Shown here in pieces: positions 1-64,000 of a DNA stretch of 64,000 nucleotides. A program made the position numbers and the translations under genes. Where the stretch lies: contig NZ_QGGX01000004.1 of the NCBI RefSeq assembly GCF_003148805.1, forward strand, positions 248,001-312,000. Reading direction: 5' to 3'. The notes beneath the pieces were generated by a model. It saw nothing but the letters and a program-made list of their open reading frames with translations. It was not told the DNA's origin and did no database searches. Source of the stretch: Aminobacter sp. AP02 (GTDB lineage Bacteria; Pseudomonadota; Alphaproteobacteria; Rhizobiales; Rhizobiaceae). Numbering within the stretch: position 1 is the first letter of the stretch; each line of letters begins with the position of its first letter.

Positions 1-190
1 GTTCGAGGATTTCGCTTTCGGCACCCGAAACGATCTTATCCCACCGGTCACCCGCGTCGACGACCCAAAGGCGCTGGCGGAACGCCAGGTTCAGGAGCCT
101 TTCGCCTCGATCGACTTCGACTTTGTGCTGATGCCGGAAGTGGAAGGCGTAACCGACACCGTGGTCGAGCGCGAACGCGCTACCGCCTGA
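1..190 (+). CDS. catA: Catechol 1,2-dioxygenase, C-terminal end (partial)
   Basis: Only the last ~62 codons are present, entering in frame at base 2 and ending with TGA at 188-190. The readable tail (FEDFAFGTRNDLIPPV, later FASIDFDFVL) has the layout of the C-terminus of intradiol catechol 1,2-dioxygenases, where a DDFAFATR-like segment is followed by a final FDF beta strand. The family opens catechol to cis,cis-muconate with a non-heme Fe(III). The iron ligands lie upstream of the window and cannot be checked. The next gene, benD, makes catechol, so the context supports the call. A generic intradiol dioxygenase is the alternative. Confidence 0.72.
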   Translation, partial: FEDFAFGTRNDLIPPVTRVDDPKALAERQVQEPFASIDFDFVLMPEVEGVTDTVVERERATA

Positions 191-199
191 TGTCGGCTC

Positions 200-223
200 G
201 GGCGCGCCAGCGAAGGCGCGCCC
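200..223 (+). terminator. Stem-loop just after the catechol dioxygenase
   Basis: GGGCGCGCC and GGCGCGCCC form a perfect 9-bp stem with a 6-base loop, 10 bases after the stop codon. No T-run follows, so it may be a weak or Rho-assisted terminator, or an mRNA 3'-end stabiliser rather than a canonical intrinsic terminator. Confidence 0.45.
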
Positions 224-509
224 CATTCAACTCGCTGGGTTCATCGGTGATCGCCCAGTTGATGAAAACTCTATGCGGTGGACGATGTATGGCGGGCGCC
301 TCGTGACCGAGCCGGCATCGCCGGCGTTCTGACCGCCTGTTTCAGCGGTCGCTGCAGTGGTCGCCAGCATCGTGGCGTCATCTGCCGCGCGCACTCCATC
401 TATCGACGCCGTTTCATGCCGCCGGCAGGGCTCGCCCTTGTTTGCGAAACTCGAACTCCTGGAAGAGCAGGGCAATCCTGCTCCACCGTCAATCTGCAGA
501 GGCTGCATC
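224..509. other. Gap between catA and benD, no gene recognised
   Basis: About 290 bases. The benD frame stays open upstream of its ATG, but the extra residues do not look like the start of a short-chain dehydrogenase. The long minus-strand reading frame here is the antisense of benD. It may hold a benD promoter or decayed DNA; nothing can be named. Confidence 0.4.
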
Positions 510-1298
510 ATGAACAATCGAACCAGACGCTTCGAGGGCAAGGCGATGGTCGTCACCGGTGCCGCGCAAGGTATCGGCCGCCAGGTGGCGATGGATGCGG
601 CCGCCGAGGGCGCCCATGTTTCCCTTGTCGACCGCTCGGGGTTGGTGAGGGAGGCCGCAGCCGAAATCGTGGCGGGTGGCGGCAAGGCTTTTGCCATCCT
701 GGCCGATCTCGAAAGCTGGCAGGGCGCACAGGTTGCGATCGATGAAGCGAGCGCTGTCCTCGGGGGCATCGACATTCTCGTCAACAATGTCGGTGGTGCA
801 ATCTGGATGCGGCCGTTTGAGCACTTCGACGAGACCCAGATCGAGGCGGAGATCCGCCGCTCGCTGTTTCCGACGATGTGGTGCTGCCGTGCCGTGCTTC
901 CTCTGATGGTTGAGGCGGGAGGCGGGTCGATCGTCAACGTCTCGTCGATCGCCACGCGCGGCATCAATCGTGTGCCCTACTCTGCGGCCAAGGGCGCCGT
1001 CAACGCGCTCACCGTGTCGCTCGCCATGGAAAACGCCGAACGCGGCGTCCGCGTCAATGCCGTGGCACCGGGCGGCACGGACGCACCAGTACGCCGCATT
1101 CCCCGCAACGACGCAACCCAAGACGCACAAGACAAGGCGTGGATGCAGGCAGTCGTCGATCAGACCAAGGCTACAAGCTTCATGAAGCGCTACGGCACGC
1201 TCGCCGAGCAGAGCAGCGCGATCCTGTTCATGGCGTCCGATGACGCCTCTTACGTCACCGGCACGATCCTGCCGGTCGGCGGCGGTGACAGCGGCTGA
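510..1298 (+). CDS. benD: 1,6-dihydroxycyclohexa-2,4-diene-1-carboxylate dehydrogenase (benzoate diol dehydrogenase)
   Basis: A 262-residue short-chain dehydrogenase. It oxidises and decarboxylates the cis-diol made from benzoate by BenABC to catechol, using NAD+, in the cytoplasm. The Rossmann motif TGAAQGIG is near residue 15, NNVGG near 90, and the catalytic Ser...YSAAK is present. Its distinctive blocks (MNNR start, RRSLFPTMWCC, GGTDAPVRR, VDQT..SFMKRYG, LPVGGGD) match BenD rather than generic SDRs. The ATG at 510 is chosen because MNNR is the usual BenD start and the frame extends upstream only with unlike sequence. Lying between catA and an aromatic-acid importer, it belongs to a benzoate-to-catechol cluster. 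benABC are not in view. Confidence 0.9.
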   Translation: MNNRTRRFEGKAMVVTGAAQGIGRQVAMDAAAEGAHVSLVDRSGLVREAAAEIVAGGGKAFAILADLESWQGAQVAIDEASAVLGGIDILVNNVGGAIWMRPFEHFDETQIEAEIRRSLFPTMWCCRAVLPLMVEAGGGSIVNVSSIATRGINRVPYSAAKGAVNALTVSLAMENAERGVRVNAVAPGGTDAPVRRIPRNDATQDAQDKAWMQAVVDQTKATSFMKRYGTLAEQSSAILFMASDDASYVTGTILPVGGGDSG

Positions 1299-1383
1299 GC
1301 GCGACGCGCTGCGAGCCAGCGCGATCGAAAGCGCCAAAGAAACTGCCGGATGAATTACAGAAATTCCCAGAGGAGGTATCTAC

Positions 1384-2724
1384 GTGCGAAATTCTAGACT
1401 GGACATTCGGCAGTTGCTTGATGAGCGCCCTGTCAGTGGCCTGCAATTGCGGGTTTTTTCGCTTTGCTTTCTTGTCGCGCTGCTTGACGGCTTCGACACG
1501 CAAGCCATCGCCTATACCGGCCCCGCGATTGCCAAGGCGTTCGGAATGTCGCCGGGCGACATGACCTACATCTTCATCTCGGGCACGCTGGGTATGGCGT
1601 TGGGCGCGATGGGCCTCGGCATGATCGGCGATCGGATCGGCCGCCGCATCGCCATTGTCGGCTCGATCGTTCTGTTTGGCGCATTTTCGCTGGCCATCGC
1701 CTTTGCCCAGTCACCCGCCCAGATCGTGGCGCTCCGTTTCCTGACCGGTCTCGGCATGGGTGGTGCTACGCCCGTGCTGCTGGCCATGGCGGCTGAATAC
1801 AGTCCCTCGCGCCTACGCGGCGCGGTCCTCACTGGCGTGCTTTTGGGCTTGCCCGCGGGCGCGATGGTTGGCGGTGTGCTCGCTGCAGGCTGGATGCCCG
1901 TGATCGGCTGGCAAGGCATCTACATCGTCGGCGGCGCGATACCACTTGTCGTTCTGTTGATCTGCCTGGCGTTCCTGCCGGAATCGGCCCAGTTTCTGGC
2001 GTCACGTGGCCGCCCGAACGATGTTGCCCGTGCGCGTGGACTTGTTGCCCGCATTGTCGGCAAGCCGATTGCGGATGATACCACCTTCATCGTTCCGCCG
2101 GCGGCGGGCAAGGGTTCGGTCAGCGCACTGTTCACCCCGGAATACCGCACGAGTACGATCGCAATCTGGGCCATCTATCTGTTCAACTGGATTGCCTGGT
2201 TCATGTTCCTGCTGTGGCTGCCAACCGTGCTGACCAGTATGGGGCTCGATCAGCCGACCGCTGCACTTGGGACGGTTATCGTCAATGCAGCCTTCATCAT
2301 CTTCGCCATTCCGTTGTCGATCTTCCTGCCGCGAATCGATGTGCGCCGCACGCTGACGGTCATGTTCATGATCGGCATCGCCGTCTGCGTAGGCCTGGCC
2401 CTGGTGGACTCGAACTGGACCTTGATATTTGCGCTCGTCGCCGCTGCCGGCTTCGGCATAGGCGGCCAGCAAATCGCACTGAACTACCTTATCTCGAGCA
2501 CCTATCCGACTGAGTTGCGTGCGACCGGAACCGGCTGGGCGATCGGCATCGGCCGCACCGGCGCTATCGTGGGTTCGGCTGCTGGCGGCTGGCTGCTGCA
2601 GACAAGCGGCACAAGCGGTTACTTCGTTGGCCTTGCCGTGCCGCTGATCATCGCGGCTGGCGCCGTGGTCCTGGTGCGCACGCGCAGGCAACCATCGGTC
2701 GAGGCAGTGGCCGGGGCTCACTAG
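1384..2724 (+). CDS. MFS aromatic acid:H+ symporter (BenK/PcaK type)
   Basis: A 446-residue inner-membrane protein with about 12 hydrophobic segments. The motif LLDGFDTQ in the first helix is the acidic DGFD signature of the AAHS family, which imports benzoate, 4-hydroxybenzoate or related acids. GDRIGRR between helices 2 and 3 is the general MFS loop motif, and PESAQFLASRGR opens the central loop. A GTG start is used, with a good AGAGGAGGT ribosome site at 1369-1377. It sits 85 bases after benD, so benzoate is the most likely substrate, though 4-hydroxybenzoate or muconate cannot be excluded. A stem-loop terminator follows. Confidence 0.85.
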   Translation: MRNSRLDIRQLLDERPVSGLQLRVFSLCFLVALLDGFDTQAIAYTGPAIAKAFGMSPGDMTYIFISGTLGMALGAMGLGMIGDRIGRRIAIVGSIVLFGAFSLAIAFAQSPAQIVALRFLTGLGMGGATPVLLAMAAEYSPSRLRGAVLTGVLLGLPAGAMVGGVLAAGWMPVIGWQGIYIVGGAIPLVVLLICLAFLPESAQFLASRGRPNDVARARGLVARIVGKPIADDTTFIVPPAAGKGSVSALFTPEYRTSTIAIWAIYLFNWIAWFMFLLWLPTVLTSMGLDQPTAALGTVIVNAAFIIFAIPLSIFLPRIDVRRTLTVMFMIGIAVCVGLALVDSNWTLIFALVAAAGFGIGGQQIALNYLISSTYPTELRATGTGWAIGIGRTGAIVGSAAGGWLLQTSGTSGYFVGLAVPLIIAAGAVVLVRTRRQPSVEAVAGAH

Positions 2725-2738
2725 CCCTTCGTTATCTT

Positions 2739-2769
2739 CGGCCCGGGCATGTGAGATGTGCCTGGGCCG
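2739..2769 (+). terminator. Stem-loop after the aromatic acid transporter
   Basis: CGGCCCGGGCA pairs with TGCCTGGGCCG over 11 bp with one G-T wobble and a 9-base loop, 15 bases after the transporter stop. It lacks a T-tract. It marks the likely end of the benzoate transcript, before the broken lactonase. Confidence 0.45.
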
Positions 2770-2831
2770 GAGGATACGTGTTGATGCCTGCCTGACATCC
2801 CCTTGGATTGCAGAACAGCGAGTCATCGATC

Positions 2832-3148
2832 ATGCCTTTTGAACTGCTCCTTTACGACAAGTCTGGTCATGGCCTGAGCCCCGCCCGGGCAGTATCGCCG
2901 ACAACACCGACGACATGATTGCATTGCTCGACCATGTCGGATGGCAAAGCACGGCTGTCTGCGGACTTTCTTGCGGTGGATTGATCGCTATTGAAATTGC
3001 AGTGCGCGTTCCCCAACGCGTCACAAAGCTCGTGCTCATCGGCACGGCCGCCATGATTGGTACGCAAGATGCTTTGGAATACCCGCATCGTCGCAGGATA
3101 TCTCCGCGTCGGGGCATCTTCAACAAAACGAAGGCGTTGCCGTCATAG
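2832..3148 (+). pseudogene. pcaD: Decayed 3-oxoadipate enol-lactonase (alpha/beta hydrolase)
   Basis: Fragments of one alpha/beta hydrolase lie in successive frames. From 2832 the frame reads LLLYDKSGHGLS, equivalent to RYDKRGHGLS of PcaD/CatD, then stops at about 2916. A shifted frame from about 2885 reads GSIADNTDDMIALLDHVGW and [18 protein letters not shown] up to IGTQDA. A third frame from about 3066 reads [10 protein letters not shown], the expected next block. At least two frameshifts are needed, the N-terminal ~55 residues are missing, and after ~3150 homology fades. PcaD/CatD hydrolyses 3-oxoadipate enol-lactone in the catechol branch, which fits the benD neighbourhood. The nucleophile region GLSCGG keeps its serine but the gene cannot make a whole enzyme. 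Confidence 0.75.
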
Positions 3149-3324
3149 GGCAACGGGCGCGCCGACGTGGAGTAGCCATCGGCCGGATATCCCTAGCTGT
3201 CTGCGCGCCACGTGCTGGAAAGGAAGAGGTCGGCGGCCGGAATGCTGGCGCCGATGGACTTCCTGCCCATTACAAGACATGGTACTCAAACTGTAGGCGA
3301 AATACACATACGGATTTCTACCTA

Positions 3325-4716
3325 ATGTCTCTGTGGCAACCTCGACTGGAAAGCGATGCCCGCTTGAAGTATCTGGCGATCGTCGAGGCTCTCGAGGCTG
3401 ATATCCGCGCTGGCCGGGTTCATCCGGGAGATCGCTTGCCGGCGCAACGCTCAATAGCCGAAGTGCTCGGAGTGGACTTAACGACTGTCACGCGTGCATT
3501 GAACGAAGCGCGCCGCAGAGGGCTGGTCGATGCGCACGCTGGACGAGGCACCTTCATACGAGAAGGCATTGCGAACCAACAGTCCGCGGGCGGCTTCAGC
3601 GGTACGCCACTGCTCGATCTCAGCATGAACATCCCGCCGCAGCCGGCTGCGGCCGATCTTCGACGCCGTATACCAGCGGGGATCGCCGACCTCCTTTCCA
3701 GCCCGCGAGGCATGCTTCACCTTCACTACCAGGAAAGCACTGGCAGCGACCCTGATCGCGCAGCGGCGGCTGGCTGGTTGGAGCAGCGTGTAGGTGCGGT
3801 TGCGCCTGGCAGAATCCTTGTCGCGGGTGGCGCGCAAAGCGCACTCTTTGCGATCTGCGATTATCTGGCCAAGCCCGGCGATGTCATCGCCGCTGGCGCC
3901 CTTACCTATCCCGGCCTCAAGGCAGTTGCGCAGCAGCGCGGGCTGATGCTCGAACCCTTATTGATGGATGAAGAAGGCATCGTACCGGATGCATTCGATG
4001 AATGTTGCCGCAAAACGCCACCCAAGGCGATCTACATCGTGCCAGCAATGGACAATCCGACGACGGCGACACTGACCGAAGCGCGCAGGCGCAAGATCAT
4101 CGAGATCGCGCGCAACCATGGCGTGGCAATTATCGAAGACGACCCTTATTCGCCGCTCAGCGCCACAGGGGTAACAACCCTTGCGGCCATGGCAAACGAT
4201 CTGACCTGGCATATCGCGACGCTTTCGAAATGCGTAACGCCCGCATTGCGGGTGGCGTATGTCGTTGCGCCAGGCAATCCCCAGGCGAGGCGGCTTGCGG
4301 GGATCTTGCGGGCAACAAATCTCATGGCGCCGCCCCTCAATGCCGCGTTGGCATCTAGGTGGATCGCCGATGGCACATTGGATTCCATCACCATGGCAAT
4401 CCGGGAGGAAAATGAAGAGCGCCAGAAGCTGGCGACTGCGATATTGCGCGGATCGAATTTTGCTGCCGACCCTCACGGACATCATCTTTGGCTCAGGCTG
4501 CCGCGACACTGGAGAGCGACCGACTTTGCCGAGCACGCCGACAGGTCAGGCGTTGCGATCGTTCCGAGTTCCGCGTTCTCCATTTCCGCCCAGCCGCCGG
4601 AGGCGGTTCGTATCTCTCTCGGTGTTGCGCCCGACCGAGCCGCGCTTGAAGATGCCCTGACGCTGCTCGCGTCACTTATCGACCAGCCTTCACTGGCAAC
4701 AAGAGCGGTCGTGTAG
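3325..4716 (+). CDS. MocR/PdxR-type transcriptional regulator (GntR HTH plus aminotransferase-like domain)
   Basis: 463 residues. An N-terminal winged helix-turn-helix of the GntR type (about 12-80, [26 protein letters not shown]) is joined to a fold-type I aminotransferase domain. The PLP-site elements are kept: DNPTT (243-247), EDDPY (271-275) and the Schiff-base lysine K302 in [12 protein letters not shown]. Such proteins usually bind PLP and an amine or amino acid as effector and regulate a neighbouring gene; catalysis is not expected. Here the next genes are hemA and a DUF934 gene, 300 bases downstream in the same direction, so the target is not obvious. hemA, itself a PLP enzyme gene, is one possibility (inference). 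Confidence 0.88.
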
Positions 4717-5007
4717 ACTTTGCGCACATGGTGGTGGTCGAACTGCGATGGGTCGCAACCGATTTCCATACAATTCCGGGAAGCGCTTCAACCATCTTGA
4801 AGTCCTTTGGCCAGCGCCTGTTTAAGGGCCGCTGCCGTTCGACGGTGCAGGGAAAGCGCGCGCATCATATGCCGCGTTGATTGGAAAAGCCCAAGATCGC
4901 GCCTCCCTGTAGGGCTGCAAGGATCACTTTGCCGCAGCCTTTCACAATTGCCGTGCATTCAATATCCATATATATGGAAAGGGTACCTTTTCGCACGCGT
5001 CACTATC
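4717..5007. other. Intergenic region upstream of hemA
   Basis: About 290 bases between the MocR regulator and hemA, with no gene recognised. The last 60 bases are AT-rich and hold the palindrome annotated separately, so a hemA promoter is likely here. No clear FNR box (TTGAT-N4-ATCAA) or Irr box was seen. Confidence 0.5.
4965..4978. promoter_or_regulatory. 14-bp perfect palindrome in the hemA promoter region
   Basis: TCCATATATATGGA is its own reverse complement and sits 46 bases before the hemA ATG. It could be an operator. It shares the CCATA/TATGG core with the inverted repeats between dgoA and ccoN at 10029-10195, though the half-site spacing differs. Confidence 0.4.
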
Positions 5008-5023
5008 GGAAGTGGGCAAGATG

Positions 5024-6247
5024 ATGGACTATGTCGCAAGGTTCGAGGGCCTGATTGCCGAAATGAAGCTCGACGGCCGCTATCGGACCTTCGTCGAACT
5101 GGAGCGGATCGCCGGCGAGTTCCCGATCGCGAGATGGTACGGACAGGACGGACAAAGCCGCCGTGTCACGGTGTGGTGCAGCAACGACTATCTTGGAATG
5201 GGGCAGCACCCCGATGTCCTTGCCGCGATGCACAAGTCAATCGATCTGTTCGGTGCGGGCACTGGCGGAACCCGCAACATCTCCGGCACCAACCGCCAGC
5301 ATGTCCAGCTTGAGACCGAACTTGCCGATCTGCATGGCAAGGAAGCGGCGTTGATCTTCACGTCAGGCTGGATCTCCAACCTTGCGGCACTCGGCACCTT
5401 GGGCAAACTTATGCCCGATTGTGCGATCTTCTCCGATGCGCTCAACCACAATTCGATGATCGAAGGCATGCGCCGATCAGGCGCCGAGCGTTTCATCTTT
5501 CGCCACAACGACGCCGCGCATCTGGACGAACTGATGAGTTCGGTCGCGCCGGAGCGTCCCAAGATCGTCGCTTTTGAAAGCGTCTACAGCATGGATGGCG
5601 ATGTGGCGCCGATCGCTGCCATCTGCGACGTGGCCGACAAGTATGGCGCGATCACCTATCTCGACGAAGTCCACGCCGTTGGTCTTTATGGCGCGCGTGG
5701 CGGCGGCATCGCCGAGCGAGATGGCCTCGCCCACCGCTTGACCATGATCGAGGGAACCCTTGCCAAGGCGTTCGGCGTCATGGGCGGCTATGTCGCCGGT
5801 CCGGCGCTGCTCATGGATGTCATCCGCAGTTTCGCTGACAGCTTCATCTTCACGACGTCACTTTGCCCACATCTCGCAGCCGGCGCGCTTTCAGCGGTCC
5901 AGCACCTCAAGGCACATCCAGAAGAGCGCACAAGGCAGGAAATCAACGTGGCGCGGCTCAAGGCGATGCTGCAGGCGGCCGACATGCCGGTTTCGGACTC
6001 CCCAAGCCACATTCTGCCGCTGATCATCGGCGACGCGCATCTGTGCCGGCGCACCAGCGAACTGCTGCTTCACGACCACGACATCTATGTCCAGCCGATC
6101 AACTATCCGACCGTTCCGCGCGGCCAGGAGCGCCTGCGCATCACGCCGACGCCCTATCACACGCAGGCGCACATGAAGGCACTTGTCGCAGCGCTGATTT
6201 CCGTTCGCGACAAGCTTGGCTGGACGAAAGGCGACGTGGCCGCCTGA
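5024..6247 (+). CDS. hemA: 5-aminolevulinate synthase
   Basis: 407 residues. It condenses glycine and succinyl-CoA to 5-aminolevulinate, the first step of heme synthesis in alphaproteobacteria (C4 route), with PLP. The protein shows the ALAS blocks [41 protein letters not shown] and [12 protein letters not shown]. The PLP lysine is K248 in GTLAKAFG, the same number as in characterised rhodobacterial enzymes. The ATG at 5024 gives MDY..GRYRTF, the usual N-terminus; ATG 5021 and GTG 5012 are less likely because GGAAGTGGG at 5008-5016 is the ribosome site. It lies upstream of a cbb3 oxidase operon, a heme-demanding enzyme. It may be a second hemA paralog, which the window cannot decide. Confidence 0.93.
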
Positions 6248-6346
6248 CAGGGTTCGGATTGCCGAAACCTGCAAGCCAGGCGGCTGTCCGTTGCCGCCAG
6301 AACCATCGAGGCCGGGAAGGGAAACGGCCTGGTCGCCTCAAGAAAG

Positions 6347-6838
6347 ATGCGTATGGCGCTCATCGACAGCAATGCGAACGTGATCGAGGACACGTGGCTC
6401 TATCCGGATACGAGCCATGTGCCGGCAGGAGCGGTGAATTTCGTCATTCCGTTCGACGTTTTCACGGGTGTAGCTGCGGGATGCGCAGTCGAGCGTCCAG
6501 TGGGGGTTTTAGTAACGCCTCAAATCGCATCTGGGCAGCTCGCGCCTTATCTCGACAAGATCGACCTGGTGGTTGTGCAATTCGCAGAACCCCGTGAAAT
6601 TCAAGGCCTCAGCACAGCGCAAGCGCTACGCCAGCACCATGATTTCAAGGGCGATATCCGGGCGCTTGGGAACTTGTTGCCGGATCAGCGTGAGCTGCTG
6701 GTGAAATGCGGCTTCAGCTCGATCGTCACGACAGAGAATCATCCGCCGGACCAATGGAAGGCCGCAATGCCCGGCGCAGCATTGAACGGACGGCCACCGC
6801 GGTTTGAGGAACGGGACTCCAAGAGCGCCGCGCGGTAG
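6347..6838 (+). CDS. DUF934 family protein
   Basis: 163 residues, soluble, no signal peptide. The C-terminal half carries the DUF934 signature: a strand IDLVVVQFAEP, then STAQALRQHHDFKGDIRALGNLLPDQRELLVKCGFSSIV (about 79-125). DUF934 proteins are usually encoded next to sulfite reductase (cysI) and are annotated as putative sulfite-reduction partners without proven chemistry. Here there is no cysI or other sulfur gene; the neighbours are hemA (99 bases upstream) and an MFS exporter whose ATG begins 3 bases after this stop. The region after residue 130 is divergent. Function is unknown in this setting. Confidence 0.7.
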   Translation: MRMALIDSNANVIEDTWLYPDTSHVPAGAVNFVIPFDVFTGVAAGCAVERPVGVLVTPQIASGQLAPYLDKIDLVVVQFAEPREIQGLSTAQALRQHHDFKGDIRALGNLLPDQRELLVKCGFSSIVTTENHPPDQWKAAMPGAALNGRPPRFEERDSKSAAR

Positions 6839-6841
6839 CTG

Positions 6842-8386
6842 ATGACCGTGCGCCAGACCAATCCGCTTGCCGTGCTTCTCATCGCTTCCGTCGGTTGCGC
6901 GATGACGGTGCTCGATACCAACATCGTCGCCATCGTTCTGCCAACCATTGCACGGGATCTTGGCGCGTCTTTTGCAGATGTCGAATGGGTCATCAGCGCC
7001 TATGTGCTGAGTTTTGCATCGTTGCTCTTGCCGGCTGGCGCGATCGCGGACCGGTTCGGGCGGCGCACCATCTTCCTGCTTGGAATCGGCATCTTCGCGG
7101 TAACGTCGCTGCTGTGTGGCCTCGCCCCGTCCGCCCGCGCTCTGTATGTGGCTCGCGCGCTGCAAGGTGCTGGTGCCGCATTGCTTCTGGCACCGGCGCT
7201 CGCCATCATCGGTCACACCTTTCACGATGAGAAGGAACGCAACAAGGCGTGGGCGATCTGGGGTGGCATCATGGGGTTGACCATGGTGCTGGCGCCTATC
7301 CTGGGTGGCCTCATCGGTTTTCATCTCGGCTGGCGCTGGGCATTTTACGTCAACGTTCCGATCTGCATTCTGCTTGCCACTTCTGTCGCCTTGCGGGTGC
7401 CGGAATCGCGAGACCAAAAAGCTCGCCGTCTCGACCCTGCCGGAATCGTCTTTTTTTCAGGCGCGATGTTCGGGCTCACGTCCGGTCTTATCAACGGCCA
7501 GGCACATGGCTGGGAGACATGGCTGTCCACTGTCGGTTTTGTGGTCGGCGTCGTCGGCTTTGTGCTTTTCATTGCCGTAGAGACAATCCAGCAAAGACCA
7601 ATGCTCGATCTGAGCCTGTTCAGATTGCCGCGTTTTGTCGGCGCTGTGCTGGCCATGTTTGCCTACGCGGCATGTGCACAGGTCATGGCGTCGCTGCTTC
7701 CACTTTATCTCCAGAATGGTCTTGGACGACCCGCCCTCGAGGCCGGCTTCGCCATGCTGCCTTTCGCCATGGCCATGCTTGTCCTTCCCCAGATAGGCCG
7801 CTGGCTTTCGCGCTTCATGTCGTCGACGCAGGTGCTAGTTTTTGGCTTGGCGATTGTTTGCCTGGGCAACGTCACGACCGGGTTTGGCGCGCTTCAGGGC
7901 CAATTGCCTTTGGTTATCGCCGGTATGATCCTACTGGGCAGTGGCGGTGGGCTGCTTAACGGCGAGACGCAAAAAGCGATCATGGGATCTGTCCCGCGCG
8001 ATCGGGCGGGCATGGCGTCTGGCATCAGCACCACCTCGCGTTTTTCAGGAATACTGCTTGGCTTCGCCGTCCTGAGCGGCGTGCTGGCCACATTCGCCAG
8101 GCAGCAGCTTGAAATGGCCGCCAACGGGTCCATTGGCCTTCGCCCGAGCGATGCGCCCCGTTTTGCCGACGCGGTCATTGCCGGGGACTTGCCGCTGGCG
8201 ACGAAGCTGGTTGCAATTGAGCATCAAGACGGCGCAGCACTGATCGCGCGCCAGGCCTACAGCGCGGGCTTCTCGACCGCCTTGTTTGTGGCGGCAGCGA
8301 TGGCGGCAATCGCGGCCGTTTCAGTGGCAGTTCTGATGCGAAACCCTCGACGGGAGCCCCGGGTGGTCGAAGTTCATCGGCAGTGA
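6842..8386 (+). CDS. MFS drug exporter, DHA2 (EmrB/QacA) family, 14 TM
   Basis: 514 residues with about 14 hydrophobic segments. The first helix motif LDTNIVAIVLPTIARDLGAS, followed by WVISAYVLSFASLLLPAGAIADRFGRR, is typical of DHA2 proton antiporters, and the PILGGLIGFHLGWRWAFYVN block is motif C of exporters. The family expels drugs, dyes or toxic metabolites. The gene follows the DUF934 gene with a 3-base gap, so the two are probably cotranscribed. It ends 7 bases before the end of the convergent dapA-like gene. The substrate cannot be told. Confidence 0.88.
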   Translation: MTVRQTNPLAVLLIASVGCAMTVLDTNIVAIVLPTIARDLGASFADVEWVISAYVLSFASLLLPAGAIADRFGRRTIFLLGIGIFAVTSLLCGLAPSARALYVARALQGAGAALLLAPALAIIGHTFHDEKERNKAWAIWGGIMGLTMVLAPILGGLIGFHLGWRWAFYVNVPICILLATSVALRVPESRDQKARRLDPAGIVFFSGAMFGLTSGLINGQAHGWETWLSTVGFVVGVVGFVLFIAVETIQQRPMLDLSLFRLPRFVGAVLAMFAYAACAQVMASLLPLYLQNGLGRPALEAGFAMLPFAMAMLVLPQIGRWLSRFMSSTQVLVFGLAIVCLGNVTTGFGALQGQLPLVIAGMILLGSGGGLLNGETQKAIMGSVPRDRAGMASGISTTSRFSGILLGFAVLSGVLATFARQQLEMAANGSIGLRPSDAPRFADAVIAGDLPLATKLVAIEHQDGAALIARQAYSAGFSTALFVAAAMAAIAAVSVAVLMRNPRREPRVVEVHRQ

Positions 8387-8393
8387 AGCCAAA

Positions 8394-9317
8394 TCAAGCG
8401 TGTTCTGGCTTTTCCGCCAGGGCGTTGCTTAGCGCGTCGCCGACAATGAGTTCGCTCGGGGCGGTCAATGGAACCATTGGCAATCGATAGTTTGCCTCGA
8501 TCTTGCCGAGCTGCCCCAGCGCCCATTTGACCGGAATGGGGTTTGCCTCGATGAACATCGCCTCGTGCAGACGCGCAATGCGCCTGCTGAGATCGCGAAC
8601 AGTGTGGAGGTCTCCCTCGTGTGCCGCCTTGCATAGGTATGCCATCAGATCGGGAATAACGTTGGCGGTAACCGAAATGTTGCCACGCGCGCCAAAGAGC
8701 ATCAGTGCCGCTGCGGTCGGATCGTCACCGCTGTAAACGGCGAAATCGTCAGGGAGGCTGCGCATGAGCGAGATCCCGCGGCCGACGTCGCCCGTGGCGT
8801 CCTTCAGCGCAACAATGTTGGGGATCGTAGCCAGCCGAACCACCGTTTCATTGCTCATATCGGCAACCGTGCGGCCAGGGACGTTGTAGAGGATCACAGG
8901 AATATCGACCGCTTCGGCAATGGCCTTGAAATGCCGATACATCCCTTCCTGTGTCGGCTTGTTGTAGTAGGGAACAACCGACAGTGCTGCCGTGGCGCCC
9001 CATTTGCGTGCGTAGCCGGTCAACTCGATCGCTTCAGCAGTGGAATTGGCGCCAGTTCCAGCGATGATGGGTAGGCGGCTGCTCGCATGTTCCACAGCAA
9101 CACGAATGAGCTCGCTGTGCTCCTCCATGGAAACCGTCGCCGACTCGCCTGTCGAACCCATCACGACGATGGCGTTCGTTCCCGCTCCGACATGCCAGTC
9201 GATCAGGTTGCGATAGTTGTCCCAGTCGATTGCGCCGTCAGCCAGCATCGGCGTGACGAGTGCTGGAATACTCCCAACAGGCAGTTGACGGAAGTTGGCG
9301 GACTTCTGCGATGGCAT
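8394..9317 (-). CDS. DapA-family aldolase (4-hydroxy-tetrahydrodipicolinate synthase-like)
   Basis: 307 residues, class I aldolase TIM barrel. The Schiff-base lysine is K172 (VALKDATG), the catalytic tyrosine Y144 in YNVPGRT, and the GSTGE loop is at 54-58. NPIPVKWAL near the C-terminus is typical of true DapA. The start at 9317 is favoured by GAAGGAAAGG eight bases upstream; an ATG at 9341 overlapping the end of dgoA is possible. True DapA makes the first diaminopimelate intermediate from pyruvate and aspartate semialdehyde, but this family also includes 2-keto-3-deoxy sugar acid aldolases. Pairing with a KDPGal-type aldolase and a GntR-like operator suggests a catabolic paralog (inference). 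Confidence 0.8.
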
Positions 9318-9333
9318 GTGCTTGGCCTTTCCT

Positions 9334-9963
9334 TCAGACATTGTCGTGCAGTCCGGCGCCGATGAGCGCGCCGGCCCTTACCTGGCTTGCGTCGCGCGCC
9401 CAGGCAGCTACCAGAGCGTCGGCGCGATCGCGGACCTCGGTGACGGAACGGCCAGGTGCGTATAGACCGCCGCCAGTGCCGAAGCCGCTCGCTCCTGCAT
9501 CGACCCAGGCCTGCATTGAATGAGGCGCGATGCCTCCGGTCGGCAGAAGAGGGATGTCCATCGAAAAGACGGCGCGCCACGCCTTCAAGACGGCCGGCGA
9601 GATGGACTCAGCCGGAAACACCTTCAGGCCATCCGCTCCGGCCGCAATGGCCGCGAATCCTTCGGTGGGGGTCGCAACGCCCGGAAAGCACGCCAGTCCA
9701 TGTTCTTTCGCGGCGCGGATCACGGCGACATCGGCATGCGGCATGACTACGATCCGACCGCCGGCATCGCTGACGCGACCTACCTGCTCGGGCGACATGA
9801 CAGTACCGGCGCCGATTAGCGCATGGGTACCGAAGCGACGAACTGTGCGTTCGATGCTCTCAAACGGATCCGGCGAATTCAACGGCACCTCGATCAAGCG
9901 GAACCCGGCCTCGATCAACGTCTCCACCACGGCTTCGACTTCGGCGGGCGGAATCCAGGACAT
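9334..9963 (-). CDS. dgoA: 2-dehydro-3-deoxy-6-phosphogalactonate/gluconate aldolase, probably damaged at the N-terminus
   Basis: The open frame from ATG 9963 gives 209 residues of the KDPG/KDPGal aldolase family: [15 protein letters not shown] with the catalytic Glu (E25), [18 protein letters not shown] and the Schiff-base K114 in LKVFPAE. These enzymes split KDPG or KDPGal into pyruvate and glyceraldehyde-3-phosphate. The first beta strand (usually LVAILRG, supplying a substrate-binding Arg) is absent and no ribosome site precedes ATG 9963. A different frame from ATG 10028 reads a plausible aldolase N-terminus (MTSSRHAV...ADALSECP) that would join if about 20 bases had been lost near 9955. 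Activity is doubtful. It is followed directly by the dapA-like gene. Confidence 0.72.
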
Positions 9964-10028
9964 TCTGACAGAGCATCGGCGAGTTGGATGGTAGCTGGCG
10001 ACGACACCGCATGGCGAGAGCTTGTCAT

Positions 10029-10058
10029 TGTATGGCAACTTCCAATTTTGCCCATACA
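10029..10058. promoter_or_regulatory. Inverted repeat upstream of dgoA (GntR-like operator)
   Basis: TGTATGG (10029-10035) and CCATACA (10052-10058) are perfect 7-bp arms with a 16-base spacer, and the similarity continues inward (CAA/TTG). It abuts the likely original dgoA ATG at 10028. The GTATG/CATAC half-sites resemble operators of FadR-subfamily GntR regulators. Confidence 0.5.
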
Positions 10059-10172
10059 CAAAAAACACGCATAGGCGGCTGTAATTGATGCGCATGTGAC
10101 GCACAAATCGTCGCATGCGCCTAGATCTGTCTGGCCACATTCTCGTTTAGGCGGTAGATATCACCTGCAACA

Positions 10173-10195
10173 ATGTATGGCATAAATCCATACAT
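10173..10195. promoter_or_regulatory. 23-bp inverted repeat upstream of ccoN
   Basis: ATGTATGG, a 7-base spacer and CCATACAT form a perfect 8-bp inverted repeat, 11 bases before the first possible ccoN ATG. The half-site is the same TGTATGG core as the repeat at 10029-10058. It probably controls the divergent dgoA side, the ccoN side, or both. Confidence 0.5.
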
Positions 10196-10206
10196 ATTGA
10201 GCAACG

Positions 10207-11709
10207 ATGTCTTTGTCCAGACCTGTCCGAGCGGAGCAAAAAAAGCCGATGAGCGCTGTTACAGCCGAGCCTCGGGATATCGAACAAATCCCCGGCTATA
10301 ACGAGCAGATCGTCCGCTGGTTCACGCTGGCGACCGTAGTGTGGGCCATCTTCGGCTTTGCCGCGGGCCTGTTCATCGCCCTGCAGCTTGCATTTCCGAG
10401 CCTCAATTTCGGCGAATATGCAAGCTTCGGCCGCCTGCGGCCGCTGCATGTGTCAGGCGTTGTCTTCGCCTTCGCCGGCAATGCGCTGATCGCGACCTCG
10501 CTGTATGTCGTGCAGCGGACTTGCCAGACAGGCCTATGGGGCGGGCGCCAGCTCGCGATTCTGCTCTTCTTCGGCTACCAGGCATTTCTGGTCATCGCCT
10601 TCACCGGCTATCCGATGGGCATTACCCAGAGCAAGGAATATGCGGAGCCGGAATGGTATGCCGACATCCTGCTCCTGGTCGTGTGGGTTGTGTATCTGTG
10701 CATTTTCACCGGCACGCTGATCCGTCGCCGCGAACCGCACATCTACGTGGCGAACTGGTTCTACCTTGCCTTCATCATCACGGTGACGGTTCTCCACATC
10801 ATCAACAACCTGTCGATGCCGGTATCCTGGGCAGGGACCAAGAGCTATTCGCAGTTCGGTGGCGTGCAGGATGCGCTGATCCAGTGGTGGTACGGCCACA
10901 ACATGATCGGCTTCTTCCTGACGGCCGGCTTCATCGGCATCATGTACTACTTTGTGCCCAAGCAGGCCGGACGCCCGATCTATTCCTATCGGCTGTCCAT
11001 CGTCCACTTCTGGGCGCTGATCTTCCTCTACATCTGGGCCGGGCCTCATCACCTCCACTACAGTGCATTGCCCGACTGGGCACAGACGCTTGGCGTGGCG
11101 TTCTCCATCATGCTGTGGATTCCCTCCTGGGGAGGCATGATCAACGGCATCATGACCTTGTCAGGGGCATGGGGGAAGCTGCGGACTGACCCGATCCTGC
11201 GCTTCCTCGTTGTGGCGGTCGCCTTCTACGGCATGGCGACGTTCGAGGGGCCGTTGATGTCGATCAAGTCTGTCAACGCGCTCAGCCACTACACCGACTG
11301 GACGGTCGGACACGTCCATTCCGGGGCGCTGGGATGGGTCGCCTTCATGATCTTCGGAGCGGTCTACTACCTGGTCCCCCGCCTGTGGCGCACGCAGCTA
11401 TGGTCCATTCGACTGGTCGAATGGCACTTCTGGATCGCTACCATCGCGATCGTCCTCTACATCACCTCAATGTGGGTCGCGGGCATTGCCCAAGGGTTGA
11501 TGTGGCGCGCCTACGACCAGTTCGGCTTCCTTCAATATTCCTTCGCCGACAGCGTCGCCATGCTGCACCCCTACTACCTCGTCCGCGCGCTCGGAGGCGC
11601 CCTTTATCTCCTGGGCGGGCTGCTCATGGCCTTCAATGTCTTGATGACGATCCTGCGCTCGCAAAACCAAACGCGTGCTGGCGCACTTCTGCCAGCCACC
11701 CAGCACTAA
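10207..11709 (+). CDS. ccoN: Cytochrome cbb3 oxidase subunit I
   Basis: Up to 500 residues and about 12 TM helices. It is the catalytic heme-copper subunit holding heme b and the heme b3-CuB centre of the high-affinity terminal oxidase. Diagnostic blocks include [22 protein letters not shown]-type [40 protein letters not shown] and [15 protein letters not shown] with the conserved histidines. An ATG at 10249 ([10 protein letters not shown]), preceded by GGAG, is an alternative start that also leaves room for a 5' UTR after the upstream repeat. It lacks the long N-terminal membrane extension of rhizobial FixN. First gene of the cco operon. Confidence 0.93.
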
Positions 11710-11722
11710 GGAGCGCGCAGCT

Positions 11723-12460
11723 ATGGCTTCCCAGAACAAGCCCTTGGGGCACGCGATCATCGAACGGTCCACGACCTTGCTGTTCGTCCTGACCTTCCTC
11801 GTGATTGCCATCGGCGGGCTGGTCGAAGTGGTTCCGCTGTTTCGGCTCGAGGAAACCATCACGCCGGTGAAGGGTGTTCGGCCCTACACGCCGCTCGAGC
11901 AACTTGGGCGCAACATCTACACGCGAGAGGGCTGCTACACCTGCCACAGCCAGCAGGTTCGACCCTTCCGTGACGAAGTCGAGCGCTACGGCCACTACTC
12001 GATCGCAGCCGAAAGCATGTACGATCACCCATTCCTGTGGGGATCGAAGCGCACCGGGCCGGATCTTGCTCGTGTCGGCGGCAAATATTCGAACGCCTGG
12101 CATGTCGCCCACATGGTCAATCCGCGTGACGTCGTGCCGGTGTCGATCATGCCGGCCTATCCCTTCCTGCTCAACAAGGAACTCGCTTTCGACGACGTCT
12201 CGGACCATCTGCGGGCACTGCGCGATGTTGGCGTCCCTTACTCAGGGCCGATGATCCTCGACGCGCCCGCCGATGTCCGCGCGCAGGCCTCAGGGGAAAA
12301 TGCAGACCCACTGCTTGCCAGGTATCCCGGCGCCAAGGTTGGCGATTTCGATGGCCAGCCAGAGCGGATCACCGAAATGGATGCCCTTGTCGCGTATCTC
12401 CAAGTGCTGGGAACCATGGTCGATTTCTCCGATGTCCGTTTGGACGAGGTCAGGGAGTAG
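11723..12460 (+). CDS. ccoO: Cytochrome cbb3 oxidase subunit II, mono-heme cytochrome c
   Basis: 245 residues. One N-terminal TM helix (about 18-38) anchors a periplasmic domain with a single heme c motif, [13 protein letters not shown]; the axial Met is probably in [11 protein letters not shown]. The motif block [36 protein letters not shown] is diagnostic of CcoO/FixO. It passes electrons from CcoP toward CcoN. The ATG at 11723 is preceded by AAGGAGCG, 13 bases after the ccoN stop. Confidence 0.95.
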
Positions 12461-12463
12461 GCC

Positions 12464-12622
12464 ATGTCGCAAACCGCAATCAGCTTGTTCCTCAATGGTT
12501 GGCTCGTCATCGCCACCATCTTGTTCACCGTCATCTTGTGGTGGGCTTACCGCCGCTCGGCCCGAGACCAGATGGATCGCAATGCCCGCATTCCCTTCGA
12601 TGTCGAAGGAGATGGACAATGA
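12464..12622 (+). CDS. ccoQ: Cytochrome cbb3 oxidase small subunit
   Basis: 52 residues with one TM helix (about 10-28, LNGWLVIATILFTVILWWAYRR) and a short charged tail. The position between ccoO and ccoP, the size and the single helix identify CcoQ/FixQ, a small subunit that stabilises the complex. It begins 3 bases after the ccoO stop and its TGA overlaps the ccoP ATG (ATGA at 12619-12622), so translation is coupled. Confidence 0.85.
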   Translation: MSQTAISLFLNGWLVIATILFTVILWWAYRRSARDQMDRNARIPFDVEGDGQ

Positions 12623-13488
12623 GCGCCCCCGAACGCGACCCGCTCACCGGTCAGCTCACGACCGGCCATGAATGGGATGGAATCAAGGAACTCCGGACCC
12701 CCATTCCAAACTGGTGGATCGTCACCTTCGTCGTAACCTGGGTGTTCGCCATCGGATACCTTGTCTTGTTTCCGTCGTTTGCGACAACGCGCGACTTTGC
12801 ACCCGGGGTGCTCGGTTGGTCGAGCAGCGGCCAGCTCAAAAAGGCGATCAATGCAGCCGGTGACGCACAAGCGGCATGGCGAACGCAACTGCAAGAAACG
12901 CCGCTCGACAAGATCGAAGCCGACGATCAGCTCAGGCGGTTCGCGGTAGCCGGCGGCCTGGCTGCCTTCAACGAAAATTGCGCGGCGTGTCACGGTGTCG
13001 GTGCGGGAGGGCAGATCGGCCAATTCCCGGCCCTGGTCGACGATGACTGGCTGTGGGGCGGAACGATCGCCGACATCTACCAGACCATTCAGCATGGCGT
13101 CCGCGACGCGAACCCGGATTCTCGCCAGAGCGAAATGCCGGCCTTCGCCGATATCTTGTCGGCCGAAGAAATCGCTGCGACTACCGAATTCGTGTTGAGT
13201 CTGGCGCAAGACTCGCAGCGCCAGACCCGTTCAGACCTGCCGGGCGCAGCGATCTTTGCCGAAAACTGCGCGTCCTGTCATGGCGATCAAGGCCAAGGCA
13301 ATCCCGAGTTGGGTGCACCAAAGCTCAATGACGCGATCTGGCTCTATGGCGGCAGCAAGGATGCCATCGCCCAGCAGATCGCTGCCCCGCGTATGGGCGA
13401 AATGCCCTCCTGGGGACAAAGGCTCGACGATGTCACAGTCCGGATGCTCGCGGTCTACGTCCACACCTTGGGTGGGGGAGAACGCTGA
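12619..13488 (+). CDS. ccoP: Cytochrome cbb3 oxidase subunit III, di-heme cytochrome c
   Basis: 289 residues. HEWDGIKELRTPIPNWW precedes one TM helix (about 38-58), then two cytochrome c domains with CXXCH motifs NCAACHG and NCASCHG. PTPRPNWW-type N-termini and WLWGGT / WLYGGS blocks after each heme motif are typical of CcoP/FixP, which takes electrons from soluble or bc1-linked cytochromes. The ATG at 12619 overlaps the ccoQ stop. Its stop overlaps the ccoG start (TGATG at 13486-13490). Confidence 0.95.
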   Translation: MSAPERDPLTGQLTTGHEWDGIKELRTPIPNWWIVTFVVTWVFAIGYLVLFPSFATTRDFAPGVLGWSSSGQLKKAINAAGDAQAAWRTQLQETPLDKIEADDQLRRFAVAGGLAAFNENCAACHGVGAGGQIGQFPALVDDDWLWGGTIADIYQTIQHGVRDANPDSRQSEMPAFADILSAEEIAATTEFVLSLAQDSQRQTRSDLPGAAIFAENCASCHGDQGQGNPELGAPKLNDAIWLYGGSKDAIAQQIAAPRMGEMPSWGQRLDDVTVRMLAVYVHTLGGGER

Positions 13489-14927
13489 TGACGACCACGA
13501 TCGCGATCGACAGAAGAACGGTTACCCGCCTGTCCCTGCCGCAAAAGGTCAGGGGCCGCTACCGGGCCATCAAGACAACGGTTGCCGCGATCCTGCTGAC
13601 GTTGTTTTTCGCCACGCCTTGGCTACGCTGGGATCGCGGCGCGCACCTTCCCGATCAGGCTGTGTTGTTCGATCTCAGTGGCCGCAGGCTCTTCATCTTC
13701 GGCCTGGAATTCTGGCCCCAAGATCTTCCGATCGCCGTCGGCGCGCTCATCCTGGGCGCGTTCGGCCTGTTTTATGCAACCACCCTTGCTGGCCGCGTCT
13801 GGTGCGGCTTCACGTGCCCACAAACTGTTTGGACCGACCTCTTTTACGGGGTCGATCGCCTCTGCGAACGCCTTGTCGGTCGCGGCAGCATCAAATCAAA
13901 GGTGCTGCGCAACGTTATCTGGATAGCCGTCGCGGTTCTGACCGGCTTCGGCTTTGCTGCCTACTTCAACGACGCGATCACTTTTCCGATCGCGCTTGTG
14001 ACCGGCGCCGCTCCGATTGGAGCCTATGTCACCATCGGCGTCCTGACACTCACGACATGGTTGCTGGCTGGCTATGCACGCGAGCGCGTCTGCCTGCATA
14101 TGTGCCCATGGCCCCGCTTCCAGGCAGCCTTGCTCGACCGCGACAGCCTCGTGGTAACCTACCAAAAATGGCGCGGAGAGCCGCGCGGCAAGAAGAAGGC
14201 CCCGATCCGCACCGACTTGCTTGGCCTTTCATCGCTCGTTCGGGAAGCAGCGGCGTTTGATGACGGACGCGGCGACTGCATCGATTGCTATCGCTGTGTC
14301 AGTGTCTGCCCGACGGGCGTCGACATTCGCGAAGGCCTGCAGATGGGCTGTATCGGATGCGGGCTTTGCATCGATGCCTGCGACGAGATCATGACCAAGG
14401 TCGACAGACCTAAGGGGCTGATCCGCTTCGATGTCGAGGGCTCGGAAACGCGACGCGGCATCAAGCAGCCGGGGTTGAACCTCCTGCGTCCGAAGTCGAT
14501 CCTCTACGCTTTGCTCTGCCTCCTCGCGCTCGGCGGGATGGCCTATGGCATCACGTCGATGGACAACGTGATGGTCGAGGTCGAGCCTCAGCGCAATCCG
14601 CCGTTCATCCAGCTCTCCGACGGCGCGGTCCGTAACGACTACACGTTGCGGCTGGCCCATCGCCTCGGCGCGTTCGACGGCGTCAGGATATCGAGCAGCG
14701 GCATTCCGGGCGCGGTGCTGAGGCTGGGTTCTACCGACGATGCCGGCATGCCTCATATCGACGCGACTGTCGGTGAAACCAGGCAGATCAGCGACAGGCT
14801 TTTTGTCGTCGTGCCTGCTGGGCAAATTCCGGCTGGCCGCGCCGCCTTCCGCATCATCTTCTCTGATCCACTAAGCGGCACCGAGCTTGCAACGGTCGAC
14901 ACCTATTTCTGGGGGCCGGACCAATGA
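13488..14927 (+). CDS. ccoG: Cytochrome c oxidase accessory protein CcoG (FixG)
   Basis: 479 residues. It is an inner-membrane polyferredoxin-like protein with about five TM helices. WCGFTCPQTVWTDLFYGVDRLCE is the CcoG signature. Two 4Fe-4S motifs follow: CIDCYRCVSVCP and CIGCGLCIDACDEIM, then DRPKGLIRFD. The C-terminal ~110 residues form a periplasmic Ig-like domain. CcoG reduces copper for assembly of the CuB centre of cbb3 oxidases. It overlaps ccoP by one base and the ccoH start by four. Confidence 0.94.
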   Translation: MTTTIAIDRRTVTRLSLPQKVRGRYRAIKTTVAAILLTLFFATPWLRWDRGAHLPDQAVLFDLSGRRLFIFGLEFWPQDLPIAVGALILGAFGLFYATTLAGRVWCGFTCPQTVWTDLFYGVDRLCERLVGRGSIKSKVLRNVIWIAVAVLTGFGFAAYFNDAITFPIALVTGAAPIGAYVTIGVLTLTTWLLAGYARERVCLHMCPWPRFQAALLDRDSLVVTYQKWRGEPRGKKKAPIRTDLLGLSSLVREAAAFDDGRGDCIDCYRCVSVCPTGVDIREGLQMGCIGCGLCIDACDEIMTKVDRPKGLIRFDVEGSETRRGIKQPGLNLLRPKSILYALLCLLALGGMAYGITSMDNVMVEVEPQRNPPFIQLSDGAVRNDYTLRLAHRLGAFDGVRISSSGIPGAVLRLGSTDDAGMPHIDATVGETRQISDRLFVVVPAGQIPAGRAAFRIIFSDPLSGTELATVDTYFWGPDQ

Positions 14928-15424
14928 CATCGCAACCGCCGGCACCAAAGCCACGCAAGGACCTGTGGATTCCGGCGATCTTCATCGGCTTCTTCGTTTT
15001 CCTGGCAGGTGTTGAAGCATGGTTCGTGACCATCGCCCACACCACCTTCAGCGGTGTAGTCACCGACAATGCCTATTCCATCGGCCTTGCCTATGACGAC
15101 GTTCTGGCCCAGCGCGAGGCCGAGAGGCGATTGGGGTGGTCGTCTTCGTTGCAATTCGATCGCGGCGATGGCCTTTCCGGTCGGCTCACCCTTGTTGCGC
15201 GAGATGCACTGGGCCAACCGCTGGCGGGGCTGGCGGTACATGCGACCGCTGAGCGTATGACGCGATTTCCCCAAGTCCTGCCAGTAGCATTCAGCGAGAT
15301 TTCTCCCGGTCGATACGCCGCACCGCTGGCCGTGCCGCTGGCTGGTCGATGGTTCATCCGCACTAAACTCGAAAAAGACGGCGCCGCCACCTTGAGTATC
15401 AACGAGGTCGACATAGACCCATGA
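14924..15424 (+). CDS. ccoH: cbb3 oxidase assembly protein CcoH (FixH)
   Basis: 166 residues with one TM helix near the N-terminus (about 17-37, IPAIFIGFFVFLAGVEAWF) followed by a periplasmic beta-rich FixH domain. DNAYSIGLAYDDVLAQREAERRLGW is the typical FixH block, and PGRYAAPLAVPLAGRW closes the fold. FixH/CcoH is needed for stability of the assembling cbb3 complex. It overlaps ccoG (ATGA) and is followed, again with overlap, by the ccoI remnant. Confidence 0.88.
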   Translation: MTSQPPAPKPRKDLWIPAIFIGFFVFLAGVEAWFVTIAHTTFSGVVTDNAYSIGLAYDDVLAQREAERRLGWSSSLQFDRGDGLSGRLTLVARDALGQPLAGLAVHATAERMTRFPQVLPVAFSEISPGRYAAPLAVPLAGRWFIRTKLEKDGAATLSINEVDIDP

Positions 15425-15660
15425 CGCGGGCGCACGCACTCCAGGCCGATCCAGAGCCGGTCTCGTCTTCGGCTTCGGTGCTCACAGCCTTCGTCGAATC
15501 CGATGTTGGAGGGCACCGTCTGAGTCATCTGGTCGACGGCGTCCATTGCGCCGCTGGGCCACGCAACCCCGATGATCGCGCCGTAGCAATGTCCGCAAGC
15601 TCGATGGTGGTAACACTTACTGCGTTGCGCGCGCGACCGCCAAAGGACAGGGCCGTCTGA
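15421..15660 (+). pseudogene. ccoI: Remnant of the copper-transporting P-type ATPase ccoI: N-terminus joined to C-terminus
   Basis: A full-length CcoI/FixI has over 700 residues; only 79 codons remain. The first ~45 residues read like the CcoI start and the beginning of the metal-binding domain, ending DGVHCAAG (normally HCAxC). What follows is the C-terminal tail of CcoI: AMSASSMVVTLTALRAR. Bases 15557-15585 read in another frame as GHATPMIA, the block just before that tail, so a one-base loss near 15586 accompanies the large deletion. The actuator, phosphorylation (DKTGT) and ATP-binding domains are all gone. CcoI exports Cu(I) for cbb3 assembly, so this cluster cannot supply it. The reading frame stays open by chance. 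Confidence 0.8.
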
Positions 15661-15810
15661 ATGGGTCCACTCTTGTTTCTCATACCGATAGCACTCGCCC
15701 TCGGCACCCTTGGTCTCGCCGCGTTCCTCTGGACCCTGTGGAACGGCCAATGCGAGGACCTCGACGGCGCTGCTGAACGCATTTTTCTCGATGATGACCT
15801 TCCGGAGTAA
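15661..15810 (+). CDS. ccoS: cbb3 oxidase maturation protein CcoS
   Basis: 49 residues. One TM helix (about 4-24, LLFLIPIALALGTLGLAAFLW) is followed by the CcoS signature NGQCEDLDGAAERIFLDDD. CcoS is required for insertion of cofactors into cbb3 oxidase. The ATG directly follows the stop of the ccoI remnant, the usual ccoI-ccoS arrangement, which supports the identity of that remnant. Confidence 0.9.
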   Translation: MGPLLFLIPIALALGTLGLAAFLWTLWNGQCEDLDGAAERIFLDDDLPE

Positions 15811-15816
15811 CGAACC

Positions 15817-16242
15817 ATGACCACAGGAAACACCAACGATGACAGGAACAAGCGTGTTGCTTTCGCCCTTTTCCTGACAACGATCATTGCGCCGATTTTC
15901 GGCTGGCTCTACGCCGGCGGATGGGGCGCCGTTTTGGCGTTCGTCGCGTGGGTGGTCTGCGTGACCCTCCCACGCACGACGGGCGTGCGCCTGTCGAAAT
16001 TTCTCCACGGCTTCGTCTCTGCCGATCAGTTGCCACTGACCATGGTCAACATCACCTTGGCGATCCTGGTTGGTTCGATGGCATTTGGCGTCGATGTTGC
16101 ATTTTACGCAGCCATGATCGGAGTGCCGATTGTCGTGCTTACACTGATGGTCATCGCCCTTGACCCCGGTCCATATCCTGAGTCCGAGTTCGTCCCGGTG
16201 CCTGTCGATCCCAAAAAGCTGGCCGACAACGCCCGTCAATGA
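15817..16242 (+). CDS. Small membrane protein of unknown function at the end of the cco operon
   Basis: 141 residues. Three to four hydrophobic segments (about 14-32, 35-50, 77-95 and 97-117) precede a proline-rich acidic tail (PGPYPESEFVPVPVDP). No cysteines, heme-binding CXXCH or P-loop are present, and I do not recognise the family. It starts 6 bases after ccoS with AACC between, in the same direction, so it is probably cotranscribed with the oxidase genes. A role in the oxidase complex or its assembly is only suggested by position. Confidence 0.7.
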   Translation: MTTGNTNDDRNKRVAFALFLTTIIAPIFGWLYAGGWGAVLAFVAWVVCVTLPRTTGVRLSKFLHGFVSADQLPLTMVNITLAILVGSMAFGVDVAFYAAMIGVPIVVLTLMVIALDPGPYPESEFVPVPVDPKKLADNARQ

Positions 16243-16284
16243 CCCGCCAGTCCTAGAGCCGGCCGACTTGAATGCGGCCGGGTG

Positions 16285-16307
16285 CCGCCTGCTTCGCTTG
16301 CAGGCGG
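16285..16307 (+). terminator. Stem-loop after the cco operon
   Basis: CCGCCTGC and GCAGGCGG make a perfect 8-bp stem with a 7-base loop (TTCGCTT), 43 bases after the last cco-cluster gene and before the convergent receptor gene. No T-run follows. Confidence 0.4.
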
Positions 16308-16393
16308 GCCCTGGGTTCCGGCGAGGTTTTGCCGGACAGCCGGAAGAAGGCCGCAGCCTGTTTCGACGTCGGACGGCCGCATGGCCCCGCTCA

Positions 16394-18682
16394 TCAGAAT
16401 TTTGCTGTTGCGCTCAGGCGAAACGAACGGCCGGGCTCCAGCAGTGGCTTGACATTGACGAACTCCTGGCCGTAGGTCGCCCTGTTGGCGTAGGTTTCAT
16501 CAAACAGGTTCCTCACCTCGCCGCGGAAGGTGAGGTCGGGGTTGGACTGTGGCTGATACTCGACGAAGGCATTGACCACCTCATAGCCCTTTAGCGGAGG
16601 CGTTCCGGCGGCGACCTTGTCGTATTGGAGCGCGATCTCGACGTCTCCGCCAACGGTCACGCCCCAATCGTCGAAGCGATGCGTAGCTGCCAGGGTGATG
16701 ATCTGGCCAACCGGGGTTGCTAGGTATGTACCGATGTCGGAATCGGCAGGCTTGCCGTCGATGGTGACGTCGATGTCGGCATATTTGACGCTGAAACTGC
16801 CTGCACCCCAATCATAGCTGCCACCGATCTCGAAGCCCTGCGAGCGCACATCATGCACCTCGATAGCTTTTGCTAGGGCATACCGGGCGGTGCGGGCATT
16901 GTAGATGTCGGTGCGGAAGATGTTGCCCTCAAGCGAAAAGCCCTGATAGGTGGCGACGAGACCAGCAGTGGCGTTGTCCGCCGTGACGGCCTTTGGTCCG
17001 GCGCCATAGTTCCAGTTTGGGTTGAAGATGAAGTTCTCGCCCAATGGCACACCAGCCCAGACGTGCGAGTATCCAGCCTTGGCTGTCAGAAAGTCCGGCA
17101 CGAGGTCGTACTCGCCGGAGGCGTTGCCGCTCACGCCGGCATTCGTCCATTTCTGGCCGGTGGTTCCTTCGAACCATTGGTTATCGCCGCGCGCGCCGAA
17201 TGAAAGCCGCGTCCGCTCCCAGGGTTCGATACGTGCCTGGGCGAAGAGACCGACATTGCTCGCGTGTTCGGTCGCAGGTTCGTATTTGTCGTCGAGTGCT
17301 GCATCGTCTTTGTAGAAGTCAAAACCGGCAGTGATGCTGCCCATGTCCAGGGCGAAGCGGTTTTCGGCCTTGCCGTTGAAGCTTTCCGTTGTGCCAATGC
17401 CGGGGTAGGGGGAAGCTGCCTTCGGGAACACCAGCGTTTCGACTTTGCTGCGGGTGTAAGCAATGACGATCTTCGGATCCCACCAACCTTCCGGCGATGT
17501 GTCGGTGTAGGTGAACACCGTATTGCTGCGGTCGAGCGTGTAGTCGCGTATCAGCGGCTCCCACGGCTTGGGATTGGTAATCGAACCCATGTTCGCGCGG
17601 AAAGGCCGAGGGGCGTCGTCGCGCAGCTGTTCGTGGCTCAGCTCAAAGCGATTTCCATTTTCTGCCTGGTAGGCGATCTTGCCGAGCCCGCTGAGTAGAT
17701 TGGCGCTGGTGCCGTCCATGACCTGCCCGTTGCCGGCGGTGTAGTTGTCACCCTCGGAAAAATTCAGATAGGCGAGATATTCGAAGCCATCCTGCACACC
17801 ATAGAGCGACAGGCCGGTCGTGTGTGTGTTGGAGTTGAAATCAAAGGTTCCGGTAACCAGGCCGCCGAAGCTCTTGCCGGGATCGAGCAGGTCGCGTGCA
17901 TCCTTGGTCTCGTATTCGATGGCGCCGCCAAGAGCACCGGGACCTGCATCTGCGGGCGCGACGCCGGCGTCAACGCTGACCGCCTTGAGCAAGGCGGGAT
18001 CGATCAGGTTGGTTGCGTTGTGATGGAAGACCTTGTTGTTTTGCCGTGCGCCATCGACCGTAACCGCAAGGTTGGTCTCTTCTATGCCCTGAACATAAAC
18101 CTTCTGCGACATGGGTACTGAACTGCCAACGGAGATTTTGGGTTCGTCGGCAAAAACTTCCTGGAGGTCTGCTGGCCTCCAGCGTTCGAGGTCCTGTGCC
18201 GTGATCTCAACGTGGTTGACGCTGTCGCTGGCGCGCTGGGCCGTCACTTCGATCGTCGCCAACACATGCGGCCCTGTCGGGGATGCTCCGCTGGGCACGG
18301 CGGACGCGGCCGTTGCCGCCGACTGGATGGAAACCGTATTGGGACCGGTGAATCTGTAGGTTATGCCGCTTTCGGCAAGCAGGCGTGCCAATGCCTGTTC
18401 CGACGAGATGGTTCCAGTCACGGCCGGAGCCAAGGCGTTGCCAATATCGGAAGTTGCAAAGGCGATCTGCAGGTTGGTTTGTTCTGCGAGTTGCCTTAGC
18501 GAGCGCCCCAGCGGTTGCGCCGGCAGATTGATGGTGTGGAGTCGCGGTGCCGCCTGCGCATGAGCTTGGCTTTGGGGTGCAACGAAGATCGCCGAGCTGG
18601 CGCCGAGTGTTGTGCCGATGAGAAGTTTCGCCAACAGCCGGTGCGATGCCAATCTGTAAAGTTCTCTGCCAATTCCGGCCAT
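16394..18682 (-). CDS. TonB-dependent outer-membrane receptor with STN signalling domain (iron/heme type)
   Basis: 762 residues. After a signal peptide (about 1-44) comes an STN domain (about 50-105: HTINLPAQPLGRSLRQLAEQTNLQIAF) used to signal to an anti-sigma factor, then a TonB box/plug (about 140-260) and a 22-strand barrel ending in the aromatic FRLSATAKF. The plug has VYVQGIEETNLAVTVDGARQNNKVFHHNATNLIDPALLKAVSV, resembling hemoglobin/transferrin or heme receptors. The gene is last in exbB-exbD-tonB-fecI-fecR-receptor, a FecIR-type circuit in which ligand binding triggers its own transcription. A 170-base gap before it may hold the sigma-dependent promoter. Heme as ligand is an inference; a siderophore is possible. 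Confidence 0.88.
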   Translation of the reverse strand: MAGIGRELYRLASHRLLAKLLIGTTLGASSAIFVAPQSQAHAQAAPRLHTINLPAQPLGRSLRQLAEQTNLQIAFATSDIGNALAPAVTGTISSEQALARLLAESGITYRFTGPNTVSIQSAATAASAVPSGASPTGPHVLATIEVTAQRASDSVNHVEITAQDLERWRPADLQEVFADEPKISVGSSVPMSQKVYVQGIEETNLAVTVDGARQNNKVFHHNATNLIDPALLKAVSVDAGVAPADAGPGALGGAIEYETKDARDLLDPGKSFGGLVTGTFDFNSNTHTTGLSLYGVQDGFEYLAYLNFSEGDNYTAGNGQVMDGTSANLLSGLGKIAYQAENGNRFELSHEQLRDDAPRPFRANMGSITNPKPWEPLIRDYTLDRSNTVFTYTDTSPEGWWDPKIVIAYTRSKVETLVFPKAASPYPGIGTTESFNGKAENRFALDMGSITAGFDFYKDDAALDDKYEPATEHASNVGLFAQARIEPWERTRLSFGARGDNQWFEGTTGQKWTNAGVSGNASGEYDLVPDFLTAKAGYSHVWAGVPLGENFIFNPNWNYGAGPKAVTADNATAGLVATYQGFSLEGNIFRTDIYNARTARYALAKAIEVHDVRSQGFEIGGSYDWGAGSFSVKYADIDVTIDGKPADSDIGTYLATPVGQIITLAATHRFDDWGVTVGGDVEIALQYDKVAAGTPPLKGYEVVNAFVEYQPQSNPDLTFRGEVRNLFDETYANRATYGQEFVNVKPLLEPGRSFRLSATAKF

Positions 18683-18852
18683 CTTCAGTCCCCAAAGCTG
18701 GCGCCAACAACGAACGCCTTCGATGGTTTGACGCGCGACAGCGGCCGGCGCCTAAGGACCTGTTTTCATTTTCCTGAAGAATATGCCGGAGAGACGTTAG
18801 GCTAGAACATGAACATGAAAAGTCCCGATCCGGGTTTTACCGGAATGGGGTC

Positions 18853-19815
18853 TCAGGAGATCACGATGACGAAGCCCGGGACAAGGCGCACCGACAGCCC
18901 TTGCGTATGGGCAAGAGCTTCGATTGCAGCATGAGCATCACGGGTCTGAAACACCGCGCTGACCGGGCTTTCGTCATGGGCATCGGTTGTCATGACGAGG
19001 CGTTCGGGGACGTAGCGTGCGAGCTCACGAACGGCGCTGCCGAAAGCCTTGCCTTGGAAAACCACGCGCCCGGTGCGCCAGGCAAGCTCGGTATCGAGGT
19101 CGACCCCGGTCACGGGCAACGGCGCGCTTGCGCTGCCGTAAGATGTCTGCTGGCCAGCCGACAGCAAAACGTCGTTCGGCGAATCACTGCCATTGTCTTT
19201 GGCAACTGTAACAGCACCGTCGACCACGGTCACCGTGACCTTGTCGGCGTCGGAGCGAACGGCATAGACAGCGAAATCCGAATCGCTGCGGCCACCAAGC
19301 GCGACGACCCGGAAAGGCTTTTCTGCAACGGGCTTCACGGACAATTCGACCTCGCCGTGGATGAGGTTCACCACTCGCAAGTCGGAACGGAAGTCCACTG
19401 CGACGCTGCTGTTGGTATTGAGAAACATTGTCGAGCCATCGGGCAAGGTGGCTTGCATCTGCTCGCCCGAGCCCGTGACAAAATCGGAGCGCATCCAGGT
19501 GACTAGACGCGGAGCGACAATGGCAGCAGCCGAAGCGGCCGCAGCCGAGCCTACAAGAAATGTGCGGCGGCTGACGAGACGGCGGCGCACTAGAGCAGGT
19601 GTTGCGCTGGGCGGATGTTCACTACTCATCCCTTGGAGCAGCTGCCAGAGTTGCTGCTCGCGGGCGAACGCCCGATGGTGCTCCGGCGACTGGGCGCGCC
19701 AGGCCTTGAAGCGGTCGAACTCCTCACGGCCGACGTCGCCGGCAGTCAGCCGCACGATCCAGTCACGCGCGTCGAGCGCTATCTTGCGGTCGATCTCCGA
19801 TCGTTCTTTGCCCAT
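18853..19815 (-). CDS. fecR: FecR-type anti-sigma factor / signal transducer
   Basis: 320 residues. The N-terminal cytoplasmic part (ALDARDWIVRLTAGDVGREEFDRFKAWRAQSPEHHRAF) is the DUF4880/FecR N-domain that binds the sigma factor. A single TM helix (about 89-106) follows SRRTFLV (82-88), a good twin-arginine motif. The periplasmic FecR domain includes GSGEQMQATLPDGSTMFLNTNS, and a C-terminal STN-like segment ends the protein. FecR relays receptor occupancy to FecI. It lies between fecI and the receptor gene, as in fec systems. Confidence 0.92.
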   Translation of the reverse strand: MGKERSEIDRKIALDARDWIVRLTAGDVGREEFDRFKAWRAQSPEHHRAFAREQQLWQLLQGMSSEHPPSATPALVRRRLVSRRTFLVGSAAAASAAAIVAPRLVTWMRSDFVTGSGEQMQATLPDGSTMFLNTNSSVAVDFRSDLRVVNLIHGEVELSVKPVAEKPFRVVALGGRSDSDFAVYAVRSDADKVTVTVVDGAVTVAKDNGSDSPNDVLLSAGQQTSYGSASAPLPVTGVDLDTELAWRTGRVVFQGKAFGSAVRELARYVPERLVMTTDAHDESPVSAVFQTRDAHAAIEALAHTQGLSVRLVPGFVIVIS

Positions 19816-19926
19816 CGCCTGTCACGCAGAAGGTGCCCGCGCCGGGCACATCACAAGTTACCTACCATAGACATGCGAGACGGCACCACGCCTAAGCTTC
19901 GTGGCGAAATAAATCTCGTTTCAAGT

Positions 19927-20430
19927 TCAGTCTATATTGTCGCGAAGCTCGGCGAGGCGTTCGACTACACGCCGGATATGGTAGTAGACAGCTTCGTCGG
20001 AGATACCGAGCCGCCGGGCTATCTCGCGGTGCGAAATGCCTCCGAGGCGATTCATCAGGAAGATTCGCCGGCTCTTTTCGGGCATGGTCTGCAACGCCGC
20101 CTCGACAGCCCGGAGCATGTCGCGGCCCATCTCAACGCGTTCAGGCGATATTTCGTCAACCGATTGCCACAAGAGTTCATTGACCTCGGCATCGAGCTCG
20201 CTGCGTCGGTTTTGCTTACGCAAGTGCCCGATGGCCGCATTCTTGGCTGCTCGCATGACAAAACTCGCGTGGTTTTCGATGGCCTCGTCATTGCGGACCT
20301 TGGACATCCTTATCCATGTGTCCTGGACGATGTCCTCGGCGGTTGCGCGGCAGCCGACCCGCCCGCGGATCAGCGCTTCAATTCGCGGGCGCAGTGCGGC
20401 AAAGCTGGAAAGCAGCCGGGTGAGTTCCAT
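19927..20430 (-). CDS. fecI: FecI-type ECF sigma factor
   Basis: 167 residues. Region 2 (AEDIVQDTWIRMSKV ... NHASFVMRAAKNAAIGHLRKQNRR) and region 4 (ALQTMPEKSRRIFLMNRLGGISHREIARRLGISDEAVYYHIRRVVERL) are both intact. The iron-starvation subfamily is indicated by the neighbouring FecR and STN-containing receptor. It would direct RNA polymerase to the receptor promoter. It lies 47 bases after tonB and 111 bases before fecR, in one minus-strand operon. Confidence 0.92.
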   Translation of the reverse strand: MELTRLLSSFAALRPRIEALIRGRVGCRATAEDIVQDTWIRMSKVRNDEAIENHASFVMRAAKNAAIGHLRKQNRRSELDAEVNELLWQSVDEISPERVEMGRDMLRAVEAALQTMPEKSRRIFLMNRLGGISHREIARRLGISDEAVYYHIRRVVERLAELRDNID

Positions 20431-20477
20431 TATTGGTTCTTTGCGGCACGAGATGGATTGGTGGCCAGCGCGGCGGC

Positions 20478-21380
20478 TCAGCGGATTTCGAAGGTGATAG
20501 GAGCGGTCAGGTACAAGGGCGCTGACGGCGGGGGTGTTGGTATCGGCGAAGCCCTGCGCACCATGTTGAGTGCGATTTGATCAAGCTTCGGGTTACCTGA
20601 AGAGGAGGTAACAGCGGCCGAGAGGATATCGCCGGAGGCAGTGAAAGTGAAACGCACGTTGACCGAACCGTTGCCAGTCGCACGACCCTTGTGCCTGGCA
20701 ATCCGACTGAAGACTTTTGACAACCATTGAGCCTGCGACATCGCCTTGCCGCCGCCTTGGCCGGCAGCTGGTGCGCGGGTGGTTTCGCTCTTTTGAGCCG
20801 ATTTCTGGGACGCAGCGCTATTGGCAGATTGCTTCTTTTCGACCTTGGCCTGCTTGACCGGCTCCGGCTTCTTTTCGATCTTCTTTTTCTTAGGCACCGG
20901 CTTGGCGACAGGCTCGGGCTCTTCGAACTCCGGTCGCGGTTGGGGCATGGCCATTGCCACTTCCGGCAGCGGCGCCTCGACGAGATCCGGCACGACCTCT
21001 TCGACGGGCTCGCTCTCCGCGATTTCTTGCACCGGCTCGGGAACTTCCTGGGCGATTTCCTCGACAGGCGTCGTTTCCGGCTCGACCGCATCGGGCGTGA
21101 CGGTTTCCGTTGGCTCGACGCTTTCTGCGGCCTGAGCGTCGACGAGATCCGCAGTCTCTTGCGGCACCGCCTCCGGGGCGAGTGCCATCGGTGCTAGGTC
21201 GATCATCACCGCAGTCTGCCCCTGCGGCTCGTCCATCATCATTGTCACGGGTTGCTGATGCAGGTACCAGGCGCCGGCCATGTGCGCGGAAACGATGACC
21301 GCCGCTGCCGCCGACCAGAGCACGGCCTCGCGGCGGTTGACGCCTCCGAAGCTGAAATCGTCATGCGTTGCCATGCTCAT
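20478..21380 (-). CDS. tonB: Energy transducer TonB
   Basis: 300 residues. One N-terminal TM helix (about 18-36) with the conserved His, then a long Pro/Glu/Lys-rich periplasmic spacer (about 60-190, EVPEPVQEIAESEPVEEV and a KPVPKKKKIEKKPEPVK stretch), and a C-terminal TonB domain (about 215-300) with GSVNVRFTFTASGDILSAAV and ITFEIR. It transmits proton-motive force from ExbBD to outer-membrane receptors. The start ATG overlaps the exbD stop (ATGA). MATHDD at 21374 is an alternative start. Confidence 0.93.
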   Translation of the reverse strand: MSMATHDDFSFGGVNRREAVLWSAAAAVIVSAHMAGAWYLHQQPVTMMMDEPQGQTAVMIDLAPMALAPEAVPQETADLVDAQAAESVEPTETVTPDAVEPETTPVEEIAQEVPEPVQEIAESEPVEEVVPDLVEAPLPEVAMAMPQPRPEFEEPEPVAKPVPKKKKIEKKPEPVKQAKVEKKQSANSAASQKSAQKSETTRAPAAGQGGGKAMSQAQWLSKVFSRIARHKGRATGNGSVNVRFTFTASGDILSAAVTSSSGNPKLDQIALNMVRRASPIPTPPPSAPLYLTAPITFEIR

Positions 21381-21835
21381 TGCGGCTGGCCCGTTGTTGG
21401 CGCGGCTGCTGTCGGCACGGCCTCGAGCCCGACCAGGGCTATCTTGAGGTAGCCGGCACCGCGCATCAGGTTCATGACTTCCATCAGCTCGCCATAATCG
21501 ACGCCGCGGTCGGCGCGCAGGAAGATGCGGCTCTGCTTGTCGCCTTTGGCCCGCAGGTCCAGCTCCTGCTGGAACGACGGACGGGCAACGGTATCCTGGC
21601 CGATGGCGAGGCTGAGATCGTCCTTCAACGTAACGTAAAGTGGCTCTTGGGGGCGGGGCGAAGGGGTCGCCGTCGATGCCGGCAGGTCGACATTGACGTC
21701 GACCGTCGCCAGCGGCGCGGCAACCATGAAGATGATCAACAACACCAGCATGACGTCGATGAACGGCGTCACGTTGATTTCGTGGTTTTCCTGGAGGTCA
21801 TCCTCGTCAGGCGATTGTCTGATCCCGCCAGCCAT
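21377..21835 (-). CDS. exbD: Biopolymer transport protein ExbD
   Basis: 152 residues. The signature EINVTPFIDVMLVLLIIFMVAAPL (about 20-43) contains the TM helix with the proton-carrying Asp. A periplasmic domain follows (LSLAIGQDTVARPSF, RIFLRADRGVDYGELMEVMNLMR). With ExbB it forms the motor that energises TonB. An AGGAGA ribosome site precedes the start and exbB ends 11 bases upstream. Confidence 0.94.
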   Translation of the reverse strand: MAGGIRQSPDEDDLQENHEINVTPFIDVMLVLLIIFMVAAPLATVDVNVDLPASTATPSPRPQEPLYVTLKDDLSLAIGQDTVARPSFQQELDLRAKGDKQSRIFLRADRGVDYGELMEVMNLMRGAGYLKIALVGLEAVPTAAAPTTGQPQ

Positions 21836-21846
21836 GGCCCGGTCTC

Positions 21847-23007
21847 CTAGACAGCTGCAGCGGGGGCGAGGCGCCCGTTGGCACGCACTGCCTCATGAGC
21901 CGGGTGCGGACGTTCGCTACGCGACGTCTGGCGGTCGAGGTCGCGGCTGACAAGACGCTGCACGCCCGCTGCCGCGTCTCCAAGTCCCTGGCGATAGCTG
22001 GTGATGGAACGGGCAAAGACGTTGTAGATGACAACGGCGGGAATGGCAGCGATCAGGCCGACGGCGGTTGCCAGCAGCGCTTCGGCGATGCCCGGTGCCA
22101 CAACCGCAAGATTGGTGGTTTGGGACTCCGAGATGCCGATGAACGAGTTCATGATGCCCCAGACTGTGCCAAACAGGCCGACGAACGGAGCCGTCGAGCC
22201 GATCGTCGCGAGCACTCCGGTGCCACGGCTGAGGCGGCGGCCGGCCTGGGCCTGGATGCGCACCAGCCGTGACTCGACTCGCTCCTTGATGCCCGAGGCG
22301 TCGCCATGGCCGAATTCGTGGCCCGACATCTCCATCTCTTCGACCGCGGCGCGGACCAGCACGTTACCGATGCCTGCTTTATCGCCGAGCGCTTGTGCGG
22401 CATCGTCAAGCCTGCGGGCATGGAGAATGCCGCGCAGCGCCTTTTTCAGCCGCGCCTTGCTGGCAGCAATCTCGAGCGACTTGGCCAGCCATACCGTCCA
22501 TGTCACCAGGGAAGCGATGGCCAGGCCGATCATCACTGCCTTGACCACCCAGTCGGCTGCCATGAACATGCCCCATGGCGACAAATCGTGCGGCAGCGTA
22601 CTTGCCGGAAGGTCTGGCGCCGGGGCGACAGTGGTGTCGACCGGGGCAGCCGAGCCGGCGTTGCCGGAACCTTCAACGGCAGGCGCTTCTGGGCCAGCAT
22701 TGCCAACGGGGAAAGGGGCGGCGCTTGTGTCGTTCACAGCCGCGGGCGCCGCGTCAGGGCCCGAGGGCTCAGCCTGAATTCGCGGCTGCGTCGCCTCGCT
22801 GCCTGGCACTACTGCTGGTTGGCTGTCAACATTCTGGCCAGGCGCTGCGACTGGAGCTTCGGCATTTGCCGGTGCGGATTGCTGCGCAAGTGCCGCACCT
22901 GCATTCAAAGCAAGGCACAGTACCAGGCCAACGATACCCGTATACCGGCGCAGGGCCCTTGACTTGACAGTCTTTCCGGGAGTCCCGAGTGCCCAGTTGT
23001 CCTGCAT
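21847..23007 (-). CDS. exbB: Biopolymer transport protein ExbB
   Basis: 386 residues. A signal-peptide-like N-terminus (GIVGLVLCLALNAGAALAQQ) is followed by a Pro/Ala-rich periplasmic stretch (about 45-145) common in alphaproteobacterial ExbB. The MotA/TolQ/ExbB channel domain has three TM helices: MFMAADWVVKAVMIGLAIASLVTW, then GVLATIGSTAPFVGLFGTVWGIMNSF and VAPGIAEALLATAVGLIAAIPAVVIYN. The start at 23007 (MQDNWAL) is favoured over an in-frame ATG at 23070. It is first in the operon, with a 25-bp palindrome about 95 bases upstream. Confidence 0.92.
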   Translation of the reverse strand: MQDNWALGTPGKTVKSRALRRYTGIVGLVLCLALNAGAALAQQSAPANAEAPVAAPGQNVDSQPAVVPGSEATQPRIQAEPSGPDAAPAAVNDTSAAPFPVGNAGPEAPAVEGSGNAGSAAPVDTTVAPAPDLPASTLPHDLSPWGMFMAADWVVKAVMIGLAIASLVTWTVWLAKSLEIAASKARLKKALRGILHARRLDDAAQALGDKAGIGNVLVRAAVEEMEMSGHEFGHGDASGIKERVESRLVRIQAQAGRRLSRGTGVLATIGSTAPFVGLFGTVWGIMNSFIGISESQTTNLAVVAPGIAEALLATAVGLIAAIPAVVIYNVFARSITSYRQGLGDAAAGVQRLVSRDLDRQTSRSERPHPAHEAVRANGRLAPAAAV

Positions 23008-23099
23008 ATCCCACGTCTCCGACAGTGAACCGAGGTGGTGCGAGGCGACCGTCACTGGCCTTCGCGTCACCTGGCTCTTCCAATGAGCCGGCCTCTAAC

Positions 23100-23124
23100 A
23101 TTCTTGAGTATGATAATCAAGAAT
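23100..23124. promoter_or_regulatory. Iron-responsive operator candidate (IRO-box-like palindrome) upstream of exbB
   Basis: ATTCTTGA, nine bases and TCAAGAAT form a perfect 8-bp inverted repeat containing TGA-N9-TCA, the core of the RirA iron-responsive box of Rhizobiales. Its place upstream of exbB-exbD-tonB-fecIR-receptor fits repression when iron is plentiful. It could also act on the plus-strand genes that follow. Confidence 0.6.
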
Positions 23125-23159
23125 TCAGAATCGAATGTGTTGCACGTCAGCGCGCCTGA

Positions 23160-23399
23160 CTTTGCCGGTTCCTCTACCTTCCGGCCGAACTCGGTTGTCT
23201 CTATGTTTCGGAGGGCCGATTCTCGACGCGGCACATTGCGGCGGCACCTGAAGCGCATGCCTTGCATTGGCGCATGTTCACGGCTGCGCTCGACGCATTT
23301 GGATTGAACAATGCAGCGCAGGTGCATGGTCGGAGGTTCGGAAGCAGCGTTCGCCGCGTGCACAGGATGGTCTTGATTTGGTTATGTCTGGATAATTGA
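23160..23399 (+). pseudogene. Reading-frame remnant, possibly of a heme oxygenase
   Basis: An 80-codon open frame without a usable start ends at TGA 23397-23399, overlapping the ATG of the next gene. Its start, LPAELGCLYVSEG, resembles the LGxLYVLEG helix of BphO/HemO-type heme oxygenases, and HWRMFTAALDAFG resembles their C-terminal helix. The segment between them is too short for a whole enzyme, and the N-terminal half with the proximal His is absent. The stop/start overlap argues the frame once coded. The identity is tentative. Confidence 0.3.
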
Positions 23400-23848
23400 T
23401 GCCGTTGCCGCGCCATTCCGCCAGCAAGGCAGCCTTCAACGCGAGACGGGCTGGTTTGATCGCGCTCGGGGCTTTGATGCTCGCCCTCGGGATTGTCGGT
23501 GCCTTTGTGCCGTTGATGCCCACGACGATCTTCTTGATCCTGGCGGCATGGTGCTTCGGGCGCTCGTCACCGCGTCTGGAAGCGTGGATGCTCAATCATC
23601 GACGCTTCGGTCCGGCATTGCGCGCTTGGCGCGACGAGGGCGCCATTCCGCGCAAGGCCAAGGTGATGGCCTGGCTTGGCATGGGGTTGGGATACGGGCT
23701 GTTCTTGCTGGGCAAGCCAGGCACGTTGCCGGTCATCATCGCGACCATATTTATTGGCGCCGGCGCCGTTTACGTGACCACTCGACCGCTGCCGAAGACA
23801 GGGACCAGGCCGATCGACGGGAACCGTGATTCGCAAAGAGAGGGATGA
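23399..23848 (+). CDS. YbaN/DUF454 family inner-membrane protein
   Basis: About 149 residues. RRAGLIALGALMLALGIVGAFVPLMPTTIFLILAAWCFGRSSPRLEAWML (about 17-66) is the DUF454 signature: a hairpin of two TM helices with PLMPTT. A second hydrophobic pair lies at 88-123. The loop NHRRFGPALRAWRDEGAIPRKAK is also conserved. Function is unproven. In rhizobia such genes are often near iron or heme genes, as here. A TTG at 23396 directly before the ATG is a possible start. Confidence 0.8.
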   Translation: MPLPRHSASKAAFNARRAGLIALGALMLALGIVGAFVPLMPTTIFLILAAWCFGRSSPRLEAWMLNHRRFGPALRAWRDEGAIPRKAKVMAWLGMGLGYGLFLLGKPGTLPVIIATIFIGAGAVYVTTRPLPKTGTRPIDGNRDSQREG

Positions 23849-24631
23849 TGACAGGTGGTGGAACGGCGCAAGCCGTCAATTTTGAACACCAAGAAGCGGC
23901 ATTGGCATAAAGCGACCGCCCAAGATCGATGATCATGGGGTGCGGCTTTCTCTCGGTCATCTCCATAGTGGACACCACACCGCCGCCGCGAAATCGAATA
24001 TGCTTTGGGTGATGTCGACGATCGGAGCAGGCGCGCTTGAGCGCTAGACGCTTTCCAGCCTACCCAGTTCAGCAACATCCGCCGGTATTTCTTCCGATTC
24101 CGGCAGAGCTTTGCCTCCTACGGGCGTCGCAGACCCACCCGGCACCGGCACCAGCGCAGAAGCGTTGACTTGATCACACCTGCCAAACGGTCGACTTGAT
24201 TTTGCAAACGTTGACACCTACTCCTCAAATATAATTGACTTTCTTTCGTCAGACGATTGAGGCAGCGCGCCTTCTGGTGCAAGGTTGCCGCAAGGCGAGA
24301 ATGTTAGCCGAAGCGCGTGACACATATCGGGAGCGTAGCGTCACACCGCGAATGAAGCGAGCTTAGAGGAGGGCTGGCAGTTTTGTTCCTTAGGCATGCG
24401 ATCGCATACACATGCGCAACTACAGTAGATAATGACAATTTCATTATCATATGTAACGTTACGACTAATACACTCGCATAAATTAAATATATATTCTGCA
24501 ACATCCCCAGCAGACAGGCACTTGGCGCACACTTATTGGCCAGCGTTCCTGTTTGAGTTGGTCAACGCCGAGAACGGGTCGCCTTGGCCGCTGCCGGCTG
24601 CGTTCTATTCGTGCTGTTACAAGGAGCCCGC
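23849..24631. other. Intergenic region with no recognised gene
   Basis: About 780 bases. Short reading frames on both strands resemble nothing I know. The stretch 24400-24530 is far richer in A+T than the rest of the window. It includes a perfect 10-bp palindrome GTAACGTTAC (24453-24462), a candidate operator for the GntR gene that follows. Decayed mobile DNA is possible but not shown. Confidence 0.5.
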
Positions 24632-25366
24632 ATGACTGCCCGCTACCTATCCCCGGCCATCAACGACCAGGATGCTCTATCGCTGACCGTCGCGCCATTG
24701 GCTGGCGTGGAGGCCAACATATACAATGACATATGGAACGCGGTGATTTGCCAATCGCTGCACCCGGGCGTCAAGCTTGAAGAAATAGCCCTGAGCGAAA
24801 TCTACGGCGTCAGCCGCACCGTCATCCGCAAGGTGCTGGTGATCATGGAGCAGGAAGGCGTCGTTTCGTTGCCTTTGAACCGCGGCGCTTACGTTGCCCT
24901 GCCATCTCCTCGAGATGCCCTTGAACTCTGCGAAGTGGTTTCGGCAATGTGCGCCTATATCGTTGGCAAGCTCGCCGACCAGCCAGGCAACATCACCTCA
25001 GAGCAACGCGAAAAATTGGCGCTGCATGTTCGGGCAGAAAAAGAGGCCGGTGAACTTCATACCATCCGGCGCCTGCATATGGAGCACGGCACCCTGCTGG
25101 CCCTGATCTACGGCAACCTCGTCCTGGCGGCCCAACTCGAGCGCGCCACATCCCGACTTGCGCTTGCGCTGTCTGCTTACCAGGGGGTAACCGGCAACAT
25201 CTCCACCGTGGAATACACCACAGGCCTCAATCAGCTCATTTTCGATGGAAAAAAGGCAGAAGCTCTCCAGACGGTCACGGCTGCCGTCGATAGAGCACGC
25301 AAGTCCATGCGCTTTGGTGCCGCCGACGGCAGCATCAATCTCAAGGCCATCCTCGGCAAGGGTTGA
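24632..25366 (+). CDS. GntR-family transcriptional regulator (FCD subfamily)
   Basis: 244 residues. A winged helix-turn-helix (about 25-90: IYNDIWNAVICQSLHPGVKLEEIALSEIYGVSRTVIRKVLVIMEQEGVV) is joined to an all-helical FCD ligand domain (about 100-225) with the HMEHGTLL segment. The start at 24632 has AAGGAG eight bases upstream; earlier in-frame starts would add unlike residues. It stands alone between a long AT-rich gap and a gap before the porin, so the target is unknown. It may regulate itself through the palindrome at 24453-24462. Confidence 0.88.
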   Translation: MTARYLSPAINDQDALSLTVAPLAGVEANIYNDIWNAVICQSLHPGVKLEEIALSEIYGVSRTVIRKVLVIMEQEGVVSLPLNRGAYVALPSPRDALELCEVVSAMCAYIVGKLADQPGNITSEQREKLALHVRAEKEAGELHTIRRLHMEHGTLLALIYGNLVLAAQLERATSRLALALSAYQGVTGNISTVEYTTGLNQLIFDGKKAEALQTVTAAVDRARKSMRFGAADGSINLKAILGKG

Positions 25367-26108
25367 CCGACCCAACTTTCCGAATGGGCGGACGTCCACC
25401 ACGGCCTTAGTCACATATCTCCGCGATTGACAGCTCGGCCAATGCTGCGGCCGGCACTATCCGTCAGCTGCCATTTGCCGGGTCTGCACCCGCCGCCACC
25501 TTAACGAGCCCAGATCTGGTTGACCAGGCGCGACCGCAAAGAAGGTTTGCGCGCCACTCGAACCTCGCCGCCCGTGGCGATGTCGTCCATGTCCTTTCAG
25601 GCTTGGAAGCCGCTCCCGCGTCACCATTGGTCGCCAATCCCCTCCCGGGTCGAAAGCCTTAAACCAGTGTCCGCACAGAAAGCCCTGCAACCGTCGCGTC
25701 TCTCTTCATGCTACTCTCAACGCATAATCTATCAAATCTAGATACACGTTGAGAGAAACATGACTGGAGGTCAGACCGAATTACGGTCGCCGGGACAAAA
25801 CCACCTTTTGGTATCCAAGTCCAGTTCACAAATAAGTTATTCATGAACAGCCAATTAGCACGGTTTTTTGATCTCAAATGGGATTGCCTGCTGGCGAACT
25901 GCTAATTTGTGACATTTATGGCACGCGCCCTGGCCAACGGATGCAACTTGCTCGTTTTCGGCGCCAATGTCAGTTGATCCACTACATTTCATGAGCCAAT
26001 GACGACGCAGAAAGAGATTCATCTCGATGCATTTTTTTCTGACATCAGATTTCTGATGGTAAAAATCTGCATGGCTTCCAATGGCTGTGCATCAACTGAG
26101 GAATTGAA
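25367..26108. other. Intergenic region upstream of the porin, with an unusual hairpin
   Basis: About 740 bases with no gene I can support. It holds the nested inverted repeat annotated at 25714-25755 and an AT-rich part (25800-26100) likely to carry the porin promoter. Confidence 0.5.
25714..25755. repeat. Nested inverted repeat
   Basis: CTCTCAACG (25714-25722) and CGTTGAGAG (25747-25755) are perfect 9-bp arms. Inside them ATCTA (25727-25731) pairs with TAGAT (25739-25743). The 42-base element could be an RNA hairpin, a regulator site or a mobile-element relic. No T-run follows. Confidence 0.55.
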
Positions 26109-27206
26109 ATGAACATTAAGAGCCTTCTTCTCGGCTCCGCTGCGGCTCTGGTCGCTGTCTCTGGCGCTCGTGCGGCCGACGCTGTCGTCATCGCCGAGCC
26201 GGAACCCATGGAATACGTCCGCATCTGCGACGTTTACGGCGCGGGCTTCTATTACATCCCCGGCACCGAGACCTGCCTCAAGATCGGCGGCCTGGTTCGC
26301 TACGAGATCGGCTTCACCGATCTTGACGACGGCTTCCGCAAGGATGCCAAGGCTCGCCTGCAGTTCGACGCGCGTTCGGAAACCGAATACGGCACGTTCC
26401 GCCGTTACGTCGAGTTCGAAGCGAGCATCGGCAACAATGGCGGCTGGACGGAGACGGCTGGCGGCAATCGCTGGGACGGCCTCAACAGCGAAGGCGGCAC
26501 GGCTCTGCGTCACGCCTACTTCGAGCTCGGCGGCCTGCTCGTCGGTCACACCGACACCCTGTTCGACGGCGAGCTCGATGGCGAGTTCGACTCCGGCGGC
26601 GGTGAGCGCGTCAACCAGATCCGCTACACCTTCGACGCCGGCAACGGCATCGCAGTTTCGCTCGGCCTGGAAGAAGAGTCGGACAACTTCGACTATGTCC
26701 CGCTGGTCGTCGGCAAGGTTTCGGTCACGCAGGGCTGGGGTTCGCTCAACCTGTTCGCCGGCTACGACAACGCCTACGAAGAGTTCGCTCTCAAGGCGAT
26801 CGCCAACATCAAGGCGACCGACGCCCTCACTCTGCAGCTCCTCGCAGCTTACGAGTCGGGCCCGACCTACTTCTCCATCAATCCGGGTGATGCGATTGAA
26901 GGCATCAACGGCGTCTACAATGGCTATGCATGGTCGGTCGGCGGCTACCTGAACTACCAGGTCAACCAGAAGCTCGCAGTCGGCTTCGGCGGCCAGTACT
27001 TCGGTGATGCGCACGACAACAACCTCAGCCGCCTCTCGGTCGGCGGTGCCAACGATTGGGCAATCGGCGCTGTTGTCGACTACAACATCGTCGAAAACCT
27101 CGACGCCAAGCTCGCCGTCAACTACAACGATGGCGACACCTTCAAGAACTCCAACAACGGCGACGGCGTGGTCAGCGGCTTCCTCCGCCTCGACGCTGCG
27201 TTCTAA
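26109..27206 (+). CDS. Rhizobial-type outer-membrane porin
   Basis: 365 residues. After a signal peptide ending ARAAD, the mature start (VVIAEPEPMEYVRICDVYGAGFYYIPGTETCLKIGGLVRYEIG) is the signature of the Rhizobiales porin family (Omp2a/Omp2b, RopA). The rest alternates short beta strands and acidic loops and ends in LRLDAAF with a terminal Phe, as porins do. It forms a general diffusion channel. It is monocistronic, between a long upstream gap and a strong terminator. Codon use is heavily biased toward C/G-ending codons, as in highly expressed genes. Confidence 0.93.
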   Translation: MNIKSLLLGSAAALVAVSGARAADAVVIAEPEPMEYVRICDVYGAGFYYIPGTETCLKIGGLVRYEIGFTDLDDGFRKDAKARLQFDARSETEYGTFRRYVEFEASIGNNGGWTETAGGNRWDGLNSEGGTALRHAYFELGGLLVGHTDTLFDGELDGEFDSGGGERVNQIRYTFDAGNGIAVSLGLEEESDNFDYVPLVVGKVSVTQGWGSLNLFAGYDNAYEEFALKAIANIKATDALTLQLLAAYESGPTYFSINPGDAIEGINGVYNGYAWSVGGYLNYQVNQKLAVGFGGQYFGDAHDNNLSRLSVGGANDWAIGAVVDYNIVENLDAKLAVNYNDGDTFKNSNNGDGVVSGFLRLDAAF

Positions 27207-27229
27207 CCAACACCTGGTTGGATAAGGAG

Positions 27230-27263
27230 GCCCGCGGTCGTCAGACCGCGGGCTTTCTTTTTG
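27230..27263 (+). terminator. Intrinsic terminator of the porin gene
   Basis: GCCCGCGGTC, loop GTCA and GACCGCGGGC form a perfect 10-bp stem followed by TTTCTTTTT, 23 bases after the porin stop. This is the clearest Rho-independent terminator in the window. Confidence 0.92.
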
Positions 27264-27482
27264 CGCCTAAGCAAGCAAACGCCCCGGACGCTGGCAGATG
27301 TGCCTTGTCGCACGCCTGGCGAGAGACCGACCTGGCTGCGACTCGGGCCAATTGGCGAAACGAAGTATCCGGCTTCACCTTGGAACCTTCCGTCTTCGGG
27401 AGGAATGCGAACGCGCAAGCCAAGGCAGATTGCCCTAATTTTCGGCATTCTGTCTCAATGACCAGAACGTAGGCAATTGCTA

Positions 27483-27495
27483 TGTGCAATGCACA
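27483..27495. promoter_or_regulatory. Possible NtrC-type site upstream of urtA
   Basis: TGTGCA-A-TGCACA is a perfect inverted repeat about 110 bases upstream of the sigma-54 promoter. NtrC sites carry TGCAC...GTGCA half-sites in this position, but the spacing here is not canonical. Confidence 0.3.
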
Positions 27496-27603
27496 ATTAT
27501 TGGAGCAAGGCTTTCGCAACGGGTCGTTGGCGACAACGGCAACGTCAGCGTAACGTCATGATTTTCATTGTCTTTACTCGTTGGGACGTGCGCTCGATGT
27601 GAC

Positions 27604-27620
27604 TGGCACGCCGATTGCTT
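27604..27620 (+). promoter_or_regulatory. Sigma-54 promoter of the urt operon
   Basis: TGGCACG-N4-TTGCTT matches the -24/-12 consensus (TGGCACG-N4-TTGCW) at every defined base, about 40 bases before the urtA ATG. It implies RpoN-dependent, nitrogen-regulated transcription of the urea transporter. Confidence 0.85.
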
Positions 27621-27660
27621 GTCATGGTGAGGTGCAACAAACCAATTGGGAGACATTGGA

Positions 27661-28971
27661 ATGAGGGGACTTGTTACAGGTTGGACCATGACGGCAATGG
27701 CTGGGCTCGTTGCAGCCGGCGTAAGTTTCTCGGCGCCCGCTCAGGCAGCCGATGACACGATCAAGGTGGGCGTGCTTCACTCGCTTTCGGGAACGATGGC
27801 GATTTCGGAGACCACGCTCAAGGATACGATGCTGTTCCTGATCGAGGAGCAGAACAAGAAAGGGGGCTTGCTCGGCAAGAAACTCGAGGCGGTCGTCGTC
27901 GATCCAGCCTCGGACTGGCCGCTCTTCGCCGAAAAGGCACGCCAGCTGATCGAGCAGGACAAGGTCGCCGCCGTCTTCGGCTGCTGGACGTCGTCGTCGC
28001 GCAAGTCGGTGCTGCCTGTGTTCGAGGAACTCAATAGCCTTTTGTTCTATCCCGTCCAGTATGAGGGCGAGGAAAGCCAGCGCAACGTCTTCTACACTGG
28101 CGCGGCGCCCAACCAGCAGGCCATTCCCGCGGTCGACTATTTGATGAACGAGGAAGGCGTCCAGCGCTGGGTGCTTGCGGGCACCGACTACGTCTATCCC
28201 CAGACGACCAACAAGATCCTGCAGGCCTATCTGGCGTCGAAGGGCGTGGCAGCCGAAGACATCATGGTCAACTATACGCCATTCGGTCATTCCGACTGGC
28301 AGACCATCGTCTCCGACATCAAGAAATTTGGCTCGGCCGGCAAGAAGACCGCCGTCGTCTCGACGATCAACGGCGACGCCAATGTTCCTTTCTACAAGGA
28401 ACTCGGCAACCAGGGCATTAAGGCCGAAGACATTCCGGTGGTTGCCTTCTCCGTCGGCGAAGAGGAACTCGCCGGCCTCGACACCACGCCTCTGGTCGGC
28501 CACCTCGCTGCCTGGAACTATTTCCAGTCGGTCGATAGCCAGGCCAACGCAGAGTTCATTTCAGCCTGGAAGGCTTACACCAAAAACGACAAGCGCGTGA
28601 CCAACGACCCGATGGAAGCGCATGTCATCGGCTTCAATATGTGGCTGAAGGCTGTCGAAAAGGCCGGCACCACCGATCCGGATGCCGTGATCGACGCTAT
28701 CGTCGGCGTGTCGGTGCCCAACCTGTCGGGCGGCTTTTCAACGATGATGCCGAACCACCACATCACCAAGCCGGTGCTGATCGGCGAAATACAGGCTGAC
28801 GGCCAATTCGAAACCGTGTGGCAGACGGCCGGTCTCGTGGTGGGCGACGAGTGGTCCGACTACCTCGAGGACTCCAAAAACCTTATTGCCGACTGGAGGG
28901 CGCCGATGTCCTGCGGCAACTTCAACGTGGCGACCGGCAAATGTGGCGGCAAGGGCGGCACGACGAACTGA
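27661..28971 (+). CDS. urtA: Urea ABC transporter, substrate-binding protein
   Basis: 436 residues. A signal peptide (about 1-30, ending PAQA-ADDT) precedes a type I periplasmic binding protein: IKVGVLHSLSGTMAISETTLKDTMLFLIEEQNKKGG, VFGCWTSSSRKSVLPVFEE, LLFYPVQYEGEESQRNVFYTGAAPNQQAIPA. These blocks are diagnostic of UrtA/FmdD-type proteins and distinguish it from branched-chain amino acid binders. The ATG at 27661 has GGGAGA seven bases upstream; an in-frame TTG lies at 27646. First gene of urtABCDE behind a sigma-54 promoter. Urea is preferred over short-chain amides. Confidence 0.95.
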   Translation: MRGLVTGWTMTAMAGLVAAGVSFSAPAQAADDTIKVGVLHSLSGTMAISETTLKDTMLFLIEEQNKKGGLLGKKLEAVVVDPASDWPLFAEKARQLIEQDKVAAVFGCWTSSSRKSVLPVFEELNSLLFYPVQYEGEESQRNVFYTGAAPNQQAIPAVDYLMNEEGVQRWVLAGTDYVYPQTTNKILQAYLASKGVAAEDIMVNYTPFGHSDWQTIVSDIKKFGSAGKKTAVVSTINGDANVPFYKELGNQGIKAEDIPVVAFSVGEEELAGLDTTPLVGHLAAWNYFQSVDSQANAEFISAWKAYTKNDKRVTNDPMEAHVIGFNMWLKAVEKAGTTDPDAVIDAIVGVSVPNLSGGFSTMMPNHHITKPVLIGEIQADGQFETVWQTAGLVVGDEWSDYLEDSKNLIADWRAPMSCGNFNVATGKCGGKGGTTN

Positions 28972-29083
28972 CCGCTTCGCCGTGCAAATGGTCCTGGGCG
29001 GCAGGCTTGCCCGGGACCATCTTCCTCGACGATCAGCGCCAGCAATGACCGTCGCCAACGATCCTCCGGACCGGTGACATTTC

Positions 29084-30700
29084 ATGGGTTTTCTTAGGAA
29101 GGTGGTCGCAGCTTGCCTCATTGTGGCGGCAACGCTCCACGGCGCTGCCGCTGACGAGGCAGACCTGCGTCTGTTGGTCGCCAAATTCGCGGCTGCGAAG
29201 AACTTCCAGGCCACCGAGGCAGTGGTGCGCGAGCTCGGCGCCACTGGCGACCCCGCCGTCGAAAAGCTGCTCACTGCTCTGTCGCAGGGCGGGCTTTATG
29301 TTCGCAAGGGCGACGATGCGGTCTTCGTCGGCGACGAGACAGGTCAGGATGTCCAGCTGCGCGACCCGTTAAACGGCGCACCAGCAGGCGTGGCCGCAAA
29401 GGCCGACCTTTCCAAGGTCAAGGTGAACAACGCGCTACGCCGCGTCATCCGCGACGCGCTGGGCGGACTGACGCTGGGCTCGAAAGATCCGGCTGTTCGG
29501 CTCGCGGCGGCGGATACGATGTTCAGGAATCCTGATCCGGCTGCCATCGCGGCTCTCGATACAGCGATTGCCGGGGAGGACGTGACCAGCGTCAAGACGC
29601 GGCTGGAGCAGGCGCGCGCCGCGGCCGTGCTGCTTTCCGACCTCGGCGAAGCCGACAAGATGACGGCGATCGACACATTGTCGGCCCGCGCCGACCAGGA
29701 TGCGCTGTCGCAGCTCACCCGCTTCCACACCAGCGCTCAAGGTGCGCTCCGGGATGCCGCAGGTGCGGCGGTTGCCCTGATCCACCAGAGGCTGGCCTTG
29801 TGGCAAGTCGCCCAGAACGTCTGGTACGGCATCTCGCTCGGCTCGGTGTTGCTGCTGGCAGCTATCGGTCTTGCCATCACCTTCGGCGTCATGGGCGTCA
29901 TCAACATGGCGCACGGCGAGATGGTTATGCTCGGCGCCTACACCACCTTTGTCGTGCAGCAGGCGATCCGCGCCCTTGCCCCCAACCTGTTCGACTGGTC
30001 GCTTGCCGTCGCCCTGCCGATGGCCTTCCTTGTTGCTGGTGCCGTCGGTCTCGCTATCGAGCGCGGCATCATCCGCTTCCTCTACGGTCGTCCACTGGAA
30101 ACGCTGCTGGCCACCTGGGGCGTTTCGCTGATCCTGCAGCAGGCGGTGCGCACTATCTTCGGGCCGACCAACCAGGAGGTTGGTACGCCACCATGGATGT
30201 CGGGCTCGCTTCAGCTTGGCCAGCTGGCCATCACCTGGAACCGGCTGTGCATCGTCGTCTTCTGCCTGGCTGTATTTGCGCTGCTGCTATGGGTCATGAA
30301 GCGTACGCGCTGGGGCCTGCAGATGCGCGCCGTCACCCAGAACCGCCGTATGGCCGCCTCGATGGGCATACGCACGCCTTGGGTCGACGCGCTGACCTTC
30401 GCGCTCGGCTCCGGGATCGCCGGCATCGCCGGTGTCGCGCTTAGTCAAATCGACAACGTCTCGCCCAATTTCGGCCAAGGCTACATCATCGACAGCTTCA
30501 TGGTTGTTGTCTTCGGCGGCGTCGGCAACCTGTGGGGCACCTTCGTGGGTGCGATGTCACTGGGCATCCTCAACAAGTTCCTCGAACCCTACGCCGGGGC
30601 CGTGCTCGGCAAAATCATTGTGCTTGTCCTGATCATTCTATTCATCCAGAAGCGCCCGCGCGGCCTGTTTGCGCTCAAGGGCAGGGCGGTGGAAGCATGA
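29084..30700 (+). CDS. urtB: Urea ABC transporter, permease (long form)
   Basis: 538 residues. A signal-like N-terminus and a soluble helical domain of about 220 residues, typical of proteobacterial UrtB, come before a LivH-like permease with about eight TM helices. GVMGVINMAHGEMVMLGAYTTF and FGGVGNLWGTFVGAMSLGILNKFLEP are characteristic. The stop overlaps the urtC start (ATGA at 30697-30700). The 112-base gap after urtA contains no recognisable gene. Confidence 0.94.
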   Translation: MGFLRKVVAACLIVAATLHGAAADEADLRLLVAKFAAAKNFQATEAVVRELGATGDPAVEKLLTALSQGGLYVRKGDDAVFVGDETGQDVQLRDPLNGAPAGVAAKADLSKVKVNNALRRVIRDALGGLTLGSKDPAVRLAAADTMFRNPDPAAIAALDTAIAGEDVTSVKTRLEQARAAAVLLSDLGEADKMTAIDTLSARADQDALSQLTRFHTSAQGALRDAAGAAVALIHQRLALWQVAQNVWYGISLGSVLLLAAIGLAITFGVMGVINMAHGEMVMLGAYTTFVVQQAIRALAPNLFDWSLAVALPMAFLVAGAVGLAIERGIIRFLYGRPLETLLATWGVSLILQQAVRTIFGPTNQEVGTPPWMSGSLQLGQLAITWNRLCIVVFCLAVFALLLWVMKRTRWGLQMRAVTQNRRMAASMGIRTPWVDALTFALGSGIAGIAGVALSQIDNVSPNFGQGYIIDSFMVVVFGGVGNLWGTFVGAMSLGILNKFLEPYAGAVLGKIIVLVLIILFIQKRPRGLFALKGRAVEA

Positions 30701-31905
30701 TGACGGGACGCTTCTTCGCCGGCAGCGCCACCAGCCGAATCGCGATCACGATCGCCGTCCTGCTGGCAATCGCCGTGATCGTGCCCATCCTCAACATCGC
30801 AGTACCGACAGGCAGCGCACTGCATGTGCCAAACTATGTCGTGGGGCTGGTGGGCAAGTACCTGTGCTATGCGCTGCTAGCGCTGGCTCTCGACCTAGTG
30901 TGGGGTTATTGCGGCATCCTTTCGCTCGGCCATGGCGCGTTCTTCGCGCTCGGGGGCTATGCGATGGGCATGTACCTGATGCGCCAGATCGGCGATCGAG
31001 GTGTTTACGGCAATCCGCTGCTGCCCGATTTCATGGTGTTCCTGAACTGGAAGGAGCTGCCCTGGTTCTGGTCGGGCTTCGACCAGTTCTGGTTCGCCGC
31101 CCTGATGGTGATGGCGGTACCCGGGCTGCTAGCCTTCGCCTTCGGTTGGTTCGCCTTCCGCAGCCGCGTCACCGGCGTCTACCTGTCCATCATCACGCAG
31201 GCCATGACATATGCGTTGATGCTCGCCTTCTTCCGCAACGACATGGGGTTCGGCGGCAACAATGGGCTAACCGACTTCAAGGACATCCTTGGTTTCAATA
31301 TTCAGGCCAATACCACGCGCTCGGGCCTGTTCGCCGCAACTGCAACGGCCCTGGCATTTGGCGTGTTCGTCACCTGGTGCATTGTCGGCTCGAAGTACGG
31401 CAAGCTGTTGATGGCCGTGCGCGATGCTGAAAGCCGCACCCGCTTCCTCGGTTGGCGGGCGGAGAACGTCAAGTTGTTTGCCTTTACCGTTTCCGCGGTA
31501 ATGGCCGGCATCGCCGGCGCGCTGTACGTGCCGCAGGTCGGTATCATCAATCCTGGCGAATTCGACCCGGCCAACTCGATCGAGGTGGTGGTCTGGGCCG
31601 CCGTCGGGGGGCGCGGCACAATCGTCGGCCCGATCATCGGTGCGGTTCTCGTCAATGCGGGCAAGAGCTGGTTCACCGGCGCGCTCCCGGAATTCTGGCT
31701 ATTTGCGCTCGGCGGTCTGTTCATAGCCGTCACGCTTTTCCTGCCGAGCGGCATCGTCGGCACGTGGGACCGCTGGCAGCCGGCGCGGCCGGCCCGCGGC
31801 ACTGCCAAAGTCGATGTGGTGCCCGAACGTATCGTTGCGCCCGCGGAGAGCTCGGGCGCGCATCCGATGGCCGGCGCAAAGCCACAACCGCAACCTGCGG
31901 AGTGA
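30697..31905 (+). CDS. urtC: Urea ABC transporter, permease
   Basis: 402 residues, LivM-like, with about ten hydrophobic segments. LALDLVWGYCGILSLGHGAFFALGGYAMGMYLM is the hallmark block. NNGLTDFKDILGFNI and LVWAAVGGRGTIVGPIIGAVLVNAGKSWFT are typical of UrtC. The ATG at 30697 overlaps the urtB stop; longer in-frame starts would run into urtB. A Pro/Ala-rich cytoplasmic tail of about 40 residues ends the protein. Confidence 0.94.
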   Translation: MMTGRFFAGSATSRIAITIAVLLAIAVIVPILNIAVPTGSALHVPNYVVGLVGKYLCYALLALALDLVWGYCGILSLGHGAFFALGGYAMGMYLMRQIGDRGVYGNPLLPDFMVFLNWKELPWFWSGFDQFWFAALMVMAVPGLLAFAFGWFAFRSRVTGVYLSIITQAMTYALMLAFFRNDMGFGGNNGLTDFKDILGFNIQANTTRSGLFAATATALAFGVFVTWCIVGSKYGKLLMAVRDAESRTRFLGWRAENVKLFAFTVSAVMAGIAGALYVPQVGIINPGEFDPANSIEVVVWAAVGGRGTIVGPIIGAVLVNAGKSWFTGALPEFWLFALGGLFIAVTLFLPSGIVGTWDRWQPARPARGTAKVDVVPERIVAPAESSGAHPMAGAKPQPQPAE

Positions 31906-31909
31906 GGCG

Positions 31910-32656
31910 ATGAGCAGGGCAAACACTATTCTCTATCTGGACGGCGTGTCGGTGTCCTTCGACGGCTTCCGCGCCATCAACAACCTGTCGCTGGTGCTCG
32001 ACAAGGGCGAGATGCGGGCAATCATCGGCCCCAATGGCGCTGGCAAGACAACGATGATGGACATCGTCACGGGCAAGATGCGGCCAGATGCCGGCGAGGT
32101 TTATTTCGACGGCGATGTCGACCTGACGCGCCACGACGAGGCCGACATCGCCATGATGGGCATCGGCCGCAAGTTCCAGAAGCCGACGGTGTTCGAGAGC
32201 CACACGCTCGAAGACAACCTGCTCTTGTCGCTGAAGGGCCCGCGCTCGATTCTGCCGGCACTGTTTCACCGCCGTTCGACCGCCGAGACCAGTCGCATCG
32301 ATGAAATATTCGGCCTCATCCGTCTGGGTGACCGTCGCCGCGACCTTGCCGCCAGCCTGTCCCATGGCCAGAAACAATGGCTGGAGATCGGCATGCTGCT
32401 GGCTCAGGATCCCAAGCTGCTGTTGGTCGATGAGCCGGTCGCCGGCATGACGGACGCCGAAACCGAAGAGACGGTGCGGCTGCTCAAGGATATCGCCCAG
32501 ACCCATTCGGTGATCGTCGTCGAGCACGACATGCATTTCGTCCGCGAACTCGGCGTCAAGGTCACCTGCCTTCACGAAGGTAAAGTGCTGTCGGAAGGCA
32601 CGCTCGACTTCGTGTCTGCCGACGAACGTGTCGTCGAAGTCTATCTGGGGCGATGA
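31910..32656 (+). CDS. urtD: Urea ABC transporter, ATP-binding protein
   Basis: 248 residues, LivG-like ATPase. Walker A is GPNGAGKTT, the ABC signature is SHGQKQWLEIGMLL (the SHGxxQ form characteristic of UrtD), and Walker B is LLLVDEPVAGM followed by the switch His in VVEHDMHF. The start at 31910 lies 4 bases after urtC with GAGGCG before it. It pairs with UrtE to energise uptake. Confidence 0.94.
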   Translation: MSRANTILYLDGVSVSFDGFRAINNLSLVLDKGEMRAIIGPNGAGKTTMMDIVTGKMRPDAGEVYFDGDVDLTRHDEADIAMMGIGRKFQKPTVFESHTLEDNLLLSLKGPRSILPALFHRRSTAETSRIDEIFGLIRLGDRRRDLAASLSHGQKQWLEIGMLLAQDPKLLLVDEPVAGMTDAETEETVRLLKDIAQTHSVIVVEHDMHFVRELGVKVTCLHEGKVLSEGTLDFVSADERVVEVYLGR

Positions 32657-32780
32657 CGATGAGGTGGCGAGCGAACGTACCGGCACTTCAATGGCAACCA
32701 TCGGGCCTGGTTTCACGGCCAGCTTCGGTCTGCCCGAGCAAATTTCACCAACCTCCCCTGGCGCGCCGGAAGGTTCGCCA

Positions 32781-32801
32781 CCCCCGCCCCGGTGGCGGGG
32801 G
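32781..32801 (+). repeat. GC-rich hairpin between urtD and urtE
   Basis: CCCCCGCC and GGCGGGGG form a perfect 8-bp stem with a 5-base loop, inside a 174-base gap otherwise empty of genes. Without a T-run it is unlikely to end transcription, but it could trim or protect the upstream mRNA. Confidence 0.45.
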
Positions 32802-32830
32802 CGCGGGGGGCCCACAAATGGAGCCGGAGC

Positions 32831-33526
32831 ATGCTTGAGGTCACCGACGCCGTGCTCCACTACGGTGCGGCCGAGGCATTGAGGGGCGTCTCGCTTACCG
32901 CGCAGCCAGCGCGCATCACCTGCGTGCTTGGCCGCAACGGGGTTGGCAAGACAAGTCTGATGAGATCGATCGTCGGCCAGCAAAGGCTGACATCCGGCAC
33001 CGTTGCCTTCGAGGGGAAGGCGCTCGACCGGAGCGCGGCGTATTACCGCGCCCGGTCGGGCATCGCATTCGTGCCGCAGGGGCGGGAGGTTTTCCCGCTA
33101 CTGTCGGTCAGGGAAAACCTTGAGACTGGCTACGCCCCGCTCAAACGGGCCGAGCGCCAAGTACCGGACTATGTCTTCGAACTGTTTCCGGTGCTGCGGC
33201 AAATGTTGTCGCGGCGTGGCGGCGATCTTTCGGGCGGCCAGCAACAGCAGTTGGCCATCGGCCGGGCGCTGGTGATGCGGCCCCGGCTCCTCGTGCTCGA
33301 TGAACCGACCGAGGGCATCCAGCCGTCGATCATCAAGGATATCGGCCGCGCGATCCGCTACCTGCGCGACACCGCCGGCATCGCGATACTGCTTGTCGAG
33401 CAATACCTCGATTTCTGCCGGGAACTAGCCGATGTCGCGTACATCATGGATCGGGGGCAGATCGTTCATAAAGGCCCCGCCGAGGATCTGGAGCGAAGTG
33501 AGATCCGTAGGCTGCTCACTGTCTGA
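32831..33526 (+). CDS. urtE: Urea ABC transporter, ATP-binding protein
   Basis: 231 residues, LivF-like ATPase. Walker A is GRNGVGKTS (the UrtE form), the signature is LSGGQQQQLAIGRAL, and Walker B is LLVLDEPTEGIQPS with ILLVEQYLDF. It completes urtABCDE. Urease genes do not follow in this window. Confidence 0.94.
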   Translation: MLEVTDAVLHYGAAEALRGVSLTAQPARITCVLGRNGVGKTSLMRSIVGQQRLTSGTVAFEGKALDRSAAYYRARSGIAFVPQGREVFPLLSVRENLETGYAPLKRAERQVPDYVFELFPVLRQMLSRRGGDLSGGQQQQLAIGRALVMRPRLLVLDEPTEGIQPSIIKDIGRAIRYLRDTAGIAILLVEQYLDFCRELADVAYIMDRGQIVHKGPAEDLERSEIRRLLTV

Positions 33527-33758
33527 CCAATTGAATTGAAGGCAATGGACGGAGCGCCTTCCGCCTGTGCAGCCTGTAAGTTGCGGTAGCGACGGCTCTT
33601 GCGGGCGACGAGTTCGGCGCGGCCGCCACTTTCGACCATGAGACACGGTGCAAGATTGACAACGAGTCCCTTGCTCGCGTCGCCGGCAGGCACCGATCAA
33701 AGAGCAGTGCGGCAAACGCAGCAATGCTTCACCACGCCGCGACTGGCTGGACCGGTCC
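33527..33758. other. Intergenic region after urtE
   Basis: About 230 bases. A short inverted repeat GAAGGC...GCCTTC just after urtE might help end transcription. No gene is supported. Confidence 0.4.
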
Positions 33759-33899
33759 TCACCGTCCCTCAGTGTCATTCGTCTTAACACAGGACTGGCG
33801 GCCGTTTACTTCGCGGCATTCTCTTCCCGAACCAGGGCCAGAGTAAGCAGAAGTCATGGTGATAAGGACCGCCATGCATGCAAGAATTATCTTGGTCAT
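33759..33899 (-). CDS. Small secreted peptide, unknown function
   Basis: 46 residues. MTKIILACMAVLITMTSAYS is a convincing signal peptide with a possible cleavage after SAYS. It is followed by a short charged, Gly/Arg-rich mature part with two cysteines (REC ... QSC) that could form one disulfide. AAAGGAAC lies about eight bases before the ATG, a good ribosome site. The frame is open further upstream, but those residues look random. It stands alone between urtE and a hydrolase. I do not recognise the family. Confidence 0.5.
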   Translation of the reverse strand: MTKIILACMAVLITMTSAYSGPGSGRECREVNGRQSCVKTNDTEGR

Positions 33900-34320
33900 G
33901 AGAGTGTTCCTTTGCTGATGCCGTGCGCAGCAGCAAGGCAAATCACCTGCAGGGAACGTCCGTGATTCACTGGCTGGCAATGCGCATTGGATGGTTCCGG
34001 GCCAAAGCACGCGGTCCAACACCCGCCCGCGGGTAGCTGCGACACGAATTGCAGGCGGGTAGGGTGGACGCACAGACCACGGCCAGCACGTGCTGCTGCG
34101 TGTCATCGGGCCTATGTAGGACGTATTCGCCCGCCTTCCAGACCGGCAGCCGCCTTATGCCAACATGCTTCTGGAATTGGCCTGCGCAGCGCGGTCCCTG
34201 CGTGTCAGGTGCACTTCCCCATATGCGGCACTTCCGGGAGGGCTCCACCGTTGACCTCGAACCAGGTGAAGCGGCTATGCTTGCGTCCGCTGAATCGGTC
34301 CTGCCCGGGGGAAAAGCCTT
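33900..34320. other. Intergenic region, no recognised feature
   Basis: About 420 bases between the small secreted peptide and the hydrolase. Reading frames on both strands are short and unlike known proteins. It presumably holds the promoters of both flanking genes. Confidence 0.4.
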
Positions 34321-35189
34321 ATGCTGAAGCGCGTATCAGAGTTGTTCGAGATCGACCGGCATCCACTCGGTCTGGTCTCGAGGGACGTCGGGGTCGAGGA
34401 CGGCGTGTCGCTGGAAAGGCTGGCCTTCCGTACCGCGGACGGGGAGGCGGTGGGTGGCTATTTCATGCGCCCGCCCGGCGACGGCCCTTTTCCGGCCATT
34501 CTCTACATCCACGCGCATGGCGCGCGATATGACATCGGCGCGCGGGAAATCCTCGATGGTCGTGCGTCCCTGGTCAGCCCGTTGGGAGCCGAATTCGCAA
34601 GACATGGCTTTGCGTCCCTGATGATCGAGATGCCTTCGTTCGGGCAGCGCCGCGAACCCGACGAATCGACCCGGACAAAGGCATTGCTCTGGCGCGGCAG
34701 GTCGCTTGCCGGACAGATGCTGGGCGAACAAGCTTCGGCCTTTGACTGGCTTTCCGGCCGCACTGATATCGACTCAACGCGTATCGGGGCCTTCGGCCTG
34801 TCGATGGGTGCCACGCTGGGCTACTGGCTGGCGGCGGCGGAGCCGCGCATCGCCTGTGTCGCGCATCTGTGTTGCTACGCGGATTTCGGCACCCTGATCG
34901 AAACCGGCGCGCACGACCTCCATGGCATCTACCTGACCATCCCCGGCCTGCTGAATGTTGCCTCCAACGGCGAAATCGCCGGCCTTGTCGCACCGCGTCC
35001 GCAATTCATCGGCGTCGGCGACCAGGATCCGCTCACCCCGCCGGTGGCTGTAGACCTGGCCCTTTCGCAAACGCGCGCGGCCTATCGTGCGGCTGGCGCC
35101 GAAGACAGGCTCGGCGTGCACCGGGAGCCCCGTTCGGGACATATCGAGACGCCGGCGATGAGGGAGCAAATGCTGGCGTTCTTCGAGCG

Positions 35190-35208
<19 letters not shown>
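34321..35208 (+). CDS. Alpha/beta hydrolase (dienelactone hydrolase/esterase-like)
   Basis: 295 residues, no signal peptide. The fold is seen in [13 protein letters not shown] (oxyanion strand), the nucleophile elbow [16 protein letters not shown] (Ser near 162), the acid in [12 protein letters not shown] and the catalytic His in [11 protein letters not shown]. Such cytoplasmic esterases remove acyl or methyl groups. Its 3' end overlaps the convergent ABC ATPase gene by 19 bases, and that operon handles oligouronides. A deacetylase or demethylesterase acting on imported pectin fragments is plausible but unproven. Confidence 0.78.
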
Positions 35209-36287
<1,079 letters not shown>

Positions 36288-36296
36288 TCCAGCCCC

Positions 36297-37349
36297 TTAT
36301 TTCAAGCCGGTCCCGGCGATGCCGGCGGTGATGTAGCGCTGCAGGAAGATGAAGACGAGCACGACCGGGATCATGGTCACGACGGTCATGGCCAGTATGA
36401 AGTGCCACTGCACGTTCAACTCTCCCGCATAGGTATTGAGGCCGACCTGCAACGTGTAGAGCTCCTTGCGCGACAACACGACCAGCGGCCAGAGGAAATC
36501 GTTCCAGCGCCAGACCACCGAGAAGATGGCGAGCACCGCCAGGGCTGGCGCTGCAAGGGGCAGCACAATTCGCCAGTAGATCTGCCATTCGGACGCATTG
36601 TCCATGCGCGCCGCGTCGATCAGTTCGTCGGGAATGGTCAACATGTACTGGCGTAGCAGGAACACACCGGTCGGGGTCGCGACGGTGGGCAGTATAACGC
36701 CCCAGAGCGAGTCGAACAGGCCGACGGCGCTGATGACCGAATAGAGCGGCACCAAGAGGACGGAGAGGGGCACCATCAGCGTGCCGACGATGAGCAGCAG
36801 CACCAGATTGCGTCCGCGAAACTCGTATTTCGACAGGGCGAACGCGGCCATGGAGTTGGTAAGCAATGTGATCAGCGTCGCCACCACGGTCACGAAAACC
36901 GAATTCTTGAGGTATTGCAGGAAGTCGAAATGCTCGAAGGGCTGGGTGTAGTTCTCCGTCGCGAAACGGATCTCGCGCACCGGCTGGCGATCGGCGATAT
37001 TGACCTTGAAGATCTCGCCCGGCGCCTTCGGATCGACGAGCTGGGAGACGGTCCCGACGCGGCGGACCTCGGCCATGACCCTGGTCGTGCCGTCCGGAAG
37101 CTGGGCGGTGAAGAGATTGAGCGGCTTGTCATATCCTGCCACCGCCACCTGTTCGGTGGCGTAGGGCAGCAGGGTCGGGGGAAATTCCGCCAGCTGCGCC
37201 GGCGTCTTGAAAGATGACAACACCAGCCAGAGTGCTGGGCCGAACATGAGGACGAGGCCGCCGACCAGCCAGGCCCACATGAAGATGTCGGTCCAGTGCC
37301 AGCCGCGTCCGCCGCGCCGGCGCGTCAGGAAGGCGACGACCTGGCTCAT
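36297..37349 (-). CDS. Sugar ABC transporter permease (MalG type)
   Basis: 350 residues. Six TM helices are expected. The EAA loop toward the C-terminus reads ELIDAARMDNASEWQIYWRIVLPLAAPALA. A periplasmic insertion of about 80 residues lies between TM1 and TM2 (about 55-135), seen in some CUT1 permeases for large oligosaccharides. It overlaps the partner permease by four bases (ATGA). It forms the channel with the protein encoded at 37346-38368. Confidence 0.9.
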   Translation of the reverse strand: MSQVVAFLTRRRGGRGWHWTDIFMWAWLVGGLVLMFGPALWLVLSSFKTPAQLAEFPPTLLPYATEQVAVAGYDKPLNLFTAQLPDGTTRVMAEVRRVGTVSQLVDPKAPGEIFKVNIADRQPVREIRFATENYTQPFEHFDFLQYLKNSVFVTVVATLITLLTNSMAAFALSKYEFRGRNLVLLLIVGTLMVPLSVLLVPLYSVISAVGLFDSLWGVILPTVATPTGVFLLRQYMLTIPDELIDAARMDNASEWQIYWRIVLPLAAPALAVLAIFSVVWRWNDFLWPLVVLSRKELYTLQVGLNTYAGELNVQWHFILAMTVVTMIPVVLVFIFLQRYITAGIAGTGLK

Positions 37350-38368
37350 TCGCGCGCGCCCTTCTTTTCGTTGCGACGGCCAACCTGCAGCTGCACAAGC
37401 GTGAGCACGACCAGCACGGCACCCATCAGGATCGAGGCGGCGGCGGCCAGGCCGGGATTGCGCAGCAGCGAAGCGAAGCCGACCTCGTAAATGTACTGGG
37501 TCAGGAACAGCGTCGACGTGCCGGGACCACCGCCGGTGAGGACGTAGACCTCGTCGAAAATCTGCACCGCGCGTATGAGCGCCAGGATGATGACTACGAG
37601 CAGGTTCGGCATCAGCAGAGGCAATGTGATGCGCCAGAACACGCGGCCGGGCCTGGTGCCGTCCATCTCTGCGGCTTCATAGAGATCGCGCGGGATGGCC
37701 TGCAACCCGGCCAGAAGGATCAGCGTGAAGAAGCCCATATGCGCCCACACCGACACGGTGACGCCGGCGGCGAAGGCCCAGAAGCGGTCGGTCAGCCATT
37801 CCGTGGGTTGATATCCGAATTGGTAGAGCATCGAATTGAGCAGGCCCTGCCGCTGCAGGATCCAGCGCCAGATCAGGCCAACGACGACTGGCGACAGCAG
37901 GACGGGAAAGAAGAACACCGCGCGCCAGAAGCTGCGGCCGACAATCTCGCGATTGAGGATCAGCGCCGTGATCATCGAAACCACGACGAGCAGCGCCACC
38001 TGCAGCACCACGAACAACCCGGTGTTGTGCACCGCTTTCCAGAACAGGTCCTCGCGGCACGACGAGGGATCGAGGTAGCTGCCGCACTCGAGCAGCCGCC
38101 GGTACTGATCGGCGCCGACGAAGTTGCGGTCCGGCAGGAAGAAGGCGTTCCCGGAAGTCGTGGAGTAGAGGAAATTGATGATGAAGGGCGCCAGCACGAA
38201 GATGCCGAAAATCAGCATGTTCGGGGCCAGGAAGAACGCCGCCATGCCATTGGTGCCCGTCGCGCGCTGCCACAGCTTGAGCGGCGCGTCGACGATCGCG
38301 GCAAGCCAGCTGATCGGCGCGGCAATTGCTGCGCCGATCTTCTGACCGATGGTGGTTTGCACCGTCAT
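37346..38368 (-). CDS. Sugar ABC transporter permease (MalF type)
   Basis: 340 residues with about six TM helices after an N-terminal cytoplasmic segment. The EAA motif DLYEAAEMDGTRPGRVFWRITLPLLMPNLLV is intact. A periplasmic loop carries two cysteines (LLECGSYLDPSSCREDLFWKAV) that could form a disulfide. Overlaps of four bases with the binding-protein gene and with the second permease show tight coupling. Confidence 0.9.
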   Translation of the reverse strand: MTVQTTIGQKIGAAIAAPISWLAAIVDAPLKLWQRATGTNGMAAFFLAPNMLIFGIFVLAPFIINFLYSTTSGNAFFLPDRNFVGADQYRRLLECGSYLDPSSCREDLFWKAVHNTGLFVVLQVALLVVVSMITALILNREIVGRSFWRAVFFFPVLLSPVVVGLIWRWILQRQGLLNSMLYQFGYQPTEWLTDRFWAFAAGVTVSVWAHMGFFTLILLAGLQAIPRDLYEAAEMDGTRPGRVFWRITLPLLMPNLLVVIILALIRAVQIFDEVYVLTGGGPGTSTLFLTQYIYEVGFASLLRNPGLAAAASILMGAVLVVLTLVQLQVGRRNEKKGARE

Positions 38369-39633
38369 TTCGCCTGCGCGACTTTATCGGCGATGTCCTG
38401 GTCCATCTTGGCCCAGGCCTCGTCGAGCTGCATCTCGCCGGCCATGACCTGCGAAAGGCGCGTGACCAATGCGGCATAGTAGGCGTTGGCCCACTTCCAT
38501 GACGGCAGCGCGTCGGCCGCCGGCAGCGTCTGGCCGGCCGACTTTACGAAGGCATCCAGCGCGGGCGCGACGTTCTTGTCGTTGCTGACCCACTTCAGGC
38601 CGCCCTTGTCGACCACGCCCTTGTGGGCGGGCAGGAACAGCGTGCGTTCGCTGAATTCCTTCACGATGTCCTCGCGGCCGAGATATTCCATCACCTTGAC
38701 GACGTCGTTCGGGTTCTTGGTGTACTTGATCCCCACGAGCGCGGCGCCGCCCTTGAGGCCCGAGCAGCCCGCGGAGCCGCATGGGGAGCCCGTCGCCACC
38801 CAGTCGAAGCCGTCGCCGATCTTGGACGACAGATTGGCGACCTGCCAGCTGCCGGAATAGTAGAACGGAATCTGGGCGTTGATGAAGTCGTCGGCCGCCG
38901 CGCGATAGGTCGAGCCGGCGGCGGCAACCCAGGTCTCCTTCAGCATCTTGCCGTCGGCGACCCACTGCACGAGCTTGGAGCCAAAGGCCTTCACACCATC
39001 GTCGATCTTGGCGGGGCTACCGTCGGCAGCGATGTAGTTTGCGCCATAGGACACGTTCGGGCCGGAGATGCGGTGGCCCGAGCGGTCGATGGCAAAGGCG
39101 GCCGGAAGGCTCTGGCTCTTGGATACCTGGGCGGCCGCGTCGACCCATTCATCCCACGTGGCCTTCTCGCCAGGGACTGCCACGCCGGCCTGCTCGAACA
39201 GGGTCTTGTTGGCGAAGCCCCCGGTCAGCGTCAGCTGGGTCATGAAGCCGGGGATGGCATCCGATCCGTCGGGGCGCATCCAGTCGAGCGTGGAGCCGAA
39301 GTTGTCGTCCCAGTACTTGGCGTCCTTGAGCATCGGGCGCATGTCCAGCCAATGCCCGGCGAGTTCCTTGATGTTGGTGACGCGGGCGATGTCGGGGCCC
39401 TGGCCTGCCTCGAGCTGGATCGGCAACTGCTCCTGAACGACCTTGTAGGCGACGTTGTCGAGCGTGATCTTGATGTCGGGATTCTCCTTTTGGAAGCGGT
39501 CCAGAAGGTCCTTGATGACCTCTCCCTCGACGCCGTCGGAGTACCACATCACCCGCACTTCGCCGGCGTAGGCAGCGCTGCTCGCCAGCAGAGTAGCCGC
39601 CAGCGCGCCCAGAATCTTGGCCTTGTGTTTCAT
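38365..39633 (-). CDS. Sugar ABC transporter substrate-binding protein
   Basis: 422 residues. A signal peptide (MKHKAKILGALAATLLASSAAYAG) leads a family 1 extracellular solute-binding protein: VRVMWYSDGVEGEVIKDLLDRFQKENPDIKITLDNV, GQGPDIARVTN and PIPFYYSGSW-like segments. The second ATG (39633) is chosen because GGGAGG sits eight bases before it; ATG 39639 is too close. It captures the oligosaccharide in the periplasm. The ligand is inferred from the neighbours (GH105, KduI) to be an unsaturated or short oligo-galacturonide or rhamnogalacturonide. Confidence 0.9.
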   Translation of the reverse strand: MKHKAKILGALAATLLASSAAYAGEVRVMWYSDGVEGEVIKDLLDRFQKENPDIKITLDNVAYKVVQEQLPIQLEAGQGPDIARVTNIKELAGHWLDMRPMLKDAKYWDDNFGSTLDWMRPDGSDAIPGFMTQLTLTGGFANKTLFEQAGVAVPGEKATWDEWVDAAAQVSKSQSLPAAFAIDRSGHRISGPNVSYGANYIAADGSPAKIDDGVKAFGSKLVQWVADGKMLKETWVAAAGSTYRAAADDFINAQIPFYYSGSWQVANLSSKIGDGFDWVATGSPCGSAGCSGLKGGAALVGIKYTKNPNDVVKVMEYLGREDIVKEFSERTLFLPAHKGVVDKGGLKWVSNDKNVAPALDAFVKSAGQTLPAADALPSWKWANAYYAALVTRLSQVMAGEMQLDEAWAKMDQDIADKVAQAK

Positions 39634-39685
39634 ATCCATTCCTCCCTGGATGCGGGCGGCGCCCGCTCGTTTGGTAGCGTATTCC

Positions 39686-42205
39686 TCAAACCTGCCCGGA
39701 AGCGAGCCGGGTCGCCTGTCCTCCTATCGTCCACTCGGACGGATCGACGGTTCTCCCTTCCGCCGTCACCGCTCCATTGTCGCCAAAGCGAACCTCGCCA
39801 TAGTCCGGATCATCGACGATCAGCCCGCCATCCTCGCCAGCGCACAGCGCCAGTGCGCCGAACCGCGCCGCGAACGCATCGAGCGACCCGCAGGACGCGC
39901 GGTCTCCCAGCCGCACTATCCAGGTCGACTTCCTGCCGGCGACACGCAGCTCGTTGCCCGCCGTCGGGCCGGACGCCACTTCGACCAGCGGCGCGCTCGC
40001 CCTGAGCAGGACAAAGGCGTCATCCGCTTCCGCCAGCGCGAGCGGTCCCTCGAGGCGCGAGGAAGAGAACTTGCCCTTTGGAAACCACGCATGAGTGAAA
40101 TCGGGCTGTTCGTCCGAGCAATCGAACACGACCAGCGCCAGTCCGCGGTACTGGTGTACCCGCGGCAGCGTGCCGGACCCGCCCCAGTAGGACGGTCGGC
40201 CATAGCCGGATTGCAGGACCTCGCCCGGATGGTTGATCCATATCTGGGCGTCGGGGTCACGGCCGAGCCGGAGCTGGATGACCGTTTCCTGGTATCCCCA
40301 CTGGGTCCAGCGATAGGCGGCGGCGGTGCCTATGGCATAGTCGCGGGTCTTGTAGTGATAGAGCCGGGCGAAGCGATCCTGTCCCTGGGCGAATATCCAT
40401 TCCCAGTGTTCGTCGCCCGCCACCGAGGCAATCGCGGCGAGTTCGCCGGGGATCTCCATGCCATGGTCGCGCAGGCAGAGCGCCAGCTGGGGCAGGGCAT
40501 GGAAGCGCATGCCGTAATTGCCCGCGCCCCAGATCATGCGGCAAATGCCCGAAAGTTCCAGCGAGCGCGAAGCGCGTAGCGTGTGCTCGTAGGAGCGGCC
40601 CTGCGCACCGGTCATCTGGCCGTGGTGGGCGGAGCGGGCGATGATCTCGAGCAGGCGGACGATCGCCTTGCCGGCACGGCCGCGAATATCGGCGTCAGGG
40701 GCCAGTGCGTAGAGCGCGCAGAGGCCCTTCAGGTCGATGGGGAAATAGGGCGCCGAGTTGAACTCGGCCATTTCCCATTGCTCGAAATGATCGAGCCAAG
40801 CGCGCACGCGCTGCGCTCCGACGGCCGATTGCTGCGCGCCCGTCCGGCCCGAGCGCTCGAACCGCGCCTCGGGAAGGATGTACCCGGCAAGATAGGCCGC
40901 GGTGTGGAAGAGCAGGGCGTGGTTTTCTGAGAAGTACCACTGCACGTCGTTGCCCGGCTCATCCATCCAGTAACGATAGCCGAGGATGGCGGCATCAATG
41001 CGTTCGACCAGCGCGGGGTCGATGTCGCGCGCATATGCTGCGCGCGACCACAGCAGCGGCACAAGGATGAAGTCGGCGCAGTCGTGGCAATCCTCGATGG
41101 CCGGCAGCGAGGCGGCGATCATCCTGTCGGTCTTGTCGCCGCCACGTCCGGTCGAAAGGCGCGCGAGCGCGCAGACCGTGTCCATCTCGGCGTGCTCGGC
41201 GACCTGGTTCAGCGCCTCGTCGATCCGCGCCGCAAGATCCGCGGGCGCAGTGCCCTGTTGCGTTGCGTGGCAGATTTCGACGCCGAAGACGCGCGATACG
41301 GCAAAACCGCCGATCTCGAGCGTGACCTTAAAATGGCGAAAATCCGCCGGCAGGTCGTTGGCGTTCGCGATCGGCAAGCGCGTCGCGCCCGCTTTCAGCG
41401 TGAATTCGCGGCGCAGCGGTTCGTCGATGGACATGAAGTCGCCTTCGATCACCGCGGTGACACGGGCATCGGCAGGCAGAGCGACGCCCGAGACGAGAGC
41501 GACCTCGCCATCGTCATAGGTCGCCCGCTCGAAGCGCATGGAATCGAGGGCCGCCTCCATTCGGTCGGCGACCGGTGCGTCTACGGGGAGGGGCAGTGCG
41601 TGCGTCGCCGCGGGGCCAGAAACATAGTCGAGCTGGAAATAGTAGCGCGCGTCGCGCTCGGCCAGGTCGTCGAACCAGATGCGGATGTCGTTGCGGCCGG
41701 CCTCAAGCTGTGTGGCGAAATGCTCGGCGGTTTCGAGGTTGCGGCCGTAGGGAGCCATCCAGCCGATTTCCCGGCCGTTGACGAACAGGATGGCGCCACC
41801 GCAGGTGCGCAGGCGCAAGGTGGCGTCGCCGGACGCGGCACAGTCGATGCTCGTCTCGGCCCATGTGCCGATCACGGTTGGCCTGAACCAGAAGCCGGAC
41901 AGGTCGACGCGCGGCGAGGCGAATGGCAGCCAGACCCGCTCCATGTCCGCTTCAGAGCCCGGCTGCGGACGCTTGCCGCGTCGCTCGGCCGCGAACTGCG
42001 TGCGGCAGGGATATTCGTGCGGAATGAAGTTCTTGTGCTTGGTCAGGAAGAAGAAGGGATCCATTTCCCCCTTCATCGGCTGATCGGGCACGTCGTAGCG
42101 CGCCTCCGAGGTTCCGCTCAGCCGCCAATAGGTCACCGGTTCGCCCGCCGCCAGGGGCCGGTGGAGGACATGACCCGGATGGGTGGACTTCGCGGGAGCC
42201 GTCAT
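39686..42205 (-). CDS. Large uncharacterised carbohydrate-active protein (beta-sandwich + alpha/alpha toroid + beta domain)
   Basis: 839 residues, no signal peptide, so probably cytoplasmic. Residues ~85-200 look like a galactose-binding-type jelly roll (FWFRPTVIGTWAETSID, ILFVNGREIGWMAPYGRNLE). Residues ~320-640 are helical with repeated Trp/His/Tyr-rich segments: WMDEPGNDVQWYFSENHALLFH (413-434), EFNSAPYFPIDLKGL (481-495), GRSYEHTL (536-543). Residues ~650-839 are beta-rich. An (alpha/alpha) toroid followed by a beta-sandwich, with conserved Asn-His and Tyr/Arg motifs, is the architecture of several polysaccharide lyases (such as PL8, PL15, PL17) and some glycosidases. The ATG overlaps the kduI stop and the next gene is the ABC binding protein. 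An exo-lyase or glycosidase for imported uronides is inferred; I cannot name the family. Confidence 0.7.
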   Translation of the reverse strand: MTAPAKSTHPGHVLHRPLAAGEPVTYWRLSGTSEARYDVPDQPMKGEMDPFFFLTKHKNFIPHEYPCRTQFAAERRGKRPQPGSEADMERVWLPFASPRVDLSGFWFRPTVIGTWAETSIDCAASGDATLRLRTCGGAILFVNGREIGWMAPYGRNLETAEHFATQLEAGRNDIRIWFDDLAERDARYYFQLDYVSGPAATHALPLPVDAPVADRMEAALDSMRFERATYDDGEVALVSGVALPADARVTAVIEGDFMSIDEPLRREFTLKAGATRLPIANANDLPADFRHFKVTLEIGGFAVSRVFGVEICHATQQGTAPADLAARIDEALNQVAEHAEMDTVCALARLSTGRGGDKTDRMIAASLPAIEDCHDCADFILVPLLWSRAAYARDIDPALVERIDAAILGYRYWMDEPGNDVQWYFSENHALLFHTAAYLAGYILPEARFERSGRTGAQQSAVGAQRVRAWLDHFEQWEMAEFNSAPYFPIDLKGLCALYALAPDADIRGRAGKAIVRLLEIIARSAHHGQMTGAQGRSYEHTLRASRSLELSGICRMIWGAGNYGMRFHALPQLALCLRDHGMEIPGELAAIASVAGDEHWEWIFAQGQDRFARLYHYKTRDYAIGTAAAYRWTQWGYQETVIQLRLGRDPDAQIWINHPGEVLQSGYGRPSYWGGSGTLPRVHQYRGLALVVFDCSDEQPDFTHAWFPKGKFSSSRLEGPLALAEADDAFVLLRASAPLVEVASGPTAGNELRVAGRKSTWIVRLGDRASCGSLDAFAARFGALALCAGEDGGLIVDDPDYGEVRFGDNGAVTAEGRTVDPSEWTIGGQATRLASGQV

Positions 42206-43035
42206 TTCAGCTCCTTGAGCGCGACCGGGCTGACGTCGTTGTATGCCTGGTTTTCGCCGGTCATGCCCCACACAAATGCGTAAGGTCCGGTGCCGGCGCC
42301 CATGTGGATCGACCAGGCGGGAGAGAGCACCGCATTGCCGTTGGCAATGATCAGGTTGCGGGTCTGGTCGGGCCGGCCCATCAGATGGATCACGCGGTCG
42401 TCGTCGGAAAGGTCGAAATAGCAATAGGCCTCCATGCGCCGCTCGTGCAGGTGCGGCGGCATGGTGTTCCAGACGCTGCCGGGCGCGAGGTCCGTGATGC
42501 CCATCAGGAGCAGGCACGAGGGCGCCACTTCCGGATGGATGTACATCACCAGGCGGCGCTTGTTCGACCGGGCCGCGTCGCCGAGATCGAGCGGCTTGCC
42601 CTCCGCGCGCGGAATGAGGCGATGGGGGATGTCGGCCCCGGCGGGAACGGAGTTCATGTAGAACCGCGCCGGCGTCGCCGCATCGTCGCTCGTCAGCGTG
42701 ACGGAGCGCGCGCCGCGCCCGACATAGACGATATCGCGATTGGCGACAGGAAAGCGCCGGCCGTCGATCTCGACGATGCCCGCCCCGCCGAGGTTGGCTA
42801 TGCCCATTTCGCGCGCGGTGAAGAAGTACTCGGTTCCGACGTCGGCACCGTCGCCGAAGCGCAGCGGGGTCGACAGGGGCATCGCGCCCCCAAGGATCAT
42901 GCGGTCGACATGGGTGTAGACGAAACTGATCTCGCCCGGGGCAAACAAATCCTCGACAAGGTACTCGGACCGCAGGCGGTCGGTATCCATGGCTGCGACT
43001 TCGCTGGGGGATGTACCGTAGAGCACGCGCATCAT
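42202..43035 (-). CDS. kduI: 5-dehydro-4-deoxy-D-glucuronate isomerase (copy 1)
   Basis: 277 residues. KduI converts 4-deoxy-L-threo-5-hexosulose uronate to 2,5-diketo-3-deoxygluconate, the step after unsaturated uronates are released. Signatures: YLVEDLFAPGEISFVYTHVDRMILGGAMPL near the start and the zinc-site motif NTMPPHLHERRMEAYCYFD (two His, Glu), with a final His in AWSIHMGAGT. It sits between GH105 and the 839-residue protein, with four-base overlaps on both sides. A second kduI is at 58150-58989. Confidence 0.94.
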   Translation of the reverse strand: MMRVLYGTSPSEVAAMDTDRLRSEYLVEDLFAPGEISFVYTHVDRMILGGAMPLSTPLRFGDGADVGTEYFFTAREMGIANLGGAGIVEIDGRRFPVANRDIVYVGRGARSVTLTSDDAATPARFYMNSVPAGADIPHRLIPRAEGKPLDLGDAARSNKRRLVMYIHPEVAPSCLLLMGITDLAPGSVWNTMPPHLHERRMEAYCYFDLSDDDRVIHLMGRPDQTRNLIIANGNAVLSPAWSIHMGAGTGPYAFVWGMTGENQAYNDVSPVALKELK

Positions 43036-44132
43036 GTGGCCTCCCGCATTTTACCGAGCGTTTCCAGCCCTTCGGTCAGACACAGGATGGCCAAGGCCTG
43101 GCCGTAGCCGGTCGGCTGGATCGGAATGTCACGGTAGAACTGCAAATCATGCCCCATGCGAGTGCCGTATGAAACATTCGAGACGACGCCGTCGGCGCTG
43201 ATGTTCGACACGACGGCGTCCAGTGCGCGCAGGCCGGCCTGGCGGTGCTCGGGGCCGACGAGGCCAAGCCTTGCCGCCTTCATCAGGCCGTAGCCAAAAC
43301 CGGCGGTGGCTGAAATCTCTTCATAGGACGACGGATCGTCGAGCAGCGTATGCCATGCGCCCGAGGGCGCCTGCAGCTTCAGCAGCGCATCCATCTGCGC
43401 ACCCAGCACGCCGAGCAGGAAGTCGCGCACCGACGGTGAAATCTCAGCCAGTTCGATCAGGTCCAGAATACCGACGGTGATCCAGCAGTTGCCGCGGCCC
43501 CACAGGGCGCGGGCGAAGTTGTGGCGTCCGGCGAATGTCCAGCCGTGAAACCAGAGGCCGGTCGTGGGATCGGCGAGGTAGCGCGCATGGACGAGGAACT
43601 GCCGTTCGGCTTCATCGACAAATCGACGCTGGCCCGACGCCTGGCCGAAGGATGCCAGGAACAAGGCGACCATGAACAGCGTGTCGTCCCAGAGCTCGTC
43701 GTCGTTGATCTTGTCGGAGACGTTGTGCTGGAAGCCGCCTTCGGGCGTGCGCGGCATCGTGTCGGTTACGCGCGTGGCCCAGTCCTGCAGGATCGACTCG
43801 AAACGCGGCTGGCGCTTTCGCTGCCAGATGCGGCTCAAGGCCAGCAAAGGTGCTGTGGTGTTGACGTTCATCTCGGGCAGGCCGGCCGCGACGCGGCGGT
43901 CGTACCAATCCTCTATGGTGGCGAGCAGCCTTTCGTCTCCGCTGCCCTCGCAAAGGCGTGAAAGACCGTAAAGGCCCACGCCCTGTGGCCATTCCCAGCT
44001 GTCGAAGCTGACGTAGTCTCCGGGCGTGCCGTCGAGGTTCGGCTCGTGGAAGCGCCCATCGGCGCGCAGGCCGGTCATGCCTTTAACAAGGCTGGCCAGC
44101 GCCGTCTCAACCTGCTGCATGGAAAGCGGCAT
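43032..44132 (-). CDS. Unsaturated rhamnogalacturonyl/glucuronyl hydrolase, GH105 (GH88-like)
   Basis: 366 residues, (alpha/alpha)6 barrel, no signal peptide. DDTLFM (149-154) carries the proposed catalytic Asp of GH105/YteR, and ALWGRGNCW (209-217) the family motif. TAGFGYGLMKAARLG and IPIQPTGYGQALAIL close the barrel. These enzymes hydrate the delta-4,5 double bond of terminal unsaturated galacturonate or glucuronate, releasing the 4-deoxy-keto-uronate used by KduI. ATG 44132 starts MPLSMQQ; the frame stays open far upstream, through the antisense of lacI, but those residues are not part of this family. It is first in the minus operon, divergent from the LacI regulator. Confidence 0.88.
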   Translation of the reverse strand: MPLSMQQVETALASLVKGMTGLRADGRFHEPNLDGTPGDYVSFDSWEWPQGVGLYGLSRLCEGSGDERLLATIEDWYDRRVAAGLPEMNVNTTAPLLALSRIWQRKRQPRFESILQDWATRVTDTMPRTPEGGFQHNVSDKINDDELWDDTLFMVALFLASFGQASGQRRFVDEAERQFLVHARYLADPTTGLWFHGWTFAGRHNFARALWGRGNCWITVGILDLIELAEISPSVRDFLLGVLGAQMDALLKLQAPSGAWHTLLDDPSSYEEISATAGFGYGLMKAARLGLVGPEHRQAGLRALDAVVSNISADGVVSNVSYGTRMGHDLQFYRDIPIQPTGYGQALAILCLTEGLETLGKMREAT

Positions 44133-44180
44133 GGCTCCTCCCAAGGGCTTCCTTGCAAGAAGGTTCCACACGGCAACTTC

Positions 44181-44188
44181 TTGCGCAA
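44181..44188. promoter_or_regulatory. Candidate LacI operator between GH105 and lacI-type genes
   Basis: TTGCGCAA is an 8-bp palindrome with the central CG expected of LacI-family sites, in the 99-base divergent promoter region. A related TTGC...GCGCAA occurs at about 44201-44214. It would control both the GH105-kduI-ABC operon and the regulator itself. Confidence 0.4.
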
Positions 44189-44231
44189 TCTGAAAACTTT
44201 TTGCAGAATGCGCAAAGGAGCAGAGGTGTCT

Positions 44232-45302
44232 ATGGAAGGCAAACGCGGAAGGCCGAACCGCAGGGTGCGGCTTGAAGAAGTCGCCAAGCGTTGCGGCGTT
44301 TCGGTCAGCACGGCCTCCCGGGCCCTGACCGGTGCCGCAGGCGTGCGCGAGCCCATGCGCGCCGCGATCATCGAGGCCGCGCGCTCCCTCAGCTATACGA
44401 TTCCCACCTCCGTGGTCGGGCGCAAAGTGATCGTAGCGGCGAGCAGCGCTGCCATGATCGACAATTCGCGCGCCCAGTTCACCTTCCACGTGCTCGACGG
44501 TCTCAACGAACGCGCCCGCGTGCTCGGCGTGGAGCTTGCGACGCGGCCGGTCGCCGGCGCCGAAGACGAACTTGCCCTGTTGCGCGAAGCGGAAGCCGAT
44601 CCCTCCGTTGCCGGCTGCCTGTTCCTCACGCTCGAGGACGACATGCTGCCGCTGACTGAAGGGTTCTCCAAACCCATCGTGCTCATCAATGGCGACGATC
44701 CGACCATGCGCCATTCGAGCGTCACGCCCTGCAACAGAGCGGCGGCGCAATTTGCGACGACCCGCCTCCTGCAACTCGGCCATCGTCGCATCCTCTTCCT
44801 GATGCGACGCGGGCGGCGCACAATCGAGCGGCGGTTCGAGGGCTGGCGCGACGCGCTGACAGCCAGCGCTGAAGGCCGTGTCGAAGACCTCGTGGTGGAG
44901 GTGGACGACTGGCTGCCCGAACTTGCTGCGGCGGCGATCGCGCGGCGCATCGATGCCCGCGGCGTCGATTTCACCGCCGTTCTCACGGCGGGCGACAGCC
45001 TGGCCTATGGCGCCATCATCGGGCTGGAACAGAAGGGCGTCGCAGTGCCCGAGCAGGTTTCGGTCATCGGCATGGACGACCTGCCGCAATCGGCCTTCTG
45101 CAATCCGCCGCTGACGACCATGCACATCCCCATGCGCGAACTGGGGTCGGCGGCGCTCACCTTGCTGCTGGAGCATCTGAGCGGCGGCCCCTGGCTGGCG
45201 CGGCGCGTCGAACTGGCGTGCAGGCTGGTCGAGAGGCAGTCGACGGCACCGGTGCGCGCGCATCGCCTCGACCTTCAGGCGTCAGGTGCGAAGAGCCGGT
45301 AG
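44232..45302 (+). CDS. LacI-family transcriptional regulator
   Basis: 356 residues. The N-terminal helix-turn-helix is RLEEVAKRCGVSVSTASRALTGAAGVREPMRAAIIEAARSLSY, with the hinge helix region just after. The periplasmic-binding-protein-like effector domain contains GHRRILFLMRRG and VPEQVSVIGMDDLPQSAFCNPPLTT. AAAGGAG precedes; ATG 44232 gives MEGKRGRPN, and a GTG at 44226 is possible. Divergent from the oligouronide operon, it is its likely repressor. Its 3' end overlaps the convergent flavin reductase gene by 28 bases. Confidence 0.9.
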   Translation: MEGKRGRPNRRVRLEEVAKRCGVSVSTASRALTGAAGVREPMRAAIIEAARSLSYTIPTSVVGRKVIVAASSAAMIDNSRAQFTFHVLDGLNERARVLGVELATRPVAGAEDELALLREAEADPSVAGCLFLTLEDDMLPLTEGFSKPIVLINGDDPTMRHSSVTPCNRAAAQFATTRLLQLGHRRILFLMRRGRRTIERRFEGWRDALTASAEGRVEDLVVEVDDWLPELAAAAIARRIDARGVDFTAVLTAGDSLAYGAIIGLEQKGVAVPEQVSVIGMDDLPQSAFCNPPLTTMHIPMRELGSAALTLLLEHLSGGPWLARRVELACRLVERQSTAPVRAHRLDLQASGAKSR

Positions 45303-45814
45303 CGTCCGGCCGAAAACACCATCGGCTCGCCCTCGCGCGAGGTCATGCGCAACACCTGGCCGAGCAGCATCTCGTGATCGCCGCCGGTGAACCGGTTGGC
45401 CGTCCTGCATTCGAAACGCGCCAGCGCACCCGGCAGCAGCGGCGCACCCTCATTGCTGTAGGCGAGATCGACTCCCGTGAAGTCATGGCCGGAGCGGGCG
45501 AAGCGCCAGCACAGGTCGTGCTGCTCCACGGCAAGGACATGGATCGCAAAATGCTCGCATTCGGCAAAGGCGGCAAATCGGCTGGAATGGCGCCCGATAC
45601 CCCAGATGACCAGGGGCGGGTCGAGAGACACTGAAGAGAAGCTGTTGGCTGTGATGCCAAGCGGGCCTTTCGGCGTTTGTGTGGTGACGATTGTCACCCC
45701 CGTCGTGAAGCGCCCGAATGCACTCCTCAGCGGCCGCGGATCGTCCGGCTGGGGGACAAGCACGGGCGGCATGTGGCAAGTGCCGGCAGTAGTTCCCGTC
45801 AGTTCGGTGTGCAT
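45275..45814 (-). CDS. Flavin reductase (FMN-dependent), partner of a two-component monooxygenase
   Basis: 179 residues. The flavin-reductase-like domain is clear: RSAFGRFTTGVTIVTTQTPKGPLGITANSFSSVSLDPPLVIWGIGRHSSRF, then CEHFAIHVL and the C-terminal GGDHEMLLGQVLR. It reduces FMN or FAD with NAD(P)H and hands it to a monooxygenase. The start at 45814 has GAGGAGGG upstream. It follows the LLM monooxygenase gene by 16 bases, so the two form a functional pair. Confidence 0.88.
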   Translation of the reverse strand: MHTELTGTTAGTCHMPPVLVPQPDDPRPLRSAFGRFTTGVTIVTTQTPKGPLGITANSFSSVSLDPPLVIWGIGRHSSRFAAFAECEHFAIHVLAVEQHDLCWRFARSGHDFTGVDLAYSNEGAPLLPGALARFECRTANRFTGGDHEMLLGQVLRMTSREGEPMVFSAGRYRLFAPDA

Positions 45815-45830
45815 TACGGAATTTCCCTCC

Positions 45831-46988
45831 TCATTGACGGATTCCGGTTCCCAGCGGCGTTGCCGGCACCGTCGCCGGAACGCGGCCGTAGACATGCGGC
45901 AACGAACAGGTCTTGAGGTGCGGCAGGACCTTCGTCCCGAAATGGCGGCACTCGTCGAGATGCGGGTAGCCGGAGAAGATGAAGGCGCGGATGCCCATCT
46001 TCTGGTAAGCCTCGATCTCGCTCATCACCTGATCGACCGAGCCGACGATGGCTGCGCCGCAGCCCGAGCGCGCGCGACCGATGCCGGTCCACAAATGCGG
46101 TTCGATGTAGCCTTCCTGGTCGGCCAGGTCGCGGTTGCGCGCCTGTTGCGCCACGCCCAGCGACCTGGCGTCGAGCGCACGTGCGCGGATCGCGTCGCCC
46201 TGGTCGGCGTCCAGTTTCGAGACCAGCTCGCGGGCGTATTCGCGCGCCTCAACCTCGGTGTCGCGAACGATCATGTGGACGCGCAGGCCGTAGTCCAGCG
46301 TGCGGCCATGGCGCGCTGCCCGATCATGCACGGCCTTCATGTGCTGCGCCAGCTCATCCTTCGTCTCTGGCCACATCAAGTAGACGTCGCATTGTTCGGC
46401 GCAGAGCTCGAGTGCGTCGGGCGAATAGCCGCCGAAATAGAGCAGGGGGCCGCCGTTCTGCTGAAAGGGCTTGGCCGGCGCGGTGGTCAGGCCCTTGAAC
46501 CGATAGATCTCGCCCTCATGGTCGAAGGCGTCCTGGGTCCAGGCCTGCCGCAATATCTGCACGACCTCGCGCGAGCGCCGGTAGCGATAGGCACTATCGG
46601 CCGTTTCGCCGGGAAAGTCCGACGAGATGATGTTGACCGTCAGGCGCCCCTGCAACATGTGGTCGAGGGTAGCGACGGTGCGCGCCAGCATGATCGGGTG
46701 CATCTCGCCGCATCGCACCGCCGCCAGCATGTTGATGGCCGAGGTGATGGGTGCGCAGCCGGCGACGAAGCTCAACGTATCCTGCCCGACCTGATAGGAC
46801 GAAGGGCACAGGATGTTGCGGAAGCCGAGTTCCTCCGACAGCTTCACGATGTCCGAGCAGTGCTCCCAATTGGAACGCAGCGCGCCATCCGGCACGCCGA
46901 GATACCTGTAGTCGTCCGAGCAGAGAGCCGCGAACCACGACACTTCGGCGGCGTCGAGATCGGCGGAGGTGATTGGCACGATGGTCAT
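45831..46988 (-). CDS. Luciferase-like flavin-dependent monooxygenase (SsuD-like)
   Basis: 385 residues, bacterial luciferase TIM-barrel fold. [77 protein letters not shown] matches alkanesulfonate monooxygenase-type LLMs, as does [15 protein letters not shown]. These enzymes use reduced FMN and oxygen to cleave C-S, C-N or similar bonds. No sulfonate transporter lies nearby; the neighbours are uronide genes and a divergent GntR regulator, so the substrate is unknown. SsuD itself is only one possibility. Confidence 0.86.
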
Positions 46989-47086
46989 GGGTGGCCTCTG
47001 TGCAGAGCGCCGGTCGCGACGCCAATTCCCCTATTGCTTATCACTCGGAATGTTGTAGATCAATACTGTATCAATTTGCTGGCGCG

Positions 47087-47851
47087 ATGGGCAAAGTGGC
47101 TGGAGCGAATAAGGGTGATGCCAAGGGACGCGCCCAGCCCGGCGCGGCTGCAACCCTTCGCGGTGCGCTGCCGGCGCACATGCAGATAAGCGAGATGCTG
47201 ATCCGCGAGATCATGGCCGGCCGCCTGGCGAATGGCGCTCGCCTGCCGCCGGAGCGCGAAATGGCGGCGAGCCTCCAGGTCGCCGTCGGCACGTTGCGGC
47301 GCGCGCTGCAGGATCTTCAGGACAAGGGCCTTCTCGAGCGCATCCAGGGTTCGGGAAACTATGTGCGCGCCCGCGAGAAACTGCTCGGCGTCTACGCCTT
47401 CTTCCGGCTCGAACTGGTCGAGGGAGGGGGGCTGCCCAGTGCTGCGATCCTGTCCGTCGAGACCATGCCCAAGGCGGCGGACCTGCCGCCGTTCGGACCC
47501 TCCGCTCATGGCCATCGCATCCGCCGCCTGCGGCGGTTGGGTGGAAAACCGGCAGCGGTGGAGGAGATCTGGGTCGATGGCGCACGCACGCAGGGCCTGC
47601 GGGCCGAGGACCTCTCCGAATCGCTCTATCTGCACTATCGGCTGGCCCTGGGGTTCACCGTCACGCAGGCCGAGGACCGCGTCGGCATCGGCCTCACCCC
47701 CGATTGGTCGCCGCCGGAATTCGCGCCCGGGTCGGGTGCGACGGTCGGCTACATAGAACGCTTCGCCACCGCCGATGACGGCCAGGGCGTGGAGTACTCG
47801 CAAACTTGGTTTGACACTGACGTGGCGCGATACGTCACGCGGTTTCGTTGA
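47087..47851 (+). CDS. GntR-family transcriptional regulator (HutC/UTRA type)
   Basis: 254 residues. A GntR winged helix (about 30-95: ISEMLIREIMAGRLANGARLPPEREMAASLQVAVGTLRRALQDLQDKGLLERIQGSGNYV) is joined to a UTRA ligand-binding domain ending GVEYSQTWFDTDVARYVTRF. It is divergent from the LLM/flavin reductase pair and upstream of a Gfo/Idh gene, so it probably controls one or both. ATG 47087 is chosen; the frame is open upstream but the extra residues are not GntR-like. The stop overlaps a possible TTG of the next gene. Confidence 0.87.
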   Translation: MGKVAGANKGDAKGRAQPGAAATLRGALPAHMQISEMLIREIMAGRLANGARLPPEREMAASLQVAVGTLRRALQDLQDKGLLERIQGSGNYVRAREKLLGVYAFFRLELVEGGGLPSAAILSVETMPKAADLPPFGPSAHGHRIRRLRRLGGKPAAVEEIWVDGARTQGLRAEDLSESLYLHYRLALGFTVTQAEDRVGIGLTPDWSPPEFAPGSGATVGYIERFATADDGQGVEYSQTWFDTDVARYVTRFR

Positions 47852-47862
47852 GGAGAGGCTGG

Positions 47863-48972
47863 ATGGCGAGGTCGATCGGCTACGGGATCATCGGCTGCGG
47901 CATGATGGGCCAGGAGCACATCCGCAACATCAACCTGCTCGGCGATGCTCATGTGGCGGCGATCTACGAACCCGATGCCGGAATGATGGCGAAGGCGCTG
48001 GCGCTCGCCCCACTTGCGAAGCCGGCGGCCTCGATCGCCGAACTGCTTGCCAGGCCAGACATCGATTGCCTGCTGATCGCCAGCCCGAACTTCCTCCATG
48101 TCGAGCACCTGGAACAGATCGCCGCGACACGCCCGCTTCCGGTAATCGTCGAAAAGCCGCTGTTCACCGACCTTGGCGATGCCGATAAGCTGGCGGGGAT
48201 TGCAGGGCGTCTGCCGCTCGTCTGGGTGGCGATGGAATATCGCTACATGCCCCCCGTGGCGGCGCTCATCGCCGATGCCGAGAGCGCCACTGGCGGAATT
48301 CGCATGCTCACCATACGCGAGCACCGTTTTCCCTTCCTGTCCAAGGTTGGCGACTGGAACCGCTTCAACCGCAACACCGGCGGCACCCTGGTCGAGAAAT
48401 GCTGTCATTTCTTCGACCTGATGCGGCTCATCCTGCAATCTAATCCGGTGCGCGTGATGGCGAGCGCGGGGCAGGCGGTGAACCATCTGGACGAACGCTA
48501 CGATGGCGAGACGCCGGACATCTGGGACCATGGCTACGTGCTGGTCGATTTCGCAAGCGGGGCCCGCGCCATGCTGGAGCTCTGCATGTTCGCCGAAGGC
48601 AGCCGCTATCAGGAGGAGATTTCGGCGGTTGGAGCAAACGGCAAGATCGAGTGCCGGGTTCCGGGGCCGACCCGGTTCTGGCCGGCGCATCTCGGTGCAC
48701 CGCCGACCCCCCAGGTGATCGTCAGCCCACGCAATCCGCCCGGTCCGCGCGCACTCGACATTCCCGTCGAACAGGCGCTGCTCGCCGCGGGAGACCACAA
48801 CGGATCGACCTTCTTCCAGCACCGCAAGTTCGTGGACGCAGTCCGCGCCAATGGTGCGGCGGAGGTGTCGTTGGCAGACGGCTGGTGGGCAGTGGCGATG
48901 GGCAAGGCGGCGCAGGTTTCGGCCCAGGAGGGGCGCGTCATCACGCTGGATGACGGTCCGCGCCTGAGATAA
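47863..48972 (+). CDS. Gfo/Idh/MocA-family oxidoreductase
   Basis: 369 residues. The Rossmann start SIGYGIIGCGMMGQEHIRNINLLGDAHVAAIYEPD binds NAD(P). The dehydrogenase motif VIVEKPLFTD holds the conserved EKP lysine, and GGTLVEKCCHFFDLMRLIL the conserved His region. The family oxidises or reduces sugars, inositols and related polyols. GAGGAGAGG precedes ATG 47863. It follows the GntR gene by 11 bases and lies beside uronate genes; the substrate is unknown. Confidence 0.86.
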   Translation: MARSIGYGIIGCGMMGQEHIRNINLLGDAHVAAIYEPDAGMMAKALALAPLAKPAASIAELLARPDIDCLLIASPNFLHVEHLEQIAATRPLPVIVEKPLFTDLGDADKLAGIAGRLPLVWVAMEYRYMPPVAALIADAESATGGIRMLTIREHRFPFLSKVGDWNRFNRNTGGTLVEKCCHFFDLMRLILQSNPVRVMASAGQAVNHLDERYDGETPDIWDHGYVLVDFASGARAMLELCMFAEGSRYQEEISAVGANGKIECRVPGPTRFWPAHLGAPPTPQVIVSPRNPPGPRALDIPVEQALLAAGDHNGSTFFQHRKFVDAVRANGAAEVSLADGWWAVAMGKAAQVSAQEGRVITLDDGPRLR

Positions 48973-49010
48973 TCTTGCTGCGCGCCGTCCGACGCCGCGC
49001 AGGCTGCCGC

Positions 49011-50036
49011 TCACAAGGTGACGCGCGACCCGGTCTCCGACGAACGCAGGATCGCATCGATCAGCCTGTGCGCCTCCAGCGCCTCGCGGCCGGAAACCTT
49101 CGGGTCGCGGCGGTCGCGCAGGGCGGCCAGAAAGTCCGCCAGAACGGCTCGGTGGTTGTCGTTCGAGAAGGCCATCGGGTCGGCTCCGGCGCCGCTGCCG
49201 CGGGTGCCGTCGGACACCGTCCGCTCCGTGCCGTCGAGAAAGCTCAGCAAAGCCCCGGATGGGCCGAGCCGCGCCGAACCCTTCGTCCCGAGTATGTCGA
49301 TCCCGTCGGGAAATCCGGGATAGGCGGCGGTGGTGGCGCTGATCGCGCCGATCGCGCCATTGGCGAAGCGCATTACCGCATGCGCCACGTCCTCCGTCTC
49401 CATGCGATGCGCCTTGCTGGTTGCCGCATACGCGGCAACCTCGCTCGGCAGGCCGGTCAGGGCGATCATCTGGTCGAGCGTGTGGATCGCCTGGGTGAGC
49501 AGCACCCCGCCGCCGTCGCGAGCCTTGGTGCCCCGCCCGGGCTGGTCGTAATAACTCTGAGGCCGCCAATTGTTGAGCCTGGCCGAAACGCTGACGATCT
49601 CGCCGAGTTGGCCTTCATCCAGAAGGCGCCTGACTTCGGCGATCGACTTGCGAAAGCGCAGTTGCAGGACGACCCCGAGCCGGATGCCGGCGTGCTCGGC
49701 AACATCCACGAGTTCGCGCGACCGCTCGTGCGTGATCTCCAGTGGCTTTTCGAGAAGCACGTGCTTGCCGGCGGCGGCGGCCCGGCGGACCAGGTCGAGG
49801 TGACTGGAAGGGGGCGTCAGCACGAGAACGGCCGCGATGGACCCGTCGTCCAGGATCGTGTCGATGCTGCCGGCGACTGGAAAGAAATACTTGCCGCCGA
49901 AGGCCGCTCGGCGCTCCGGCGACGGGCTGAACACGGCGGCCACCTCGACCTCGTCGCGCAGGTCGATGAGGCTCTTCGCATGTGGCGCCGCCGCCATGCC
50001 GAGGCCGATCATTCCGATACGCAGGCGTTCGGCCAT
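49011..50036 (-). CDS. Gfo/Idh/MocA-family oxidoreductase in the uxuAB operon
   Basis: 341 residues. RLRIGMIGLGMAAAPHAKSLIDL binds the nucleotide, HVLLEKPLEITHE holds the EKP lysine, and DGGGVLLTQAIHTLDQMIALTG the catalytic His. It starts at ATG 50036, overlapping the uxuA stop by one base (TGATG), so it is the third gene of uxuB-uxuA-this. An uronate, uronamide or aldonate oxidoreductase is likely from context. It might replace a missing step such as tagaturonate reduction, but that is speculation. Confidence 0.87.
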   Translation of the reverse strand: MAERLRIGMIGLGMAAAPHAKSLIDLRDEVEVAAVFSPSPERRAAFGGKYFFPVAGSIDTILDDGSIAAVLVLTPPSSHLDLVRRAAAAGKHVLLEKPLEITHERSRELVDVAEHAGIRLGVVLQLRFRKSIAEVRRLLDEGQLGEIVSVSARLNNWRPQSYYDQPGRGTKARDGGGVLLTQAIHTLDQMIALTGLPSEVAAYAATSKAHRMETEDVAHAVMRFANGAIGAISATTAAYPGFPDGIDILGTKGSARLGPSGALLSFLDGTERTVSDGTRGSGAGADPMAFSNDNHRAVLADFLAALRDRRDPKVSGREALEAHRLIDAILRSSETGSRVTL

Positions 50037-51226
50037 CAGGCGTCCTCCGGGATGCCGTAGGTTTCGAGCGTGCGCGTGATGCCGCGGAGTTCGGCCAGCC
50101 CCTTGAGCCGGCCGATGCAACTGTACCCCGGGTTCACCTTCTTGCCGATGTCGTCGACGATCGCATGCCCGTGGTCGGGCCGCATCGGAATCTGCCAGTC
50201 GGCGCGGCCGCTTTCGCGCCTGCGCCATTCCTCGCTCATCAGCGCGGCGACCACGCGCACCATGTCGGTGTCGCCGCCGAGATGCTCGGCCTCGTGGAAC
50301 GATCCGTCCTCTTCCTTGGTCACGTTGCGCAGATGGGCGAAATGGATGTGGGGGGCGAGTTCGCGCGCCATCCCGACAAGGTCATTGGCGCCGTTCGAGC
50401 CAAAGGAACCGGTGCATAGCGTCAGGCCGTTCGCAGGCGATGGCACCCCCTCGACGATGGCGCGGGCGTCCTCAGACAGCGACACCGCGCGCGGCAGGCC
50501 GAAGATGGGAAAGGCGGGATCGTCGGGGTGGATGGCGAGCCGCACCCCGCACTCTTCGGCGACCGGGACAATCTCCTTGAGGAAATCGAGCAGGTTTGCG
50601 CGCAGGCCTTCCTTGCTCAGTTCCCGGTAGCCGTCGAGCGCCTTGCGGAAGCTGTCGCGGTCGAAGATGAATTCGCGTGCCGGCACCCATCCGATCAGGT
50701 TCTGTTCGAGCCGGGCGAGTTCGCTCTCGCTCATTGCGGCGAGGCGCCTTTCCGCAGCCCGAACGCGTTCCGGCGGATGGTCGGACTCGGCGCCCTCGCG
50801 CTTGAGAACGAGCACGTCATAGGCGCAGAAATCGACGATGTCGAAGCGCAGCGCCGTGCCGCCGTGCGGCATCGGCGCATCGAGATCGGTGCGGGTCCAG
50901 TCGGTGATCGCCATGAAATTGTAGCAGATTGTGCGAACCCCGGCGCCGGCGACGGCACGGATCGACTGCCTGTAGTTGTCGGTCAGCTCGCGGTAGCGGC
51001 CGCTGCGGGTCTTGACGTCTTCGTGCACGATGATGCTCTCGACGACATCCCAGGTCAGGCCGGCGGCCTCGATCTCGGCCTTGCGCCTGGCGGCCTCGTC
51101 GACAGGCCAGGCGCGACCGTCGTTGAGGTGGTGAAGCGCGGTGACCACACCGCTGGCGCCTGCCTGACGCACATGCGAGAGCCGGACCGGATCGTCCGGG
51201 CCGAACCACCGCCAGGTTTCCTTCAT
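50036..51226 (-). CDS. uxuA: D-mannonate dehydratase
   Basis: 396 residues. It dehydrates D-mannonate to 2-keto-3-deoxygluconate, the last step of glucuronate catabolism before KDG. It shows the UxuA blocks MKETWRWFGPDDPVRLSHVRQAGASGVVTALHH, CYNFMAITDWTRTDL, RLAIHPDDPAFPIFGLPRAVS, LCTGSFG and HFAHLRNV, with RPDHGHAI near the C-terminus. It overlaps uxuB by four bases (ATGA). Confidence 0.95.
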   Translation of the reverse strand: MKETWRWFGPDDPVRLSHVRQAGASGVVTALHHLNDGRAWPVDEAARRKAEIEAAGLTWDVVESIIVHEDVKTRSGRYRELTDNYRQSIRAVAGAGVRTICYNFMAITDWTRTDLDAPMPHGGTALRFDIVDFCAYDVLVLKREGAESDHPPERVRAAERRLAAMSESELARLEQNLIGWVPAREFIFDRDSFRKALDGYRELSKEGLRANLLDFLKEIVPVAEECGVRLAIHPDDPAFPIFGLPRAVSLSEDARAIVEGVPSPANGLTLCTGSFGSNGANDLVGMARELAPHIHFAHLRNVTKEEDGSFHEAEHLGGDTDMVRVVAALMSEEWRRRESGRADWQIPMRPDHGHAIVDDIGKKVNPGYSCIGRLKGLAELRGITRTLETYGIPEDA

Positions 51227-52722
51227 GAGCCAAGCTCCTGCAGGGTGGCCGCGGCTCCGTTGCGCCGCAGCGACGCGAGATGGCGGGCTGCCGTTCGCTT
51301 GAGCGTGGCTAGGTTGTCGGAGCCGGCGGCGAACCCCGCGGCCCCGAAGACCTCGTCGACGGTCTCGGCCGCACCGAGGGATTTTGCAAAGATTGCGCCC
51401 AGCGCCGCATCGAGTGGGTCGGTGAAATGGCCGGCCGGCAGCGAATTGCCGCGCGCCTCGCAGGCGGCGATCCAGGCCGCGGGCGCAAGCATCAGGTGGT
51501 CGGCGCCGGCACCGGTGCGGAGCCGGTCGATTGCGGTGGCGATGATGCGCTGCGGTAGCTTCTGGCTGCCGTCATTGGCGATCTGCGCGGTGCGGTGCTT
51601 GAGGGCGGGATTGTCGAACCGCTTGGCGAGTTCATCGATGTAGGCCTCGGGCCGCAACCCGGCATCGGTGGGCAAGGTCGGGATCGCCTCGCTCCAGAGC
51701 CTGCCGACGAAGGATCGGATCGCCGGATCGCCAAAAGCTGCCGCGACGGTTTCATGGCCGCTCAGCAGTCCGAGATAGGCGATGGCCGAATGCGAGCCGT
51801 TGAGCAACCGCAACTTCATGTCCTCGAAGGGGGCGACGTCCTTGACCATCTCGACTCCGAAGCGCTCCAAGGCAGGCCGGCCGCCAGGAAAACGGTCTTC
51901 GATCACCCATTGACGGAACGGTTCGGTCGTCACCGGCCAGGCGTCGGTCGCGCCGAGGGCGGCTGATATACGCTCGCGGTCTGAATCGGTCGTCGCCGGC
52001 ACGATGCGGTCAACCATGCTCGAAGGGAAGGCGATGTCCTCCGCGACGTAGCGCCCTAGCTCGCGATCCCGCATGCCGGCGAAGGCGACCAGTAATTTCC
52101 TCAAGGTCGCGCCGTTGGCCGGCAGGTTGTCGCAGGAGAGGATCGTGAACGGGACTGTTCCGGCTGCCCTGCGGCGTGCAATCGCTTCGGCGAGAAAACC
52201 GTAGAGGCTCTTCGGTCGGTCCGGATTGGCGAGATCCCAGACGACCTCCGGATGGCGTTCGTCCAAATTGCCGGCTGAATTGCGCAGGTACGCCTTCTCC
52301 GTCACCGTTAGCGTGACGATGCGCGTGCGCGGGTCGCACAGGGCGTCGAGCAATGCCCCGGGGTTCTCGGGTGCGACGAGCGTGGACAGGATCGAGCCGA
52401 CGACGCGCAACCGTTCGCCGGAGCCGTCGACGACGGACAGGGTGTAGAGCCCGTCCTGGGGCGCAAGGGCGTTGCGCGTATCGGCGCTGCGCAGCGACGC
52501 CCCGACGATGCCCCACGTGCTTTCTCCGGCGTTCAGGCAGTCGTCGACGAACACGGCCTGGTGGGCGCGGTGGAAGGCGCCGAGCCCGAGATGGACGATG
52601 CCCGGAGCGACTGCGGAGCGATCGAAGCCAGGGGTCTCGACGGCAGAAGGCAGCCGCGGGAGAAGGGCATCTGCCAGACGCGGTCCGGCGGTCATGTCAG
52701 CCACATGATCTCGACCAGTCAT
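51223..52722 (-). CDS. uxuB: Fructuronate reductase / D-mannonate oxidoreductase (mannitol dehydrogenase family)
   Basis: 499 residues. IVHLGLGAFHRAHQAVFVDDCL is the nucleotide-binding start of long-chain polyol dehydrogenases. MVDRIVPATT, then KLRLLNGSHSAIAYLGLLSG with the catalytic Lys/Asn/His, identify the family. It reduces D-fructuronate (from glucuronate) to D-mannonate with NADH. In some bacteria one such enzyme also reduces tagaturonate. ATG 52722 has GGAGGAG upstream. First gene of the minus-strand operon, divergent from uxaC. Confidence 0.92.
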   Translation of the reverse strand: MTGRDHVADMTAGPRLADALLPRLPSAVETPGFDRSAVAPGIVHLGLGAFHRAHQAVFVDDCLNAGESTWGIVGASLRSADTRNALAPQDGLYTLSVVDGSGERLRVVGSILSTLVAPENPGALLDALCDPRTRIVTLTVTEKAYLRNSAGNLDERHPEVVWDLANPDRPKSLYGFLAEAIARRRAAGTVPFTILSCDNLPANGATLRKLLVAFAGMRDRELGRYVAEDIAFPSSMVDRIVPATTDSDRERISAALGATDAWPVTTEPFRQWVIEDRFPGGRPALERFGVEMVKDVAPFEDMKLRLLNGSHSAIAYLGLLSGHETVAAAFGDPAIRSFVGRLWSEAIPTLPTDAGLRPEAYIDELAKRFDNPALKHRTAQIANDGSQKLPQRIIATAIDRLRTGAGADHLMLAPAAWIAACEARGNSLPAGHFTDPLDAALGAIFAKSLGAAETVDEVFGAAGFAAGSDNLATLKRTAARHLASLRRNGAAATLQELGS

Positions 52723-52880
52723 GTCTCCTCCATCACGCGGTTCCCGACATACTTCCTGCCCGACCCTGCAGGTCCCGGTCAAGGCATAGTCATCATACAA
52801 GTGATGTTTTTTCGTATGTTGACATTATCACTTTCGGAGCTTAGCGATAGTTGAAGACCGAAGGAGGAGCGGTCCGGAGC
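52723..52880. promoter_or_regulatory. Divergent uxuB/uxaC promoter region
   Basis: 158 bases shared by two uronate operons. CATAC (52794-52798) and GTATG (52814-52818) face outward within an AT-rich core that also holds TGATG/TTGAC elements, probably the operator of the GntR regulator encoded at 57351. A ribosome site AAGGAGG precedes uxaC. Confidence 0.5.
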
Positions 52881-54290
52881 ATGTCCAAGCTGGTTGCGGA
52901 CGATCTGCTGTTCCCCGTCGATGCGTCGGCACGCCAGGTGGCGCGCGATCTGTTCGCTGCCGTCGAGCACCTGCCCATCATCAGCCCGCACGGGCACACC
53001 GAGCCGCGCTGGTATGCCGAGAACAGCCATTTTCCGGATCCGGCCCAGCTTCTGGTCGTGCCCGACCACTACATTTTCCGGATGCTGTTCAGCCAGGGCG
53101 TGCGCCTCGAGGAACTCGGCGTTCCGACGCTCGATGGTTCGGCCGTGGAGACCGACGGCCGCAAGATCTGGCGGCTCTTCGCCGACCGCTACTACCTGTT
53201 TCGCGGCACGCCCACGCGGCTGTGGCTGGACTATACCTTCCTGAACCTGTTCGGCCTGTCCGAACCGCTCGGACCCGCCACCGCCGACTTCTACTACGAC
53301 ACGATCGCCGAATTGCTGCATCGTGACGACTATCGTCCGCGAGCCCTGTACGAGCGCTTCAACATCGAAGCGATCTCGACCACGGACGGTGCGCTCGACG
53401 ACCTCAAGTGGCATGCCAAGATCCGCGAGAGCGGCTGGAAGGGCAGGGTAGTGCCGGCCTACCGGCCGGATGCGGTGGTCGATCCCGATTTCGACGGCTT
53501 CGCCGGAAGCCTGGACAGGCTGGGCCAAGTGAGCGGTTGCGACACCGTCAACTGGCAGGGCTACCTCGATGCGCATCGGGCGCGCCGCGCCTATTTCAAG
53601 TCGTTTGGCGCGACGTCGACGGACCACGGCCACGCAACGGCCAATACCGCAAACCTGTCCGGCTCCGAGGCCGCCGCCCTCTATGACAGGGTGCGGGGCG
53701 GAACGGCCGACGCTTCGCAGCGCAAGCTGTTCCGTGCCCAGATGCTCACCGAATTTGCCAGGATGAGCGTCGACGACGGCCTTGTGATGCAGATCCATCC
53801 CGGCTCCTGGCGCAATCACTCCGGGCCCGTCCACAAGCGGTTCGGCTGCGACAAGGGCTTCGACATACCGACGCGGACCGACTATGTCGGCGCGCTGAAG
53901 CCGCTGCTCGACGCGGTTGGAACCGCGCCGGGGCTCAGCGTCATCGTCTTCACTCTGGACGAGACCAGCTATGCGCGGGAACTAGCGCCGCTGGCAGGCG
54001 TCTACCCCGCGTTGAAGCTCGGCCCGGCCTGGTGGTTCCACGATAGTCCGGAAGGCATGCGGCGCTTCCGCGAAATGACCACCGAGACGGCAGGCTTCTA
54101 CAACACCGTCGGCTTCAACGACGACACCCGAGCGTTCCCATCCATACCGGCCCGCCACGACGTGGCGCGTCGCGTCGACTGCGCTTTCCTGGCCGGCCTG
54201 GTCTGCGAGCATCGCCTCAGGGAGGACGAGGCCCATGAGCTGGCGCACGACCTGGCCTACGGGCTGGCCAAGAGAGCTTACCGACTTTGA
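52881..54290 (+). CDS. uxaC: Glucuronate/galacturonate isomerase
   Basis: 469 residues, amidohydrolase-fold uronate isomerase. It interconverts D-glucuronate with D-fructuronate and D-galacturonate with D-tagaturonate. PIISPHGHTEPRWYAEN carries the metal-site His pair, and AISTTDGALDDL, VMQIHPGSWRNHS, GPAWWFHDSPEGM and FPSIPARHDVARRVDCAFLA are family blocks. ATG 52881 lies 11 bases after AAGGAGG. It opens a plus-strand operon running through uxaA. Confidence 0.96.
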   Translation: MSKLVADDLLFPVDASARQVARDLFAAVEHLPIISPHGHTEPRWYAENSHFPDPAQLLVVPDHYIFRMLFSQGVRLEELGVPTLDGSAVETDGRKIWRLFADRYYLFRGTPTRLWLDYTFLNLFGLSEPLGPATADFYYDTIAELLHRDDYRPRALYERFNIEAISTTDGALDDLKWHAKIRESGWKGRVVPAYRPDAVVDPDFDGFAGSLDRLGQVSGCDTVNWQGYLDAHRARRAYFKSFGATSTDHGHATANTANLSGSEAAALYDRVRGGTADASQRKLFRAQMLTEFARMSVDDGLVMQIHPGSWRNHSGPVHKRFGCDKGFDIPTRTDYVGALKPLLDAVGTAPGLSVIVFTLDETSYARELAPLAGVYPALKLGPAWWFHDSPEGMRRFREMTTETAGFYNTVGFNDDTRAFPSIPARHDVARRVDCAFLAGLVCEHRLREDEAHELAHDLAYGLAKRAYRL

Positions 54291-54341
54291 TTTTCGAAAG
54301 GGCATAAGCGGGGCCAATGGCCCATCAACTGGGAGGAACTG

Positions 54342-55319
54342 ATGTTGCATATTGCGAAATTCCTGACCGGCATTGCACTGGCGTCGTCGCTGATGGTGGG
54401 CGCAGCGGCCGCGCAGACCGTTCTCAAGTCGTCCGATACCCATCCCGACGGGTATCCGACCGTCGAGGGCGTCAAGTATTTCGGGGAACTCATCAAGGAG
54501 CGCACCAAGGGTCGCTACGCGCTCGAGGTCTATCACTCCGCGCAGCTCGGCGAGGAGAAGGACACGATCGAGCAGGTGCGCTCAGGCGTGATCGAGCTCA
54601 ACCGCGTCTCGATGGCGCCCTTCAACGGCACCGTGAAGGAAACGATCGTGCCGGCGCTGCCCTATCTGTTCCGCTCGGAAGATCACATGCACAAGGTGAT
54701 GGACGGCCCCATCGGCGACCAGATCAAGAAGGCTTTCGAGCCCGCCGGCCTGGTGGCGCTCGCCTTCTACGACGCCGGCGCGCGTTCCTTCTACAACAAG
54801 ACCAAGCCGATCAACTCGGTGGCCGACATGCAGGGCCTGAAGTTCCGCGTCATCCAGTCCGACATCTTCGTCGACATGGTGGCAGCGCTGGGGGCCAATG
54901 CGACGCCGATGCCCTATGGCGAGGTCTATTCGTCCATCGAGACCGGCGTCATCGACGGCGCGGAAAACAATTTCCCGAGCTACGATACGGCCAAGCATTT
55001 CGAGGTGGCCAAGAACTACGCCCTCGACGAGCACACGATCCTTCCGGAGGTCTTCGTGATGAACAAGGCGGCCTTCGACAAGCTGACCCCGGAAGACCAG
55101 GAGATATTCAAGCAGGCCGCCAAGGACAGCGTCGCCAAGCAGCGTGAGCTGTGGGCCGCCAAGGTGGCGGAGTCGCGCAAGATCGTCGAGGCCGCAGGCG
55201 CGCAGATCACTACGCCGGACAAGCAGGGTTTCATCGACGCCATGAAGCCCGTCTACGACAAGCACGTCACCGACGAGGTGCTGAAGAAGATGGTCGCGGA
55301 CGTGCAGGCGGTGCAGTGA
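54342..55319 (+). CDS. TRAP transporter substrate-binding protein (uronate)
   Basis: 325 residues, DctP/UxuP family. A signal peptide (about 1-24, ending AAAA-QT) precedes VLKSSDTHPDGYPTVEGVKYFGELIKERTKGRY and GLKFRVIQSDIFVDMVAALGANATPMPYGEVYSSIETGVIDGAENNFPSY, the TRAP signature with the substrate-binding Arg and Asn. TRAP systems use ion gradients to import organic acids; the uxaC-uxaA setting points to glucuronate and galacturonate. Confidence 0.92.
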   Translation: MLHIAKFLTGIALASSLMVGAAAAQTVLKSSDTHPDGYPTVEGVKYFGELIKERTKGRYALEVYHSAQLGEEKDTIEQVRSGVIELNRVSMAPFNGTVKETIVPALPYLFRSEDHMHKVMDGPIGDQIKKAFEPAGLVALAFYDAGARSFYNKTKPINSVADMQGLKFRVIQSDIFVDMVAALGANATPMPYGEVYSSIETGVIDGAENNFPSYDTAKHFEVAKNYALDEHTILPEVFVMNKAAFDKLTPEDQEIFKQAAKDSVAKQRELWAAKVAESRKIVEAAGAQITTPDKQGFIDAMKPVYDKHVTDEVLKKMVADVQAVQ

Positions 55320-55335
55320 CCTTGCGCTGATCGGC

Positions 55336-55388
55336 GCCCCTCTCGTCCAGCATCGCCTGTCCCCGGGGGGCGGGCGGTGGAGAGGGGC
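55336..55388 (+). repeat. Long hairpin between the TRAP binding-protein and membrane genes
   Basis: GCCCCTCTC (55336-55344) and GAGAGGGGC (55380-55388) are perfect 9-bp arms around a GC-rich loop that can itself fold. The place, between the abundant periplasmic subunit and the membrane subunits, suits an mRNA-stabilising or processing element that raises binding-protein yield. Confidence 0.5.
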
Positions 55389-55413
55389 CACCTCGCCAAT
55401 TGCGGAGGAAATC

Positions 55414-56004
55414 GTGTCGAGCACCCCAGACATAGGCGTTCCGTTCCTGTCTCGCCTCAACACCGCCGCCCTCTACCTGGCGGGATTCGGCCTTGTGCTG
55501 ATGACGGCCTTCGTCGCCTGGCAGGTCTTCTGCCGCTATGTCCTGAACGACTCGCCGTCGTGGACCGAGCCAGGCGCGGTCATGCTGATGAGCTGGTTCA
55601 TCTTCCTCGGCGCGGCCGTGGGCGTGCGCGAAAACAACCACATGGGCTTCGACGTGCTGCTCTACGTGCTGCCGCCCTCTGCCAAGAAATGGCTCAGGAT
55701 GATCTCGGACATCGTCATCCTTGCCTTTGGCGCCGGCATGGTCTGGTACGGCGGAGCGCTGGTCAGCCTGACCTGGAACACGACGCTGCCCGCTTTGAAC
55801 ATCTCGGGCGGCTGGGACTACGTCCCGATCGTCGCCGGCGGGCTGCTCGTGATGCTCTTCGCGCTCGAGCGCATCGTGTTGCGCCTGCTGGGCCTGCCGA
55901 TCGACGAGGCACTGGACGAGTTGCCGCCACCCGAAACAGCCGTCGAACTCGCCAACGTCGAAGCGGTCCGCAAGGACGCGGCGGAACTGGGAATGAAGGG
56001 ATGA
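55414..56004 (+). CDS. TRAP transporter small membrane subunit (DctQ type)
   Basis: 196 residues with four TM helices. The DctQ motif FVAWQVFCRYVLNDSPSWTEPGAVMLMSWFIFLGAAVGVRENNHMGFD (about 29-75) is clear. A cytoplasmic tail of about 35 residues follows the last helix. GTG start with GCGGAGGAAA just before it. It lies between the binding-protein gene and dctM. Confidence 0.92.
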   Translation: MSSTPDIGVPFLSRLNTAALYLAGFGLVLMTAFVAWQVFCRYVLNDSPSWTEPGAVMLMSWFIFLGAAVGVRENNHMGFDVLLYVLPPSAKKWLRMISDIVILAFGAGMVWYGGALVSLTWNTTLPALNISGGWDYVPIVAGGLLVMLFALERIVLRLLGLPIDEALDELPPPETAVELANVEAVRKDAAELGMKG

Positions 56005-56062
56005 GGCCGATGTCCCCTCAGGCCGGCAATTCCGGCAGCGTGAAGTCTGGAAAGGCGATCTG

Positions 56063-57343
56063 ATGGAACTCTGGGTCCTGTTCGGTTCCTTCACCCTGCT
56101 GATGCTGATCGGCACGCCGATCGCGTTCTGCCTCGGCGTGGCCAGTTTCGCCACCGTCCTCTACATGGGCCTGCCGCCGCTGGTCGTGTTCCAGCGGCTG
56201 AACTCCGGCATGAGCGTGTTTTCGCTGCTCGCCATCCCCTTCTTCATCTACTCCGGCGACCTCATGGTGCGCGGCGGCATCGCGCAGCGCATTGTCGCCT
56301 TCGCGGCGTCCTTGGTCGGCCACATCAGGGGCGGTCTGGGCCAGGTCAATATCGTGACCGCCACGCTGTTCGGCGGCATTTCCGGCTCGGCCGTGGCCGA
56401 AGCCGCTGCGGTGGGCGGCCTGATGATCCCGCAGATGAAGGCGAGAGGATACGGCGCCGACTACGCCGTCAACGTCACCTCGATGGCGGCACTCATCGCG
56501 CTTTTGCTGCCGCCGTCGCACAACATGATCATCTATTCGATCTCTGCGGGCGGCAAGATTTCGATCGCCGATCTGTTCACGGCGGGCGTCATCCCGGGCC
56601 TCCTGCTGGCCGGTTCGTTGATGGTCACCGCCTATCTGGTGGCACGCAAGCGCGGCTATCCGACCGAAGCGTTCCCCGGGCTCATGGCGGTAGCGCACCT
56701 CCTCGCCGTGGCAGTGCCCGGCCTGCTGCTGATCGCCATCATCTTCGGCGGGGTGCGCTCGGGTATCTTCACAGCCACCGAAAGCTCCTGCATCGCTGTG
56801 ATCTACGCGCTTTTGGTGACGCTTTTCGTCTATCGGCAGCTGAGCTGGAGCGATTTCGTCCACGCCACGATGGGGGCGGTGCGAACCACCGCGATGGTGC
56901 TTCTCATCATCGGCACGGCCGCCGCCTTCTCCTGGCTCATGGCGTTCCTGCGCGTGCCGGCGAGCCTGGTCGCATGGATGCAGACGATTTCGGACAACCC
57001 GATCATCATCCTGCTGCTGCTCAACCTGATCATGCTGCTGCTCGGCACCTTCATGGACATGGGGCCGACCATCATCATCACCACCCCGATCTTCCTGCCG
57101 ATCGCGCAGGCCTACGGCATCGACCCCGTGCATTTCGGTGTCATCATGATTCTGAACTACGGTATCGGCCTGAACACGCCGCCGGTGGGAGGGGTGCAGT
57201 TCGTCGCCTGTGCGGTGGGCAAGATCAGCGTCTGGGAAGCGATGCGATCCATCTGGCCGTTCTATGGTGCCGGCCTCGTGGTGCTGCTACTCGTGACCTA
57301 TATCCCGGCGATATCGCTCTGGCTTCCGAACGCATTCAGGTAG
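56063..57343 (+). CDS. TRAP transporter large membrane subunit (DctM type)
   Basis: 426 residues with about 12 TM helices. GTPIAFCLGVASF, SLLAIPFFIYSGDLMVRGGIAQRIVAFAASLVGHIRGGLGQVNIVTATLFGGISGSAVAEAAAVGG and the ESSCIAVIYALLVTLFVYR block identify the DctM translocator. The 58-base gap after dctQ holds no separate gene. The set dctP-dctQ-dctM is complete. Confidence 0.94.
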   Translation: MELWVLFGSFTLLMLIGTPIAFCLGVASFATVLYMGLPPLVVFQRLNSGMSVFSLLAIPFFIYSGDLMVRGGIAQRIVAFAASLVGHIRGGLGQVNIVTATLFGGISGSAVAEAAAVGGLMIPQMKARGYGADYAVNVTSMAALIALLLPPSHNMIIYSISAGGKISIADLFTAGVIPGLLLAGSLMVTAYLVARKRGYPTEAFPGLMAVAHLLAVAVPGLLLIAIIFGGVRSGIFTATESSCIAVIYALLVTLFVYRQLSWSDFVHATMGAVRTTAMVLLIIGTAAAFSWLMAFLRVPASLVAWMQTISDNPIIILLLLNLIMLLLGTFMDMGPTIIITTPIFLPIAQAYGIDPVHFGVIMILNYGIGLNTPPVGGVQFVACAVGKISVWEAMRSIWPFYGAGLVVLLLVTYIPAISLWLPNAFR

Positions 57344-57350
57344 GCGCCCT

Positions 57351-58127
57351 ATGGCATCCGAGACATCCACCACCTTCAAGATGGAACGCCGGCCAAAATT
57401 GGCTGACCGGATCGTCGCGACCGTACGAGACCAGATCATCGGCGGCCAGGTTGCGCCGGGCCAGAAGCTGCCGACAGAGAGCCAGCTCACCGAAACCTTC
57501 GGTGTGTCGCGCACCGTTATCCGAGAGGCGATGGCGACGCTGGCCGCCGACGGATTTGTCGAGCCGCGGCAGGGCGCTGGTGTCTTCGTGATGGAGCGTC
57601 CCACCCAGGCCTTCGCGGCGATCAGCGCGGAGAACGGTACCAGCATCTCCAATGCGCTCAACGTCCTTGAGGTGCGCATGGGGATCGAGATCGAGAGCGC
57701 CGGATTGGCCGCGATCAGGCGCAACAGCGCCCAGGAAGCGAAGATCCAGGAAGCTTTCTTCGAATTTGAACGCTTGCTGGGCATCGGCCAGCCGACTGGC
57801 AAGACCGACTTCGCCTTCCACCGCGCCATTGCAGCCGCGACCAACAATCCGTTCTATGTCGAGGTGCTGGATGCCTTGGGCAGCCGCACCATCCCGTGCG
57901 ACGTCACCTCGCCCTGGGGGACCGACAGCGTGCTGACGCGAGAATATCAAGAAGGGCTGCAGCGGGAGCATCTCGTCATCCTGCAGGCGATCTCCCGCGG
58001 CGACGCCGACGCCGCGCGCGACGGCATGCGCGCGCATCTGTCGGCAAGCCAGCAGCGCTACCGCGAGCGCCTGGACGGCCGCTACGAGGAATATCTCGCG
58101 GTCATGAGCAAGAACCAAGGATCATAG
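57351..58127 (+). CDS. GntR-family regulator (FadR/FCD type), probable uronate repressor
   Basis: 258 residues. The winged helix (about 14-80: ADRIVATVRDQIIGGQVAPGQKLPTESQLTETFGVSRTVIREAMATLAADGFVEPRQGAGVFV) is joined to an FCD domain with FAFHRAIAAATNNPFYVEVLDALG, whose Asp/His residues usually bind a metal and the ligand. It starts 7 bases after dctM, inside the uronate operon. By analogy with ExuR/UxuR it probably represses this operon and uxuBA, with a uronate as inducer. Confidence 0.88.
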   Translation: MASETSTTFKMERRPKLADRIVATVRDQIIGGQVAPGQKLPTESQLTETFGVSRTVIREAMATLAADGFVEPRQGAGVFVMERPTQAFAAISAENGTSISNALNVLEVRMGIEIESAGLAAIRRNSAQEAKIQEAFFEFERLLGIGQPTGKTDFAFHRAIAAATNNPFYVEVLDALGSRTIPCDVTSPWGTDSVLTREYQEGLQREHLVILQAISRGDADAARDGMRAHLSASQQRYRERLDGRYEEYLAVMSKNQGS

Positions 58128-58149
58128 GCCTTCGCCAATTGGATTTCAG

Positions 58150-58989
58150 ATGACCGATCACCAGCATTTCGCATCCCGCTTCGCCATCGACCCCCACGCC
58201 GCCGCCGCCATGGGCACGGAGCAGTTGCGTGAGAACTTTCACCTCGGCAGCCTTTTCGAACCCGGAAGGATCAGTCTCACCTACACCCACTACGACCGCA
58301 TGGTCGTCGGCGGCGCGGTGCCGCTGGGAGGCGCGCTGAAGCTAGAGACGATCAAGCCGGCCGGAACGAAATCCTTCCTCGAGCGCCGCGAGTTGGTCGC
58401 GGTCAATATCGGCGGCGCTGGCACGGTTACCGTCGGCGACGAAATCCACCAACTCGGCGCGCGCGATATGATCTATGTCGGCATGGGCAACGAGATGTCC
58501 TTCTCGTCGGCGAACAATGAAGACCCTGCCAAGTTCTACCTGCTTTCCGCGCCCGCGCACCGCACCCTGCCCACCAGGCTACTCACAATCGCCAATGCCA
58601 AGCAGCTCGATCTCGGCAGCCAGGAGACATCCAACGAACGTTCGATCTTCCAGTTCACGACCACCATCGAGACCTGCCAGATCGTCGTCGGCATGACCCA
58701 ACTGGCTACAGGCTCGGTGTGGAACACCATGCCGGCGCACGTGCACGACAGGCGCATGGAGGCCTATCTCTATTTCGACCTGCCAGAGACGGCCCGCGTC
58801 TTCCACTTCATGGGCGAGCCCCGCGAGACGCGGCACATCGTCATGGCCAACGAGGAGGCGGTGCTCTCGCCGGCATGGTCCATCCACTCCGGCTGCGGAA
58901 CCTCCAACTACGCCTTCATCTGGGCCATGGCCGGCGATAATGTCGACTATACCGACGTTGATCCGGTAGCTATCGGAGACATGCGCTGA
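58150..58989 (+). CDS. kduI: 5-dehydro-4-deoxy-D-glucuronate isomerase (copy 2)
   Basis: 279 residues. It has the same signatures as the copy at 42202-43035: HLGSLFEPGRISLTYTHYDRMVVGGAVPLG and the zinc site NTMPAHVHDRRMEAYLYFD with a later His in AWSIHSGCGT. The two copies are clearly diverged paralogs rather than a recent duplication. This one is in the complete kduI-kduD-kdgF-uxaA order and its stop overlaps kduD (TGATG). Confidence 0.95.
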   Translation: MTDHQHFASRFAIDPHAAAAMGTEQLRENFHLGSLFEPGRISLTYTHYDRMVVGGAVPLGGALKLETIKPAGTKSFLERRELVAVNIGGAGTVTVGDEIHQLGARDMIYVGMGNEMSFSSANNEDPAKFYLLSAPAHRTLPTRLLTIANAKQLDLGSQETSNERSIFQFTTTIETCQIVVGMTQLATGSVWNTMPAHVHDRRMEAYLYFDLPETARVFHFMGEPRETRHIVMANEEAVLSPAWSIHSGCGTSNYAFIWAMAGDNVDYTDVDPVAIGDMR

Positions 58990-59750
58990 TGGATCTCTCC
59001 GCCTTCAGCCTCAAGGGCAAGCGCATCGCCGTGACTGGCGCCAACACCGGCATCGGCCAGGGCATCGCGGTCTCTGCGGCGCGTGCGGGCGCCGACATCG
59101 TTGCCATTGGACGTTCGGCGATGGGCGAAACGGCACAGCTGGTCGCGCCATACGGCGCCGAGTTCACTCCGGTCCTCTGCGATCTGGGTGACGTGAAGGC
59201 ATCGGCTGCGATGATCGACGGGCTGTTTGCCGACGGGCGGCCGCTCGACGGGCTGGTCAACAATGCGGGCATCATCCGCCGGGACGCCGCCCTCGATTTC
59301 ACCGAGCAGGACTGGGACGACGTCATGGATGTCAACCTCAAGTCGCTGTTCTTCCTGTGTCAGGCCTATGCCCGCAACACGCTTTCGGCCGGCAGGACAG
59401 GCCGCATCGTCAATGTAGCCTCCCTGCTTTCCCTGCAGGGCGGCATCCGCGTCGCCTCATACACCGCCTCAAAGCACGGAGTCCTGGGCATCACCCGGCT
59501 GCTTGCGAACGAGTGGGCGGGGAAGGGCATCAACGTGAACGCCCTTGCGCCCGGCTACATCGTCACCAACAATACTGAGGCGTTGCGCAACGACCCCGAG
59601 CGCTCCGAGGCCATTCTCGCGCGCATTCCCGCCGAACGGTGGGGAACGCCCGACGACATCGGGGACGCGGCGGTATTCCTGCTTGCGCCGGCGTCGAGCT
59701 ACATGCACGGCGCCGTCGTCCCGGTCGATGGCGGCTGGCTCGCGAGGTGA
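58989..59750 (+). CDS. kduD: 2-dehydro-3-deoxy-D-gluconate 5-dehydrogenase
   Basis: 253 residues, short-chain dehydrogenase. FSLKGKRIAVTGANTGIGQGIAVSAARAGADIV, LVNNAGIIRR, the Ser/Tyr-x3-Lys in SLLSLQGGIRVASYTASKHGV, and INVNALAPGYIVTNNTEALRND are the KduD signatures. It reduces 2,5-diketo-3-deoxygluconate to 2-keto-3-deoxygluconate with NADH, the step after KduI. It overlaps kduI by one base and precedes kdgF by one base. Confidence 0.95.
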   Translation: MDLSAFSLKGKRIAVTGANTGIGQGIAVSAARAGADIVAIGRSAMGETAQLVAPYGAEFTPVLCDLGDVKASAAMIDGLFADGRPLDGLVNNAGIIRRDAALDFTEQDWDDVMDVNLKSLFFLCQAYARNTLSAGRTGRIVNVASLLSLQGGIRVASYTASKHGVLGITRLLANEWAGKGINVNALAPGYIVTNNTEALRNDPERSEAILARIPAERWGTPDDIGDAAVFLLAPASSYMHGAVVPVDGGWLAR

Positions 59751-59751
59751 C

Positions 59752-60099
59752 ATGGCAAGCGATATCTTCGTTCGAGCGGGCGAGGGGGCGTGGGAGCCCA
59801 CCCCGGACGGCAACAAACGCCGCATCGTCGCCTATACCGAGGAACTGATGATGGTCGAGTTCGCCTTCGAGGAGGGCGGCGAGGGCTGGGTCCATTCGCA
59901 CCCGCACGTGCAGTCGAGCTATGTCGCCGAGGGCAGCTTCGAGGTCACCATCGACGGCCGCACCGAAAGGCTGGACCAGGGCGACAGCTACATCGTGCCG
60001 TCCGGCCTCAAGCATGGGGTCAAGGCCCTCAGCAAGGGACGGCTGGTCGACTGCTTCACGCCGCACCGCGCCGATTTCCTCAAATCCGGCGGCGATTGA
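59752..60099 (+). CDS. kdgF: Cupin protein KdgF, unsaturated uronate linearisation
   Basis: 115 residues, single-domain cupin. MMVEFAFEEGGEGWVHSHPHVQSSYVAEGSFEVTIDGR carries the metal-binding His cluster and Glu/Gln positions, and QGDSYIVPSGLKHGVKALSKGRLVDCFTPHRADFL the second cupin motif, as in KdgF of pectin and alginate users. KdgF converts delta-4,5-unsaturated monouronates to the linear 4-deoxy-5-keto-uronate, the KduI substrate. The ATG follows the kduD stop after one base. Confidence 0.9.
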   Translation: MASDIFVRAGEGAWEPTPDGNKRRIVAYTEELMMVEFAFEEGGEGWVHSHPHVQSSYVAEGSFEVTIDGRTERLDQGDSYIVPSGLKHGVKALSKGRLVDCFTPHRADFLKSGGD

Positions 60100-60129
60100 A
60101 ATGGGTCCACGCAGGGAGGCCGCCAGAGC

Positions 60130-61641
60130 ATGCCCCGGTCGATAAGGCTCCAGCCCGCGGACAACGTCGTGCTGGCGATCGACGCGTTCGCCAAGGGCGA
60201 CGACGTGCTCGGCGTTCGGACCGCCGAGCGCATCCCCCGCGGCCACAAGATGGCACTGGCGGACATCGCCGAAGGCGACAAGGTGGTGAAATACGGCCAG
60301 GTCATAGGCTTTGCATCCCAGCCCATCGCCGCCGGCGACTGGGTTCACGAACACAACGTCGCGATGCACGACTTCGCGCGCGACTACCAGTTCTGCGCCG
60401 GCCGCGCCGACAGCGAGCCCGTGCCCGCCGCCCAGCGCCGGACCTTCCAAGGATACCGCCGCGCCAATGGCAAGGTCGGCACACGCAACTACGTGGCAGT
60501 CCTCACTTCGGTGAACTGCTCGGCGACTGCCGCCCGCCATATCGCTGGCGAGGTCGAGAGGAGCGGCGACCTCGACGACTACCCCGAGGTCGATGGAGTG
60601 ATCTCGCTGGTACACGGCACCGGCTGCGCGATCGACGCCAGGGGCGAGGCCTACGAGGTCCTGGCGCGCACGCAGTTGGGATATGCGACCAACCCGAATG
60701 TCGGGGGCGTTCTGATGCTCGGCCTGGGCTGCGAGGCGTTCCAGATACCGCGTTGGAAGGAAACCTACGGCCTCGTCGACAACGACGCCTTTCGCACGCT
60801 GACGATCCAGGAGGTCGGCGGTACGCGCAAGACCGTCGAGGCCGGCGTCCGCGCGGTGCTAGAGATGCTGCCTATGGTCAATCGCGCCAGGCGCGAGACC
60901 GTTCCTGCTTCCGAACTGATGCTGGCGCTGCAGTGCGGCGGTTCCGACGGCTATTCTGGCATCACCGCCAATCCGGCGCTCGGGGTGGCGGTCGACCTGC
61001 TCGTTGCCCAGGGCGGGACCGCGGTGCTTTCGGAAACGCCGGAAATCTATGGCGCGGAACACCTGCTGACGCGCCGCGCGCGGTCTAGGACGGTCGGCGA
61101 GAAGCTCGTCGAGCGGATCCGCTGGTGGGAGGACTACACCGCGCGCAACCACATGCAAATGAACAACAACCCGTCGCCGGGAAACAAGGCCGGCGGACTT
61201 ACGACGATCCTGGAAAAGGCGCTCGGTGCCGCCGCCAAGGGCGGTTCGACCACCCTGATGGAGGTGTTCGACTACGCCGAGCCGGTCACCGGGCGTGGCC
61301 TGGTCTTCATGGATACCCCCGGCTACGACCCGGTATCGGCCACCGGTCAGGTCGCGGGCGGTGCGAACATTCTCTGCTTCACCACCGGTCGCGGCTCGGC
61401 CTTCGGCTGCAAGCCGACGCCATCGATCAAGCTCGCGTCCAATAATTTCCTCTACGACAGCATGCGCGAGGACATGGACATCAACTGCGGCGACGTCCTC
61501 GACGGCGTATCGCTCGAGGCGAAGGGGCAGGAGATCTTCGACGAGATTCTCCGGGTCGCCTCCGGCGCACGGACCAAATCCGAGCAACTCGGCTACGGTG
61601 ACAACGAATTCGTGCCCTGGTCGATCGGCGCAACTATGTAG
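60130..61641 (+). CDS. uxaA: Altronate dehydratase
   Basis: 503 residues. An N-terminal SAF domain (about 1-95: ADNVVLAIDAFAKGDDVLG, IPRGHKMALADIAEGDKVVKYGQVIG) joins the large D-altronate/galactarate dehydratase domain with GYRRANGKVGTRNYVAVLTSVNCSATAARHIA, HGTGCAI, GLGCEAFQIP and LQCGGSDGYSGITANPALG, whose Cys and His residues bind iron. It dehydrates D-altronate to KDG in galacturonate catabolism. Last gene of the uxaC-to-uxaA operon. Confidence 0.95.
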   Translation: MPRSIRLQPADNVVLAIDAFAKGDDVLGVRTAERIPRGHKMALADIAEGDKVVKYGQVIGFASQPIAAGDWVHEHNVAMHDFARDYQFCAGRADSEPVPAAQRRTFQGYRRANGKVGTRNYVAVLTSVNCSATAARHIAGEVERSGDLDDYPEVDGVISLVHGTGCAIDARGEAYEVLARTQLGYATNPNVGGVLMLGLGCEAFQIPRWKETYGLVDNDAFRTLTIQEVGGTRKTVEAGVRAVLEMLPMVNRARRETVPASELMLALQCGGSDGYSGITANPALGVAVDLLVAQGGTAVLSETPEIYGAEHLLTRRARSRTVGEKLVERIRWWEDYTARNHMQMNNNPSPGNKAGGLTTILEKALGAAAKGGSTTLMEVFDYAEPVTGRGLVFMDTPGYDPVSATGQVAGGANILCFTTGRGSAFGCKPTPSIKLASNNFLYDSMREDMDINCGDVLDGVSLEAKGQEIFDEILRVASGARTKSEQLGYGDNEFVPWSIGATM

Positions 61642-62309
61642 TGGGCATGGCTTGTCGCCAACGCGAATCGAGATAAGGCGCACGACCGTTGCCGCCGTGC
61701 TATAGAACGAACTGTCGCATGCAGCTGCACACGTAGTGTGGCGGCCATGTTGAAATGTCCGTGGTGGCGCAAAGTAGAATGTCACTTGCTGCTATGGCGC
61801 ACGAAAGTCAACCTCGATCTGACCGGCTGGTCCGGGTTGCAAGGGCAGAGCGGGGGTGAGGGACACCTTCCCAGATCAATTGCCTGACATCGGCGCTCTC
61901 GGACAACTCGACCTTCCGCTCCTCTACTCGCTCCGGCAAGGCCGACGGCCCATTCCCAAGCGGCGCTGACACAAGCGCAATGAGGCAAATGTAGCATTGG
62001 CGGGTCGCGCAGCGTCGGACCCAGGGAGGGTGCCAGCCCGCTAGGCGACGGGCGATCATGATTTTTATGCATGCCCCGTCCGATGTCGTACGCCCATATC
62101 CCAGCTTGTCGGCAGTTCGTTCGGGCGACCAACCGTGCTTGATCCGTTCGATAACACCTACGTCCTGAAGCTACAGATGACGAGGCGCCGAAGACTTCAG
62201 CTGCGCGGTTGGTCCAAGGCAAGATGTTGGCCCACACTGAGGTGGAGCATGGATTCAGAGCATGGCCATTCTTGGCAGGTGGGCCAACCGATCGACACCA
62301 CAACTCCAG
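61642..62309. other. Intergenic region with decayed mobile-element sequence
   Basis: About 670 bases without an intact gene. The minus strand between about 61900 and 62170 shows fragments that resemble an IS30-type transposase, annotated separately. The rest is unrecognised. Confidence 0.5.
61950..62160 (-). pseudogene. IS30-like transposase remnant
   Basis: On the minus strand one short frame reads VIERIKHGWSPERTADKLGYGR, like the IS30-family helix WSPEQIAGRL. Downstream frames with RVEERKVELSESADVRQ are reminiscent of the segment before the catalytic GDWEGDL block. Frames are broken by stops and shifts, and terminal inverted repeats were not found. The family assignment rests mainly on the one motif. 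Confidence 0.35.
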
Positions 62310-63788
62310 TCATACCACTAGTTGCCTGACGCGCGCTGCGGTCCGCGTCACTCCCTCATCGATGTTGTTGCGCGGGATTGATGAGTAACCCATGCGGAAG
62401 AAACGGCATTGCCCGGTGGCTTCGGGGAAGAAGGGGGAGCCGGATTCGATCAACACGCCATCTTGCTTGAGTTCCGACATCAGAAGATCTGCATCAAGAC
62501 TTTCCGGTCCTTCGATCCAGAACGATGTGCCTCCAAAGCTTGACGATCCGGCGATGGTGAAGCCCTCGCGGCGCAACGCTTCCGCCATGACGATGTGGCG
62601 ACGGTGATATTCTCCGCGCATGCGGTGCAGGACCGCGTCGTGGTGTCCTAGAGCCAGGAAGTAGGCTGCCGTACGCTGCAGGTGGCCGGGCGGATGGCGC
62701 AGCATCAGCGCCCGCAGCGCCCGCGCCTCGCGGATAACGGGCGCCGGAGCGACCAGATAGCCGAGCCTCAGCCCGGGAAACAGCGACTTGGAGAAGCTGC
62801 CGATGTAAAACACCCGACCGCTGCGGTCGAACGCCTTGAGGGCCGGTGACGGCGGCGCCAGAAAGCTCATCTCGAACTCGTAGTCGTCTTCGATGATGAC
62901 AAAATCCTGTTCGGCGGCAGCCGTGAGCAGGCGCGTTCGGCGCTCGATAGGCATCGTCGCCCCGGTCGGGGAATGGTGACTGGGCGTGACGAACACCGCA
63001 TCGACGCCGGCAGGTATCGTCTCCGGTGGCAAACCTTCCTTGTCGACGTCGATCGCGCTGACCCTTGCCCCGCTCAGGCGCAGCGAGGCGCTCATGTCGG
63101 GATGACAGGGGTTTTCGCAGACGGCATGCGCGCCCTGGCGCAGCAGAAGCTGAGTGACGATCCAGAGCGCGTTCTGCGCTCCCACTGTCACCAGGATCTC
63201 GTCTGGACTGGCACGGATGCCTCGGCTTGGCAGGGTGCGCGAGCAGATGTAGCTGACTAGCTGGACATCGTCGGCGGCGGCGAAATCGCCGGCCATCTGC
63301 TCGAAGTCCTCGCGCGCCAGGGCCCGCCGGGCGCAATCGCGCCAGGCGCCAAGATCAAACAGCGAAGGGTCCATCTGGCCGTAGAGAAACGGATAGGGAT
63401 AGCGCCGCCAGTCCAGCGGCTTACGCATCTGCTTAGCGACGATGAAGCTCGCGCGCAGCTTTGACGACCAGTCGATCTCGTCGCTTCCGGCCTCGTCGGC
63501 ACTTGGCTCGAGCCCGCTCGTCGGCGGGTTGCCTGCGACCCGATAGGAGCTGCGGCTGGCGGTCTCGACATAGCCTTGCGATGCTAGCTCCTGATAGGCC
63601 AGCGTGACGGTAATGCGTGAAATGTTGAGGTACTGAGCCAGCTTGCGCGTCGAGGGCAGCTGCGCGCCCGGATGAAGCCGGCCCGACAAGACAGCGGAGA
63701 CCACCGTCTCGCGAATTTGCGCCTGCAGACCGATGCGGCTCGCCCTGTCGAGAAAGAAGATCGTTTCCGAAACCGTCGCCAGCGCCAT
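62310..63788 (-). CDS. MocR/PdxR-type transcriptional regulator
   Basis: 492 residues. The GntR helix-turn-helix (about 18-85: LQAQIRETVVSAVLSGRLHPGAQLPSTRKLAQYLNISRITVTLAYQELASQGYV) precedes an aminotransferase-like domain with VTVGAQNALWIV, NPCHPDMSASL, VTPSHHSPTG, IIEDDYEFEM and the PLP lysine in IGSFSKSLFPGLRLGYLV. ATG 63788 has GGAGGAG upstream; the ATG at 63821 is disfavoured. It is divergent from a transporter-like gene, and direct repeats typical of this family lie between them. Confidence 0.9.
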   Translation of the reverse strand: MALATVSETIFFLDRASRIGLQAQIRETVVSAVLSGRLHPGAQLPSTRKLAQYLNISRITVTLAYQELASQGYVETASRSSYRVAGNPPTSGLEPSADEAGSDEIDWSSKLRASFIVAKQMRKPLDWRRYPYPFLYGQMDPSLFDLGAWRDCARRALAREDFEQMAGDFAAADDVQLVSYICSRTLPSRGIRASPDEILVTVGAQNALWIVTQLLLRQGAHAVCENPCHPDMSASLRLSGARVSAIDVDKEGLPPETIPAGVDAVFVTPSHHSPTGATMPIERRTRLLTAAAEQDFVIIEDDYEFEMSFLAPPSPALKAFDRSGRVFYIGSFSKSLFPGLRLGYLVAPAPVIREARALRALMLRHPPGHLQRTAAYFLALGHHDAVLHRMRGEYHRRHIVMAEALRREGFTIAGSSSFGGTSFWIEGPESLDADLLMSELKQDGVLIESGSPFFPEATGQCRFFRMGYSSIPRNNIDEGVTRTAARVRQLVV

Positions 63789-63811
63789 GCTCCTCCGCAC
63801 CACACTCCAAA

Positions 63812-63843
63812 CTGGAATCATTCAACTTCCAATCTGGATATAA
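63812..63843. promoter_or_regulatory. CTGGA direct repeats, likely MocR operator
   Basis: CTGGAATCA (63812-63820) and CTGGATATAA (63834-63843) are direct repeats whose starts are 22 bases apart, two helical turns. This resembles the CTGGAC-TAA direct repeats bound by TauR-like MocR regulators, and it lies in the gap between the regulator and the divergent gene. Confidence 0.55.
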
Positions 63844-63948
63844 GGCAATTGGCGTGTCTAATTTAACCCTGTTAGTCAGAACCAAGACCGGCACTAAAGC
63901 CGGCAAGTTCCCGGGAAAACCGGTGGCTAACAAAACAAGAGGGTAACG

Positions 63949-64000
63949 ATGATACACTTTAAGCATTTCAAGTATTTGGCTGGTGCCGCAACAGTTGCTG
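63949..64000 (+). CDS. Start of a secreted protein, probably a transporter binding protein (partial)
   Basis: Only 17 codons are in the window: MIHFKHFKYLAGAATVA. The basic start and following hydrophobic run look like the beginning of a signal peptide, and GAGGGTAAC precedes the ATG. Divergent from a MocR regulator, it is probably the first gene of the operon that regulator controls, often an amino acid, taurine or polyamine transporter. The family cannot be told from this much. Confidence 0.45.
   Translation, partial: MIHFKHFKYLAGAATVA

Follow-up and report, generated by a model that had tools for sequence, protein, structure and literature searches.

Many soil and plant-associated bacteria, and some from seawater, carry a sugar-acid operon with a GH105-type unsaturated uronyl hydrolase. 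Which enzyme makes the substrate of this hydrolase? None has been named for that step in the operon. We studied the locus in Aminobacter sp. AP02 within a stretch of 64,000 nucleotides (the window; NZ_QGGX01000004.1, positions 248,001 to 312,000). Our analysis points to an 839-residue protein, here called X, which probably acts in the cytosol as a beta-eliminating lyase on imported uronate oligosaccharides and so supplies GH105 with its substrate. The features are as follows, in window coordinates; locus counts refer to the 80 related loci described below.

35190..36287, minus strand: UgpC-type ABC ATPase (74/80 loci; annotated homologs)
36297..37349, minus strand: ABC permease 2 (76/80 loci; annotated homologs)
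37346..38368, minus strand: ABC permease 1 (77/80 loci; annotated homologs)
38365..39639, minus strand: sugar ABC transporter solute-binding protein (annotated homologs; tblastn in 80/80 loci)
39686..42205, minus strand: X, 839-aa candidate uronate-oligosaccharide lyase (translation, AF2, Foldseek)
Domains of X: GH2-like N-part, ~1-311; predicted (alpha/alpha) toroid, ~318-595; predicted antiparallel beta domain, ~600-839 (AF2, Foldseek)
42202..43035, minus strand: KduI (PF04962 match, E 7.8e-22), its stop overlapping the X start
43032..44132, minus strand: GH88/GH105-type unsaturated uronyl hydrolase (PF07470; profile and PDB sequence matches)
44181..44215, plus strand: candidate LacI operator region TTGCGCAA...ATGCGCAA, between LacI and GH88 (box enrichment over loci)
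44232..45302, plus strand: LacI-family regulator, divergent (tblastn in 74/80 loci; annotated homologs)

The protein described in the original prediction is real. The minus strand is free of stops over 839 aa from 42205 to 39686, the plus-strand reading is interrupted by stops, and translation puts WYFSENHALLFH at residues 423-434 and GRSYEHTL at residues 536-543, as had been claimed. The description of X as locked between kduI and the transporter by overlapping codons holds on the kduI side, where ATGA at 42202-42205 contains both the stop of kduI and the start of X, but not on the transporter side, where a 46-base gap separates the end of X (39686) from the start of the binding-protein ORF (39639). 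The same ATGA register, between the end of the KduI match and an X start codon chosen by script, recurs in 47 of the 75 loci with KduI. By eye, no signal peptide is apparent at the N terminus of X, and the window's solute-binding protein has a signal-like N terminus.

A peptide pattern matched 126 stretches in the genome collection, 121 of which encode relatives of X. The best 80 of these 121, at 58-88% identity, form our set of group A loci, the window's own group, and carry the names of Rhizobiales, Rhodobacterales and their kin in their record titles. Counting the window's own genome, X occurs in 5 of 41 sampled relatives, 47 of 297 genomes of the family and 9 of 398 of the phylum. It is also matched by 200 plasmid records; among the 60 of these that were listed, a second form at ~33% identity, group B, occurs in Rhizobium and Sinorhizobium alongside the window's group. 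More distant members come from Haladaptatus, the gammaproteobacterium Catenovulum and Subdoligranulum (Clostridia), and no phage homolog was found among 50,697 records at E 1e-5.

The arrangement LacI/GH88-kduI-X-sugar ABC transporter is a well-kept operon. In addition to the transporter genes listed above, tblastn found GH88 in 78, KduI in 75 and KduD in 22 of the 80 group A loci, with the end of GH88 less than 1.5 kb upstream of X in 78. The seven-gene order GH88-KduI-X-SBP-permease-permease-ATPase is kept in 69 of the 80. Among the 11 exceptions, six (L018, L031, L059, L062, L075, L077) lie on contigs that end within ~3 kb downstream of X, three (L026, L066, L080) have no KduI, and two (L032, L072) have neither GH88 nor KduI. 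Annotated records show LacI divergent from GH88-kduI-X-ABC, with kduD after the ABC genes in both Phyllobacterium and Gemmobacter and, in the latter, also a sugar kinase. All 74 LacI genes of group A are divergent and lie within 600 bp upstream of GH88. Of 78 loci, which are related and hence not independent, 52 have the box TTGCGCAA in the 400 bp upstream of GH88, versus 3.5% of 1600 random 400-bp windows from the same loci; a paired box, like that of the window, was found in 1 of the 78. Upstream of the operon, 45275-46988 holds a flavin reductase and luciferase-like monooxygenase pair, and by eye an ORF set at 27646-33526 resembles a urea-type ABC transporter.

The GH88 neighbour extends to the more distant loci. 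Group B loci of R. etli and R. johnstonii read X-GH88-GH28-ABC, with the R. etli GH28 matching PF00295. GH88 adjoins X in S. fredii NGR234. The group B locus of Thioclava reads X-GH88-ABC-LacI and lies between a rhamnose operon and kduD-kduI-TRAP-GH88. In another class of the phylum, X is accompanied by GH88, KduD and KduI (G488), by KduI, KduD, TRAP and GH88 (G615), or by GH88 and ABC genes (G532). The Catenovulum locus has LacI, X and GH88, and that of Subdoligranulum has X then GH88, with a second GH88 also present. No neighbouring GH88 was seen in Haladaptatus, nor was a GH88 match found in 18 kb at one B-type X (G029, locus L135). There, at 7898-13490, X is followed by a GH38 alpha-mannosidase, and a different substrate is possible.

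The prediction that X belongs to no named family holds in the libraries searched. X has no significant match in Pfam, NCBIfam, PHROG or PDB sequences, and thus no strong profile match to a characterised CAZy family in these libraries. The best Pfam match, PF21467 at residues 114-154, is sub-threshold (15.3 versus 27.3 bits; E 0.023). NCBIfam and PHROGs gave chance-level matches only, and all PDB sequence matches to X or to a 38-row profile have E 0.056 or worse. A Pfam scan of all 38 alignment members returned nothing below E 0.0061 (lowest, Pentapeptide_3 and PA14), the 7 families that any member matched at E<=1 do not include heparinase II/III (PF07940), and the distant relatives L135, L087, L190 and L191 gave no Pfam match at E<=0.01. 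HHalign comparison of a 40-row X alignment with PL17, heparinase II/III, PL5 and PL38 sets gave probabilities below 0.5%. The value was 0.4% against 29 heparinase II/III proteins and 0.1% or less against five PL17-type proteins, one of which is verified (L187; PL17 chain 7bjt, E 1.2e-137), and X is thus not placed in PL17 by sequence. Neither does X fall into PL22, whose profile PF14583 matches nothing in the whole genome, or into GH88/GH105, as the genome's sole PF07470 match is the neighbouring gene. Judged by titles and abstract openings, we recognised no description of the X family among the papers that our literature searches listed.

Predicted structure supports a lyase-like fold for the core of X. 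The AF2 model of the full-length protein (pLDDT 86.6, pTM 0.88) has a beta-rich N-part to ~311, helices at 324-593 and a beta-rich C-part at 600-839, in agreement with the helical centre and beta-rich C-domain described originally. GH2 enzymes lead the Foldseek PDB list of this model at TM ~0.1, and PL17 Alg17c (4ok2) stands at rank 24 with prob 1.00. The GH2 matches, listed without a matched range, agree with the proposed galactose-binding-like N-domain, to which the sub-threshold PF21467 match may be added. In the viral library, an uncharacterized Tomelloso virus protein (BFVD A0A2H4T2N5) matches the full model at TMt 0.39; its function is uninformative. Because the full-length list was led by GH2 at such a TM, we refolded the core, 318-839, alone (73 rows; pLDDT 88.0, pTM 0.90). 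Ten of its 615 Foldseek matches (E<=10) reach E<=0.001, all with prob 1.00: two PL35, two PL17, three PL15, one PL12 and one PL21 enzyme, and dermatan sulfate epimerase 1. They include PL35 8khw (1.1e-7), PL17 4ojz (9.1e-7), PL15 3a0o, PL12 5jmd and PL21 3e7j. All ten have E no worse than 3.6e-5 and a TMq of 0.34-0.46, at an rmsd of 10-13 Å over the joined domains, and PL8 enzymes follow at 2.5e-3 to 5e-3.

The predicted helical toroid, followed by an antiparallel beta domain and structurally matched to members of the clan, is thus the polysaccharide lyase architecture that was originally proposed, with nine lyases and a sister epimerase as its closest matches. The modest global TM-scores and the absent profile link count against this assignment. 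A haloarchaeal relative of 661 aa is missing most of the N-part in the alignment, so that the unit shared by the family is the lyase-like core. X could instead be an (alpha/alpha)-toroid glycoside hydrolase, trimming a decorated sugar before GH105 acts on already unsaturated imports; the GH2 matches of the full model fit this, and the core list includes GH81, GH127, GH146 and GH9 further down. However, GH81 (E 0.012, prob 0.75-0.80, TMq 0.16) and GH127 (E from 0.013, prob at most 0.30, TMq at most 0.25) rank below all lyases; none of these hydrolases is better than E 0.012 or exceeds TMq 0.25, in contrast to the top ten, and X keeps an Asn-His...Tyr...His pattern. We consider a hydrolase quite improbable, and the glycosidase option of the original prediction is not established.

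For the lyase, the candidate catalytic triad is N428-Y487-H659, with spacings of 59 and 172. A PL35 paper gives Asn/Tyr/His positions of 201/258/413 in PL17, 192/246/401 in PL35, 186/239/405 in PL39, 336/390/555 in PL15 exoHep and 240/294/424 in PL12. The Asn-Tyr and Tyr-His spacings of these five are 53-57 and 130-166, and those of X lie just outside both ranges. The same table of that paper places His before Tyr in PL8 and PL23 and has Glu or Arg as the neutraliser in PL21 and alginate PL15, which counts against the assignment, as do the two spacings. An Asn immediately before His is also present in PL17, PL39 and exoHep; N428-H429 is the Asn-His pair that had been pointed out, in its expected place. 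According to a PL17 mutagenesis paper, N207L and Y264F are inactive, H418F has no detectable activity, and H208F has reduced activity and changed specificity. In the AF2 model N428-H429 and Y487 stand before the helices at 430 and 488, respectively, and H659 comes after strand 654-658 in the beta domain. By spacing and domain position rather than superposition, the putative triad nearly fits those published.

Conservation of these residues is close to complete. N428, H429, Y487, R537, Y539 and H705 are found in 73 of 73 group A rows and in all 39 distinct rows spanning groups A and B, another class of the phylum, Catenovulum, Subdoligranulum and Haladaptatus (two of the 39 being one gene with different starts). 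H659 is kept in 71/73 and 38/39. Gln replaces it in L072, which has no GH88 or KduI, and in L074, which has both; function may be changed in these two. H617, present in 73/73 of group A, was rejected as the catalytic His because group B and the distant members do not have it. The motif GRSYEHTL, put forward as a Tyr/Arg motif, is indeed invariant, yet it probably does not hold the catalytic Tyr, as Tyr487 matches the published spacing better; R537 and Y539 may bind substrate. The strongly conserved loops 480-484, 536-543 and 665-675 have the lowest confidence of the full model and may need substrate or a partner chain to become ordered. That X is a catalytically dead or purely sugar-binding accessory protein might be suggested by its large GH2-like N-part, but its active-site-like residues, unchanged in all 39 distinct rows, make this highly implausible.

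The predicted lyase-like fold, the predicted catalytic residues and the usually adjoining GH88 together suggest that X is probably the missing cutting enzyme of sugar-acid breakdown. The fold, operon and conservation parts of this explanation are supported by computation. The genome (100% complete by estimate) has a single PF07470 gene, that of the operon. Searched with a query (43032-44192) 20 residues longer than the gene, as in the Pfam and tblastn searches, its nearest solved chains are 3qwt ('Putative GH105 family protein', E 6.4e-95), 3pmm and 4xuv; the match to YteR is far weaker (E 1.6e-12). Genome-wide profile searches with PF14583, PF17389, PF00544 and PF05426 found no match, and the one PF07940 gene sits on another contig, its product having no PDB match at 0.001. 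On these searches, X is the leading candidate for making the GH105 substrate, unless the oligomers are unsaturated before import, as could well be the case in soil. A uronate C5-epimerase of the same fold could ready imported residues for another enzyme, and dermatan sulfate epimerase 1 (6hzn), which has a related active site, is the second-best core match with the highest TMq of the list (0.46). Nevertheless, one enzyme of the operon depends on a lyase product, and no other lyase was seen in the operon or, among the families searched, near it in the genome, so we regard an epimerase as very improbable.

We infer the activity, residue roles, exo mode and substrate of the lyase as follows. The ABC transporter, whose solute-binding protein has no PDB relative at 1e-10, would import a uronic-acid oligosaccharide. 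Asn428, helped by His429, would neutralise the uronate carboxylate, and Tyr487 and His659 would break the C4-O bond by beta-elimination, so that the new non-reducing end carries a 4,5-unsaturated uronate. GH105 would take off this residue, and KduI and KduD would turn 4-deoxy-5-keto-uronate into KDG. The intracellular pathway role originally suggested is supported as a likely one; removal of unsaturated uronates by X itself is unlikely, because the operon's GH105-type enzyme would do that. The observation behind the original prediction is confirmed, and its interpretation is partly supported.

The substrate is a more tentative matter. That the operon serves pectin was a guess, because glycosaminoglycans, like pectin, give rise to the substrate of KduI (PMC12838403). 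A glucuronate reading, drawn from UxaC, UxuA and UxuB at a distance of 8-12 kb in the window, was dropped because their proximity is not conserved (found in 0, 1 and 1 of the 80 loci, in flanks of up to 8 kb). As one substrate variant of the lyase, X could be an oligogalacturonate lyase in the role of PL22 Ogl in the homogalacturonan pathway, as suggested by the kduI neighbour, by kduD in some loci and by a genome without PL22. GH105 would seem superfluous for pure oligogalacturonides, however, and we consider this variant unlikely. The GH28 of B loci and the rhamnose operon of Thioclava suggest rhamnogalacturonides, our leading guess for sister group B; group A is without a hint of that kind. 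A bolder and rather doubtful possibility is that X founds a new PL family of cytosolic exo-lyases, spread over Alpha- and Gammaproteobacteria, Clostridia and haloarchaea, that replaces alpha-rhamnosidase. X would eliminate the non-reducing sugar (e.g. rhamnose) from the uronate 4-position, GH105 would then remove the unsaturated uronate, and the two would alternate down a rhamnogalacturonan-type chain, degrading it without a rhamnosidase.

If X is the lyase proposed here, a 'hypothetical protein' of 47/297 genomes of the family, 9/398 of the phylum and 200 plasmid records would have its function, and what may be a new family at CAZy level would be open to a simple absorbance test. On the predicted model, X represents a candidate for a new PL family that belongs to a fold clan already known.

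A LacI-controlled rhi cluster was predicted for rhamnogalacturonides in Rhizobiales and Erwinia in 2013, and the accessible part of that paper names no intracellular lyase of the X family (PMC3870299). The rhamnogalacturonide systems (RhiN, YteR, the rhi cluster) share with B-type X loci a LacI-family regulator, an ABC transporter and an unsaturated galacturonyl hydrolase. Dermatan sulfate epimerase 1 resembles X in fold, with the highest TMq, but is a human epimerase without a catabolic operon. The PL35 GAGases (8khw, 8khv) give the best core Foldseek E-value and have an Asn/Tyr/His triad like the putative one of X, at 10-11% identity. The PL17 oligoalginate lyase Alg17c (4ojz) shares the predicted toroid plus beta fold, the Asn-His pair, a Tyr at +57 (+59 in X) and a His in the beta domain. 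Alg17c is exolytic, a mode that is only predicted for X; profile similarity between the two is undetectable, and X has an extra N-part of ~310 residues. Unlike Alg17c, X has GH105 and KduI as its neighbours.
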